Positions 1 through 64,000 of a stretch of DNA of 64,000 nucleotides are shown here, piece after piece. The stretch comes from Jaminaea rosea (taxonomy: Eukaryota > Basidiomycota > Exobasidiomycetes > Microstromatales). The stretch's first letter is position 1; the number at the start of each line of letters is the position of its first letter. The notes beneath the pieces were generated by a model, which did not search any database, was not told the origin of the DNA, and saw nothing but the letters and a program-made list of their open reading frames with translations. The stretch lies in the NCBI RefSeq assembly GCF_003144245.1, contig NW_020289978.1, forward strand, positions 1,052,371 to 1,116,370. The letters are read 5' to 3'. The position numbers and the translations under genes were made by a program.

Positions 1-2
1 CC

Positions 3-2461
3 GAGTCGGAGGCGGTCGAGCAGCGCAGCGAGGCCCTCGCATCGATGGACGAAGAGGCGTCAGAGGATGCAGACGCCTTCTCGTCTAGGCATGACGCCGA
101 GGATAGCATGAGCCACTTGAGCATCGATGAAGATGCCGATCGTACGCCCAGGAGGCCATCGAGAGATCACAACAATGCTGCGGCTGCCGGTGGTGGGCAG
201 GCGTCGAACGACACGGGCATGTCGCAGTCGTACTATGCGCGCACTGGAAGGGGAGTGCCACTCACCATGTCTGCCATCGAGGCGCAGGACGCTGCCATGT
301 CTCCTCCAACGGCTGCTCATGCGCATCACCAGCATGCGCCGCCGCACAATGTTGGTGGCTTGCTCTCCAGCTCGCTACTCCTGGGCGGAGACGCCTACTT
401 GCCACCACCTGGAGCAGACATGCGTACAGAGGAAGAGGCAATTGCAGATGGCGATGGCGCAGAATGGGAGGACAACGACCCTACACCGATGCCAGGCCGA
501 TTGCTGCAAGACTCATGGCTCACACGACCTTCCTTGACGAGGCAACAGCTCGACAATGACCAAGAACAGGGCCAATCAGGCCTAGCAGCGCACTCGGAGC
601 GTTCTCCCCTCCTCGCGGGTGGGCCTCGCTCCCCCTCGGACACGAAGCATCACGCAGCCAATCGTCGATCCAGCTCAGCCGGCTACCAGTCGATCATATC
701 CGCCGACCCGCATCTGCATCGCGGTGGAGGTCCGCACGCCCTCGGCCACCCTTCGAGCAGCGCCTGGTCCAACATCGGCCACTTGGCTTCCCCTCACCCG
801 CCCCACGCAGAGGACATAGACGAGATCGCCCATGAGTCCACGGAGCATGTTCGCCGTCGCGAGCTGGGCGTCATGACCATGTACTCTCTTCCGGTCTGGG
901 GCACCCACCTCCTCGAGCTCTCCCTCAATGTCGTGTCCGTCTTCTCCATTGGTCACCTGGGCACTATTCAGCTCGCCGCGGCATCCCTCTCCTCAATGAC
1001 GGCAAACGTCACAGCCTTCTCCCTCCTCTCCGGCTACATCTCTGCATTGGACTCCCTCCTCCCGCCCGCCTTCACGCAACAGCCTAAGCGCGTAGGCGTC
1101 TACTCGCAGAGCATGGCGATCATTGTCGCATTCCTCTGCCTGCCCATTGCCGTCATGTGGCTCTACGCCGAAAAGCTCCTGCTCGCTCTGGGTCAGGAGG
1201 CGGAGGTAGCGCGCCTCAGTGGCGTGTACCTGCGTGTTATGCTGCCTGGCGTGCCCGCCTACGCTGGCTTCGAGGTGTGCAGGCGCTATCTACAAGCGCA
1301 AGGGTTGATGAGCGCATCCACCGTCGTGCTGCTCTTCGTTTCGCCGCTTAACGCCTTGATGAACTACCTGCTTGTGTGGGGCCCGGAGAGTATCAGACTC
1401 GGCTTCGTGGGAGCACCGCTGGCGAGTGCCATTTCCAACTGTGAGTGGGCGCGCGTCCTGACTCCTCGTCTTGTCCTCTGCTGACCATTCCTGCCTCCCC
1501 ACCCTTATTCATGCTCCTCGCGCGCGCAGGGCTCATGTTCTTCCTCGCACTCGGACAATGCTACATCGCCCCTCGCACAGCCTGGGGCGGCTGGTCCCTC
1601 TCCTCCGCGGCCAAACCAGCAAATATCCTTCCCTGCCTCTCCCTCGGCTTCTACGGCTTCCTGGCCATCTCTTCCGAATGGTGGGCATGGGAGATTTCCT
1701 CCCTCATCACCTCCCTCCTCGGCACCACCCCGCTCGCAGCACAGAGTGTCCTCCTGGTGTGCTCGAGCATCTTCTACCAACAGCCGTTCGCCATCTCCGT
1801 CGCCGCGGCCGTGCGAGTAGGAAACTTGCTCGGGGCACGCAAGCCGCGAGACGCACAAATTAGCAGCTATGCGGGCGTGGGGCTCAGCCTTGCCTGTGGT
1901 GTGGTCAACAGCTCGCTCATCATGATCTTCCGCGATCCGATTGCCCGACTCTTCTCTACCGACCAGGTGGTCATCGATCTGCTCCTCAAGACACTCCCGC
2001 TCCTCGCCCTCTTCCAGGTGACCGACGGCGTAGCCGGCGTGACGGGCGGCATCCTCCGCGGTACGGGTCGCCAGCATCTCGGCGCCTACCTGAACGTGGT
2101 AGCTTACTACGTCATTGCTCTCCCGCTGGGTACGTGGCTCACCTTCCAGGGCAAGTACGGTCTGCCGGGCATGTGGATGGGCCTCACCGTGGCCCTGACC
2201 ATCTCCTCTGCGGGAGGCATGTGGCTTGTCTACCGCACCGACTGGGATGCCGAGGTGGCAAAGGTGCAGGCCAGGATGACCGAAGATTTCCCCGGTGGTG
2301 GTGCAGGGCACGCTCCTTCTGCTGCTGCGGCGACTACCACGGCCGTCTCGGAGCAGGACGGTCCACCCCTCGTGGCCAATGGAGCACGACAGCGCAAGCA
2401 GCAGACCGCGGGGCCGGGGAGATCGGAGCGACCCTCCTTCTCTTCTGCGAATAATGTCTAG
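3..2461 (+). CDS. MATE family multidrug/toxin extrusion transporter, 5' end possibly outside the window
   Basis: Exons 3-1440 and 1530-2461; the 89-nt intron has a GTGAGT donor and a GCAG acceptor and restores an Asn-Trp-Leu-Met stretch typical of MATE helices. The first ATG in the window is at 45, but the frame is open back to base 3, so the true start may lie upstream. From that ATG roughly 270 residues are acidic, His/Ser/Pro-rich and probably cytosolic. About 12 hydrophobic segments follow, beginning with the conserved ELGVMTMYSLPVWGTHLLEL region, in two MATE halves. The last ~65 residues are a polar tail. MATE proteins exchange cations (H+ or Na+) for drugs or metabolites at the plasma or vacuolar membrane; the substrate here cannot be read from sequence. 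The long N-terminal extension resembles fungal ERC1-type members. Confidence 0.9.
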
Positions 2462-2775
2462 ACGCGCGTGGTCATGCGCGCTCTCACTCAGTCATCCAAA
2501 GCAATGCTCTAAACGCTCATGCGCAACTTGTAATGCTCTTCGCCAATCACTCACTCCTTATCTCGCAGGCACTAGAGGGCAGGCTCATCGCCATCGAAAA
2601 GTATTATTCATCATCCTCGCTCCTCAATCAGTCAATTGCCGCGAACCCGTACCCGGAACCGTGCCCGTACCCACGTCGCCGATGCTCCGGCTTTCTCACG
2701 CTGCTGTGAAGCCTTCTCGTCTAGCTTATCTCCATCTTCAAATCATCATGCCTTCCTCGCTCCTCTGACGACAGT
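2462..2775. other. Intergenic between two plus-strand genes
   Basis: Three hundred and fourteen bases holding the 3' end of the MATE gene and the promoter/leader of the FMN oxidase. I see T/C-rich runs just before the downstream ATG and no gene. Confidence 0.6.
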
Positions 2776-4069
2776 ATGAATAGATCTCCAAGCTACGACG
2801 GCCTCGTCTTCACCATCTCGGACCTGGCGAGAGAGGGCAGCGCCAAGATGTCGCTTATGGCGAGGGACTACCTCAACGGCGGGTCGATGGATGAACAGAC
2901 GTCAGTCACGCTCAATCGACACACATCTGTAGCTTGTCGTCTCCAGCACTGAACTGCACACCACCTCCCTCCTCCACAGCTCCGGCGACAACTGCTCCGC
3001 GTACGCTCGATATCGTCTTCGCCCTCGCGTCATGGTGGACGTGACTTGCATCGACCTCAGCACTCTCTGCCTGAGTAGTCGCGTCTCCTTTCCCTGCGGA
3101 ATCGCCCCAGCTGCAGGGCATGGCTTGGCCCACCCTGACGCCGAAGAGGGAACGGGCCGCGCTGCTGCGGGCAAAGAGGTGGCGATGTGCCTCTCGACGT
3201 GGAGTAATTCTAGCCTCGAGGCAGTAGCTGCCTCTACGGCGGGGAGAGTACCACTGGCACAGCAGCTAAGCTTGGTCAAGGATGAGGACACCAATCTTCA
3301 GCTCATTCGCCGGGCCGAGGCGGCGGGGTATCGCGCCCTTTTCGTTACGGTGGACTGTGTGTATCTGGGCAAGCGGGTCAATGAGCAACGCAATGGGTTC
3401 AGCTATCCTGGTCATCTCAAGTGGGGGAACCTGCCTCATTTCAATCCGGCCGGGTCCCTCGAGACGGCTGTGGGGTGGATGGAGTATGAGACCAAGGGAG
3501 GATGGGAGACGGTCAGGTGGTTGAAGGGGGTGACGAGTATGGAGGTCTGGCTCAAGGTGGGGCCAGGCGAGAGGCTCGTACTGTGCTGAAGATTACCAGA
3601 GTCGCTCACGACTTGCTCACCCACGCGCACGCAGGGCATCCTCACCCCCGAGGATGCGGAACTCGCCGTCGAGGCAGGTGCAGACGGACTCATCGTCAGC
3701 AACCACGGAGGACGCCAGCTTGATGGGGTACCCGCCACTATCGACTGTCTCGCAGCCATCGTAGACGCGGTAGCTGGCCGGATTCCCGTCCACCTAGACG
3801 GCGGTATCAGGCGCGGCAGTGACATGTTCAAGGCTCTCGCTCTCGGCGCTCAGCACGTCTGGATCGGTCGACCCGCGGTCTGGGGCCTCGCATACAAGGG
3901 TGAGGAAGGGGTGAGGCTGGCGCTCAATCTGTTGGAAGAGGAGTTCAGGATCGTCATGGCGCTGATGGGCTGTCGTCGGGTAGGCGAGATAAAGAGGGAG
4001 CACCTGGCTTTGATGGGCAGCGATGGAATGTACAGGACGCTTGAGAGCACAGGAAAAGCGAAAATGTAG
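2776..4069 (+). CDS. FMN-dependent alpha-hydroxyacid oxidase/dehydrogenase (glycolate/lactate oxidase family)
   Basis: Three exons, 2776-2900, 2980-3556 and 3635-4069 (introns of 79 and 78 nt), encode 378 residues, the usual family length. The family oxidises 2-hydroxyacids to 2-oxoacids with FMN in a TIM barrel. Visible hallmarks are the N-terminal RDYLNGG substrate tyrosine region, RLRPRVMVDV, TVDCVYLGKR with the active-site Asp, WLKGI with Lys234 for FMN, and SNHGGRQLDG with base His258 and Arg261. The FMN phosphate site near LDGGIRRG is present. One expected residue is absent: the QLY motif that carries the second catalytic Tyr (Tyr129 in spinach glycolate oxidase) reads QLS, with Ser139. 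The 3' end converges with the aldolase gene, only 26 bases between stop codons. Substrate (glycolate, lactate, mandelate or other) is not determinable. Confidence 0.9.
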
Positions 4070-4095
4070 CAACCAGCGCTGGCGTGTACGCACGT

Positions 4096-4989
4096 CTACT
4101 TTTTGACACGAGCAACCACACCCTTGAGACGCGCAACATCGTCGCCTGACAAGGGCAGAGTAGGGGCGCGTACAGGACCCATGGGCAGGCCCAGCACATC
4201 GAGCGCAGCCTTGACTCCCGCAGGGTAGTTGACCGACTCGAGGCACGCGGCAATAGGATATAGGAGTGACCAGATCTCCTTTGCCTGTTTGAGGTCCTGC
4301 TCCTCGACCAGAGCCTGATAAAGAGCTACTGACTCGTACGGCGCAACGGACGCGACACCCCATGCGACGCCCTCTGCGCCCATGGCCAGAGCGGCAAAGG
4401 TAAAGGTGTCCGTGCCGTTGAAGTGGGCCATCCTCTGCCCAGCAGCAGTGTTGCATACATGGTCGATGGCGTGGGGAGCATTGCCCGACGTGTCCTTGAT
4501 GTAGCGCATTCGCGGTATCTTGGCCAACTCTCGCATCTGGTCGGCGGTGAGGGGGAGCCCCGTAGCCGAGGGGACGTGGTAGTAGACAATATCCAAGCTA
4601 CCGCACGCCGTCGAGACGGCACATAGAAAGAATTGCAGCGCTTCGAAGGAGAGACGCTCGTAGAAGGGCGGCACGACCATGATGGCATCAATGCCCCGCG
4701 TCTGAGCGCACCATTGCGCCATCTCCTCCGCAGCGCGCGTGTTGAGCGCACCGAAGCCCGCGACGACATTCAAGGGGCGATCGCCTACCGCAGCCACATA
4801 GGCTCTTATGACGGCCTTGTGCTCTTCGGGTGTAAGGGAGGTGAACTCGCCCGTGGTGCCCGTTACCACGACACCGGTGCAATTGGCGTCGGCTAGACGA
4901 TCCACGAGGGGCTGGATTTTCGACAGGTCGAGGGAAAGGCCATCAGCGCTGAAGGGCGTGGGGACGGCGGCGAGGACTCCGCGGAACAT
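4096..4989 (-). CDS. Dihydrodipicolinate synthase/N-acetylneuraminate lyase family aldolase
   Basis: Intronless, 297 residues from the ATG at 4989. An upstream in-frame TTG at 5034 is the only alternative and was not used. The fold is a class I aldolase TIM barrel forming a Schiff base between Lys and a pyruvate-type keto acid. Visible motifs are GTTGE (44-48, binds the keto-acid carboxylate), YYHVPSATG with the catalytic Tyr about 137, and YIKDTSG with Schiff-base Lys165. In fungi this superfamily rarely makes lysine precursors, because fungi use the aminoadipate route. More likely roles are cleavage of 2-keto-3-deoxy sugar acids or 4-hydroxy-2-oxoglutarate. It is tail-to-tail with the FMN hydroxyacid oxidase, which suggests but does not prove a shared keto-acid/glyoxylate role. 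Confidence 0.88.
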   Translation of the reverse strand: MFRGVLAAVPTPFSADGLSLDLSKIQPLVDRLADANCTGVVVTGTTGEFTSLTPEEHKAVIRAYVAAVGDRPLNVVAGFGALNTRAAEEMAQWCAQTRGIDAIMVVPPFYERLSFEALQFFLCAVSTACGSLDIVYYHVPSATGLPLTADQMRELAKIPRMRYIKDTSGNAPHAIDHVCNTAAGQRMAHFNGTDTFTFAALAMGAEGVAWGVASVAPYESVALYQALVEEQDLKQAKEIWSLLYPIAACLESVNYPAGVKAALDVLGLPMGPVRAPTLPLSGDDVARLKGVVARVKK

Positions 4990-6109
4990 GCTGAGCGGTG
5001 GTGTGGTGGTGGTGGCGGGGGCGAGAGGAGTCAAGGTCGGTAGTCGCCCTCTGCTGTCATTGTGCTACATGGTGAGGTAGTTGCTGCTATCGCGGCTCGC
5101 GGTTGCTTACCAATATCCGGCCGCTATCTTTCGCGCAGCGCAGGCGGCACTTCGCTCATTTGACGCCCTGACCCCCGCGAGCACGTATCGCGCTCGAGGA
5201 CGATGCCCTTGCCCCCATCATACGCAAATGACATCAAGATTGGGACGAAAGATTGGGACGATTTCACTCCCAATGGTACCAGGCTAAGGCCTTTGGCAGG
5301 CTATCTACGAACGAGGCTTGACCTTCGGAAGTAGCCACGTGTTCTTCCCCGCCCGCCGTTGAGAATAGCACCCACTTTGCTCCTGCCTCTTTCTCGCTCC
5401 CGCTCGCGAAGCGACGATTCCAGCTCAGCATCTCACAGGCGAGCCAAGGGAACATCTCGCATGGTGAGATCATGAGGTCCAGACTCTTGAAAAGAGCCGG
5501 ACCTCCTCTTGTTACACGGGCAAGTCCGCCACACAATGGAGTCACAGCTATGGTAAGGCTCCGGCCAAACGTTGCGTCTCGGGCACTTGCGGCTACCCCA
5601 CAATGACCGTGGCTTGTTTCGATGGGCTCGCGTTCGAGAAGTCGACGAAGCCCCCTGCAGTGCATTGATCCCGGCCAAACGCCGTGGAAGGCGGGGCAGC
5701 CGAAGACCAGCGCAAGAGGAGCGCAAGAGGAGCAGCGCAGGAGGAGCTCTAGAGCACCACTTTACGTCCCGGACGCTCGGACCTCTCTCGCCAAGGGGTG
5801 TCGAGCGCCGCGGTGCTCAAGCGTGCTGGCATCTCGATCAGGTCGGGCGGAGCAGCTATTGCGAGTTTTCTGGACCACAGCGGGACGCTTCTTGCATCTC
5901 ATCTCCCCTCAATCGGGGCCTGGACCTAGATGTGGGTCCGAGCGGCGCGTCGCAACACCTGTTGTTCCATCGAGGATGAGAAGGAGATCAACGATGCTGC
6001 ACGAGCAGGTGGGCTTGACAAGGTGCTACATAAGGAGACATGATCGCCGCAAAGGCTTGTGGCCTCATCACCTCCACCCCTCCCTCTCCCTCCTCCCTCC
6101 CCCTCTGCG
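4990..6109. promoter_or_regulatory. Divergent intergenic region; promoter of the first secreted repeat protein
   Basis: About 1.1 kb between the aldolase start (minus) and the secreted protein start (plus). The last ~230 bases resemble the region upstream of the tandem paralogue. A block at 5879-5960 contains CGGGACG, TGGGTCCGAGCG and TCGCAACACCT; a TATA-like CTACATAAGG lies at 6026-6035, about 75 bases before the ATG. CT-rich leader precedes the ATG. The rest has only short open frames without protein-like composition; I see no gene. Confidence 0.55.
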
Positions 6110-9100
6110 ATGCGCTTCGCGACGCTCTTCACCTTCACCCTTCTCGCCCTATCGACGGCTCAGGCTCTTCCCAGCCTCCCACTTCGCGGCAACAATCGAG
6201 ACAATGGTGTCAGCTGCAAGCGTGCAACTCAATGCAAGTCACAGTACTGCCACAATGGCAAGTGCGATGTGAGAAAGGCCCTAGGGCGCAAGTGCTCCGC
6301 AGATGACGACTGCCAGAGCGGGTACTGCTGTGAGTATCAGTGCGATGCGACATGTGAATATGTTGGGGCTAAAACGCATCTTCCATCGCGTAGACAAGGG
6401 CAAGTGCGACAAGAAGAAGAAAAAGACGACAGGAAGCCAGCCACTTCCCCAGCCGAAGCCTCAACCGCAGCCGAAGCCGCAACCGCACCCGAAGCCAGCG
6501 CCTCTTCAGCCTCGACCTCGTCCAGTACCCGCGCCTCTGCCACCTTTCCATGGATCAAACCCTGCTCCAGTCAAGCCTCCACCTGCTCAGGGCAATGATC
6601 CGGCGAAGCCCAACGTTCCTGCCCAGCCAGAGAAACAACCTCCAACAAGCCCTTCGTAGCCTGGCGCCGTTCAACCACAGGCTCCCCCTCAGTCCGATAC
6701 GCCACAGTCGCCAGCTCAACCAGACCGCGCTCCTGCTCAGCCAGCGTTGCCACCCACTCAACCAGACACTCCGTCCACTGTGCCAAACACGCCTTCTGCC
6801 GGGCCGCAGCAGGAGACGTCCATCCAGCCGGAGACTCCAGCTCAGCCCGCAACGCCTACTCAACACGAGTCAGAGACTGCTGCTCAGCCAGAGGTTCCCG
6901 CAAAGCCTGCTCAGCCCGCTCAGCCTGCTCAAGGAGAGGCGCCCGCTCAGCCTGCTCAACCACCTGCTCAAGGAGAGACGCCCGCTCAGCCTGCTCAAGG
7001 AGAGACGCCCGCTCAGCCTGCTCAAGGAGAGACGCCCGCTCAGCCCGCTCATCCACCTGCTCAAGGAGAGACGCCCGCTCAGCCTGCTCAAGGAGAGACG
7101 CCCGCTCAGCCTGCTCAANNNNNNNNNNGACGCCCGCTCAGCCTGCTCAAGGAGAGACGCCCGCTCAGCCCGCTCAACCGCCTGCTCAAGGAGAGACGCC
7201 CGCTCAGCCTGCTCAAGGAGAGACGCCCGCTCAACCGCCTGCTCAAGGAGAGACGCCCGCTCAGCCTGCTCAAGGAGAGACGCCCGCTCAGCCTGCTCAA
7301 CCAGAAGAACCCACTCAGCCGAAAATGCCTGCAGCTCAGCCGGACATTCAGCCAGAGATGCCTGACCTTCTTAACCATCAGCCAGAGACGCCTGCTCAGG
7401 CGCAGTCAGAGGCCCCCCCTGCTCAACCAGAGACAGATGCACCGTCTAGTCAGCCAGGAAAGCCCGCTCAGTCGCAGCCAGAGGAGTCCGTTGAGCCAGA
7501 GACAGAGACTCCCGCTCAGCCGCAACCGGAGACAGAGACGCCTGCTGAGCAGCCGCAGCCAGAAGAGTCTGCCCAGACAGAGACAGAGACTCCTACTCAA
7601 CCATTGACAGGAGAGCCCATCCAGTCAGAGACAGAGACGCCTGCACAGCCGCAACAGGAGACTCCCATTCAATCCCAGCCAAAGTCACCCACCCCTCAGC
7701 TAGAGACTCCGTCAACTCAATCAGAACTGCCAGCACAGCCGCAGCCAGAGACGCCGCCTGCTCAACCGGAGAGACCACCTACTCAACCAGAAGAGCCCAC
7801 GCAAGCAGATTCTTCTGACATTCAGCCAGAGACGACTACTCAGCCGCAGCCAGAGGTTCCAGATCAGTCGCAATCTGAGACGCCTGCGCAGCAAGAGGCG
7901 CCGGCTCAGCCAGACGCTCCCGCTCAACCAGAAGACTCTGCCCAGCCAGAAATGCCTGCTGATCCGGAAGCGCCTGCTCAACCGCAGCCGCAGCCGCAGA
8001 GCCCAGCTCAGCCAGATACGCTGCCACCTCAACCAGACGAGCCAGCTGAGCCAGAGGCTCCAGCTCTGCCCGAGGCTCCAGCTCTGCCCGAGGCGTCTTC
8101 TGCTCAAGCGCAGCCCAAGACGCCTGCTGCTCAGCAAGAGATGCCTGCTCAGCCGCAGTCAGAGACGCCTCCAGCTCAAGTAGAGTCGCCTCCTGCTCAG
8201 ACGCTGCCAAAGTCTCCCGCTCAGGCGGAGACGCCTGCTCAGCCAGAGACGCCTGTCCAGTCGCAACTGGACGTTCCGGCTCAGCCCGACACGCCTGACG
8301 CTCAACTGGAGACGCCACCGACTCAACCCAAAGAGCCCGCGCAGTCAGAGACGCCTGCAGCTCAGCCGCAGGCCGAAATACCTGCTCAGCCAGAGACGTC
8401 CGCTCAGTCAGAGACTCCCTCTCAGCCGCCGCCCGATACGCCTGCTCAATCGCAGTCGGAGACTCCAGCTCAGCAAGAGACGCCTGCTCAAGCGGAACCA
8501 CAGAAGCCCGCTCAGCCGCAGACAGAGACTCCTGACGCTCAGCCTGAGCCTGATATGCCTACTGAGGCGGAGGTAGAGACGCCTGCACCTCAGCCTGAAA
8601 AGCCTGCTCAGGCAGGGGCGCCCGCTCAGCCAGAGTCAAAGACGCCTACTGAGACGCAATCAGAGCCAGTGACGTCATCTCCTCAGCCAGCGGCACCTGC
8701 TGAGCTAGAGCCGCAGATGCCCGCCGAGCCAGAGACGCCAGAGGCTCCTTCTCAGCCAAAGATACCTGACGCTCAGTCAGAGATTCCTGACGCTCAGTCA
8801 GAGACGTCTACTGAGCCGAAGACGCAGACACCTGCTCAGCCGCAGGCAGAGACGCCTGCACCTCAGCCGCAGCTCGGGTCGCCCACTCAGCCGGACACAC
8901 AAACGCCAGCTCAGCCAGAGATGCAGACATCCGCACAATCAGAGACGCCTACTCAGCCAGCAACGTCTACTGAGCCGCAGCCGGAGACCGCACAATACAA
9001 AGCGCCCGCACAGCCGGAGATGCAAACGCCAGCTCAGCCTGAGACTCCCAATCAAGCAGCGACATCTGACGCTCAGCTAGAGACGTCTACTGAGCCACTG

Positions 9101-9883
9101 CCGGAGAAGACTACGGAGGCGCAGACAGCGACATCTGACGCTCAGCTAGAGACGTCCACTGAGCCGCTGCCGGAGAAGACTACGGAGGCGCAGACAGCGA
9201 CATCTGACGCTCAGCTAGAGACGTCTACTGAGCCACTGCCGGAGACGTCTTCTGGGCCTGACGCAACGCCTGCTCAACCAATAACGACATCTACCCAGCC
9301 ACAAGAGCCTGCGCAAGCTGAAGCGCCTCAGCCGAAGGATACCATCCAGCAGCCTGTCTCTCTTCAGCCCAACCAGCCCGTCCAGCCGAACGTCGCTGCA
9401 CAACCAGACTCGACTGATGAAGAGACGGTTAAGTCCAATCCATCTCAGTCTACGCCTTCGACGGACGAACCCTCTCATGAGTCACTTGAGCCAGCTTCAT
9501 CTTCTTCCTCCTCGACAGGCGGCGACACTACGTCAGGCGATCTAACTCAGTCTGGAACGCCAGCTATAACCCAGCCCAGTCAAGCAGGTGATCCCGAGAC
9601 AGGCAGCGATGCTACGGCCGTCACTTCATCGGCAGATGGCGATGCCGCGCAAGCAGATGTTTCAGCTCAGCCTGACGTGCCGACCGAAAGCGCTGGCTCA
9701 AGTCTAGAAGGCGATCTCGCTCCTTCAGGTTCTTCAGCAGCAGAGACTTCTACCGAGAACGCAGCTGAAGCTCACGAGCAGGAAGGCGCCACGACTCAGT
9801 CCCAGGCAGCCGGGGAAAAGAAGGCAACTGAGGAGAAGCAGGTAGTTACTTTCGATGAGCAAAACTCTCAAGAAGACGAATAG
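6110..9883 (+). CDS. Large secreted cysteine-module and Pro/Gln/Glu/Thr-repeat protein (tandem paralogue 1)
   Basis: Exon 1 is 6110-6329; the intron 6330-6393 (64 nt, GTGAGT...TAG) is at the same place as in the paralogue at 10689. Residues 1-19 (MRFATLFTFTLLALSTAQA) form a signal peptide. Two C-x5-C-x4-C-x4-C units follow, the second spanning the intron. Then come a short Lys-rich patch, a Pro/Gln/Lys segment and more than 1,000 residues of PAQPET-type repeats, ending in an acidic tail (NSQEDE). Two problems affect the model. An in-frame TAG at 6657-6659 interrupts a frame otherwise open from 6396 to the gap. The 10-N gap at 7119-7128 lies inside a 27-nt repeat and leaves the flanking frames inconsistent. 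Composition suggests a heavily O-glycosylated cell-surface or secreted effector-like protein. Function is unknown; expression as one polypeptide is unproven. Confidence 0.7.
6657..6659 (+). other. In-frame TAG inside the repeat-protein gene
   Basis: After residues reading PPTSPS, a TAG falls in the same frame as the signal-peptide exon. The frame continues afterwards as PGAVQPQAPPQ with the same composition. It could be a sequence error, a true truncation to about 160 residues, readthrough, or part of a weak intron such as 6615-6680 (GTTCCT...CACAG, 66 nt, frame preserved). Confidence 0.75.
6931..7304 (+). repeat. 27-nt tandem coding repeat (GETPAQPAQ unit)
   Basis: Near-perfect copies of a 27-base unit encoding nine residues, G-E-T-P-A-Q-P-A-Q, with occasional insertions of a Pro-Pro or His-Pro variant. 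The array holds the assembly gap, so copy number is unknown and likely polymorphic between strains. Degenerate versions of the same Pro-Ala-Gln theme continue to about 9300. Confidence 0.9.
7119..7128. other. Assembly gap of 10 N within the repeat array
   Basis: The bases before the gap read in the frame of codons starting at multiples of three, those after in the frame of 7130. Restoring the repeat would need five missing bases, or five plus a multiple of 27, rather than ten, so the N run is a placeholder of unknown true length. Confidence 0.95.
9061..9245 (+). repeat. 69-nt direct repeat, about 2.7 copies, coding
   Basis: Units at 9061-9129, 9130-9198 and a partial unit from 9199 are almost identical. 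Each encodes 23 residues that start ATSDAQLETSTEP and end EKTTEAQT. Low divergence points to recent duplication within the repeat protein gene. Confidence 0.9.
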
Positions 9884-10688
9884 GCAGTTGTCTGATCTTG
9901 ACTGCGGGAGGTTGGGAATCTGGTCGAGGACGAGAATGCCCGAAGCACGGGACCCACCCAGCTCGCCTTCCACGGAAATGATGTCTCCACGCGCGCACTG
10001 ATCGGAGGAGCCTCTTTTGTCACCGTTGCGTGGCCTTTCTCTGATACGTTTCCGTCATTGTTCTTTCTATCAGCTTGTTAAAGTTGATCCATCATCCATC
10101 TGGGATAGCCGTCACCTGTGTCTCTCTATTTGGTCACACTCATACAGAAGCAACGCGACTTGATGCTTAGATCTGAAATCTGTGTGAGCGAGCGGGCGAC
10201 ACAATGAGGGAGGTCAAGATTGGTCCTCTTTTGCCTTGCTGCTGACCTGCCCTTGTGCTGCAGTTGTTCAACGGCCAAGACTTCCATCGAGGAATCCCGC
10301 TCGAGCGGGATCGCCTCCTTACTGCCCCTGATCAGAGGACGCTAAAGAGAGCGGGGCAAGGTGGCGCAAAGCCCGATCTAAGGCAGGTAGACGCTCGACG
10401 CTCGGGCCCTCGGTTGCAAAGGGAATTGTGGGGCCTGGATCTCGCGGGAGCTCAGCCAGAGCGGGCTGAGCTGCTCTTTGCAACTTTTTGTACGGTTCAT
10501 TCAACGCGGGACGTTCGTTGCACTCAGATGCGGGCCCGAGCGTCGCCTTGTCGCAACACCTTGAGTATTGATGAGGACGTGGGATGAGGACGAGAAAGGG
10601 TGGGTCTCGTGGGGGCGATACATAAGTGGAATGGCGGACGTCCTCTTCCTCGGGCATTGTTGTCTCGTCACCAGAATCATCTTCGAAG
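9884..10688. promoter_or_regulatory. Intergenic between the two secreted paralogues; promoter of the second
   Basis: The first part is the 3' region of the upstream gene. The block 10506-10561 contains GCGGGACG, GCGGGCCCGAGCG and TCGCAACACCT in the same order as upstream of the first paralogue. A TATA-like GATACATAAG lies at 10618-10627, about 62 bases before the ATG. No additional gene seen. Confidence 0.6.
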
Positions 10689-13600
10689 ATGCGCTTCGCG
10701 ACCCTCTTCACAGTCACCATCCTAGCCCTCTCCTCCGTGCAGGCTCTTCCCAGCCTTGAGCCACGCCATCAGCGAGGCAACGGTATCAGCTGCAAGCGTG
10801 CGACGCAATGCAAGTCGCAGTATTGCAATAACGGGAAGTGCGACACCAAGAAGCCTCTTGGCTACAAGTGCTCCGTCCATGATGGCTGTCAGAGCGGCTG
10901 CTGCAGTGAGTCACTGTAAGGTGCGGTATTGACGCGATCGAGGCTGACATCATTGCCCATCGCGCAGACAAGGGCAAGTGCGACCAAAAGGCCAAGAAGG
11001 CAAGCCACCCTCACCCAGCACCAAAGAAGACCAACCCGCAGTCGAAGCCTCATCCGAAGCCAAAGCCCAAGGCACCGCACCCCCACCCTCACCCGCACCC
11101 GTACCCCAGACCACAGCCGGATCGGCCTCATCCTCAGCCCCAGCCTCAGCCCCAGCCTCAGCCCCAGCCTCCTCAAAATCCTGAGCAGCCTCAGCCCAAC
11201 CCTCCGACTGTACCAGGGCCCACGCCCGAGCAGCCGCAACCAGGGCCAGCACCCGATCAGCCGCAGCCACAGCCGCAGCCCGGTACCACTGTACCCACAA
11301 TAGAGTACACCGGCGCCTTCTCGTTCTTGAAGGCAGACGGCCAACCAGGTGACCTTCTTGGCCTGTCGTTCGGCCAGAAGCGATCTGAACGCCCAGCCGA
11401 TGTCACCATCGTGGGTCGGGAGGAGCTTTGGACGCTCAAAGCTGACGGCACTTTGATGTCGCCCGCGGGTCATCTGCTCTACGGCGACGGAACCGTGGTC
11501 AAGGCTTACCCAATCGCCGGCGCCAGGCCAGACAAGCTCAGTCTGTACACGTGTACGCTCGACAAGAGCTTGATGGCAAGCGCATACGTGCTTGACTGCA
11601 GTGTGCCAGACAAGGCGAACGGAGGACGCTCAAGCTCCTTTGTCATCTGCTCCGGCGCAGGCGAAGTCCAAGCGAGGGCTGAAGGCTGCAAGAGCGGTGT
11701 TGCCACGCGCTTCGATCATCTGATCCTCGACGGTCATCAAAGGGAGGCTTCTCCCAGTCCACAAGATCCAGTCGTGCACGATCAACCTACCACTCAACCG
11801 AGCGATCCGGTCACGCAGCCTCAACCAAACGATCCTGTCACACAGCCCAGCACCCCTGCTCAGCCGCAAGACCCCGCTCAGCCCAATCCTGTCACTCAGC
11901 CCAGCACCCCTGCTCAGCCGCAAGACCCCGCTCAGCCCAATGACCCTGGACAAACGACTGACCCTCCAGCCCAGCCTAACGATCCCGCCGCGCCCACGCC
12001 CAATCAGCCCATCAGTGGCGTCTTCTCGTACATCGCCACTTCGGGCATGTCTGCGCAATTCTTGGGCGACAAAGCGATTGCGCTACGAGACGACTTGCTA
12101 TCGTCCGAAGTCAGCGTCAAGACTTCACCCCGCACCTGGACTATGACGTCGGAGGGTTCTCTCGTGTCGAACTTCGGAGCAGTACTCAGCGGCGATGGCG
12201 TCCGCGTTCGGACTGTTCTCGAGGGTGCTACTGTCGAAAACTACCGCCCATACAAGTGCACAGTAGACGACAGCACCACGGAAGATACTACGGTACTCAA
12301 CTGCGAGGTCAAGAGTCCCAGCGGGATGTTCACGTGGAACAGTTTCGTGGTCTGCGAGGACGGTCGTGTAGAAGGCAGCAGCATGCCATGCGACGGCGAG
12401 GTTAAGGCCTACTTCACCCACTTTACCCTAGGAGCGCAGATGACGACGAGCCCGCAGCCAGATACGACCATTCCCGGGACAACACAGCCCGGCACCTCCC
12501 AGCCGGAGACGCCCGCTCAGCCTGAAACGCCTGTTCAGCCAGGAACGCCCGCTCAGCCGCAACCGGAGACACCCACTCAGCCTGAAGTTCCTGCTCAGCC
12601 ACAGACGCCAGCACAACCGGAGACGCCCGCCCAATCATACATTCCTGGCTTTATCCATTACAGCGGCGTCTTCTCTTACCTTAACTCGGAGGGCAAACCA
12701 GGCGACTATTTGGGCGATACCGTCATCCACCGCCGCGATCTCGCTGCTCGTGCTGCTGGAGCCGACGTCACGGTTCGGCGGCAAGCACAGACGTGGACGG
12801 TGGACCAGAATGGTTATTTGACGTCGTCCTCGGGTGGTCGACTGTTTGGCGACGGCGAGCGAATCAAGACGTACAGTGCAAACGCACCTACCAGCTTTTC
12901 TCCATACGAGTGCTTCGCCGATACCGCAAGCTCGACCGAGGACACTACGGTGCTCAATTGCGAGGCACAACTGAAGTCAGGGCAGCGCAAGGCCAACTCA
13001 TTCGTCATCTGTACAGACGGACGTGTGGAAGGCAGCGACTCGGCCTGCCTCGATGGAGATGCCACCCATCCCTCGTTCACCCAGTTCATCTTGGGCGGCG
13101 AGAGGAGTACGCCAGTCGACGAAGCGAAGAAAGACGAGGAGACGAAAGAGGAAGCCGAGGAGAAGGCGAAAGCTGCCGAGGAGGAGGCCAAGAAGCAGGC
13201 GGAAGCTGAGGAGGCCAAGAAGCAGGCGGAAGCTGAGGAGGCCAAGAAGCAGGCGGAAGCTGAGGAGGCCAAGAAGCAAGCCGACGAAGAGGCCGAGAAG
13301 CAGGCTGAGGCTGAGGCCGCGGCTGCGGAGGTCAAGAAGGCGACAGAGGCTGAGGAGGCCAAGAAGCAAGCCGAGGCTGAGGCTGCGGAGGCCAAGAAGC
13401 AAGCCGAAGAAGAGGAGGCCAAGCAGGCGGATATTGAGCAGGCCAAGCAGGCTGCAGAAGCTGAGCGGGCCAAGAAGCAAGCCGAGGAAGAGGCTGAGGA
13501 AGCGAAGAAGGCGGCAGATATCGAGGAGGCCAAGAAGAAGGCAGAGGAGGACAAGCCCAAGAAGCCACTGTCGTCTGGCATCTTGTCGTGGCCGGGCTCA

Positions 13601-14011
13601 TCCAGGTTCCTCTTCGAGGAGACCAGTCCCCGCGGCCCCGAGTCCGCCGGCATACCCTTCTACGAGCGCGCGCTCCGGACAGACGGTCGAAGCGGGGAGG
13701 TCTGGGCTATCAATGATTCTGGCAACCTCATCTCTCCAACCGGCAAGCTACTGATCACGGACGGCAGGTTCGTCGGCACGCTCGATGGAGATCGCCTCGC
13801 AACGGCGAGCGGACGGTCAGCGTACGTCTGCTCACGAGACGAGAGTTCTACCCCTCAGCAAGCTGTCCTCAATTGCGAGGCTCAGGTGACGACGGGTATT
13901 GAGAACGAATTTGCAACCTGCTTCTCACCGTTCGTGCAGACACCCTCTTCGCCCTGCACGTGGCGCAGAATGATCTTCTCGCAACTCAGTCTTACTGCTG
14001 TGGAAGATTAA
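10689..14011 (+). CDS. Large secreted protein with cysteine module and four repeated four-Cys domains (tandem paralogue 2)
   Basis: Exons 10689-10905 and 10968-14011 (62-nt intron, GTGAGT...GCAG) give 1,086 residues. Residues 1-19 (MRFATLFTVTILALSSVQA) are a signal peptide. Two C-x5-C-x4-C-x4-C units follow, with one extra Cys in the second. Then comes a Lys/His-Pro/Gln-Pro linker. A roughly 140-residue domain occurs four times, at about 186-330, 422-563, 637-784 and 942-1086. Each begins near SGVFSY or equivalent, has a WT..DG.L.S..G..L.GDG core and four cysteines spaced about 14-15, 14-16 and 11-12 residues apart. Linkers between domains are Pro/Gln/Thr-rich; residues about 790-939 form a Lys/Glu/Ala coiled coil. 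I do not recognise the domain. It resembles a cell-wall or secreted adhesin/effector in layout; that is inference. It is a tandem paralogue of the gene at 6110, sharing N-terminus, intron and promoter blocks. Confidence 0.85.
11834..11941 (+). repeat. 54-nt direct repeat, two copies, coding
   Basis: Two adjacent copies of an 18-residue linker unit (PVTQPSTPAQPQDPAQPN) differ by one base in the part compared. They lie between the first and second four-Cys domains. Confidence 0.85.
13195..13560 (+). repeat. Lys/Glu/Ala coiled-coil repeat, coding
   Basis: A run of imperfect 9-residue units of the form AEEAKKQAE (27 bases), three of them nearly identical at 13204-13284, then degenerate copies. 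It encodes a strongly charged helical rod of about 120 residues between domains three and four of the secreted protein. Confidence 0.85.
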
Positions 14012-14331
14012 GTCAGCCTTTACCTGCGAGGTGTACTATCCGCTCCTTCACTCTGTCTCTTCGCCTCCTCTCTCGGAATACCATACCATTGTCACCGGCT
14101 AAAGAAGAGCGTGGTTGCCCTGCGCCAAGATCTATCTCGAGCCGCCGCCATCATGACCCGCGCGCCCGTCTGACCCTGCAGCATCTCGACTCCCTCGCTT
14201 GTGACGCTCCCCCACGCGCTTTTATCTCGAGTGGAGCTTATCTGGCCCCCCCCACCCACTCCCCCACTCCTTTCGTGGAGCTTGTCTCTTCGACTCTTTC
14301 CTTCCTTTCTTTCCCTCCATTCACACCCAGC
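14012..14331. promoter_or_regulatory. Promoter/leader of the aldehyde dehydrogenase
   Basis: Three hundred and twenty bases, increasingly C/T-rich towards the ATG, with a CTTTTATCT T/A-rich element about 110 bases upstream. No gene seen. Confidence 0.5.
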
Positions 14332-16073
14332 ATGACCAAGATCGAAATCAACGCACCCAACGGCACCAAGCTTAGCCTTCCTGATGGCCTCTTCATCGGC
14401 GGAGAGTGGAAGACGCCCAGAGGCGGCGAGCAGAGCCGTATCCCCGTCGTGTACCCCGCGACAGGCGAGAAGATCTGCGACGTCGCTGTCGGGTCGAGCG
14501 CAGATGTCGACGATGCCGTGCAAGCTGCTGAGGCTGCCTTGGCAAAGGACTGGGGACTAAAGAGTACGCCTGCTAAGCGTGGCGAATTGATGAGCAAGGT
14601 GAGTAGCGATACGCCTCGACAAAGCATATAGCCTGCTCTTGCTGAGCCCTACCCTCCCTCTCGCTCGCACGCCGGCGCAGTGGGCCGACCTCATCGAAAA
14701 GAATGCTAAGGAACTCTCGATACTCGAAGCTATCGATAATGGCAAGCCGCGCTGGATGGCCGAGCAGATCGACCTAGCAGACTCTGTTGCATGCTTGCGC
14801 TTCTATGCCGGCCTGGCTGACAAGGTCGAGGGCAAGACGATGGAGCTCGATGTGACTACCAAGTTTGCTCACACGCGCGTTGAGCCTATTGGCGTGTGTG
14901 GGGCGATCATTCCGTGGAACTACCCGGTTCAGGTGAGCCGCGCTAGAGACGAGGATGAGCACGCCGTATGCTGACCACCTCGACCGCCCTCACAGATGGC
15001 ATGCTGGAAGCTGGGCCCTGCTCTCGCGGCAGGCAACTGCCTTATCCTCAAGCCCGCCGAGCAGACTCCTCTCTCTGCCCTGCGCTTGGCCGAGCTGGCT
15101 CAAGAGGCCGGCTACCCCGCTGGGGCTCTGCAAGTCATCAATGGCCTGGGCAGCGAGGTCGGCGCGGCGATTGCGAGCCACAAGCGTATTCGCAAAGTCG
15201 CCTTCACTGGGTCTACGGTGACTGGGCGCAAGATTATGGCTATGGCTGCGTCGAGCAACCTCAAGAAGGTGCGCACGACGAGCGGGCGTGATCGAAATGT
15301 ATTATGCTGACATCTCTGCGTGCCAGGTCACGCTCGAGCTCGGGGGCAAGTCCCCCGTCCTCGTCTTCGACGACGTCGACGTCGAATTTGCCGTACCCTG
15401 GGTGGCCATGGCCATCCTCTTCAACATGGGCCAAGACTGCTGCGCAGGCTCGCGCCTCTACATCCAGCGCGGCGTTCACGATGCCTTCGTGGCTAAGCTT
15501 ACTGAAGCATTCAAGGCTGTCAAGATCGGCGATCCCTTCGACGACACTACGTCGCACGGCGCGCAGGTGAGCGAAGAGCAATACCGCAAGATCCTCGCCT
15601 ACATCGCCCACGGCAAGGACGAGGGAGCTACGCTCGTCTGCGGAGGCGCCGACTCCAGCTCCATCCAGGGAGTGCCCAAGAGCGGCTACTGGGTGGAACC
15701 CACGATCTTCACGCACGCGCGCAAAGGTATGCGAATCGTAGACGAGGAAATTTTCGGTCCCGTGCTCGCTGTGATCCCATTTGATACAGAGGAGGAGGCC
15801 ATCGCTATGGCAAATGACAGCGAATATGGATTAGGCGCTGGCGTCTTCTCCGAGAATGGGGCTCGCTGCCTGCGCGTGTCGAGCGCAATTCAGGCAGGTA
15901 CGGTCTTTATCAACAACTATGCCCTGCTTTCGAACGCCGTACCTTTTGGCGGGTACAAGCAGAGCGGGCATGGGAGGGAGCTGGGCGTTGATGCTGTCAA
16001 GGAGTGGACGGAGGTCAAGGCCGTGCATTGGAATATTGGAGAGAAGCTCGAGTGGCCGCTGAGAGCGGCGTGA
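14332..16073 (+). CDS. NAD(P)-dependent aldehyde dehydrogenase
   Basis: Four exons, 14332-14598, 14681-14932, 14996-15268 and 15327-16073 (introns 82, 63 and 58 nt), encode 512 residues, normal for class 1/2 ALDH. It oxidises aldehydes to acids with NAD(P)+. Visible motifs are IPWNYP at the nucleotide fold, LKPAEQTPLSAL, FTGSTVTG, LELGGKSP with general base Glu268, and GQDCCAGSR with catalytic Cys302. The C-terminal PFGGYKQSGHGRELG region is intact. No targeting signal is obvious, so a cytosolic enzyme is likely. The family spans acetaldehyde, betaine aldehyde and other substrates; specificity is not readable. Confidence 0.95.
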
Positions 16074-17799
16074 TGGCACGGCGCCGTGCGCTCCAACAAA
16101 GTTATCTAGCATGCAGTGCTCTTGACATGAATGACACGAGTCTAATCATCGCCTGATCGCCGCTGTGAGATGTCGCCGCTGTTAGGACCTTGCTATACGC
16201 TGCTTCCAGGCAACTCGTGGCGGAAAAGCGTGAGCAAGGCCTAGCAGGAGGAGCGCAGACAGGCGCACGTAACCCCCTTTCAGCAAAGTACGGACAGCGA
16301 GCAAGCAATCATCGAACGGAATGAGATGTGCCGTTCATCCGCCGAGACGTGGCTCGATTCAAGCGAGGGAGGTTCACGCCTCGCCGTGTTGCTGTTCTTG
16401 GTAGGTTGAGAGCAGAATTGCGCTCCGCCAAGCTCAAGCTTTCATAGAGTTCACTGTCTCGTAGCTTTTCTCGGAGACAGGCAGACCCCGCGCGCGAGTG
16501 GCCACGATGATCACGAGGACCCACGAGACGACCGCGACAATGGATCACGACTGAGAATCCTTGGTCGCACGCACACAGCGATGCAGGCACGCACGTCGAT
16601 CTCAATGAAAGCCGCGCATTCATGCGTGCCTGTCTGTCACGAAGTGACGCCTCCCGTATTTGTGGCTGCTGGCTCTAGTAGCGTTGCTTGTTGGCGCCCT
16701 CAGCCGCCGTGCCTTGACTCTCGCCGCCGGCCCGCGTGCTGCACGCGTAGATGCTCGTCGCACACTCGCTTGCCAAGCTCCTCCGCCCAGCTCGCCCCTG
16801 TGCTGAGCCGCCCGCCTCTCCTTTTCGGTCGAAGCCTTCTATGCTGCTTGCTGCACACTAAGCGGATGGGCAAGTGACGCTCGCGGCGGATTAGCGACGA
16901 CAGACGGCAAGAGACAAACAGGACGGACGCGGAAAAATAGCAGCCAATCTGCCAACCCCCGAGGTCAGCTAGCGCCCACCTCGCTCACTCACCACGCACC
17001 GCCTGCTTCCAAGACGGGAACGCAGGCAATGCAACTGAAGCTCAGGCTCACTTAGCCGCCGCCGCCGCTTGCCGTCGTCGATGACCCTGGCCTTGTCTTG
17101 TCTATCGGGGAGCAAATGGCCGCCAAGGGCAGACGGCTCAATGGGACTGACGCTCTGCCTCCTCCCGGTGCTCCTCGCTCAGCTCCGTCCGTTGACCAAC
17201 GCTAGTCGGTGTCACTCGATCAAGCCTCAGCTTCCCTCTCTCTCTCTCTCTCGCTCGCTCGCTCCTCATTCTCTACGCTGGTTCGTTTCTCCTCCCGCTC
17301 GTTCCTCTCGTTCCTCATCAACACACCATTAACGTCGTGCCGGCCCAGCGGAGATCCTCGTCCTCCCGTCGTCGTCGCCGTTCACGCCTACTAGTCTTGT
17401 CCGCGAACCTGAGCTGGCTCTGCGTTCGTCGGACGTTGTTGTCACCACCATCACCACTCGCTGCAGTCTCGGACACAAACACATCTCGGGGGTCTTCTTG
17501 TATCCAGACTCGATACGCTCCCGCCCAGTTTCATGCGCTCAAGGTCTCGAGCGTAAGGGTATCAATCTGCTTCCCCTGTCTCCATCTCCTCCTCCTCCTC
17601 TTTTCCTCGCTACCAACTCGCCCTCCTATCATCGGGGTTAACGCTTGGCAATCAAACTCCTCTATCCGCCCCTCACCAACACCACCGCCTCCTCTCTACC
17701 TCGCCCCTGTCTACCACGCCAAGCGACCTCATTGGATAGAGACATCCTCATCCTCGATCCTCCCCACTCTCCCTCATCACCTCACAACCGCATCTCGTC
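16074..17799. other. Long intergenic region upstream of the GH79-like gene
   Basis: About 1.7 kb. From ~17220 onward the plus strand is strongly C/T-rich, with a (TC)n run at about 17231-17252 followed by repeated CGCT, which fits a long transcribed 5' leader for the gene starting at 17800. Open frames here have leader-like Ser/Arg/Pro composition and no family resemblance. No gene recognised. Confidence 0.5.
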
Positions 17800-20700
17800 A
17801 TGGCTAGCTGTTCATACTCGCGCGCGTCGTCATCACGGCGGCGCAGCAAGTCAAAGCGCCCCTCGAAGCTGGCCCTCTTCTGCGCATCCCTCGCAGCACT
17901 CGCCGGCGCAGCAGAGTCGCAATTCACAGCCACCGTCTCCAAGGATGCCGCCAGCGTCTCGACGCTTTCCAACGTCCTCTCACCGTCGTTCATCGGCATG
18001 GGGTTCGAGCCGTCAAATCTCGCAGCATTCGTCGGGGCTAGGCAGACCAATCAGCTCACCATGCAGCTCCTCAACAATTTGGCCAACTATACAGGTCAGC
18101 CCCCTCATTTGCGAGTCGGGGGCAATACGGGCGACACGGCTGTGTACGACCCGAATCACAAGTCGCCCTACTTTGATCCGAATCCTGGCATGACGGGAGT
18201 CACAGACGCCCTCATCTTCGGGCCTGCCTACTTTCAGCAGATTGTGAGTGCGCGTGCGTGATGTATGCGCGGATATGATCATCGCTGACTTTCTTGCCCT
18301 GGTACTCGCGCCCCCCGCAGAACTCGTTCCCCAAGGGTACGCCCATCACATTCTCTGTCCCCATGGCATACAATGGCTCAGACGCCGTGCAGCAATCCGT
18401 CGAGATCGCCCAAGCCGCCATGGACGCCTTTACCAACGTCAAGCTGTACAACCTCGAAGTAGGCAATGAGCCCGACCTCTACATCACCAACAACTTCCGG
18501 CCTTCTTCGTGGACCGCCTACGATGCTGGCAACGAGTGGATCGCCCACGTCAAGGCCATCTGGGAGAATGTCCTCAAGCCAAAGGGCATCTCTCAGGCCT
18601 TCTTCGAGGCTGCCTGCACGGCCACGACTGCAGCCAACCCTAGCTACCGAATTGACAACCTCGTCAAGACGGGCGTAGCGACAGACAATGGCGTGTGGCT
18701 GAGCGGGTGGAACCAGCACGACTACTACTACTACGTCAACGTCTCGAGCTACCAGCTCACCTTGGAGCGCCTCATGGACATCCAGTCGACGGCTGGTCAG
18801 TTCAAGGAGTGGAGGCAGCAGATTGCTCAGGCCAGAGTCACGGGCAAACCCTACTACCTGCGAGAGATGGGCGCGGTGGGGCCTGCGGGTATCAAGGGCA
18901 TCACCGACACCTTTGGCGGTGCTCTTTGGACGCTAAACTTTTTCCTCTATGCTGCGTCCATCGGCGTCGACTCGATTCAGCTGCACGCGCTGCAGGACTC
19001 GTACACATCGCCGTGGCAGCCAATCCCGGACGCAGACGGCAATGGTCCCTTCATCCGACCATCGTACTACGCCTTTGCTGCGATGGCACAGATCAATGGC
19101 GCAGGATGCCAGACGCAGGTCGGCTCCATCGATCTGAGCAACGCTCCTTCGGGCTACGATCGCAACGTCGCAGCATACGGCGTCTACAATGCGGGGAACA
19201 TCCAGTCCATTGTCATTATGAACAACAAACCGGCATACTCCGGCAGCGGTATCCCCACGCAGCAGGTCACCTTGACCATGCCCGACCTCGCTGGCAAGAC
19301 CTTCTACCTCTCCACGCTCACGGCGGCCGGGGCGGAGGTGACTTCGAACGTCACCTGGAACGGCATCAGCTACGAACAATCTGGGAGCGGCCAGCCATCG
19401 GTAGTCAGCCGCGCAAAGCAGTCCATTCAAGTTGGAGCAGACGGCACCTTGACGATCCCCGTCCGCGACACTTCAGCCGTCGTAGCCAACCTCGACGAAG
19501 TGCTGGGCACGACGAACAACGTCGTTGACACAAAGGCGTGCACCAAGCAGGCCAACACGGTCCCTTCCAAGTCGAAGCCCAGCGGCTTCAAGTCCACGTC
19601 TGGCTTCGCTAAATTCATGGCCCTCCCCAAGGCGGCCATCATCGGCATCGCAGCTGGGGGGGGAGTCTTCATCCTCGCCCTACTCGGCCTCAGCATCTTC
19701 TGCTGCGTGCGCTGCTGCAAACGAAGACGCCAGCGCAAGTCTCTGTCAGAGAAGATGGACAACGCCTATGGAAGTGGGTTGGTGCGCCGTCCAGCCGGCG
19801 GTTCCATCTCCGCAGGTCCAAAGACGACGCTGGGTGGATACTACAAGTCTGTCGGGCCTGACGGAAGCGAGACGCCCGACGATGTCAGCCTGCTGCCCAT
19901 GCGTGGCAAGGACAAGGGCTTCGGTGACTCATCGACTGCGCTGAACAGTGGGGCTAATACGCCTTATGGTGCGCGTCCCTACTACAACAACAGCAATGCC
20001 AGCTTGGCAGGCACGCCGCTCCTCAACGCGCAGTCGCCTCGCTGGCCGGACTCGCCCTCGATGGGCTCCTTCAACCAGCATCTGGCCGCGAGCCCTGGAG
20101 ACTACGCGTATAGCCCCTCGCCCCAGCAATGGGGCGGAGCAGCAGCAGCGACGGCAGGGATGACAGCAATGATGCCGCACGGTAGCTCTCGTCTGAGCAA
20201 CGATGCCTCGCGTCAGCCGCGCTCGCGTACGACAAGCAACAATGCGCAGGGGCAGGCGCACGCGACTGCGCAGTACTCGATGCCGCCAAATGGTCAAGGG
20301 CGGGCACGTCGAAACAGCTGGCAAGACGGGGGCAGGCCGCACGGCGGATCGTCGTCAAGGAGTAATTCGCGCGACCCGCCTCGTGCGCCCAAGGCTGCTT
20401 CTAGCCAAGGACACGGCTACCGTACACCATCGCAGGACACGAGGAACGCGCCGCCCGTGCCCGTCGTACCGCAGAACTACCGTAATAGCGCGGGAAGCTC
20501 GACGTCCGGGCACCAAGAGCAGCAGCAGCCGAGATCACCGCAGCGTCTTCCGCCTCAACAGCAGCAGCAACAGCAGCAACAGCATTACCAGCATTACCGC
20601 GAGCAGCAGCAGCAATATCAGAGGTCACCGCAGCGCCAACCGCAGCCGCACCAGCAAGGCCGCGCAGTAGCCCCTGAGCAGCAGTCGAGTCGCTCTGATG

Positions 20701-21086
20701 CTGACTTAGATCGGCAAGTGACGGCCGCTACGAGCTCGCAGCACCATCGTCAGCAGCCCACCGCTTCGGCTTCTGCCACGTCGACGCGCGAGCTGCAGAG
20801 ACAGGCGGCAGCGCAGCGTCAACCAGCGGCGCGCGAGTCGAATCAGTACTCGATGCCCAGCTCGCTCGCTTACCTGAATGAGGGTGCGCAAAGCACCGTC
20901 GGCGGCGGTGGCGGCGGCGCGTACCACGGCGGGCACCGGCAGCAGCAGCAGCAGCAGCAGCAGTACCAGCAGCAGTACCAGCAACAATACCAACAGCAGC
21001 AGCAGCAATACGACCCGCTCGGCTTCCAGTACGAGTACAGCGACAACCGTTTCGATGGCGGCAACTACAGCAGGCAATATCGCTAG
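17800..21086 (+). CDS. Membrane-anchored GH79-like glycoside hydrolase with polyglutamine cytosolic tail
   Basis: Exons 17800-18243 and 18321-21086 (77-nt intron, GTGAGT...GCAG) give 1,069 residues. A basic N-terminus precedes a hydrophobic signal sequence at about 24-40. The ectodomain (about 42-545) resembles fungal family 79 beta-glucuronidase-like hydrolases. EVGNEPDLY holds predicted acid/base Glu198, and YLREMGAVG holds predicted nucleophile Glu330; a beta-type C-terminal subdomain follows. A single transmembrane segment lies at about 586-610, followed by a Cys/Lys/Arg-rich stop-transfer stretch. The last ~440 residues are Ser/Pro/Asn/Gln-rich with several Gln runs encoded mostly by CAG, predicted cytosolic. 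The family cleaves uronic acid residues from glycans such as proteoglycans; the target here is unknown. The long intracellular tail is unusual for a hydrolase. Confidence 0.85.
20517..21009 (+). repeat. CAG-rich polyglutamine tracts, coding
   Basis: Several Gln runs are encoded here, notably around 20557-20630 and 20938-21008, by CAG with some CAA interruptions. They lie in the predicted cytosolic tail of the GH79-like protein and should be length-variable. Confidence 0.9.
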
Positions 21087-21608
21087 AAGATAACTGAGGA
21101 CAAAGCAGGCCGGTCCCGCACCTACTCTACACATTTTGCCAAATACGCAAGAACACTCACTCAGTCTCAATCCTGTGCCCTCTCCTAACTCGCCCTCTCG
21201 GACAGTATCTCCACCCTCGAGCAGCAGCCCCATATCATCTCCGTCACTATCCAATCGCCGGCTCTCGTCTCGTCTCTACTGTAGTAAACTCTCTTCTCTT
21301 TCTCCTCCCTTGCTCTAGGACACCGCCACCACTTGTTCTCATCTCGTCTAGTCTCGCCGTCTCCTCGTTCCTATACCTCTCGCACGCTGCATCTGGATAG
21401 CGCACGCACCACAATCTGGGCTTGCATTGGATCGGTACGCCTACGCCCTCTTTCTTTTTGTCCACTGTCTTTGTGCCTGGAATTCGAATACATGAGAAGA
21501 CGACGTGCGTGGATCCGGGTGACGATTTGTTTGTCTTTCGATGATGTAAAGTACAGGAGTGATGCTATCGACGAGATGCTCTTTGCTTTTGTTTCTTTAG
21601 GGTCCCCT
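21087..21608. other. Convergent 3' intergenic region
   Basis: Five hundred and twenty bases between two tail-to-tail genes. It is C/T-rich in its first half and holds no recognisable gene; it should contain both polyadenylation regions. Confidence 0.5.
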
Positions 21609-23231
21609 TCAATGTCGCACCCCATTGAAGATGGCCACGGCGGTCGCCAGCACACGTCCGTACTCTACGGCGCCGCCGCCATTAATCCCTGCTCCCATTC
21701 CCACTCCACCGCCCTCGACAGTCTGCCAGGCCTCCCTCAAATCGTCGCTCGTGATCGCCCTCCGCCTCTTCCATCCGACGGTAACCTTCTGCCTCTCCAG
21801 CTTAACCGCCTGCGCCAACCTCCTCTCCGCCGCCACAAGAAGTGGCCACAAATCGCGATGACGCAGAAAGACATCTGCGAATGCGTCCCACATCTGGATG
21901 GCCGCACTCCCCCCGACCGGCCACGCATTCGTACCCGCGCCCGCGCCCGCGCCAGCATTGCCACTGGGGTTGAACTCGGGCTGACGTTGACACTGCTGCA
22001 TAACCAGCGCAACCACGTCGCACAGAATGGCCATTTCCTGCACATCTCGATTCCTGAGGCGGTGCTTGTGTGCATTCTGCTGCAAGCGTCGGATCGCCGC
22101 GCGATACTCTCCAAGGTCAGCGCCGAGCTGGAGCTGGAAGGGTTGGTGTCGCTGTTGCTGTTGCTGCGGAGGGGCGAGAGCGTTGGGCTGTGAGTGTGAG
22201 GGGGCAGAGTGTTGCCTCATGTGACCCTTTGCCCTTAGACTCGGGGAGGTGTGGGCTGAAGAGGAGGATTGGGACTGCGGAGTGCGTGGGAAGGGAGGGG
22301 AGCCAGCATGGCTTGGACTGGAGGCCGAGCCTGAGCCGTCACCGGGGCTCTCTCCACTGCTAGACTCATCGACGCTCCCGTTGTTGCCCCTCAGGTCATT
22401 CTCGCCAGCCAGGATCCCGCGAACACGCCTCCCCAGCGCGTGAGGGTGGCGCGTCTCGTGAAAGGCGGTGCGGAGGGCTTCCACGACGGATGAGACTGCG
22501 ATGCGTTGCTCGCGAACTCTGCCTTGGTATGCGATGACTTTGGGCGGGGAGCGGATCGCCTTGCTCGCCGGAGCACGAGAGGCGCCCGAGGTGGAGGGCG
22601 TAGGGGGCATCGGGTCGTAGGAAGCGAAGAAGCCACTTTGTGGGGCGATGTGCGGTTCGCTTGTCATGGTGCCGGCGTTGGCATTGAGCGGCGCAGACGA
22701 CGGGCCGGGTGCGGCGCTCATTTGCGACCATGCTGGAAGCAACAGGGAGGAGGGCTGCGAGTGGTCGACCATGACTGGCGCCGCCGTGGGCGCTGGCGCG
22801 GGCGCAGGTGCAGCTACGCTTGTGGCAGGCATAGAGGAGGTCGTTGCGATCAATTCTGCCAGTTGAGCCCGAGCCTGAGAACGCGCTTGCCCGTCTCCCT
22901 GCCAATTCCAAGGAAATGCTTGCGTATCCGTAGGTAGCGCAAATGCGTCAGGCGAGAGCAAGGGCATTGAGTGAGAGAGGGTGAGGCCGTACGCCGGCGT
23001 CGTTGGCAGCGACTGCGCCACGGGTTGGTCCCAAGGGAAGGATTGCGGTGAGAGGCCGGGGAAAGAGGTCGATTGCGATTCTGGTGGAAGGGGCGATGTG
23101 AGGCATCCAAGAGAGATGGCGTCGCGTCGCGAGCGTATGGGCGCCATCGTTGGCGGCGCCGACACTGGTACCATGTACTGGTTGAGCTCGCTGAGGTCGA
23201 AGCTCAGTGGTGGCGGTGTATTGCTGTCCAT
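21609..23231 (-). CDS. Low-complexity fungal protein of unknown function
   Basis: Intronless, 540 residues from an ATG at 23231. About two thirds is Ser/Pro/Ala/Gln-rich and probably disordered. Two segments look structured: about 235-275, a basic helical stretch (VREQRIAVSSVVEALRTAFH), and about 380-540, containing repeated helices with LGEYRAAIRRLQQNAHKHRL, a MQQCQRQPEF turn and a Trp/Arg-rich stretch (FADVFLRHRDLWPLL). The composition would suit a nuclear regulator, but no DNA-binding motif is seen and I do not assign a function. No signal peptide or membrane segment is present. Confidence 0.7.
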   Translation of the reverse strand: MDSNTPPPLSFDLSELNQYMVPVSAPPTMAPIRSRRDAISLGCLTSPLPPESQSTSFPGLSPQSFPWDQPVAQSLPTTPAYGLTLSHSMPLLSPDAFALPTDTQAFPWNWQGDGQARSQARAQLAELIATTSSMPATSVAAPAPAPAPTAAPVMVDHSQPSSLLLPAWSQMSAAPGPSSAPLNANAGTMTSEPHIAPQSGFFASYDPMPPTPSTSGASRAPASKAIRSPPKVIAYQGRVREQRIAVSSVVEALRTAFHETRHPHALGRRVRGILAGENDLRGNNGSVDESSSGESPGDGSGSASSPSHAGSPPFPRTPQSQSSSSAHTSPSLRAKGHMRQHSAPSHSQPNALAPPQQQQQRHQPFQLQLGADLGEYRAAIRRLQQNAHKHRLRNRDVQEMAILCDVVALVMQQCQRQPEFNPSGNAGAGAGAGTNAWPVGGSAAIQMWDAFADVFLRHRDLWPLLVAAERRLAQAVKLERQKVTVGWKRRRAITSDDLREAWQTVEGGGVGMGAGINGGGAVEYGRVLATAVAIFNGVRH

Positions 23232-25167
23232 CGCGGCATGGGCCTCACGTCATGCGATGGGCGCTGATGGTGAGCGAGAGAGAGAGAGAGTAGGTCAGGA
23301 AGGTGGGCGAGGTCGCGGGGGGATTGCGCGGGGATAGACTCGACCAGATAAAAGGTGCGAGCTTCGATTCGAGACGTTCGAGACGGGGCCTCAAGGTAAG
23401 ACACGGCTCGGGCGATTAGACCTGCGACGCAATCACGCCCGCACCCGCTAACTTCCTTAGGGGCGGCGGGGGGGGGGGAGGAGGGGCGCTGACCATCAGC
23501 AACTCATCGCCCTCGCATTCGACTTGGCGCAGTCCCGACGCAGGAGCATCTGTCGGTGGCAAGCTGCAGTCTGTCTGTCTGTCTGCCCTGACCTGCGCCG
23601 CTCGCGCCGCCCTTTGCTGAAGTGGGCGGCTCGAGCTCTAATCAAGTCACCAGACAACTTCTTTTTTCACATCCTGTCAAAGCTGCCGATGGGCCTGTGT
23701 CAGCTTCGGTGTCAGACTCGCCTTACCGTGCCCTTTGCGCCTCGACGACGTAAGATGAGAGATGGGAATCCCCTCTATCTTGGTCGACGTGAGAATACGC
23801 ACGAGCGCTCCTCGACACAAAGAGAAGGCGGAAAATCGAGAGTCGAGAGACAGGGCACACGGCAGGTGGCAGGGGGCAGCTGCCGCGCGGGATCGAAATT
23901 GAGACGCCTCCTTCCCTTCATATCCATCTCCGCCGCGCCACGCTTAAACGAGGCACCACTCAGCGGCAGCCAAGCAAGCAGACCCAAATCGGCATCCGCC
24001 AGCGCAGTGCGCAGCCGTGGGTCTGGTCTGGTCTGGTCTGGTCTAGCCTCGAGATGTGTGGCCCCCCTTGTCCTCGGTTTTTGCGGTCGAAGGTCCCAGA
24101 CTCGGTACCACGATGACGGGACTCAACACTAGTGTACCCGAGAACGACGAACAGCGTGATCGATCGTTCGTCCGTTCGTCCTCACCTCTTCGTCACGCTC
24201 TCACAGTGCGCGCGGAAATTGATCGATGATCGAGATTACCGCCGCGCACGGCCGTTCGACCCTGGCAACGAAACGGACAAACAGAGAGTTGTCTTTAGCC
24301 GAAGAATACGATGCGAAGTCGGTGGGGATTCCTCGCTCTTGTCACTAATCATCGAAAGACTAAGAGAAAGGGCCCGAGACACGCACGTACGAGAGCAATG
24401 CCTGGACTGGCGGTGGTCAACACCGTCAGGCTGCGTAAGAGTACAGAGGGGGGGGGGGGAGAACAAAAAGAAAAGAAACAAAGCACGGCGGAGTCAGTCA
24501 GTCAGTCTGCGTCTGTGCCGCGTGCTTCGCCTCGGCCTCCGCTACACACACACACGCACACACGCACGCACACAAAGGCCCGATTCATCCGACCGACTCC
24601 GCCTGCTTCGCTGCATACGAGAGTGAGAGATAAGTGGCCGGCGACGATGATTCTGTGAGCGATACAAGGTCCGTTCGAGAGTCGATCCGCGGACAAAGCC
24701 GGGGGGGCGGGGCTTGCTGAATATAGATGAATTGTCACGTATGGTGCACGGTCTCCGGGTCACGAGGGCAGGGGCGTCAAGGCAATCGCGGCTACGCTAC
24801 TACGATACGATGCGGCGCGATGCAATGCGGGGAAGAGACGGCGGGGTCCGGCGGGGTGCGCTTCAAGGTTTGTTTCTCCATCTCGCGATCTCGCAAGAGA
24901 TTCAACCGTACGTGAAGGTGCACCGCAGAGAAGCTCTCCCTTGGTTTGGTTCCGTTTCATTTCGTTTCTTGCGTCACCGCTACCCAATATCGTTGCGGAG
25001 ACGCGCGCCCGCGTGCCGGCACTCTGGACCACGGCAACGGTTCACTAAATCTAAGTGGTATTGTTTGGCATGCTATCCCCATCCCTCACCGCTTCACCCG
25101 CCGGCTTGCGCCATGAACCCCTCGGAATCTCCATCTGCTAAACTCAAATTCGCCTGCGTGCGCGCTC
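23232..25167. other. Gene-poor 1.9 kb with many simple repeats
   Basis: This lies upstream of the minus-strand gene at 23231 and downstream of the ferric reductase gene. It holds a (GA)n run at 23274-23291, G runs at 23468-23478 and 24448-24459, a GGTCT pentamer array near 24019-24044, GTCA repeats near 24491-24507 and a CA-rich run at 24545-24575. No open frame with family resemblance was found. It may be a long promoter/leader or encode a non-coding RNA; nothing in the sequence decides this. Confidence 0.5.
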
Positions 25168-27087
25168 CTACCACTCCAATCTATCATCGCATACAAGTTT
25201 GACCTCCTTTGGCCCCTCGCAGCCGGCAACGGCATCGCGCAGATCGTTGAGCATCCCCGCCGGTCCACTACCGTAGACGCGCGTCGGTCGGCTCGTAGAC
25301 GTCACGGATGAGACGAGGGAGGCGAGGTCGGGACGGCCCTCTGCGCGAGAGGCGGAAGATGATGATGACGCTGACGCCGAGCCCTTCTCTACGGCATCGG
25401 CGGCATGGTCGTCTCGTGTGACGAAGAGCTTGACCTCGACGCGCTTGCTGTCTCGCAGCGCCTGGACCTCCCCCTCGAGCCAACGGGCATCGCTGCGATG
25501 TCTGACGACCCACACGAGAACGAGTCGCCTCCCATCCTCAGCGTCATGAGCGAGGTGATGAAGCAGCACAGGCAGCACGAATGTGATGCCCGTACCGCCC
25601 GCAACGCAGAGCACATCGTGTTCCCCATTGCCGTCATCCTCAACGACGCTCTGCCCGTACGGCCCGCTAAGAATAACCGCCACGCGCTCATCCTTAATCA
25701 CCTTACCTCGCTCGTCCTTCTCTCCCACCCTCCCCTTTCTCCCCCTCACCAACGAGGCAACCTTCTTCGTCTCCCCCCGCTTAGCCCTGAAGACGTAGCT
25801 TTGCGAGCCCGAGCCCGCCTCCGTGTACGGCTGGCAGACGGGCGTGAAAGGGTGTGACTGCCAAAGTGAGCATTCCGGGAAAGTGAGAAAGAAGTGTTGA
25901 CCAGGCAACCAGGCTGCTGCTGGGTTGGAGTGATGCAAGTCTAGACGGACAATAGCGCTGTCGACTTCGTTTTCGAATATGCGAGCATGGGCCTTGAAGG
26001 TGGAAAAGCCGAACGTGGGGGGTGTGACCAATCCCTTCTCGCCCGACGCCGCGTCGCGGTGGTAGTAATGAATCATCCCCGTTCTCACCAGCCTGACAGC
26101 CCGGTCGAGCAGCCAGAGGACGAGGGACGGGATGAGGAAACATTCCAGCTGTTTCCAGTGGCCCCAGCAGCCGCCGATGAAGAGCATAGCGAGGAGATAG
26201 TGCGCCTTTCGAAATACCTCGTATCCCGTGCGTCTAATCACAAAGGGGAGGGCGGACACCCACAGCACCAGAAGCAGGCCCATTGCCACGAGCCCGTAGA
26301 TGATGTACTTCTGCTTGACCCAAGCAGAACCGACGCTCGGTTGCGGTTGGTAGAGGCGTAGCTCGACGATACACCATCCGATGGTATGGAGGAGGGATTG
26401 GGCGAAAATGACGTGACCAAGCCAACGGTGCAGAAAGTTGAAGTGCTGATAGGGCACCCCTGTCACCAAGCTCAACACGCTTTCCCTGCTGGCGAGCAAA
26501 ATACTAAAGGGCAGCAGAGCGAATGCCAACACGCCAAGTCGATCGCTCCATGGCCCGAGGCTGGAGCGCGTCTGATAGAGGCCCGGCTGTGCCTTTACGG
26601 GTGTTGTCCAGGTTTTGTAGGTGATGCCGAGGAATGTGAAGAGGGTGAGGTACCCGAGCAGGACGGCTAGGATGAGGAGCTGGAGGCGGGAAGCGTTGCC
26701 GAATATCGAAGGAAGAGGATTACGTTGCAGGAGGTGACGACGGGTGAAGGTGATGAGGGGAGATAGGAGGGGACGGCGTTGCGATGGTATGGGCCGCGTG
26801 CCATCCTCATCATCCGCTAGCCGGCCGTACGCTGGCCCTCCTGTGCTACTCCGGCTGCTCTGCCTCCATACCGCCCAGAGAAGTAGCACACCCGCTATGC
26901 TGGCCCAGAGGATCCCGACGTACAACATCCCGACATCATGGGCATGATACACGACATCGAGGTACTCGCAGCTACCCGCGTCATTCTTGCAGGGTAAGGC
27001 GCGCATCGCGTATCCCCAGTGTGGCTCGAGGGTCGCGGCATCGCTAAAGTTTTGAATGTGGCGAGGGTTGAGGGCCGCTAGGGACAT
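25168..27087 (-). CDS. Ferric/cupric reductase (FRE family flavocytochrome)
   Basis: Intronless, 639 residues from the ATG at 27087. It transfers electrons from NADPH via FAD and two hemes across the membrane to reduce Fe(III) or Cu(II). A first hydrophobic segment lies at about 54-75 and the ferric-reductase core at about 135-340. Two bis-heme His pairs have canonical 14-residue spacing, His220/His234 and His296/His310. FAD binding is marked by HPFT at 412-415, and NADPH binding by GPYG at 475-478 and GGTG at 497-500. The N-terminal ~30 residues lack a clear signal peptide. It sits next to a CTR copper transporter on the same strand, which fits a reductive copper or iron uptake pair. Confidence 0.93.
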   Translation of the reverse strand: MSLAALNPRHIQNFSDAATLEPHWGYAMRALPCKNDAGSCEYLDVVYHAHDVGMLYVGILWASIAGVLLLWAVWRQSSRSSTGGPAYGRLADDEDGTRPIPSQRRPLLSPLITFTRRHLLQRNPLPSIFGNASRLQLLILAVLLGYLTLFTFLGITYKTWTTPVKAQPGLYQTRSSLGPWSDRLGVLAFALLPFSILLASRESVLSLVTGVPYQHFNFLHRWLGHVIFAQSLLHTIGWCIVELRLYQPQPSVGSAWVKQKYIIYGLVAMGLLLVLWVSALPFVIRRTGYEVFRKAHYLLAMLFIGGCWGHWKQLECFLIPSLVLWLLDRAVRLVRTGMIHYYHRDAASGEKGLVTPPTFGFSTFKAHARIFENEVDSAIVRLDLHHSNPAAAWLPGQHFFLTFPECSLWQSHPFTPVCQPYTEAGSGSQSYVFRAKRGETKKVASLVRGRKGRVGEKDERGKVIKDERVAVILSGPYGQSVVEDDGNGEHDVLCVAGGTGITFVLPVLLHHLAHDAEDGRRLVLVWVVRHRSDARWLEGEVQALRDSKRVEVKLFVTRDDHAADAVEKGSASASSSSSASRAEGRPDLASLVSSVTSTSRPTRVYGSGPAGMLNDLRDAVAGCEGPKEVKLVCDDRLEW

Positions 27088-27729
27088 GGTTGCGACAGTG
27101 TGGTGAGATGGGAGATGAGGGAGAGTGAGGGAGAGAGAGAGAGGAAGTTGCCAGCTGACTGTTATCGCTGACTTTTGAGTGTGACAAACAAGCGCCGCCG
27201 CCGCTGCTGCAATGAAGAGGAGGCGGGGGGTCCTTCGGCGCCTTTTCTCGGGTTGTATCCGATGAACCTGCCTGCTAAGTGTAGGAAGTCATGCGAACCA
27301 GATTTCGATCTCGAGAGGGGGAGCAGGCGTCTGTGTGTGGGATGAACGAAGCGAATGAAAGCGCGAATAGAGAGGCGCAGGCGCAGGTGCGGAGCCTTTT
27401 CTCGAGGTGGGTTTGGCGCGCCGGGCGACCTCCGTGAGGAACACGCCGAAGCCGCCCTAGCGCCGCCCTGGCGCTGCGCTGGTCTGCGAGCGTGTCGCTT
27501 CCTTCACTCGGAGCCTTTTTCGTCTCTGCGAGCGAGGCGGTCAGACCGACAACATCGATCGGGCCAAAGCGGCGGGCAGAGGGCGGGCGGGTGTCCAGAC
27601 ACGACACGATGAGAGGAGGCGTAGAGAGATAGTTGAGCGGTGAGATCTGGTATTGAGAAGGGCCCTCCGAATCTACTCTACTCTCGATCGATGACAAGAA
27701 CAACAGAAATTGGGCGGCTCCCACGCCCC
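27088..27729. promoter_or_regulatory. Promoter of the ferric reductase, 3' side of the CTR gene
   Basis: Six hundred and forty bases between two minus-strand genes. It includes GA-rich leader sequence just upstream of the reductase ATG and one GATA-type match (TTATCG on the plus strand near 27163). A single such match is expected by chance. No gene seen. Confidence 0.45.
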
Positions 27730-28630
27730 TCACCCACAACAAACAGTCAACTCATCCTTTCCCAGCGTACCCTTTGCGCTCTGCACCATCTCTGCCTCCC
27801 CCCCAACCGTAATACGCACCACCATCCAATCACAAAGGAATTTGCCCACCCCGCTCCCAATGATTATACTGAGGATAATGTACCCGTTGAAGTACATGGC
27901 GAGGAGCATGATAATGTAGGCCAAGCCGAAGGTGACGGCGTGGAGTAGGGCGCGGATCAGTTGCTGCAGTGGAGTGACACGGTAGGTGTAGGTGCGAGAC
28001 GATTGGCCAGGATGACCCTCGGCGTCGTGCTGCTGCTGTTGCGTCGCAGGGGTAGTGGAGCTAGATGATGGCGTTTGCTGCGAGCAAGAAGGTACAGCAC
28101 AACAGTCCGCATTCCCTGCCAAAGTCTGGATAGCTTCACGACTAGAATTGGAGCCGTTAGACTTGATGGAGCTGCCACTGCTCTCGACCGTCTGTCTCGG
28201 TCGCCCATTCTTCCAGATCGCGGCCGACGGAGCTCGGGCGACAGCGGCAGCAGCTTGGTACTGGCGCGAGATGAGCTCGTCGTACTCCCTTCCCAGTCGG
28301 CGAAAGAGCTCCAGACAGACGGCGAGGAGGGCCACACCTATGCATGAGGCGGCAAATGCCCCGCGGGTGGTGACGTGCCAGGACGAGGCGAGGAAGCCTG
28401 CGCATGCCGTGAGAGCGAGACGGGATGATCAGCGAGAGGGACGTGATGATGAGCATTAGGATGCGTCGTCTCACAAGCATCGATGGTGTACCAATTCCAG
28501 AGCATCTACGAGCGGAGGAGAACGGTCAGCTCAAGCCTTCCCTGCCTCTGCGTTGCTTCTGGCACGTTGAGATACCCACCGACACCTTACAGTCCCCGCT
28601 CCCCATGTGCATACCGTGTCCCATGTCCAT
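27730..28630 (-). CDS. CTR family copper transporter
   Basis: Three exons read on the minus strand, 28630-28580, 28505-28475 and 28397-27730 (introns 74 and 77 nt), encode 249 residues. The first two exons are only 51 and 31 nt. CTR proteins form trimers that import Cu(I) across the plasma or vacuolar membrane. The N-terminus is a Met/His copper-binding segment (MDMGHGMHMG). CKVSMLWNWYTIDACF then leads into the first helix. Helix two carries the MLLAM (M-x3-M) selectivity motif at 191-195, and helix three the GSGVG packing motif at 208-212. The loop after helix one is long, Ser/Gln-rich and cytosolic. The short N-terminus resembles CTR2-like members. Adjacent ferric/cupric reductase could supply Cu(I). 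Confidence 0.9.
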
Positions 28631-29188
28631 ATTCAACGACTAGTGTGAAGGCAGAAGTGGTGGTGGTGGTGGTGGTGGTGGTGGTGGTGATGATGACAGA
28701 GGTCAAGGATAGAGATGGTCAAGCCCTCTGTCTCTTAATCTCGACATCTCAAGTCTCGAACCCCGCCCACCCGAGAAAGTCTCCGAGGCGCCCCCAAAAT
28801 GGCCACGTGGCATTCGTTGGCCGGGAACGCGAAGGGTCCGAGCGAGCGCTCCAAGCTGCATTGAAGCGAGAGCGGCGAGGAAAGGCCACGAGGGCCATGG
28901 GATTTGTGCGAGGCGAAGTTGAAGGGGGGACGAAAAGGCTACGAGAATGCTGCCGACTGAACGCAGCAGAGGGGGGTCCAGAAAGGCTCCGTGAGTACTG
29001 AGAGGTGCCGCCAAGCCGTGAAAAGGCACCGTTTCCAAGGGGGAAGGCCCCGAGGCGCCACGGTTGCGGTGCGCTGACTGCTCGATGCTCAATTGCCCTT
29101 CGTTGTCCAAGAAGGTTCCGTCATGGCGAGTTTTATCTACATTACATTCGTCGTCGCGAGTCGTTTCTAGCGGAATCCTGGTATCATC
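28631..29188. promoter_or_regulatory. CTR promoter and 3' side of the DDHD gene
   Basis: It contains a (GGT)n microsatellite at about 28658-28689, close upstream of the CTR start. Open frames of up to 135 codons on either strand have no family resemblance. I saw no copper-response TTTGCTC element. Confidence 0.5.
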
Positions 29189-32100
29189 TCACTCCCCCTT
29201 GCCTTCACCCTTCGAATCCTCATCCCCAAACAATCTCCCCCTCACCTCACCCCAAGTCGGGGCTCCCTTCCCATTCCCCCTCTCTCCCTCCTCTCCATCT
29301 CCACCTCCATCTATCCCGCCCCCGTCGTCATCACATATCGCGCTAGTGGCCAAGACGAAATCAGCAAAAGCCTCAGAGCTCCAATACCCGGCGTGGGCTT
29401 GCAACATCTGCACGTACTCGAGCATGGCTGCGGGCACCAGCAGAGAGGGGGCAGGTTTTGGCAGGATGTACTGTTGGCGTCGGCGTGGGTGCGGGGAGAA
29501 GGTGGGGTGGGAGGGTCAGCCTCACTCTTCATCTTCGAGGATACAGTCGAGTTGGGAGAAGCGCGCCTGAGGGAGGGAGAGGGGGAGAGATGGAGGATAG
29601 AGGGTACTTACATCAATCCGACCAAGCGGGTTCAGAGCGAGAAAACGATCATGCGCCCTCTCTCGTCTAGTTGCGCTCAATTTGTGCTCGTCTTCGTGGT
29701 CCTCTCCGGTATCGCGTGCGGTAGTAGCCTTTCCCTCCTCCTCCCTGCCCTCGTCGCGCTCCTTTGCTCGATGTTGCGCAATCGTCTCGGCCTCTTCTTC
29801 TTCGACTTCGGGCTTCGTGGCATCATCACCAGCCAACCCGGGCTTGGTCTTGTCCTCCGCCTGCGGTTTGGCGTCTTGCATGGCCTCCTCCATCTCCTCA
29901 GCCAGCTGCGCGTCCGCTTCAACAGGTGCCGGTACTGGAGGGGGAGGGTAGGACGTCTTGCCCGCGTGCTCCACCTCTGTTGGATCACTTGGCCCAGGCG
30001 TAGCCTCTTCCCCACCCTCGCTACCAGCAGCAGCAGCAGGTTGAGCCTGAGCCGTCGTCGTCGTCGTCGTGCCGGTCAGCTTACTCTGAGCAAACTTGGC
30101 AGCCCACTGCTGCGCCTTGAGTGAGGCCGTCGCGGTCGTAACTGCATCTAGACCAAGCCCGTCCTTGCCTTTGCTCAGCAGGCCAGAGGCACCACTCTTG
30201 CGCTTCGCCTTCTTGTTGGTGGGCACCTCGCCCAGGTCGGCAGGAGGGGTAGTAGGGCTCGAAGCCCCACTCGCCGCCTTGTCCTGCGCAGCCACGGCAG
30301 TACTACTTTCTGTTGTTCTTCCCCAACTCGCAAAAAATCCGCTCGACCCCGATGGCCCTTCTCTTCCTCCTCCTGCTCCCGCCTTCTCCCCCCTGTTCAC
30401 TCTACTTGACGCCACCGTCTTGGCCCCTTTCAGTCCGCCCAATATGGCCTCCACCACCCTATCCACTTGTACAGGTCCAGCGCGCTCACGGGCGTAGTGA
30501 CGATCCACGCACCCGTTGAGATGCGTGCCAATCGGGTCCGTGGAGTGGAGTACGTTCCAGATCGAGGAGACGGGGAGAGATCCCCAAGTGGGGCGATCTA
30601 GCGAGGAGGAGGAGGAAGAGGAGGGCTTACCCTCCCCCTCATCGGGAGCGTCGTGCCCGCGCCCGCGCCCGTGCCTACGCCGTGCACCTAGCTGTCTCGA
30701 CTCCAAGTAGAAGAAAAGGGCAGCGGGTGATCCACAAAAGTAGAGATTGCGTACATCGAATGCGAGGTGTTTGCACGTCGTAATCTCTTCCAGCCCGCGC
30801 TTACCCTCCCCTACTGTGCTGGGCTGCGCACTAAGCACATCAACGGCAATTGCGCAGCCGAGTGAATGGCAGATAAGGGAGACTTTCCCCCCCTTCTTCT
30901 TGGTCGAGGAGGAAGGATTGAAGCCAGGGTTACGCTGTAGGAAAAGGGCATAAGCTCGATTAGTTGCTGCGATGCAGCGTCGGAGGACTTCGGCCTTGTG
31001 GTGGGAGAGGTAGAGGGGTATATCCAGGAGTAGGTTCTTGGTGATCTGTCGAGCGAGAGGGATGGAGGAAGGGGGACCAAAGATGTCCTCCAGCTGTGGT
31101 GGCTCCCCCTCTTCCTCTTCTTCCTCACCCTCGCCTTCTTGCCCACCGCCGCCGCGTCTCCCCGGCTTGAAATCATTCAACGTCGTCCTCCAATCAATGG
31201 GCACGAGGACTAATCTCTTCCCCCTCGTCAACTTAGCCATGCCTTCCCCACCTACATGGGCTGGAGGAGGCGCGTGTGCACGTTTGCGCAGAAGAGACTT
31301 GAAGGAATTGACCGCGAGGCTAAACTCGAGGGACTTCCATTCCTCGGCCAACTTCTGGCCTATGCCGTGCCAGCAGAAGACGAGCTCCACTTCCTCGCTC
31401 TCGGCCTCGCGTTCCAAGGCTAGCTCGTGGGCTTCCTCGTCGTCCGAATCGTCGGAGGTTACGTCCACCTCGGAGTCGCGGTCGGCAGGGGGAAGGTCTT
31501 GCGTATGCCGCTGAGCCTCTTTGAACGAAGCGGCTACGGCGTCTTGTTGGGCCTTGGTGGTGGAGGACCACGAGTTGAACTTGGAGGTGAGGGACGTCCA
31601 GATGTCCGTCGATGACTGCTGGGTATCGGAGCTCTCCCGTCCCGCCTTGGCCGCCGCCCCCTCATCTGTCTCCGTCTTCTCTCCCTGCTGCTGCTGCTCA
31701 CCCCCCTCGAGCGCCTTGCTCCCCTTGACAGGCGTCGAAGTCTGAGAAGCCTCTCCCGTCCCTGCCCCTCCTCGGTTGTGCTTCCCCTTTTGCTTCTTCC
31801 CACTTCCACCACTACTCACATCCCCCCTCCTAGCCTTGAGCAACTTCTGTACCTGATCATACCCTCGCACAACGACTGTCCCACCACCGTGCTCCCCCGC
31901 CCATGCGGTGAGCAACGTCTTGGCGAGGCGGGTAGACATGCCCTCGGTATAGATGCGGGCCAAGTGCGAGCCGGAGAAGATGACATAGCTGCTCTTGAGG
32001 GTGGTGAGGCGACAGATGAGCTTCTCCTGCGTATGACACCACAGCAGTCGCGGTGGGGGGTGAGTTCGCCTGTCAGCATTGAAGCGGCGCAGAGTAGCAT

Positions 32101-32828
32101 ACATCCAGCTCCTCTACTTGAGCTCGCACACTCACCTCGCCCTCTGCCCCAATACTGGCGCTAGCCTTCAACTCATCCGCATACGCGCTCGTCCAAGGCC
32201 CTATCTTGGCGTAATGCTCCTCTAGCTCCCTAGACAGTTCGGCGGGGCAAGGTGCCAACCTACTGGACTCGAAGAACCATTCGCCCCTCCGTACCTCGAC
32301 TCGCGGTCCACGCCAGAAGACGGGGTGCATGCCCGGCGTGGTGGGCGAGAAGGAGGAGGAGGAAGAGGAGGGGGGTGAGGAGCGGACGTCTACTTCGAAT
32401 AATCGATCTTCCCCCACAGGGACGCGCCAGGAGGGAAGTGGTTGAGTAGGATCAGCAGGTGGGAGATCGAAGTGGTTCTGCCCCTCCTTCTCTCCCTTGC
32501 CCTCTTGCTCTTGCTCATGCTCAGCCTCTACCTTCCCCTCTCTAACCTCCCCCCTCCATTCCCCCCACCCCTTCTCAATCCTCCCCGAATCCCCCAAACC
32601 AAAAGTGGCCCACCCCTTTCCCTTCCCCTCGGCGAACAACCATCGCGGTTTCAAGCGAGGGGCTGCTGCCTGTTCGAGCGTAGGGATCGAGGCGGAACGA
32701 AGGAAGGCTTGACGACGGGCGTTGCCTGCCGAGGTGGGGGCTGGGGAAGAGGTGCCGGTGCCCGGGAGTGAGGGCGGGGAAGGGTCCGCATTCCCTGCCG
32801 CATCTTTGAGGTTTTCGCTGGTGGCCAT
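29189..32828 (-). CDS. DDHD-domain phospholipase A1-like protein
   Basis: Exons 32828-32136, 32026-29612 and 29470-29189 (introns 109 and 141 nt, the second with a perfect GTAAGT donor) encode 1,129 residues. The family hydrolyses phospholipids and associates with ER/Golgi or mitochondrial membranes (SEC23IP/DDHD1 in animals, YOR022C in yeast). The N-terminal ~230 residues have WWE-like Trp/Gly features (WRGPRVEVRRGEWFFE). Next come CWHGIGQ and the nucleophile region SLICHSLGC with Ser619. The usual GxSxG is CxSxG here. The four DDHD metal/active-site positions are visible as HSTDPIG, GRIDY (joined across the last intron) and AHAGYW. Long Ser/Glu/Lys-rich inserts separate these blocks. The last exon is required for the His of DDHD. 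Confidence 0.9.
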
Positions 32829-33283
32829 GGGTGGGAAAACCCGGGGCGAGAAGAGTGGGGAGGGGGGAAAGGAGGGATTGGTTGATCGTGGACGGGGAGC
32901 AATCGAGTTCAGGAGAGGAAAACGTTAAGCGTCAAGCGTGAAGCGTGAAACGCAGTAAAGGCGGCTCAGGGCTCAGCCTCAGGCCTCAGTCCGCCCTGAT
33001 TGAGGCTCAAAGTGGAGACTAGGGCGGAGAGCCGCGTTGGCTCGCGTTTGGCAACAGCAAAGGCAACGCCGAGCAGCAGGGCATCGATGAGCGAGGCAGA
33101 GGGAGCTCTCGATCAAGGAGGCTACGAACAGACGCACGCATAGCATATAGTCAGCTACGAGAAAGCCCCCACCTCTCCCACTCCTCGCTGCAAGTTAGCG
33201 GTGAAATAGATGCCATTGAGATTCTCCTCTCCTCCTTCGCCACTCCCCATCTCCCCTCGCTCCTCACCCCTTACACTCCCCAC
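32829..33283. promoter_or_regulatory. Promoter of the DDHD gene, 3' side of prohibitin
   Basis: It contains short tandem motifs (GCGT(C/G)AA repeats at 32927-32950, CTCAGG(G/C) repeats at 32965-32990). No gene recognised. Confidence 0.5.
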
Positions 33284-34216
33284 CTACTGTCCCCCCTGAC
33301 CCTGCATGTTTAGCAATACACTCGACCCCCCATGCGGAAGGTACGTGACGTTCCTACTCTGAGCAAGCTCCTGTGCCACACTCCTAGCCGTCTCGATCCT
33401 CCTCAACGTCAACAACCCATCCCCTGCACTACTCAATGCCTTACTAATAAGCGCAGCAGCCTCCGCCTCTCCCTCAGCCCTAACCACTGCAGCTTGACGT
33501 TCCTGTTCTGCTTGTTCTACAACAAATCGAGCCCTCTCCGCCTCCTGTTGAGCAATCTGTTTACGCTCTACGGCGCGGGTGAACTCGCTGCCAAAGGTGA
33601 GGTGGGTCAAAGCCAGGTCCTCCAAAAGGATACCGAACTCGCTGGCTCGAGCTACGAGTTGAGTACGAATTTGAGATGAGGCCACTTCGCGTGAAGTGAT
33701 GAGTTCAGAGGCGTCGAATTGAGCTACGACGGATTTGAGGACCTCGTTGGCGATACTGGGGAGAATACCTGGTGTGGGCGACGCGGAGGAGGAGGGGGAA
33801 AGGATAGGTGTCAGGTACGCTCAAGACTACATTGCTGAGCAACCTTGCCCTCTCGTGTTCGCTAACTCACGCTCATCATAATCCAACCCATAGTTGCTAT
33901 AGATCCTAGGCAAAGCCTTCACATCCGGCCTACTCAACACCCTCAACGTGAGGCTGACCTGTTGCAAATCCTTACTTCCCGTCTGCGTAGTGATCGTCCT
34001 AGGCCTAACTCGAATATCCATAGGGATGGCTCTCTGAATCCCCGGCATGAGCAAGTGAGTCCCCTCTCCCACAACCGTATCGCGTACTCCGGAGAAACGG
34101 TCGAATATGACGACTCGTTTACCACCATCGACGTCGTAGATGGCGGGTTGGAGGGCTACGAAGCCTACACCGAGGGGGACGGCTAGGCGGTTCAGGAGGG
34201 AGGGGAGGGCGGACAT
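33284..34216 (-). CDS. PHB1: Prohibitin 1, inner mitochondrial membrane scaffold
   Basis: Exons 34216-33871 and 33768-33284 (102-nt intron) encode 276 residues, the normal length. Prohibitin 1 forms a ring with prohibitin 2 in the mitochondrial inner membrane, stabilising respiratory subunits and restraining the m-AAA protease. A hydrophobic N-terminus (about 10-28) is followed by the SPFH/PHB domain with [20 protein letters not shown], the [20 protein letters not shown] junction formed at the splice site, and a Gln/Glu/Arg/Ala-rich coiled coil. I chose the ATG of MSALPSLL at 34216; an upstream in-frame extension to 34411 lacks conservation. Confidence 0.95.
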
Positions 34217-34514
34217 GATGGTTGCGAAGTGGGGGAGATGAGGTGAGATGAGATGAGATGAGATGAGAGCCGAGGCGAGTGAACATCGCTCAGCCTGTCT
34301 CGTTCGCTGACCGAAGCGCCGCCTGTCCGCCTGGAGCCACGTGGCGAGCCGGCAGCCAGAGGCGGGCGAGGCAGCGTGCTCGCTCGTACTCACTGCTTCG
34401 CTCAGATGCACTCAGTCAAGCCCTCATGCTTATCATGCGCAGGCATTCGTTCTCACAAATCTGTATCACATTGTCACGCTCGCTACCGCCCCCCATTTTA
34501 CACCTCACATCCAC
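34217..34514. promoter_or_regulatory. Promoter of prohibitin 1
   Basis: It includes a (GAGAT)n run near 34238-34266 just upstream of the start. No gene. Confidence 0.5.
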
Positions 34515-36789
34515 CTACTGAGCCGCGGCAGCCGCAGCCGTCGGTGCAGTCCTCGCGCCAGCTGCTCCCCACGCAGGCTTCCCCGTGCCCGTCGTACCAT
34601 TGACCGCGGTCGCTGCTGCTGCTCCTCCAGTCTTGCCTTGCTGCTGCTCAGTCTTGCCCGGCTCGCCCGCCTGCACAGGAGCAGCGATAGGCAGTGCCTT
34701 CCCCTGGATACTCCCCAGCACATCCGCCATCCTAACGCTGTTCCTCCTAAACCACTCAGCATAACGTCTCCCAACCCTACTCTCACGAATATGCACCATG
34801 CTCCCCTCAATGGCAAAGTCCAAATCGCTCGTGTTGACCACCTCCACCCCGGGACCATCGAGGAGGCTACCCTCCCCACTAGCCCAAACAGGGGAGCGCG
34901 TACTGCTCTTGAGCAGCATGAGCGTCTCGGTAAGTTCCTCTTCGTCCACCCCAAGGAACGAAGCGAGCCTATCCGTACCCAATGTGGTGAAGAGGCGCAA
35001 AAAGGAGCGAATGTGAGCATTACTCAGCTGAGCACGCGCAGAGGAGAGGAAGAGGCGCAGCTGATGTTGCGCAGGGTCGCCCATGCTGGGCTGGCGCACG
35101 TAGGCCTCGAGCTGCTCGGCGTCGTGGTAAGGGGGCGAGTTGGAGGTGATGAACTTTGGGCAGGCATAGAGGAAGAGCTCCTCGAAGGCAGAGAGGGCTT
35201 CCGTGCCGCTGGCTTGGTCCGAGGCGGAGGCGGAGGAGGACGATGAGCCAGAGCCAGAGATGGCCCCACCGGCACCCCGCGACATGCGAGCGTACTGCTC
35301 GCCGTACTTGTCTCGCATCGTGTTCTGAATGTTCTCGTCCAGGCGCGTGGGGCAGAGAGCGCACGCGATGGCCAGGAGGGCGTACATGCGGTCGACGGTC
35401 TTGTTGATCTGGTCGTACTGGTAGGAGCGAGTGTGGTACTGTCGAAGCCGCATGGTGAAGACGAGGATGTGCGTGAAGCTCTTGATGGCGTCGGCGTAGC
35501 GGCCTAGCATTAGGTAGGCGAAGCCCACGTAGTAGTAGGCCGTTACGTGGCAGGCAGTCACGCGGTTGATGAGGCCGAGCGACGACGACGAGGAAGACGA
35601 CTTTTTGCCTAGGTCGAGGTGGTCGAGCATTTGGAGCGCGAGGGTGTAGTCGCCGAGGAGGACGTGCACACGGAGCAGGCCGATGATGGAGAAGTAGCCC
35701 TGCGCGAGCGAGTGAGGAGAGGCGGGGAGCGTTGGTCAGTCTGTGGATCAGAGAGGGAGAGACAGGCCTCAGTCCTGCTTGCTGGCTGCGCGCACTCACC
35801 AGCATCTTGTAAAGAGGCTTTGACCCAAACTCTCCCGCGACCTCATCCGGATCTCTCCCCTCCTGCATCGCGACGAGCTGCTCGGTGATCCTCGACTTCT
35901 GAATGAGCGAGTACAGCACGTTCAAGACGGAGTAGGAGCTCCAAACACCGCCGTCCTGGAGCAATTGCAGCTCATCCTCCGTCTTGCTCCCTGCGCGGTT
36001 GCGCCACTGCGAGTAGGACTGGAACTGGTAGATGAACTCGTCGACGATATCCCACAGCCACTGCGGGGGCAGCTCCAAGGCGACTGGACCGTCCGAGTTG
36101 AGTACGTGGTTGAAGAAATCACAGTACGAGTCGTACGAGGAGAAGCGATCTTCGCCGTCTGGGGAGAGGCGCGAGTACACGTGACGGAACCAGAGCTCGC
36201 GGTAGAGCATGAGGAATTTGGAGTCGTTATTTACGAGGGGTGCCTGGCGTGGAGCGAAAGACGCAAAGGGTAGGGGAAAGTCGTTGTCATCAGCAGACTG
36301 CGTACTAGCATATACTCTGCCTTCTCGCCGGGCACGCCCCGCGCACAGGCTACTCACGATAACCTCAGCCTCGGGCCACTCGCTCCTCTGATAGAACTTC
36401 TCCGTCAACCTATTCCAGCTCCCCTCATAGGCACTGCTGATCTCCCCAAGATTGTTCCCTTGAACAGCCTGCCAGAAGAGGACGATGTACTTCCTCACCT
36501 GCTCAGGCACGGCAGCCAGCGCGGCTGCGGCCTGCTGCTGTTGCTGTTGCTGCTGCGCCTCGTGCAGCTGAGCCTCGTCCGCCGTCGTGCTAGTCGTAGT
36601 AGTAGCGGTGTTGGTGGCGGCGGCGGTGGGAAAGTCAGGAATCAAGTCGTCCTCCTCGCCAAAGTCGGAGAGGGAGTCGGAGCCTACTCCTTGACCTGAG
36701 TAGTATTGGCGAGACGTGTCGCCTGCTTCACCGCCGTACGGCTGATGAGCGCCGCTGCGCTGCTGCAGCTGCGGGTTGGTCGATGCCAT
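34515..36789 (-). CDS. EIF3L: Translation initiation factor eIF3 subunit L
   Basis: Exons 36789-36358, 36243-35800 and 35699-34515 (introns 114 and 100 nt) encode 686 residues. Subunit L is part of the PCI octamer of eIF3, which binds the 40S ribosomal subunit. Conserved stretches are YIVLFWQAVQGNN, LYRELWFRHVYS, GYFSIIGLLRVHVLLGDY (across the second splice), VTAYYYVGFAYLMLGRYADA, LLAIACALCPTRLDE, KYGEQYARM and ELFLYACPKF. The C-terminal PCI part ends in VGRRYAEWFRRN. The N-terminal ~90 residues contain a Gln run, and the C-terminal ~60 residues are Ala/Gly/Thr-rich; both are lineage-specific low complexity. Confidence 0.95.
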
Positions 36790-37092
36790 GGTGGGATGGG
36801 ATGAAATGTCGAGAGGGAGGGAAGGCAATGATTGCGGTTGCTGCGAGCAGCGAGCAGCTCGAACAACGACGGGCGGCCTCGTCGTCTTCTCGCTCCCGCT
36901 CTCCGCGCAAGACCACGTGGCAGCACTTCTTCTCGCGCGCGCGGCGGGCAGGCGGGGAGGCCGAGCCACGCACGCACACGAAGGGCCAGGGAGAGGGAGA
37001 GCGTCACGGTGGAGCTTGCGAATCGTAGCTGGTCCCAGCAATTGAAACGAGGATGGTGATGCTGAAATGTGTATTGTAAAACAAGTGTACGT

Positions 37093-37130
<38 letters not shown>

Positions 37131-37312
37131 TGCGAGAATGTACGACGAGGAGAATATAAGACATATGAAGTGTGCGTGCAAGAGGCGAATGCGAAAAGTC
37201 TACCGTCACTACTACTACTACTACTACCACGTCTCACCATCAATCTAACCGGGTATCTAAAAAATCAAACCACGCCCCACCCCCTTTCTCACCCCTCCTC
37301 CTCCCGCGCGGC
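36790..37312. promoter_or_regulatory. Promoter of eIF3L with two microsatellites
   Basis: A 7-nt GAGATGC-type repeat (about five copies) lies at 37093-37130, and an (ACT)n run at 37207-37228. No gene seen. Confidence 0.6.
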
Positions 37313-39242
37313 TCACCCATACCTCGCAAGGGCGATCTGCAACCTCTGTCCCCCCATGCCGCACTGCGGTAGAGCCACCCTAGGTGGCAAAGGCGCGGCG
37401 GGGGAGAAGACTTGATGTTGATCCTCAAAGTCTGCCCTGGTGGGGAAGACGGGAAAGTACGCACACACGTTGACGTGTCCTCCGCCTGGGGTGCGCACGC
37501 CGGATTCACCAACGCCGCCGTAATGCGGGGAAGCGTAGTGGTGGTGGCGCTGGTGGTGGTGGTGGAGGCGGGAAGCAGCGTTGTCCCCCTCCTCATCCTC
37601 CTCCTCATCGCTGGACTCGTCCCCATCCATACTGCGATGCGAAGCCTGACGCCTATAGCGCCTCGGCGGGGGTGGGGCGAGTTTGAACCCCCTCATCACC
37701 TGCGGAACAGCGTCCGCCGAATTGCTCCTCGCGGCAGCCGCCATCTTACGGCGTTCACGACGATAGTCCTCGTACAGCCGCTGTAGGGAGAGCTGATAGT
37801 CCTCGTCCTCCGTACTGCGATTCGCTGCAGGGTCAGAACAGCGACGCGGCCCATACGGCTGCTGCTGCTGCGCGGCATAGTTGTCGTCTGCGTACGAGGC
37901 TGTCATCGCCGCCTCGCGTCTTGCCTGCTTGACCAGGGCGCGTGCCTTTGCTTGGTCAACTATATTGCTGCAACGCGCGCACACACGCTCGCGGACGACG
38001 TAGCGCCCGTCGGCTAGGATGGTCATGCGGGAGGAGACGGCGTCGGTGGTAGTGGAGGACGAGGACGACGACGAGGAGAAGCGCGAGGAAGGGCCAGCCA
38101 TGGCTGCCGCGAGGGCTGCGGCTACGTTTTGCTTGCGGGGCAGGGAGAGGGAAACCGAGGGGGGACGATCCATGTCGTCCATGCTGTGGTGCAGTGAGGC
38201 AGAGGGGAACGCTCCGTCGTGGCTGCTCATCTCTGGGCTTGTGGTGCCGGTTCGAGCAACCCCGTGGTGACGGAGGGACTCGGCGAGGTTGCTGCTCCCG
38301 GACAGGTTGGATGAGCCCGCCGATCCTGCCGAGTCGATGGAGCCTACAGCGCTGCTCGCGGGGGCGGGGCCGGTGCGGCCGACATTGTTGCTGGCCTTGG
38401 CCGCCTCGCTTGCGAGGTACTGGGAGAGGCAGGCGGAGGCTGAGCGCACGACTGGCGTGGGTGCAAGGGTAGGCTCTTGCACAGCTGCCGCCGTGGCGTA
38501 GTCTGGCTCCTCGCCGGCCTGAGGAGGCGTTGGCGCCGGCGCATCCTCACTATCGAGGATCAACGTCGCGAACTCCTTGCTGTGTTCGTTACAGAAACAG
38601 TTTCCACACCTCCAGCAGTGATTGCGCCTATTGATCTTGATGCTGCCCCACAACGCCGAGGTCGTCCCGCCGCCGCTGCTCTCACTACTCTTTGCCGTCG
38701 AGGCTCCCGATGGCAGACGATACCCGGCGAGGAAAGCACCAAACTCCTTTTGGCACGACCCACTCCCCAAGAAGAGGTGGTCGCACGACGTCGAATCGCT
38801 CTCCGGTTTCCAGAGGGAGCGGGGCATCGTCGTAGCGACTCGCCGCCAGCGAGAGGCAGAGCCGCGCGTCATGGAGCGGACATCCTCCATGAGCTTCGAG
38901 AGCTCGTCGACGTTGTCCACCGACGTGGTGCGGGAGCGCTGCCCGTGGCCGTGGCCGTGCCAGGAGGGCGTGGCGCCCGAAGAGGAGGCGGCGGAGGAGC
39001 GTGATGGACCGGCTGGGCGGGGAGAGAAGTAGTCGCTTGCTTCTGCGTCGAAGCGTTGCGCGGGGGAGGAGGGACGAAGATACCCCATTAAGGCTCGCGA
39101 GGCTGTTTGCGGTTGAGGCTTGGAGAATTCAGCCACTACGAGGGTGTGTGAGCGTGATGCGGGTGGTTAGTAAGACGAGGCGAGGTACGCACAGCATGCT
39201 CTACTCACTAACTCCATGGCAGGGCATGGCAAAGTCGGTCAT
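37313..39242 (-). CDS. FYVE-type zinc finger protein with interrupted finger
   Basis: Exon 1 is only 34 nt (39242-39209, MTDFAMPCHGV, in a GCCGCCATGA start context); exon 2 is 39135-37313; the intron is 73 nt. The protein has 618 residues. FYVE fingers bind phosphatidylinositol 3-phosphate on endosomes or vacuoles. Recognisable parts are WKPESDSTSC near residue 120, RRNHCWRCGNCFCNEHS near 180-196 (the basic RR-HC-CG signature) and RERVCARCSN near 395. About 190 Ser/Ala/Gly-rich residues separate the last cysteine pair, and the first pair is spaced wider than the usual C-x2-C. The C-terminal third has an acidic run and His-rich patches. It could alternatively use only the first half as an FYVE-like fold. 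Confidence 0.8.
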
Positions 39243-41853
39243 GGCGGCGGTGGTGGTGAAGAGGACAGAAAGTCTACGGCGGTGTACGCAGGGTAGCGGG
39301 TCGAGGCCACTTTGGCTCCGGTCGAAGATGTGCGAGGACCCGTCCACCGGGATCGAATTGCGGGCGCGGGTGCGGGTGCGGGCGCTACGCGGTGGTTGAT
39401 TGAAAGCGGGTGCAGAGAAAAGATCTCCGATATTTGAGTGAGATCGATGGCTGACCGTTGGTTCCGTGCAACGTCTAGGCAGATGCCATTGAACGAAAGC
39501 GTGGAGATGGTGATGGTGGAGAAGAGAGAGAGATGAGGACGAACCTTGCCACGACCTTGACTTGGGGTTGCTCAGCAATAACAGCCTTCAGGCCTATGAA
39601 GCATCGTCGCGCATCGTCCAGCGTAGCCTTATTTCAAAGGGCACCTCTGCGTGAGCCGCCAGAGACAGAGTAGCCGGAGGATTGTCCTCGGGAAAGCCGG
39701 GCGCTGTTCCAAAGGGCAGGGCGGTCGGCGCGGCGACGACGACAATAATGACAGGGCCGAGGCGGAGTGTCTGGACTGCACTCTCACGCACGCAGCTCGC
39801 GCACGCATAGAGCTCACTACTCGTTCAGGCACCTGCCTGAGGCCTGCCCACAGCCGGCGCCCTACCGCGCCACCGGCAATATTAGCATGCGTGTGCTTGT
39901 GCGTGTGCGTGTGCGTCTGCAGACACCGAGCAGCACCAGGAGCCATGACAGGCCGACTGACGGCGGACAACCGCGAGACGCAAAAAGACTGACCGAGATG
40001 GACAAGGACAGGACAGGACATGTTCCGGTCATGGATTGCTCAATGAAGCTTCACTTGCACGCACGGCGCTCTCTCTCGTGCGCACCAGTGGCTGGAACCT
40101 CTTGTGCTTGCAGCAAGTTCGAGCATCGAGCACCATGCCCACGCACACGCAGCTTGGATGCTCATGCCAAGCTGGCCAGCCGCTGTCAGCACCAGGCAAG
40201 CACCTCCAATAGCGACGGCGTTGACTGCGTTGCATTGCATCCCTCGTGGTGCCTTGAACAGATTCTTGCTGCCTTCCCTGCCTCGACGCTCGACGCTCGA
40301 CACTCGACGCTTTCGACGCCGCAACGGCTCATCCCACTCACTCACTCTCACTCTCGCATCCGCGTCTAGCTCAAGGCCTCGCCTGGAGCAAGTGGCTGAA
40401 CGGACGGACAGACAGCCTCAACATCATTCAAGTCGTTCATCCAAGCGAGGCCTCGTCCCACATCGATCCATCGTCATTTGGGCTCCAGCCCTATGAGGAC
40501 GGCAATCTGACAGGCCGGTCGGGTGGTGCGACTTCCAAGAAAAGAAAAAGGTCACAGCACTCTATCAGGACCACCCGGCTTGACGTCAAGACAAGCTTGT
40601 CGTGTCGCCAATCGCGACCGGTTCGTACGCATCGCGAGGTCAATTCATGGAGACTTAAGCTCCATTGCTCTCGCTAGGCTAATGTGCCTTTGGTGTCCGA
40701 TTTGCCTCGTCTTCCCCACCATCGAGCAATGGCCGGCGGTGGCTCTGATTTGCTCTGCCTTGCTTTGCTTTGCCGCACTCTCTCTCTCCTGCTGAGGATC
40801 GACGGCCGGCAGCCGATAGGTAGGTGGATGGATGGATGAGTGGATGGGTGGGGTAGTCGTACCGTACCATTCTTGCTACGAGGCGCGAGTGAGGCGTGAG
40901 TGATTGATTGACAGCCCCGACCCTCCCTCCGCCCGCCCGCCTGTCAACCTGGCGTGGGAGAGCGCGAGTCCGACTCGCTGATCTCGCCGCGCCGCATATT
41001 GGCCCCGCCACGCCACGCGGGCTTCACGCTGAGAAGGGCCGCGGGCCGCCTTTACCATCACGTCTCGAGTGTGATGACCCGCGGCTCCCTTCTTTAACGA
41101 CTTCTGCTTCTATGCACACACGAGAGGCGGTACCTGCCTGCCCCGCCGGCCGCCCTGCGTGCGATCGTTCGCACGGCATGGCATGGAAAAGGCTCGCCGG
41201 ACGTGGCGTTCGCCCGCTGCGATAGGTAGGCTCACCGCCGCAAGGCTTGCAGCCCATCCATCGCTTTGATCCCTTCTCACCGCTCAGCCGCTGCGTGGCT
41301 GCGGGCCTTTTCTACGACGACGACGAAGAATTGTAATCATTTGTCCGGATCAACAGGATGCGAGAGGGTGATCGGTCGTCGAGCTTCGATAGGGGCGCTA
41401 GACGGTACCGCACGGTCGTCTACGACATGGCACGGTACGGCCCAGCCCAGCCCAGCCCAGCCTAGGCTGCCTCGCCCGGCCCGGCCAGCGTATCTTGCGA
41501 GCCTTGGAGAGAGTGGCGAGGAGGGCCAAGAGATGGCGAATGACCTACGAGTAACATCGAAGCGAGCAGAGATCCGACCATGCTATGTACCTGTTTAGCT
41601 GGCCTCACAATACATGACCCGAATCTCGCCTCGCCTCGCCTGACATGTGCGATCGGCCACGGCCACGCCAGATCGCATCGCAGTGGATATCAAGGAAGAT
41701 GTCATATCGAAAAGCAAAGCTCGTAAGGGCTCGGGCTCGTAGTCGGGCTCGTACTCGTAGGCTCGGGCTCGAACGTAACGAAACGAAAAGTAAGGGTGAA
41801 TGTAGTCGTCGCCTCCCCTCCTTCCTCCTCCTTGCCGGATCGCCCACGCGCCA
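39243..41853. other. Largest gene-free stretch, 2.6 kb
   Basis: Upstream of the FYVE gene and downstream of VAC8. It holds a GTGTGC-rich run at about 39889-39921, CTCGACG tandem motifs at about 40282-40320, GGAT repeats at about 40828-40850, a (CCCAG)n run at about 41440-41460 and GGCTCG repeats at 41720-41770. Open frames up to 200 codons on the plus strand have His/Ser/Arg-rich shadow composition. No gene recognised; a non-coding transcript or long regulatory region is possible. Confidence 0.5.
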
Positions 41854-43761
41854 TCAAGCCTCCAACAACTCACTAATCCTCTTGGCGAGACTCTCAATCT
41901 CCCCCTCTGCGTCCCCTCCCTCAGAACCCTCTCCCTCCCCTTCCCCGACACCACTCGTCTCACTCCTCCCCTCACCTCCATCCGCTCCACCACTCGCGGC
42001 GCCCCCTTGCTCGCCCAACTGCCTAATAAGCGGGAGGAGCTGCTCACTAGCCCTGATATGACCCTCGAGCGTAGCGTCCCCACTCTCCAGCAGCTGTACG
42101 ACGGTCCACACTGCGATGTGCTGGAAAGTCGTATCCCCACTCTCCAAGAAACGCCTCAAGTACCCCTCCAACCCACCCTCCGGTTGAGCCCAAACCTCAT
42201 TGAAAGCCGTATAGTCCTCACTCTTACTGCTCAGATTCCCCAAAGCGGCCGCCGAATTGCCCTGCACCTCCACGGAGGGAGAGGCAGTTAGGGGGATCAA
42301 GACGTGGCAGATTCCCATTTCGAGGAGTTGAGGTTTTAGGTCATCGCTGAGGGCGAGGACGGCGAGACAGGCCGTCATTTCTGATTGGACGGAGAGGGGG
42401 ACGGAGAGGACGAGATCCTTTATGCGTTCTACTGCTCCGGCTTCGACTATTGCCGTCTTGTTGCGTTCGGAGGAGGCGGCGAGGTTGCGAAGTGTCGAGA
42501 TGGAGTGGCATTGGATCCTGCGTGGGCGCGAGCGTGGGGGAGGGAGGGGGCGGGCGATAAGCGATCATCAAACAGAGGGGGATGGTAGAATCGCGAGGGC
42601 CCGACACTTACTCCTCGTTGTCCTCGTGTGAGAGTAGGTCGATCAGTGGGTGCAAGAAACCCGCATCGATGATCGGGCTCTCATTGAGTGGATGGATGCT
42701 CACATTCCTCACGCAAGCAGCCGCGCTCAGGATGAGAGGGAGGAAGGAGCTCCTAAGCAGGCGGAGCAAAGGGGGTAACCCATTGGATCGCACAATCTCG
42801 ATCTGATACTTCTCATCTGACGCGAGATTGCGCAAGGCGAGGGCGGCCTGGCATTGCACCTTCAAGCTGCTGCTCTCCATGAGCCCGATGAGGTTCTGCA
42901 CAAGTCGCGGTTCCCCCTGTGCGAGCTTGCGGCGATTTGCTGCGTCGACGGCAATGTTGCTTAGCGCTGTGGTACAGTAGTACTGAACGTCTGTGTCGCT
43001 CGATCCGAGGAGGCCGACGAGGACAGGGATGGCACCTGCATTCACGAGTTGTTGTCGATTCTCGTCGGAGTGCGTCATGTTGAGCAAGGCGCCAGTGGCG
43101 TTTCGTTGTACGCGCATGTCCTTTGATCGGGCGAGGCGGGTGAGAGGGACGAGTGCGCCCGACTTTGCAATCTTTGTCTTATTGTCGTCGTGTGTCGCCA
43201 AGTTGGTGATGCAGCCTACAGCGTTGCACTGCACCTCTACATTGGGGCTCAACATCTGTCGAATCAAGGGTTCCAAGCCGCCAAGCTTGACGATGAGCAG
43301 CTTGTTCTCCGAGTTGACGGCGAGGTTGCCCAGGGCGGCGCTGGCTGCGCGTTGTACTTCTACGTCGTGGGATTGAAGGAGGAACATGATGGGCTCCAAT
43401 GTGTCGCGACCTACCTCGCGAACCTCCTTTTCTGTGATCTCGGCGAAGGCGAGGGCAGCACTGCGTTGCAGGTCGACATTGTCGCTGAAGGAGAGGGTGG
43501 AGAGGGAGCGCAATGGGTCGCCCGTGAAGAAGTTGGTTTCGCTGCGATCTGTGCGTGTGCGAGTGAGTGGAGAGAGAGTGGTGAGGGGTGTGAGTCAAGC
43601 ATGCACTTGAGTATATGCTGCTGCTGCTGCTGCTGCTGGCGCCACGCACTCTCGAGGTATTGCAACAGGTCTGCGACAGCATCGCGCTCGTTGTCGAGCA
43701 AGAGTGGCTCGTAGGCCGTATTGCGCGATGTGCCGCAACAGCTACTACAGATGGCTCCCAT
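41854..43761 (-). CDS. VAC8: VAC8, armadillo-repeat vacuolar membrane protein
   Basis: Exons 43761-43650, 43548-42612 and 42517-41854 (introns 101 and 94 nt) encode 570 residues. VAC8 works in vacuole inheritance, nucleus-vacuole junctions and selective autophagy. The N-terminus [10 protein letters not shown] has Gly2 for myristoylation and Cys5, Cys8 and Cys9 for palmitoylation. About eleven armadillo repeats follow, with signature stretches [49 protein letters not shown] and [17 protein letters not shown]. The [20 protein letters not shown] block is rebuilt across the second splice. The C-terminal ~50 residues are acidic and Gly-rich. The first intron contains a (CAG)7 run on the coding strand. 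Confidence 0.95.
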
Positions 43762-44409
43762 TGCGTTACGCGATGATCGTGGCGCGCAGAGAGAGGGAGG
43801 TAGAGGAGGGAGTGGGAGTCTGCTGGCTCGCTATGCGATGCGATGGCGCTGCGCTAAGCCTCTTTACCGCGCCTGATCGCCTTTGGTTGATCGATGAGGG
43901 CGAGGGCGGTAAGTAGTGAGGTGGTGGTGGTGATAGTGATGACAAGGAGTCCGGATCTCGACCTCGACTCGGCGTGCGGGCGGAGTGAGGCGAGTTGAGT
44001 GTCGTCGTCGTCGTCGCTCGTCCGTCGCCTCGAGTGTCTCTGGCGTGTCCACAGGGGTTGCGACGTTGCCGTGCGAGCGGGCAGGCAGGCGGGCAGGCAG
44101 GCGGGCGGCACCGAGTGAGAGAGTCAGACTCAGAGGGGCCGCGAGGCGAGGTGCCAGCCAAGGAGGTGGCAGGCATCGACGACACTCGACGCTCGACGCT
44201 CAGACCGTGCATTCCAGCCGGGGCGGGCGGGCGGGCGGGCAGACCACGTGGACCTTCGAGTTAGAAAGTGTTGGTTGAGAGAGAGGGCGGGGCGCAGCGC
44301 AGCGGATGGAGGAGGCGGGTGAGCGAGTGGAAGCAGCGCAGCTTGAATTGCAATTCGTCATCATCATCACCACCACTACCATCACCACCACGCGCGCTCG
44401 CTCACTGCG
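43762..44409. promoter_or_regulatory. Divergent promoter between VAC8 and the PhoD-like gene
   Basis: Six hundred and fifty bases. Features are GGCAGGCG repeats near 44080-44105, a CTCGACG tandem motif at about 44181-44200 like that at 40282, and GGGC repeats near 44222-44240. A (CAT)/(CAC)-rich leader precedes the plus-strand ATG. No gene seen. Confidence 0.5.
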
Positions 44410-46886
44410 ATGGTGTCCAAGCGGGATGCGGCCTTGATGCCAGATGCAGAGAAAAAGGCGAACTCGTCACTGCCTCGCGCCTCCTCTTCCTCCTCCCCCT
44501 CGTCAGGCTCATCCCTGCTCAGCATCGTGCAATGCAGCTCCTCGATCATCACCAGGCTGGGCATCTACCTCTTCCTCAGATGGGTGCCCTCCTCCCTGGC
44601 ATGGCCCGCCATCCCCATTGCGTTCGCGGTCTATGCGCTTTGCTGGCTGATCAAACAGCCAGCGTCTTCCTCTACTCGGGCGGCCAATGAGCTCCAGCAG
44701 CTCGCCAACGGCGTCGACGTACAGGGCGAGAAGATGGGCAAGAGTGTAGGGAACAAGCACAACGCCGAAGACAACAGCGCGAGAGGCGACTCATGGACCA
44801 GCTCGCTTCGCTCCCTCATCTCAGGCATCTCTCACCCCCACTCACCACGCATCAACACGCTCTCCTTGCTCCTTCTACACGTACTCCCCTTCCTCCTCTT
44901 CCTCGACTCCTACTCGTCCCCCTACCTCTTCCCCTCTCACTACGCTCACTCGCTCCTCTTCAACCGCGTCGCCTCCATAAGTCCTACAAGCGCCAAAATT
45001 CACGTACGCTGGCCTGAGCCCATCCCCCTCTTTGAGGGGCTAGCAGAAGATGTGCCCGGCAGCGGGGTGCTAAGGGATGGAATGACGAGGGTGGAAAGAC
45101 CCTTTCGCGTCGTGTATCGCGAAGTCGTGGGGCCGAGCGGCATGGGCGGAGTAAACAGGTGGGAGCGCGGCCCCCTCGTCGAGGTAAAGGAGGAAAACGA
45201 TTGGACAGCAACTGTTACGCTGGGCAATCTTTGGCCGGCAACGCAGTACGAGTATCGGCTAGCGTGGGCGCACAACAATACCTTTGTAGACCCGCAGCGA
45301 CTCGTCGACTTTGAGAGCGATTGGACCCAAGCCCTCTCTTTGCGCTCCCCCTCCCCCTCTGCGTGGCTGGGCGCCTCTCCCCCTCAATTCGTCGGCGGAA
45401 CGCTCCGCACCTGGCCTGACCCGCGAGCAGGACGTGGTATGGGCGGTCTCGTTGTCGCCTCGAGCCTGGACGAGGACCAAGATGAGGAGGACGTCTACGG
45501 GGATCGCGTACCGGTGGACGACCCGAATCACTTCAAGTTCCTCACCTCGAGCTGCGTAAAGCCTGATTTCCCCTATCGCGTCGACTCTTTTCCCCTCTGG
45601 AGCTGGGCGCTCCGCCTTCTCCCCTCGGCGCCGTGGTCGACCGGAGAGACGGACAGCTGGGGAAAGCGCAACGTGATTCGCGGCTTCGATCTGATGTGGG
45701 AGCGCTACCTCAAGGACAAGGCGCAGAGCAACGTTCGGTTCCTGCTGCAGCTCGGGGACCTCATTTACGCCGATGTCCCACGCCTCCCCTCCTCCCCATC
45801 CCTGGAGACTTATCGCACCCTGTATCGAAATCTCTTCGCCTCCCCCTCTTTCCGCCGGGTGATGGGCCACGTCCCCATGATTGGGATCTACGACGACCAT
45901 GAGATCAAGAACAATTGGGCGGGGAGGACAGGAGAGGGCGGGGAGTTGCCCGAGTTCGCGGAGGAGGGGGCAGGAGGTGGCAAGGCTTGGAGGGAGTATG
46001 TGGGCGGAGGGAACCCGGAGTCTGTGGGTGGGGAAGGGGAGAATTGGTACACGTTTAGATATGGGGCTGAGGCGTGAGTATGCGGGGCGAAGGGGAGAAT
46101 GAGCATGCATTGCACTGGAGACGAGGAATGCTGACCCCATGGCCCCACCCGCCTCACACACGCAGCTCCTTCTTCGTCCTCGACACGCGGCGGTATCGCA
46201 CACCTTCCTCGCCGCCCAGCCCCGAGGACCTGGACCCCACCACGCCGGACCTCACGCCCTCCACTCCCTCCGTAAAGACAATGCTCGGCTCGACGCAGAA
46301 GGAAGCCTTGTTCCGATGGCTGTCCACGGTGAACTCCACGTCGACATTCAAGTTCCTCGTCTCCTCCGTGCCTCTCACCTCCCTCTGGGGCGGCATAGAC
46401 GGGCCCTTGGACTCATGGGCGGCCTACCTAGCCGAGCGGGAGGAGATCCTCGAGGTACTCCAATACGTGCCCAACGTAATCGTGCTCAGCGGCGATAGAC
46501 ACGAGGCCGCCGTCGTCGGTCTTCGCTCTCTCTCCGCTCCCCACGAGGAGGGACGTTACCCCGTTCTCGAGCTCAGCACCTCCCCTCTCTCCATGTTCTA
46601 CATCCCGCTCATCCGCACGCTGAGTGAGGAGAATGGGCGAGGCCCCTCTGGACAGGAGAAGATTCTAAAGTACTTCCCCGACGGGCAGAGTAAGTGGATG
46701 GACATCGAGGTCGACACGCGCAGGGCTGCCGAGCCGCGTTTGGTGTTCAGGTTGTGGGTGGATGGAGAGATGAAGTGGAAGGCGCGATATCTGGGTAAGC
46801 AGGTTAGGGCACAAGTGAGCGGAGTGGGTGGGGTGGCACAGAGCTTCCTACAATTGTTGGGTTGGAGGCCGAGACGCTGGTTCTGA
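44410..46886 (+). CDS. PhoD-type alkaline phosphatase/phosphodiesterase-like membrane protein
   Basis: Exons 44410-46073 and 46166-46886 (92-nt intron, GTGAGT...GCAG) encode 794 residues. PhoD-like enzymes are metal-dependent phosphomonoesterases or diesterases. Two N-terminal hydrophobic regions (about 46-82 and 148-170) should anchor the protein. A Fn3/PhoD N-terminal domain follows (SISPTSAKIHVRW to ATQYEYRLAW). Metal ligands are visible in QLGDLIYAD (Asp450), IYDDHEIKNNW (Asp495, Asp496, His497) and LSGDRHEA (Asp665, His667), with FVLDTRRYR directly after the splice. The topology would place the catalytic domain outside the cytosol or in the vacuole/ER lumen; that part is inference. Confidence 0.9.
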
Positions 46887-47638
46887 ATGGAATGGGGCGA
46901 AAGGTCAGAGAGGTGCTTCTCATGGCGGGATGACGGGAAGGTAGAACAGGCATTTCCATTAATTGTTGCATATCGTCAACACTCGACACGAGGGAAACTG
47001 GTGTCGTTGCTGATGAGATGGAATGAAGACGAAGCCAGCTTTGCATTGAGGTCCTCGACACAGCGGGTCAATCGTACTTTCAGCAGAAAGGCAGCGGAAC
47101 GCCATTTCGCCTCCTGTCCGTGCATGGCTCAACTCAACTCAACTCCGCCTTCATCTGCTTGCTTGCTTGCCTGCTTGCTTGCTTGCCTCGCTTGCGCACG
47201 CACGCACACACGCACATGGAGCCCCACGATTCACCGTCCACCGGCCGTGAGCCGATGGAAAACAGCGTAGCGCAGCGTGCTGTTAATTGAGCGGCAAAGT
47301 GCAGGAGAATGCAATGAAGCGAAGGGCGCTCGGGCGGACGGACAGGGTGTGCTGCGCCGTGCCATCACAGCGTGGTAGCGTCAAGTGGGGGGGGGGGGGG
47401 GGGCCCAGAGTCATGTGCTCGCTGTAGATTGAAGTAGATTGGCCTGCTCGCGAGACTGTGCGTCTCTTCTTTCACTAGCTTGATTGGATTGATAGTCGAA
47501 TGATCGAGGAGAGGTGGCGCGGACGGGGAGGCCTTTAAGAGGACAGGCGTACCGTACAATCGATGGTGAGACTCCATCATCGTCCCCCCCTCTCTCCATT
47601 CGATCACCCACCCGGAACCCCCCCAGCCTCACGTCGCA
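46887..47638. promoter_or_regulatory. Promoter region of the His-Pro secreted protein
   Basis: Seven hundred and fifty bases containing TGCTTGCT/TGCC repeats at about 47157-47195, a CACACG run near 47205-47215 and an uninterrupted run of 17 G at 47387-47403. CT-rich leader precedes the ATG at 47639. No gene seen. Confidence 0.5.
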
Positions 47639-48439
47639 ATGTCCCGCATCCTCACCCTCGCCCTCGCCGCAGCCTCCGCAGGCACGCTCTGCCTCGCAGC
47701 CTCGGACTCCCACCCTCACCCTCACCCTCACCCGCACCCCCACCCCGAACCCCAACCAACCGCGGCCCCCTCTCCCTCCTCCTCCTCTTCCCCTCAAGTC
47801 TTCGGAATCGACCCCCACCTAGCCCTAACAGACGGCAAGCTGTCCGCGGGCCTAGCCATCTCTGGTAACCCCCTGGTCATCCCCGGTCTCTTCTCCCAAA
47901 CCTTCCTCCTCTCCCTCGGAGGCGACCTCAACACAAAGAACGGCATTGAAGGCGGAATAATCGAAGCGGATACCGAGTCCCTCGCCCTTCCCCTCCTGAC
48001 GGTCGAAGCGCAGGGAGTGGCAATCAGCTCCGCGCCAGATGTCAGTGCCACCTTCAACCCAGGAACGCTCGCCGCCTCTGGGCTGGCAGGAGCAGTTCAG
48101 GGTGGTCTGCTCGGCCAGTCTTTTACCGTGTACGGCGGATTCAACACGGCGGCCCTCTCCCTCGACTCTTCCAGTGGACTGCATGGCACAATCGTGCCTA
48201 CGGGGGCGGTCCAGTATGCCAGTCAGGGAGCGTCGGGCGCCATTGACGCCGGGATTGCCGGGACGAGTGCGCTGGGTGCTTATGCGAGTGGAGAGGTGAC
48301 GTTGGGCCCCTTGGATGGCAAGGCGAGCGGGAAAGTCGTGGCTGAACCTACGGGTACGGCTGGATTTACTGCTGTGGGCGGGTTCAAGACGTATAGGATT
48401 ACCGTGGGAGCGCCGCAGGAGACGGGGAGGGCGGCTTGA
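47639..48439 (+). CDS. Small secreted protein with His-Pro run, function unknown
   Basis: Intronless, 266 residues. Residues 1-20 (MSRILTLALAAASAGTLCLA) are a signal peptide. A run of His-Pro dipeptides (about residues 25-36) comes next, then Ser/Pro linker. The mature ~200-residue domain is rich in Gly, Ala, Ser and Leu with beta-like alternation (FTVYGGFNTAALSLDSSSGL, GAYASGEVTLGPLDGK). It has no cysteine after the signal and no GPI or transmembrane tail. I do not recognise the family. The His-Pro run could bind metal ions; this is inference. Confidence 0.75.
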   Translation: MSRILTLALAAASAGTLCLAASDSHPHPHPHPHPHPEPQPTAAPSPSSSSSPQVFGIDPHLALTDGKLSAGLAISGNPLVIPGLFSQTFLLSLGGDLNTKNGIEGGIIEADTESLALPLLTVEAQGVAISSAPDVSATFNPGTLAASGLAGAVQGGLLGQSFTVYGGFNTAALSLDSSSGLHGTIVPTGAVQYASQGASGAIDAGIAGTSALGAYASGEVTLGPLDGKASGKVVAEPTGTAGFTAVGGFKTYRITVGAPQETGRAA

Positions 48440-49082
48440 GCGAGCGTGAGCGGCGATGTTGTGCGTGGAATAGGCCGCTTCGAGGACGCTCGAGGATATC
48501 AAATCACTGTCTTTACAAGAATACCACTCCATCACCCCTCCTTCTATTGTGCTTTGCCTGGTGTGAATTGAGCCTCGTAGCGCTCGCCTCGTAGCACGCC
48601 GCCCCGCCGCCCCGCCCCACATCTCCTTCCGTTCCGCTGAGGCGAGTGGAGCTCGACCCTCGTCTCTCGATCTCGACGTCGGGCGGAGGTGGAAAAGGGA
48701 GGGCAGACCAGAGGCGGACAAGCAAGCAAAGTGCAAGGCAGGCCAGGGCAGGGCGGATGAGCGAGCGGACGGACGAAGTGTCGATGGCGGTTGCGCTTGC
48801 GGTTGCGAGCGGCTTGACTTGACCTTTGCTTCTCTACCACTCTCCACTCGCAGTCACCACCTCGTCGTCGCCCCGGGACATTGAGGTTTGTGACGATTTT
48901 GAATACCCCTCTCCTCGCACGACCGCCATTGTTTGCACCAGCATCGACCCAGCTTCACACACACACCAGCATATAGAGGTGCTCCTTCGCACAGCGGGCG
49001 AGGAGCCGCCACTGACTCGCTCACTCACCCACTCGACACATCGAATCGCCATCGATTGGCGGCGCGCTTGACGAAGACGACG
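48440..49082. promoter_or_regulatory. Promoter/leader of the TOM1-like gene
   Basis: Six hundred and forty bases between the secreted-protein stop and the TOM1-like ATG. It contains CA-rich sequence at 48956-48966 and CACTC repeats near 49011-49035. A minus-strand open frame covering much of it is antisense shadow. No gene seen. Confidence 0.5.
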
Positions 49083-52000
49083 ATGAAGATCACCAAATCC
49101 CCCAAGCGACTAGCAGAGGCCACGCCCCAAGTGCGGGACCTCCTCGCCCAGATTGCCGCCAAGTCCAACGACGACCTGCCTCAAGTTCTTGACCATGTCG
49201 TCGAGTGGTGCTGGCCTCGCGGCGACCTCCACTACTGGACTCAGACCTTGAACCGCTTCGACGACATTCTCGAGACGAGCACAAAGGAGTATGGACTCGA
49301 CAAGGGCGTGCAGGACAAGGAGTTTGAGCCGCAGAGGAAGAGGTGAGTGGCGCCGCCGCCACGAGTGGAAGCGAGTGGCAGGGATGAGCGAGCTGACCTC
49401 GATGCATACACAGGCTACTCGCTGCCATCTTACGCTTCTCACGCCTGCTCATCGAGAATTGCACAAATCGCAAGCTCTACAATAGCTATGATGTGAGTGG
49501 GGTACGCCGGCCAATGCGGGACGCCTGCCAACCATTCATGCGCGCCGCATATACTCACGTCACGCTCTCATCCCCCTCGCCAGCACCTCAATTCACTCCT
49601 CTTGACTCGCGATCAAGACGTCCTGGAGGCCACGCTGCGCCTTCTCCTACGCCCAGCCCAGCAGTACAGTAGCCAAGGCGGTGGTCGCTCCGATCTGCCC
49701 GTATCACAGGCTCGTCTCGCCACCCTCGCCCTTACGTGGTCACCTCGCGAGCACGGCGTCGACATGGTTTCCATCGCGCGAGAGAACAGCGAGATTGCGA
49801 CCGAATGTCTCGACGTCAAGTTCGACTTTTACAAGAGGGACGCGCGCGTGCAGAATGAGCAGAACGTTGCGGGCCCCTCCAATTCGGCAAAGACGCACGA
49901 GGCCACCGCCAGTAGCTCCGCGCCCAGCGCCAGTAGCTCCACGCCATCACGCCCTCCTCGGCCCGCCGCAGCCTCCGCCGCACGAGCAACGCCAGCCAAT
50001 CGTGACCCCGGTGCCAACACCGAGGGACTCACAACGATCCGCCTCAAGAACGTCGCGAGCGCGCCCGCCGCCGACCTCTTCCAATCCGTCGTCGCAGAGC
50101 ACAAGGTGCCCGTAGAGGATCAATTCGAGCTCTATCAAAAGATCCGCGTCGCAGCATCACTCCCCGATCCAGCAGCACGCAAACAGCTCCTCGTCTGCCG
50201 CTTGCTTGCCATCGCCTGCTACTCGCACATCGTCCCCGAATCGACGGCAAACACGCAGCTCTTCTTGTATGAGCCGGACATTGTACAGAAGACGGCAGCA
50301 CTCGTCGAGTCGCAGACGCAGGGCGACAAGGTCGTTCAAGCTGCGGGTCTGTATGCGTTGGATGCCCTCGGCAGGTTCCGCTCCAAGCTCAGCGAGGTAC
50401 TCAGCTCCGTGAGCGCTTCGGTCAATCACGGCACGCTGTTGCGTATCCTGCGCAGCACCATCGACGACACGACGAGCGGCGATGAGCCTACGTACTCTGA
50501 GCATCTCATCGACAGTCTATTCGGCTTCATCGCTTTCATCACGAGCACCTCGCTCGGCTGCCAAATGATCGTCAACGCGGGGTTGGTCCCACTCCTCGTA
50601 CAACTCGTAGACACTTGTCGCTCCGAGGTATACACGCTGCAGCGCACCGTCACGCGCGCCATCGGCCTCATCGACTCGGTCGTCTACACTTTCCCGCCCG
50701 CCTTTCAATGGTTCACTGACGCGCGCGGCCTAGACGTCTTTGTGCGCCGCATCGAGGTCGAGGTGGCCAAGGACATCAAGAACAGCGGCGAGAGTATGAA
50801 TGACCCAGATGCGCCCGAGGCAGGAAGCCCGGACTCCGTTTATGGGCAGCTGAGCTTTGGCAAGGCCAGCCTGCTGCGTAATCTCTTCAAGTCCATCTCA
50901 CACATGATGACGTCGACGGGTACCGCCGAGGGCCTGCGTGGCCTCATTGATTCGTCGCTCCTCGAGTCGGTAAAGACGATCTACTCGCGTCGCGCGCTGT
51001 TTGGCCCACAGATTCTTGCCCTCGCCATCAACATCGTCGCCACATTTGTGCACAACGAGCCCACGTCGCTCGCGATCATCCAGGAGAAGAAGATCCCCGA
51101 GCTGCTCCTCTCCCTCATCGAGGAGGACGTCGAAGGGTCGTCGGACGTCGTCAACGCCATCCCGAACGCCATTGGCGCAATCTGCCTCAACGAGAGCGGG
51201 CTCAACCTCTTCAAGTCGCGACGTCAGGCCATCCTGGACCGGCTCTTCGCCATCTTCACGTCTAAGCGCCACCTCCGCGTGCTGTTGGACCGCGACATGG
51301 CTTCGGTCTTTGGGAGTTCGATGGACGAGCTGATCCGCCACCAGCCATCGATGAAGCAGCCCGTCTTTGAGCACATCATCGCTACGATTGATCGCGTGTC
51401 GCAATTGGGCCGCGAGTGGGAGCCGCCAACGAGGGACGAAGACGCAAATCGCTACGGCTTGCAGCTGGTCCCTGAGCTCGCAGACGCTGGCGAAGACTCG
51501 CAGACGCGCAGCCTCGCGCTAGGCGATGTAGTCATGGACGAGGCGGATACGGTGCGCAACAGTCGCGATGAGAGCCTGATTGAAAACAACGACGTCATCG
51601 GCTATATGAACGTTGTGGCACGCTTCTTGGACGGATTCCTCCAGCACGCAAGCCACTGTCGCGATTTCCTCAAGTCAGACGGGCCAGAGAAGCTACTGCG
51701 CTGGGCCTCGCTCCCCTGCCTGCCCTACAACTTCCCCTCGTCCTCCACCGCCGACTCTCTCGTCATGCTGTTGCGATACATGACCGACACGAGCCCAAGC
51801 AGCGTGATGATGTGCGTCTTGAAAGAGGTCAAGCAGGGGCTGCACGAGACGGCCGATCTATGGAACAAGGACCCAAGCGTCTCATCGTGCGCTGAGCTGC
51901 TAGCGCCGTCGAGCGAGGCGACTCTCTCGTCGAGCAACACGCGCTTCCGCGCCCTCGTCTCCCTCAACGCGCGGCTTCACCTGCTGAGCGACGTTCTCTC

Positions 52001-55000
52001 CACATTTGGCTACGGGGGAAGCAAGACGGCCGCCGCCCTCATGCAGAGCCTGCAGGCTAGCGCTGCGCACCCTTCGATGGGCCAGGCGACCGTCGCCGAC
52101 CTGGGCGAGTTGCTGCGCACCGTGTCATGGGAGAATATCCTGCTCAAGGCCACCGCGCCGCCTGTGCCTGCCAGCGAGGAGCGCGGCGCCGGTGGCGGCG
52201 AGGCGTCTCAACCTGGTATGCCCAGCAACCTGCTCGAGGACAATGCGGGCGTCGTCGAGCGTGCGGCCGCTGCGGCGGGAGGTAGTGAAGGGAGTGCTGC
52301 CCGCAATCCGCGCATCGCCAACAGTCTCGCGCTGCGCTACGTCCTCTCTCAGCTGCCCGTAAGCCTCACGGCCTTCTTCTCCGAGACGACCAAACTCTTA
52401 TCGCCCGTCGCCAAGCGATCGCCGGACGCAACGCAGCGCCGTACCGCAGCGCAGGTGACCGAGTCACTGGGCAAGGCACTTGCGGGCCTCTTTGCTAGCC
52501 ACGAGTCGGAGAACACGAGCAACAACTTTGCCTACGCCACTACGACGATCGGACACGTGACGAACATACTGTACGAGGAGCGGGGCGCGAGCGTTACGGT
52601 GCACACGGGCGTATTGGTGGCATTTGAGCGCGCGGGAGGGATAATGGCGTTGATTGACCTGTACAAGCGGTACGTCTCCGAGCTGGATCGCCACTTCGCC
52701 GAGCACGGGGCGTGCAGCAGTCTCGACGAGTTGAGCGGGGACAAGGAGGCGTCCCTTCGTCTCGGACACGTCTGCGGGGGGATCAAGGTTGCGCTGAACC
52801 TTTTGCAGAACCTCAGTGCTGCACGCCCGCTCATGGAGAGCTCCTCGACTACGCAGCTGGTCAACGCATCGCAGGCGAGCGGCGGAGAGCCATTCAAACC
52901 CAACGAGATCATCCTGCGGCTGCGCCTCGCGATTCTCCCGCACCTGAGGGAGACGTGGGAAAAGGCTTGGCTGCCCAACTTGCCGCTCAGCGTGAATCGC
53001 AGCGTCATGCAGACGTTGATGCACATCGTGCAGGGCGAGGGCGAGAAGGCGCCGCGCTCCAAGCCGGAGCCATCTGCGGCGAGCGCAGCAGGCGCGACGG
53101 GGACGGGAGGCGGCAGCAATCCCTTTGCGGGTGGCGGGCTCGAGGCCCTACTTGGAGGACTGGCAGGCGGGGTTTTCCCCTCCGGCAGCGGGACGGGCAC
53201 GCAGGGTGGACCACGACGTGCGCAGCCTGTGCGGGCGGACGAGGGTAGGATCCAGCAGCTGATGGACATGGGCTTCCCGCGTGGAGCGGCGAGGCATGCG
53301 TTGGTGCGATATCATAACAATGCGACGGCCGCGACAGAGTATCTGCTGGCGCACCCGGAGGTTGTGGGGAGCATGGCGAACGAGCCCGACCCAGAGCCAG
53401 AGCCGGAGCGCGAGGCGGAGGCTGAGACGCAGGGCGAGACGGAGACGACCCCAACGACAGAAGCAGTAGCAGGTGGCTCTGGGACGACTACGGCGCAGCA
53501 GCCTGAAGCAAGCTCGAGTACGGCGAGTGCGGCGAGCGCGACAGACGCGGCCGCAGCTGTCCCCGCTGCGGCGCCCACGGACCCAGACGTCGCTATGCAA
53601 GAGCAAGAGAGCGGCAGCGGTGGCAGCGCCGACGCCGAGGCAAGCAAGGCACAACCGCCCACTCAGCCCGTCCCCGCTTCATCCTCATCGCCGACCGAAG
53701 AGTCGCCCCTCAAGGCGCAGCTCGACGAGATGCGAGCCCCCGTCAGTGCCAACATCACGCAACGCGGCCTCGAGCTCGCCGACAAGCACGAGCTCCTCGT
53801 CTTCGACGTAAAAGACTCGGTTTGCATCTTCTCCGAGGACACGCCGCGTACCAAGGCCACGCTACGCAGCATAGTCGAGAAGATTCACTCCCTCCAATCC
53901 GAGGCATTCGACACAAAAGGAGAGACAGCTACGGCTGTGCGCATCCATCTGCTGGCGGTGGTACTTAACGAATTGCTCGTGTACAAGGCCATGGACGACG
54001 ATCTAGCTCAGCTGACCAACAATGCCCTAAGCGGGCTTGTGGCAGGGTATGCCTCGCGCCCAGAGAGGGATTCACCCTGCAAGTGGCTCGCCCCGCTCTT
54101 CCTCGTCGTCTCGTCGGTCCTAGGCCGCGAAGAGGCACCCGTCGAAACGTCCCCCATCAATGCAGACGAGGAACCACGCGCCCACCTCGAGCCGGCAAAG
54201 CGCACTTCCCGTTTCGAGGCTGAGGCGCACGCCTACTTCGACCTCTGCCTGCGCTCCCTTTCCCACGCGGACAAGCTCAGCCACGAGGAGCTTCTGGCAC
54301 TCTACCGTCTGCTCGTCCTCCTTACCCGCAACACGCACATCGCTACGAGCCTCGCGCGACGAAACGGCATCGCTACACTGCTGCGCCCCTTCAGCGCGGC
54401 GGGCAGCGCGGGCAAGAATATCAAGGGCTGTCAATCCTACCTCATCCTCTGCCTGCGCCACGTCGTCGAGGCGGCGGGCCAGCTGCGGGCCAGTATGGAG
54501 CTCGAGCTACGCGCCTTCTTCGCCAAGTGTCGCACGCGCACCGTCGACTCGCTCGCCCTCACGCGCTACGTTAGTCCGTTGGTGCTGCGCGACCCGCAGG
54601 TCTTCTTGGAGGTCGTCGAGGCCAATGCGGAGATTGCCGACTTTCATGCTGTAAAGGGAACGGCGCTGGTACAGTTGGCAGAGCGCGAGGCGCAAAAGGA
54701 CGGCACCGGCGGCGGCGGCGATGAGAGCGCGGGTGCTACGACGCTTAACATCGAGGAGCGTGCGGGAGATGAGACCGTAGATGGACCGCCCTCGCCGAGC
54801 AAGGGCGCACAAGGGGAAGACGCACAGATGCAAGACCTCACCAAGCGCGGCGGCGGCGGCGGCGGCGGCGGCGCTGCGCACCCTCCCGCCAACCAGGACG
54901 TCGATGCGGTCATTCATCTCCTACTCTCCGAGCTCTTGAAGACGTCGCGCGAGCGACCTGCGGCGTGGGCTAAGCGCGAGGCCGCTCGCAAGGTCAGCGA

Positions 55001-58000
55001 CGCCGGCGGCGACGGCACTACTGCAGGAACCAGCGTGGACCACGAACACGACGACGACGCCCTCGACTCGACCTCCTTCTACTCGTGCTTCATCATGCAG
55101 ACACTCACCGAGCTCACCTCTAGCTACACGACGTGCAAGACGAGCTTCATGTCCTGCACCAAGCGACGTCTGGCCGCTCTCGCCCCTGGTACTACCCCGT
55201 CCAAGGCAAAGAACACTCCGGGCATCATGACTCTGTTCCTCTCCGAGCTGGCGCCCCTCGGCTTCCTCGAGCGCTGCGACGACATGACCGAGATGCGTCG
55301 CCGGGCCACGATGAGCAACTGGGCGATGAGCACGCTGGTCGCGATGACGAGCGACATCGGTTTCCACGCTACGGTGAAGGAGCTCGCGCCGGAGATCATC
55401 AGCGTGCGCAAGCAGATCCTCGACGCCCTGGGCCGCGCACTCAAGGACGCCTCGTGCTCAAAGGAGAACATCGAGGTGCGCTACGGCCGTCTCTACGCTC
55501 TTGCGGACCTCTGCCATCGCCTCCTCTCTGCGCGACCTAGTGCCGGGAGCCCTTACCTCAAGCAGAGCGACGACTTGACGCTGCACATTGCAAAGACGAT
55601 GTTGGAGAAGAATTACGTCACCGTCCTGACGGGGGCGCTCGCTGATGTGGACCTGAACCTTCCCACCGTGAAAGCGCTGCTGCACGCCATCCTGCGACCA
55701 CTCGAGCAACTCACCAAGGTAGCCATCAAGGCGCAGTCCAAGGGCGAGCGCCACGCGCATCGCTTTGGCTCCGGTTCGACTGGCAGCGAGTTTGGCGGCG
55801 ACTCGTCGCCTTCGTCGTCGGTACGCGGCGAGCACCACGGCGAGGCCGGTGAGGCGGCGGAGCGCGAAGAGACGCCCGACTTCTATCGCTCCTCGGCCCT
55901 CGGCATGCACACGGGCGAGATGGGCGAGCCGGAGGACTCGATGGACGAGGACGAGGAGGACGAGATGGATGATGATGAGATGGGGGAGATGGAGGGTTAC
56001 TCCGAGGACGAGGATCGGAGCGATTTGAGTGACGAGGATGACGAGGATGATGGGGAGGACGACGAGGACGACTCGATGAGCGGGGGTGACTCGATGAGTG
56101 GGGATGAGGTTGTGGAGGTCATTGACGCGGACGGTGACGACATCGATGAGGACGAGGTAGATGAGCTGGAGGACCCTGATGGTTGGGAGGATGAAGACAG
56201 CGACGATTACTCCGACGACGAGGACGACGAGGAGGATGCGCTCGACTTTGTCCTCAACGAGGGGGGTGGAGCCGAAGAGGGCGCCGAGGGCGGCGCGAGC
56301 GCTGTCACGTCGCACCTCGTCGACGCTGGCGAAGACTTGCTCGGTCTGCCTGGTCAACACGACCTCGACCTCGACGTAGACGAAGAGGAAGAGGACGAGG
56401 ATGGAGAAGAGGACGACGAGGAGGAGGAGGGCGGCTCGATGTACTCGCGCTACGATGATGAGGACGACGAGCTTGACATTCTTCAAGACATGCCCACGCT
56501 CGCTGGCCAGCTCGGTAGCGGGCAAGACCGCTTCTCCGCACAGTGGAGCTACGGCCAGGCATCCGGCGGGCGCTTTGGTGCCACCAACCACATTCCTCCC
56601 TCATTCTTCCTTGGCTCGGACGCCGGCGCCGCACCTGGGGGTATCGCCGCAAATGGATCTCGACGTCAACGCCTCGCGCGCTCCACCATCCCCGTCGAGG
56701 ACCCAGCCTCGCATCCCCTACTCATCGACGACCACCGCAACTCGCGCGAGGGCACGCGGCACACCGCCTCGTCGCGCCGTAGCCGCCGTGCCATGGGAGC
56801 AGGCGGAGGTGCAGGTGCAGACCCCAATGCCCCGCCTGGATCGTACCACGACTGGGCTTCGTCTATCCAAGAGCTCGTCGGGGGCGGGACCATGGACATC
56901 TTTGAGGCCATCTTTGGGCGTGCGGCGCAGGGTGGCGGACCCGCAGCAGGCGGCGCTGCTGGTGGTGGTGGTGGTGGTGCTGGCGGCGGTGGCGGCGGCG
57001 GTGGCGGTGGCGGAGGCGGAGGCAGAGGCGGACCATCGACAGGACCAGGAGGCACAGACGCTGCCATCACGATTGAACTCGGCGAAGACGGACGAGGCGC
57101 ACGCATGGCCATCAACGCTGGGCCGACACCACCAGGCCCCGGCGCAGGAATCTCCGGCGGCTCAGCTCAAGCCTTCCAAGCTCTGCAAGATCTCAACCGC
57201 CTCCGTCGTCACCACGGCGCCGGCCCCTCTCGACGTCAACGCGGCGACGGCGCAGATGCCGCGGCTGCTACAGGTCAGCAACAGGCCCCTCCCCGCCAGG
57301 ACCCCGTCTCTGCCATTGCCGCATTCGAGCCTTTGCCCACGCTGCAACGCTGGACCGACGAGGAACGCATCATCTTTGGGGAACGATCCTCGGACAAGTC
57401 TTCACGACTGCGCAACCACATCAATGCGGTGCTGTGGCCCAAGTGGAAGGCCGAGGAGCAAAAGAAGAAGGCCAGCGACGAGAAGGAGCTCGCGGATACG
57501 ACTGCCGCGCGAGACCGCATCTTGGAGGAGCTGCAGACGGTGCGCACGAGGTTGGAGGAGAGTCGCAGCGAGATCGCGTCGCTGCAGGAGAGTGTGAGGA
57601 GTCACCGCGCCAACGAGGCGGGTGCAACGACCGCAGAGGATGTAGAAATGGGCGAGGGCAGCGGTGCGCCACGCGAGCCACGCGAGCCACCAGCGCCAGC
57701 TGCGGATGCAGGGAGCGCGCCCAATACGACAGTCGAGGAGGCCACGTCGAGTACGCCCACTGCACCCGCTGCGGCCGCCGCAACCACTGCCACCGCTGCG
57801 CCCACGCAACGCTCCATTTTCCACCTGCACGGCGACGAAATCGACATCACCGATCTCGACATCGACCGCGAAGTCCTCGAAGCTCTGCCCGAAGAGATGC
57901 AAGAGGAAGTCATCAGCCAAGCCCTTCGCGAGCGTAGAGCTGCCGCCGCCGCAGAGAATGCCGAGGAGACAAGCATCAGCCCCGAGTTCCTCAACGCTCT

Positions 58001-59441
58001 ACCTCCCGAGCTACGAGCGGAGGTGCTCGAGCAGGAGGCTGCCGAGCGCGCACAGCGTCGTCGTGACGAGGAGCGAGCGCGACAGCAGCAGGAGGCGCAA
58101 CAGCAGGGAGCAAATCAGCAGCAGGAGACTCAGCGAGGTGCAGGCTCGGCGCAGCAATCGCAGCAGCAGCAGCAGCCGCAGCAGCCGCCACCCCAATCAA
58201 GCGCTGCCGGTACCGGCGGCGACCTGGGCTCTGCTTCTCCCCTCGCTAGCCTGCATACGTTGCTCGGCCAGCCCTCACGCGCTAACATCCCGGGCTCTAC
58301 ACGCTGGCGTTCACTGATGGGGCGCGAAGAGGGCGGTGAGGCTTCCGCGGCAGCAAAGACGTCAACAACGCAGCGCGACGCTATCCAGCTCCTCGACGGC
58401 AACGGCATCGCTGCGCTCATTCGCCTCCTCTTCTTCCCTGGCCTCAATGCCTCCAGCGCAGGGCTGCACAAGGTGCTCACCAATCTCGCTCAGAATGCCA
58501 AGTCGCGCGTCGACATCCTCTCGATGCTGCTTCGCATCCTCGCCGACGGCTCCACGGACGCCCACGCAGTCGACAAGTCGTACGCCAGCATGAGCGCCAA
58601 GGCGCTGACGCCCATGCGACCGGCCATGGTCAAGCGAGCTACGTCGATGGCCTCGATGAATACGGTGACGCAGAGTCCCACGCCTGCCGTCGTCATCGCC
58701 CCGCTCGAAGCGCCCCACCTCATGGCCAGCCGCAGCATCGAGACGCTCCTCCAGCTCACCACGCACAGCGAGCAGTGCGCTCTTTACTTTTTGACCGAGG
58801 ACGCGCGCTTCGCCAAGAAGGCGGCGAGCGCGAACGCAAAGGGCAAGGAGAGCAGCAGCGCTCGAGGCGGCGCGCCTATCAACGTCCTCCTGGCCCTCCT
58901 CGAGAAGCCATCGATCCTCGGCAACGCGCAGGTCGTCGACTCGCTCATTGCGCTGCTTCACACCGTCACCAAGCCAATCCCAGGCATCGTAGACAAGGCA
59001 AAGAAGGCTGGGCGCGCCACGACGGACGCGGAAGACTCTGCTGCGCCCCTCGCGAGCATCACCAAGTCGCACCTCGGCTTCGTTGTTCGTCCCCTCTCGA
59101 CGGCCATCTCCTCCAAGGGCTTCCAGCACACCCTCGCCGTGGCCGCCCACCTCGCATCGATAGACACCGAGTCGCGCGACGTCGTCACGAGCGCCCTACA
59201 GCGCGAGGCGGCAGAGGCGACTACCGTGCTCAGCGGCGACCTCGATGCGCTCCTCGTCACGCTCCCGCTCGCCCGCGAGCCCGAGGAAGCCGGAGCCACG
59301 GGCAGCAACGAAGCGTCCACGCCCAAGACTCGCATCCAGTCGGCAGCCCTGCCCGCTCTGGCGAAGCCGGCCAGCGCGCAGGCTCGTCTCTTGAGATCGC
59401 TGCGGGCGTTGGAGTGGTTGTGCACGCGTACCTCGGCGTAG
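49083..59441 (+). CDS. TOM1/HUWE1-type giant E3 scaffold, lacking a HECT domain in this window
   Basis: Exons 49083-49342, 49414-49492 and 49584-59441 (introns 71 and 91 nt) encode 3,398 residues. The family comprises HECT ubiquitin ligases acting in mRNA export, histone and ribosomal protein turnover. The N-terminus matches DUF908 (LLAAILRFSRLLIENCTNRK, across the first splice) followed by DUF913-type armadillo sequence. A UBA domain lies at about 1333-1375 (RIQQLMDMGFPRGAARHALV), a long Asp/Glu stretch at about 2229-2406, a polyglycine run near 2570-2600 and a DUF4414-like region at about 2863-2940 (ALPEEMQEEVISQAL, FLNALPPELRAEVLEQ). The frame then stops at TAG 59439-59441, some 450 residues after DUF4414. 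Expected linker and catalytic HECT domain (about 350 residues with an active Cys) are absent, and none is found downstream before the next gene. Confidence 0.93.
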
Positions 59442-59445
59442 GCGT

Positions 59446-59460
59446 GCGCGCGCGCGCGCG
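59446..59460. repeat. (GC)n dinucleotide run just after the TOM1-like stop
   Basis: An alternating GC tract of about 15 bases starts five bases after the stop codon. Such tracts are prone to slippage and can adopt left-handed helix form. Confidence 0.9.
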
Positions 59461-59557
59461 AAGGGCGCGAATGTAGAAGGCGTTTTTCAACATCACATCA
59501 CATCTCATCTCATAATCTCACGAATACAAGTTTCCATTGTCCTTGACGATCTGCGTG

Positions 59558-60588
59558 CTAGTCCAGAGCTTTCTCTTGTGTTACGGGCCTCCACCATCTA
59601 GCCTCTCGCCTCATCGCCCACCTCGTGTATGTGATCCCAACGAAGGCTCCCACGCCCGCCCAAATGACGGCGATGGCGAATGTGGTACCGTAGACGACGT
59701 CGTCGCTGGCGCCCGAAAAGACGAGTCCACACTCCATTCCAAGAAGTGCCATTCCCCCGAATCCAATCAGGAAGCCCAGGTCACGCAGCATAGCCCTGAA
59801 GGGCGGGCTAGCCCTGTACCTCTCATCCAACCTGCGCCTGAACTCAGCCCCTCCTCCGCCATCGACGGCGGTTAGGTCCTCCCACAAAAAGTAAGTAGCA
59901 GGGCGCCATGGCTCGCCCTTGGCTACGGAGCTAAAGCGGAATGGTAGTGGGACCTTGAAGACCGTAAAGAAGGAGGTAACGACGAGCTGCAGGCCTACTT
60001 CTGCCACAAGGAGGCTAGGGCCTAGCGCCAGGAGTGGGAAGTAGCCGAGGACGCAGGCAATTACGAAGAAGATGGTGACGAAGTAGATGCCGAAGAGAAA
60101 CTGGCGAGACAAAGCGGATCGGGCTCAGTGTGGAGTCGCCGCGTTGTGCACGATACAGTCGCTCTCACCTGCCATTGGAAAATGTCAAACTTCTGCCACC
60201 ATTTTGCGTTTGGACGCTGGACAGACTTGGCTCCTGCCTGGGATTCGGGTACGGGGCTTCGCTCTCCTCCCCTTCTGAGCAGCCTGTAGGCTCTCCAAGG
60301 CCATGTCAGCGGCGAGTTGGCTAATACGGCCGTCGTGACACCGTACAGGCGCTCGGTGGTCACGTTGCCGTAGTGCTTGACGAGATAGTAGACTAGCACT
60401 GGTGCGCAGGCGTTGAGGATGACGAGGAGGAGCAAGGAAATGATGAGGCCCGTTCTGTGCTCGCGCACCGAGTAGCCTAGAGAGGGGGGAGCGCTGGGAC
60501 GCGATACTTCTTTTGATTGAATATTTTCGACGACCGTCTCATCTGACGCCGGCGAGGTCGTGGGGCCGACTGGAGGTGAGCTCGACAT
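59558..60588 (-). CDS. Multipass membrane protein of unknown function
   Basis: Exons 60588-60169 and 60100-59558 (68-nt intron) encode 320 residues. The first ~45 residues are Ser/Pro-rich and cytosol-like. Hydrophobic segments are at about 47-72, 141-185 (probably two helices), 245-265 and 275-300, so about five helices. A basic, Trp-rich loop (NAKWWQKFDIFQWQ) joins the first and second segments, right at the splice. The ending is basic (RWAMRREARWWRP). No catalytic or transporter motif is recognised. Its stop is 116 bases from the TOM1-like stop, tail-to-tail. Confidence 0.8.
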
Positions 60589-61829
60589 GGTCTAGCGCTA
60601 AGGGATGACCGCATCGTTCTCAACTCACCTCCCTTGTTATACCCATCTCAGCGAGAAGGACGGGAATTCACATCCGCCCCTTGCCAAGATGTCAACAGAG
60701 AGTATAGCGCAGACATCCAGGTTCAAGTTCGCAATGGTCCCTCTCCACACTTATCGACACTAGTCGAATCTGACCTGAACGTGCATCTTGCGGGCGGTGC
60801 GAGGCAGGCTGGATGGACCCTGCAGCGGGAAGCTTATCGATCCATCGCGCCTTTTTGGCGAGGCGGATCGTGGGAGTGGTGCGAGATGGCGATTTGCCCA
60901 GCGAGGAGGAGCATCAGTTTATATCATTGAAGTGGCTCATCATCACCAAAAGATCCAGGACTGCGATGCCCCGTAGCGTTTCTTCAGCATGTGGCGACCT
61001 CTGCCCCTTTGCTGAGCGCGAGACGCAAAGTCGGATCGGAAGGCGGAGCTAGACTAGCGCCTTGCGGTCGGAGCACGGGCGGGCGGGCCGACCAAACACC
61101 CAGTGTGCCGCTCCGCACTCAGCTCAGCCTCAACCCTCCTGCCGCCCGCCCGTGCCAGGGCTACCTAATCAACCACAATCAACTTCGCCCCGCACCTTTG
61201 CTCCCTACGCCATTGTTCCTGACCTCGCTGGTCCGAGGCAGAAGCAGGACGATGATCAGCGACCATCGAGCGTCGAGCAATCTACGGGGCTGTGCAGCCG
61301 CCAGCTAATCAAGTCGAAGCCAAAAGGCGAGCGAGCGAGCGATGCAATCTTGCCTTTCGACCACAACATCGATCATCCCCTCTTGCCTCCCCGTCTGCTG
61401 CCTAAACCTCCCTCACGCCTCGTCACCACCAACTCGTCACCCAGTCGCATACAGCATTCCCTCGCAGCTGGGCTCCGCATTGCGCTGCGGTGCGGTGCGG
61501 GGCTCAGCTACTATCCCAGCCAGCTACACCACCACCGCCTTCGAAGTGAGTCTCCATGTCGTAGCTCGCTATGCTGCGCTTAGTGTCTGCCCTCTGACGC
61601 CCACTTCGCCGCCTATCTCGACACAGCGGCAAGCAAGACACACCACACCCGCCACGCGAGCGCCAATGCCATCCGGATCAGCCTCATCATTATCGCCTCA
61701 AGCTGCCGCGCGCCACTCGAAGCAACCAGACCTAGCCTCGCCATCAAGTCTCACGCCTCCCAGCAAAAGTCATGCACCACGCATCCGATCAAGATGCGCC
61801 GCACCAAGACGCACAGGGCGATCCACTGA
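60589..61829. promoter_or_regulatory. Divergent intergenic region with a probable 5' leader intron
   Basis: About 1.2 kb between a minus-strand start and the GIY-YIG-like gene. A good intron candidate runs 61546-61626 (GTGAGT donor, CTGAC branch-like element, ACACAG acceptor) and may lie in the leader of the downstream gene. An ATG at 61666 begins a Ser/Pro-rich frame that stops at 61861 without joining the downstream frame. No other gene seen. Confidence 0.45.
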
Positions 61830-63642
61830 GCTCGCAGGGACGTCCTGCCAAAGGCCTTCTTGAACCGGGATGAGGTAGCAGTGCTGGATGGAGCGGTGCT
61901 CGAGGATATGAAGAGGAGGCGCGACCTCAAGGGGAGCGAGCTGGAGGAGGAGGAGGATGCGAAGCGAGAAATGAAGCGAGAGAATGATCAAGAGGACAAC
62001 GGCGAGGACAGAGACACGAGCAACATGACGGCAATGACCCCCGTCGAGATCCGCGGCCACCTCACTCTTAAGCGCAAGGTACTCAAGCGATACTGGCGGG
62101 GCCTTATCTCAGGTATCGAGCTACGCAAATATGGATGCGCAGCACGCGGCGTTTTCGATCGTCCGCTGCCCTTCCCTGGCCCTCCTCTACTGTCGCACCC
62201 GCCAGCAATTTGCCCAGCTCCTCGAGAAGAACCCGCACCTCGACGCGTACCAATGCAAGACGCCAGGTACCTTGTGATTGTCATAGAGTTCACCGACGAG
62301 CGGAGCAAGGCAGCCATGGCCCTTTACGTCGGTTCGGCTTGTGGGCAGTCGGTCGCAGAGCGTACGGCGCAGCACGACGCCACGTTCGAGGAGCTGGCTG
62401 AGGCGGAGCGTTGCAACCACGAGAGCAAGATCCTTGAGCTCGTGGCGAGGCAGCCGGGCCTGTATCGTCGTGGAACCACTCGCCATATGCACTTTACGCT
62501 CACGCAGATGGCAGAGAATCTCGACACTCCCGAGCTGCAAGCCGAGTGGCTCCAGACGCTCGCCTACAGCATCTTTGGCAAGCGCCTCGACTGTCTTGGG
62601 GAGGCCAAGCTGGGCCCGCGCCAGATCGTGCGAAAGGTAACGGCCATGGACGAGCTAATCGGTTCGGCTCTCTTCAACTCCGTCACGCCTGGCTTCCCCA
62701 TGATCTCGGAGCTCAACGGCATGCGCTATTCTGTCAAGCGCATCGCGGAGAAGGCCAACGCTTGCGTGCCGGCCGTGCGGTTCGCAGATTTGAGGTGGCG
62801 TCCTTGCAAGAACACTCCTCACCTCAAGTACATCCCTCCTCGCTTGCCGCCCAACATTCGCCGATCGGAGAGGTCCAAGAGGAGCATCGCCCACGTCAAC
62901 TACCTCTCGCAGACGTCATCGATGGCGAGCGAAGCTATGGGGCGGATGCCTGGCGTTCGGGTCGTCCTCACCCACGGCGCGACCCTGCGCAAGCTCGTCG
63001 AGGATGAGCACGCGAGGCGCGAGAGGCGGCAGAACGTTGGTGGAAGTACGGCGGCGGGCTGGGATGTGGACGGGGACGACGGCTTGATCGAGATCATCGA
63101 GGTCTACGAACCAACGATCGCCAGCACTGTCCCGATGAATAAGGACTGGAAGCAGATCATTGCCCAGCCTTGCGAGGACGACGAGGAGGCGGCAGGAGAA
63201 GGGAGCCACGATGGCGCACACGCTCTGGAGGATGTCGAGTCGGTCGTTGTCCCTGGGTCTGCTGATCCCACGCTCATCGGACTGCGACGGGCGCCGATCG
63301 ATTCGCGTCGTTCCTACGCGTGGCGCAGAGTGCGAGGACCCAAGCACCGTCTGGCAAGTCTCGGGCTACGCAGAGGAAGTGCGCCAGGAGGTCAGCGACG
63401 TCCTCACGCTCCCAGGAGAGGGCGGCCAGGCGTACAGGATCGACTCACGCGGCAAGATCATCGTGGAGCTCGCGGACAAGACCTTTACGCTGGACCAAGC
63501 CGCCATCCGCTCTTCCCCTCTCGCACCGGACAAGGCTCGTTTCAAGCTGCACGCTCTGGACGGCAGCTGGGTGCAGTTAGCACGCTCGGCTTCGGGCGAG
63601 GCGTCATTTGTCCTGAGGCACTACGACGTCGGCTTCGACTAA
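61830..63642 (+). CDS. GIY-YIG-like nuclease-domain protein, reading frame unresolved (possible pseudogene)
   Basis: A frame open from 61830 to 63758 encodes a charged N-terminus (LEEEEDAKREMKREN) and then a core with YLVIVIEFTDER and ALYVGSACGQSVAERTAQHD, spaced like the GIY, YIG and Arg...His elements of GIY-YIG nucleases. Two stretches read more plausibly in the next frame. At 62131-62262 that frame gives HAAFSIVRCPSLALLYCRTR and continues FAQLLEKNPHLDAYQCKTP. From about 63310 to the stop at 63642 it gives STVWQVSGYAEEVRQEV. A 64-nt GT-AG segment at 62079-62142 could account for the first switch; I found no convincing intron for the others. The start is uncertain: acceptor at 61837 or ATG at 61908. 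Either introns with unusual signals, sequence errors, or decay could explain this. Assignment to GIY-YIG is tentative. Confidence 0.45.
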
Positions 63643-64000
63643 AGGGACAGCTCCGGTGGTGGAAGGCGCAACCGATTTGTAGCTACGGGCGAGATCATCG
63701 TCGCAGAAGGATGAAGCGAACTCTTTGCGGAGAACTGCCTCGACCGTCAAGGCCATGAAGGACCTGATCTGCCTTGCAATTGTTGACGGCGACATTGAAC
63801 ACACACTCGGCCTTTTTGGCGATTTCAGCAGCGCCAGCGACTACTATAGGGCACGCTTTGCGCTTTTCGCAGACTGCGCCAGCGTGAGTGCCAGCGTGAG
63901 CGCGCACAAACGCATTCCCTACATCGCCCCGCAGCCTGCTCTTGTCTCTCCTCTTGGGCGTCCTCGTTTGGGTCTTCTCCTTTTGGGTTGGAAAGGATTG
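63643..64000. other. Right-edge region, possible minus-strand coding fragment
   Basis: Downstream of the GIY-YIG-like stop. On the minus strand, two overlapping open segments read AKKAECVFNVAVNNCKADQ (ending 63695) and IRSFMALTVEAVLRKEF (ending 63604) in different frames. They could be pieces of a gene entering from the right, or antisense noise. Not enough is visible to call a gene. Confidence 0.25.

What the first reader, a model, noticed from the sequence alone, without database searches (positions are those of the whole stretch)
6110..14011. Tandem pair of giant secreted proteins with a common cysteine module and different C-terminal architectures
Seen: nearly identical signal peptides, two C-x5-C-x4-C-x4-C units, and an intron at the same codon position; after that, one protein is pure Pro/Gln/Glu/Thr repeat and the other has four globular domains and a coiled coil. 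Inference: tandem duplication followed by C-terminal replacement, a layout common for fungal cell-surface adhesins or effectors. I do not recognise either protein as a described family.
Basis: partly seen in the sequence, partly recalled or inferred. Interest (0 to 1): 0.8.

Follow-up and report, generated by a model that had tools for sequence, protein, structure and literature searches.

The report
Secreted fungal beta-trefoil protein family
Two neighbouring fungal genes for secreted proteins belong to a small gene family whose shared, previously unlisted domain is predicted to fold like lectins and protease inhibitors; one gene strings four such domains together, while its neighbour lacks them and looks broken in this assembly.

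Summary
Both genes share a signal peptide, two C-x5-C-x4-C-x4-C units and a phase-1 intron at the same place; gene 2 has four globular domains. Two corrections. Gene 1 meets an in-frame TAG after 161 codons (6657-6659), then a 10-N gap (7119-7128), so the 'giant' repeat protein is not one open frame here. The 'coiled coil' has no heptad signal and looks like a single charged helix. New: the four domains are copies of one ~145-aa, four-cysteine domain without a Pfam match, predicted as a beta-trefoil (pLDDT 92 and 88). The genome has six single-domain paralogues in two other tandem clusters; two carry the Cys module and its intron. One two-domain relative, absent from this assembly, is in public data. 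Promoters share GCGGGAC (7 of 8 genes) and TATA-like motifs (6 of 8), both chosen after the fact. No GPI-like tail. Best reading: gene 2 is a soluble, multivalent, lectin-like wall or matrix binder; gene 1 is a sister that lost the domains. Function is inferred, not shown.

The parts
6110..6329 (+). Gene 1 exon 1: signal peptide, LPLRG motif, Cys unit 1 and three cysteines of unit 2
6330..6393 (+). Gene 1 intron, 64 nt, GTGAGT..TAG, phase 1
6394..6659 (+). Gene 1 exon 2 to the in-frame TAG (161 aa in all)
6660..9883 (+). Pro/Gln/Glu/Thr-rich repeat frame after the TAG; not open to gene 1 as assembled
7119..7128 (.). 10-N assembly gap inside the repeat array; true length unknown
10689..10905 (+). 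Gene 2 exon 1: signal peptide, Cys unit 1 and part of unit 2
10906..10967 (+). Gene 2 intron, 62 nt, GTGAGT..CAG, phase 1, same place as in gene 1
10968..14011 (+). Gene 2 exon 2, to its stop
11309..11734 (+). Domain D1 (beta-trefoil family; not modelled itself)
12014..12436 (+). Domain D2 (not modelled itself)
12662..13099 (+). Domain D3; AlphaFold2 pLDDT 92, 12 strands
13118..13561 (+). Charged Glu/Ala/Lys helix, 148 aa (gene 2 residues 790-937)
   Evidence: window coordinates worked out from those residue numbers
13571..14008 (+). Domain D4 (most divergent copy); AlphaFold2 pLDDT 88
5880..5886 (+). GCGGGAC motif, -230 from gene 1 ATG
10506..10512 (+). GCGGGAC motif, -183 from gene 2 ATG
6028..6034 (+). 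TATA-like ACATAAG, -82 from gene 1 ATG
10620..10626 (+). TATA-like ACATAAG, -69 from gene 2 ATG

Best explanation
Both genes belong to a small family of apparently co-regulated secreted fungal proteins. The plan is: signal peptide, short segment ending in R-G, (in some) two four-cysteine units, a flexible Pro-rich stalk (His-Pro in the single-domain paralogues, mainly Pro-Gln in the window genes), then a ~145-aa beta-trefoil with four invariant cysteines. [Sequence shown; fold predicted by AlphaFold2.] Gene 2 strings four trefoils on Pro-Gln stalks and one long charged helix. It is released without a GPI anchor and most likely acts as a multivalent, lectin-like binder that coats or crosslinks glycans of its own wall or matrix, or of a neighbour. 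[Inferred from fold, tandem number and stalks; no ligand shown.] Gene 1 arose by tandem duplication, has lost the trefoils, and carries an expanded stalk repeat; as assembled it makes only a 161-aa Cys-module protein with a Pro-rich tail.
Against: No ligand-binding residues were identified. Ricin-type QxW occurs once per copy at most, in 6 of 10 copies, and no Pfam lectin model matches. Foldseek alone gave no PDB match at E<=0.001, and its top rows mix trefoils with antibody chains. D1 and D2 were not modelled. The promoter and TATA motifs were picked after looking at the same sequences; C11A has GCGGGAC only at -866; paired motifs are not enriched genome-wide. The domain tree is poorly resolved. 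No expression data.
Confidence: 0.5

Rival explanations
1. The trefoils are secreted protease inhibitors, like the mycocypins and cospins of mushrooms, aimed at proteases of competitors, feeders or a host; the tandem array gives several inhibitory loops per molecule.
Against: Inhibitors, lectins and growth factors lie close together in Z and many are tied within 1. 0 of 10 copies match any Pfam model at E<=10. No conserved inhibitory loop was identified.
Confidence: 0.2
2. The family are apoplastic effectors that act on a plant or other host, comparable in kind to the Ecp32 trefoil family or to the repetitive, non-GPI Rsp3 of Ustilago.
For: Secreted trefoils are common among fungal candidate effectors (passages). 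Rsp3 also combines signal peptide, QP-rich part, Cys-rich part and repeats without GPI and coats hyphae (section 6 and passages).
Against: The organism and its lifestyle are not identified. No expression data. The sequences of Ecp32 and Rsp3 were not compared here.
Confidence: 0.2
3. Gene 1 is simply a short gene for a 161-aa secreted Cys-module protein; everything after the TAG is an untranslated relic of a longer family member.
For: In-frame TAG with no consensus donor to splice it away. Repeat copies show little protein-level constraint (389 synonymous, 950 non-synonymous codon differences).
Against: 917 codons after the gap stay open in one frame while the other two hold 14 and 40 stops. 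180 of 1,156 codons are CAG, CAA or CGA, each one base change from a stop, so a long-dead frame would be expected to hold more stops.
Confidence: 0.4
4. The His-Pro-rich stalks make the family extracellular metal-binding proteins, with the trefoil serving as anchor.
For: HPHP or longer runs in 6 of 6 single-domain paralogues (HPHPHP or longer in 5; C11B has only HPHP) and one HPHPHPHP run in gene 2.
Against: The stalks of the window genes are mainly Pro-Gln. The domain, not the stalk, is what the paralogues conserve.
Confidence: 0.1

Closest known systems
Hydra PPOD proteins (tandem beta-trefoil cuticle lectins; PMC3531485, passages read)
   Same: Secreted, tandem trefoils, glycan coat role
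   Different: Two trefoils; agglutination inhibited by sulfated sugars was shown; no Cys units or stalks were mentioned in the passages read; sequence not compared
Ecp32 family of Dothideomycetes (PMC9493481, PMC11872807, passages read)
   Same: Secreted fungal proteins predicted as beta-trefoil, several paralogues, a conserved disulphide predicted for at least one
   Different: No tandem array, Cys module or stalk was mentioned in the passages read; sequences not compared here
Mycocypin/cospin protease inhibitors of mushrooms
   Same: Trefoil fold; among the best natural structural matches
   Different: Single-domain solved chains of 146-168 residues, 8-12% identity to the models; no Pfam match for our copies
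Ricin B-type lectins
   Same: Trefoil; one Q-x-W-T-L-x3-G-x-L-x-S stretch resembles their QxW motif (motif recalled)
   Different: At most one QxW per copy, in 6 of 10 copies; no Pfam match at E<=10
Ustilago maydis Rsp3 (PMC5923269, outline, section 6 and passages read)
   Same: Signal peptide, QP-rich part, Cys-rich part, repeats, no GPI anchor
   Different: Different order of parts, no globular domain described; sequence not compared
EB / Dickkopf_N / DUF7107 cysteine modules
   Same: Cysteine spacing weakly similar
   Different: All under Pfam cut-offs

Membership tests
beta-trefoil fold | 12-strand all-beta trefoil that superposes on solved trefoils over most of the domain | tested here: met
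Ricin B-type lectin | Pfam profile match above cut-off | tested here: not met
   0 of 10 copies match any Pfam model at E<=10
Ricin B-type lectin | QxW in each of three repeats (recalled) | tested here: not met
   One aligned W invariant; QxW once in 6 of 10 copies, absent in 4
Mycocypin/cospin inhibitor | Protease inhibition through a surface loop | not testable with these tools
   Structural match only, close to lectins and growth factors in Z
Ecp32 effector family | Sequence homology to Ecp32 | not tested
   Ecp32 sequences not fetched; papers seen as passages
GPI-anchored cell-wall adhesin | C-terminal hydrophobic GPI signal | tested here: not met
   Best 19-residue hydropathy in the last 40 residues is 0.32 for gene 2 and -0.98 for the repeat frame
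Kex2-processed repeat proteins (Rep1-like) | KR/RR sites between repeats | tested here: not met
   Gene 2 has KR/RR at residues 36, 210, 661, 676, 1072 only, inside Cys unit 1, D1, D3 and D4; none in the gene 1 frame after the gap
EB / Dickkopf_N / DUF7107 module | Pfam gathering score | tested here: not met
   Best 17.1 bits against a cut-off of 24.6; other matches lower and also under cut-off
Coiled coil | Heptad hydrophobic periodicity | tested here: not met
   Power at period 3.5 is 0.37 (0.62 at 3.0); 3 large hydrophobics in 148

The most novel reading that the evidence does not exclude
An undescribed fungal family of secreted beta-trefoil proteins, driven by one regulator through GCGGGAC, in which trefoil number, stalk chemistry and Cys units are mixed freely to build a graded set of extracellular glycan crosslinkers, from single binders to a four-headed chain with a rigid helical strut, plus a headless stalk-only sister.
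Probability: 0.25. Interest if true: 0.55.

Novelty: new variant of a known kind. Interest (0 to 1): 0.4.

Why it matters
It gives a predicted fold and a family to proteins that looked like orphans, and shows how a fungus may build multivalent secreted binders by multiplying one domain on repeat stalks. Because single-, four- and zero-domain members sit in one genome and most share a promoter motif, the effect of domain number on surface binding can be tested directly. It also warns that a reading-frame break and an assembly gap lie under the 'giant' repeat gene.

Tried and rejected
Protein one search returned 31 rows of 7,990 scored candidates; each covers 14-19% of the query stretch and all carry PF19127 and PF07550. 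I took them as matches to the Pro-Gln linker without viewing the alignments, and dropped all 31 (two are named Oribacterium; the rest have no name). One search with one single-domain paralogue: 0 of 158 candidates at E<=1. Search 3: 3 rows of 7,999 scored; P0033 is identical to the end of contig-11 paralogue C and P0034 differs at 1 of 110 residues from paralogue A, so only P0032 is new. PDB sequence searches: none for D3, weak only for the profile (best E 0.18, a lectin), and two weak rows for the Cys module (E 0.2 and 0.42). Bacterial and archaeal genome contigs, with D3 alone: 38 stretches matched a pattern, none a relative. The genome-wide search for paired GCGGGAC found no excess over the reversed control (17 against 41). 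The window control outside long frames for that motif was small (2,585 bp, 0 hits). Foldseek alone was indecisive. Domain phylogeny: no starred branch; D2 with D3 at 84/95. Papers: led to Rsp3, a review of repeat effectors (PMC4617103, passages) and Llp1 (PMC11857070, passages; trefoil does not occur there). Searches gave nothing useful; searches listed no description of this architecture, which covers only those searches. The species was not identified. My first intron test used a wrong peptide, and the gene 2 start was off by one; gene 1 was settled and gene 2. In one search paralogue C was cut six residues short, so its P0033 check printed False; the 100% identity comes.
Full report
What is there. 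The window lies in an unnamed 16.6-Mb genome of 21 contigs. Short GT-AG introns and gene content indicate a fungus (inference); the species was not identified. Gene 1 starts at 6110 and gene 2 at 10689, on the same strand. Their first exons are 75% identical over 219 bases (E 4e-35), with dN 0.18 and dS 1.30, so the protein has been conserved while silent sites are near saturation. Each encodes a signal peptide (judged by eye and by the hydropathy peak near the N-terminus) and two C-x5-C-x4-C-x4-C units, and each has a phase-1 intron right after the third cysteine of unit 2. Gene 2 then runs as one frame to 14011, 1086 aa in all.

Its frame reaches a TAG at 6657-6659, after 161 codons. The introns tested that could skip the stop all need non-consensus donors. 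A gap of ten N follows at 7119-7128, with array sequence on both sides, and the frames on its two sides are out of register as printed. After the gap one frame stays open for 917 codons while the others hold 14 and 40 stops. So a long Pro/Gln/Glu/Thr frame probably existed, but this assembly cannot show that it is still translated. Repeat copies differ at 389 synonymous and 950 non-synonymous codon pairs, so constraint on exact sequence is weak.

The domains. The four globular parts of gene 2 (11309-11734, 12014-12436, 12662-13099, 13571-14008) are copies of one domain. A search of the genome with D3 alone returned all four, the most divergent at E 6e-7, plus six more in two other places: three on contig 11 and three on contig 8. 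Ten copies align with four invariant cysteines and one invariant tryptophan among twelve invariant columns. None matches Pfam at E up to 10. The domain profile finds nothing at E<=1 in six frames of 6000-10688.

The paralogues explain the layout. The contig-11 genes B and C have signal peptide, two Cys units, a His-Pro stalk and one domain; gene A there, and the three contig-8 genes, lack the Cys units. In B and C the phase-1 intron sits after the third cysteine of unit 1, in genes 1 and 2 after that of unit 2, so the intron-bearing unit is probably the homologous one and the partner unit was added or lost on different sides (inference). All eight proteins carry an R-G motif shortly after the signal peptide. 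Because module plus domain occurs outside the window pair, gene 1 more likely lost the domain than had its C-terminus replaced. Its repeat resembles the D2-D3 linker of gene 2, but low complexity makes that E-value optimistic. A different protein on contig 1 matches the Cys module weakly (E about 0.01); it has two units of the same spacing, two with a longer last gap and a PAN-like stretch just under Pfam's cut-off.

Regulation. GCGGGAC occurs 16 times in 5,899 bp upstream of the eight genes, against a mean of 1.2 and a maximum of 5 in 500 dinucleotide shuffles, and at 0.16 per kb in window 14300-64000. It is present in 7 of 8 genes; C11A has one copy only, at -866, beyond the stretch counted. 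Six of eight genes have a TATA-like box at -63 to -124, where the window background gives 0.006 per 150 bp; C8A has only a TTAAGT, which was not in the background count, and C11A none. Both motifs were chosen after seeing these sequences, so the figures overstate significance. Genome-wide, paired GCGGGAC is not enriched over the reversed control.

Range. The third protein search gave one relative that is absent from this assembly, P0032, with two domains in 288 aa, and two that match contig-11 paralogues. Searched back against the own genome, P0032 hits the same ten copies at 32-44% identity; D4 is the only copy whose best match is to its second half (E 4e-12), which hints that a multi-domain form ending in a D4-like copy exists in another organism. 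The database holds proteins predicted from public genomes and metagenomes; how well it covers fungi is not known, so rarity cannot be claimed. A pattern scan with D3 found no relative in bacterial or archaeal genomes.

How it most likely works. Shown or predicted: secretion signal, Cys units, Pro-rich stalks, trefoil heads, one long Glu/Ala/Lys helix with three large hydrophobics in 148 residues and no heptad signal, and no hydrophobic tail. Inferred: gene 2 is a soluble chain of four binding heads, held apart by stalks and a stiff helix, that binds glycans on its own wall or on surfaces around it. Hydra PPODs, with two tandem trefoils, agglutinate cells and are secreted into the animal's cuticle (passages). 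Rsp3 of Ustilago shows that a repetitive secreted protein without GPI anchor can coat hyphae (section 6 and passages). Secreted trefoils are widespread among candidate effectors of plant-associated fungi (passages), so an effector or inhibitor role stays open.

Novelty. The fold is known and secreted fungal trefoils are known; a four-trefoil chain with a Cys module and His-Pro or Pro-Gln stalks was not listed by the paper searches. I rate it a new variant of a known kind.

Noticed in passing
L021:1431-2438 (contig 1): Another putative secreted protein with four Cys units (two of the same spacing, two with a longer last gap) and a PAN-like stretch (20.5 bits, cut-off 21.1); it was not among the trefoil-domain hits.
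   Followed up: partly
L019 and L020: Six single-domain paralogues in two tandem clusters, all with His-Pro stalks.
   Followed up: yes
L019:1992-2804: Public protein P0034 matches paralogue C11A with 1 of 110 residues changed, so a second strain or allele may exist in public reads.
   Followed up: partly
window 49497-59438 +: 3,314-aa frame with DUF908, DUF913, UBA and UBM matches (a TOM1/HUWE1-type ubiquitin ligase by recall); ordinary.
   Followed up: partly
window 18279-21083 +: 935-aa frame with the C-terminal beta domain of glycosyl hydrolase family 79 and a GCA repeat near its end.
   Followed up: no
window 25171-27288 -: Ferric reductase-type protein.
   Followed up: no
window 3-5064 and 14334-16070: Neighbours of the pair look metabolic or transport-related: MatE, FMN-dependent dehydrogenase, DHDPS-family lyase, aldehyde dehydrogenase; no sign of a functional cluster with the secreted genes.
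   Followed up: partly
window 41857-43594 -: Armadillo-repeat protein in two exon-like frames (Vac8-like by recall).
   Followed up: no
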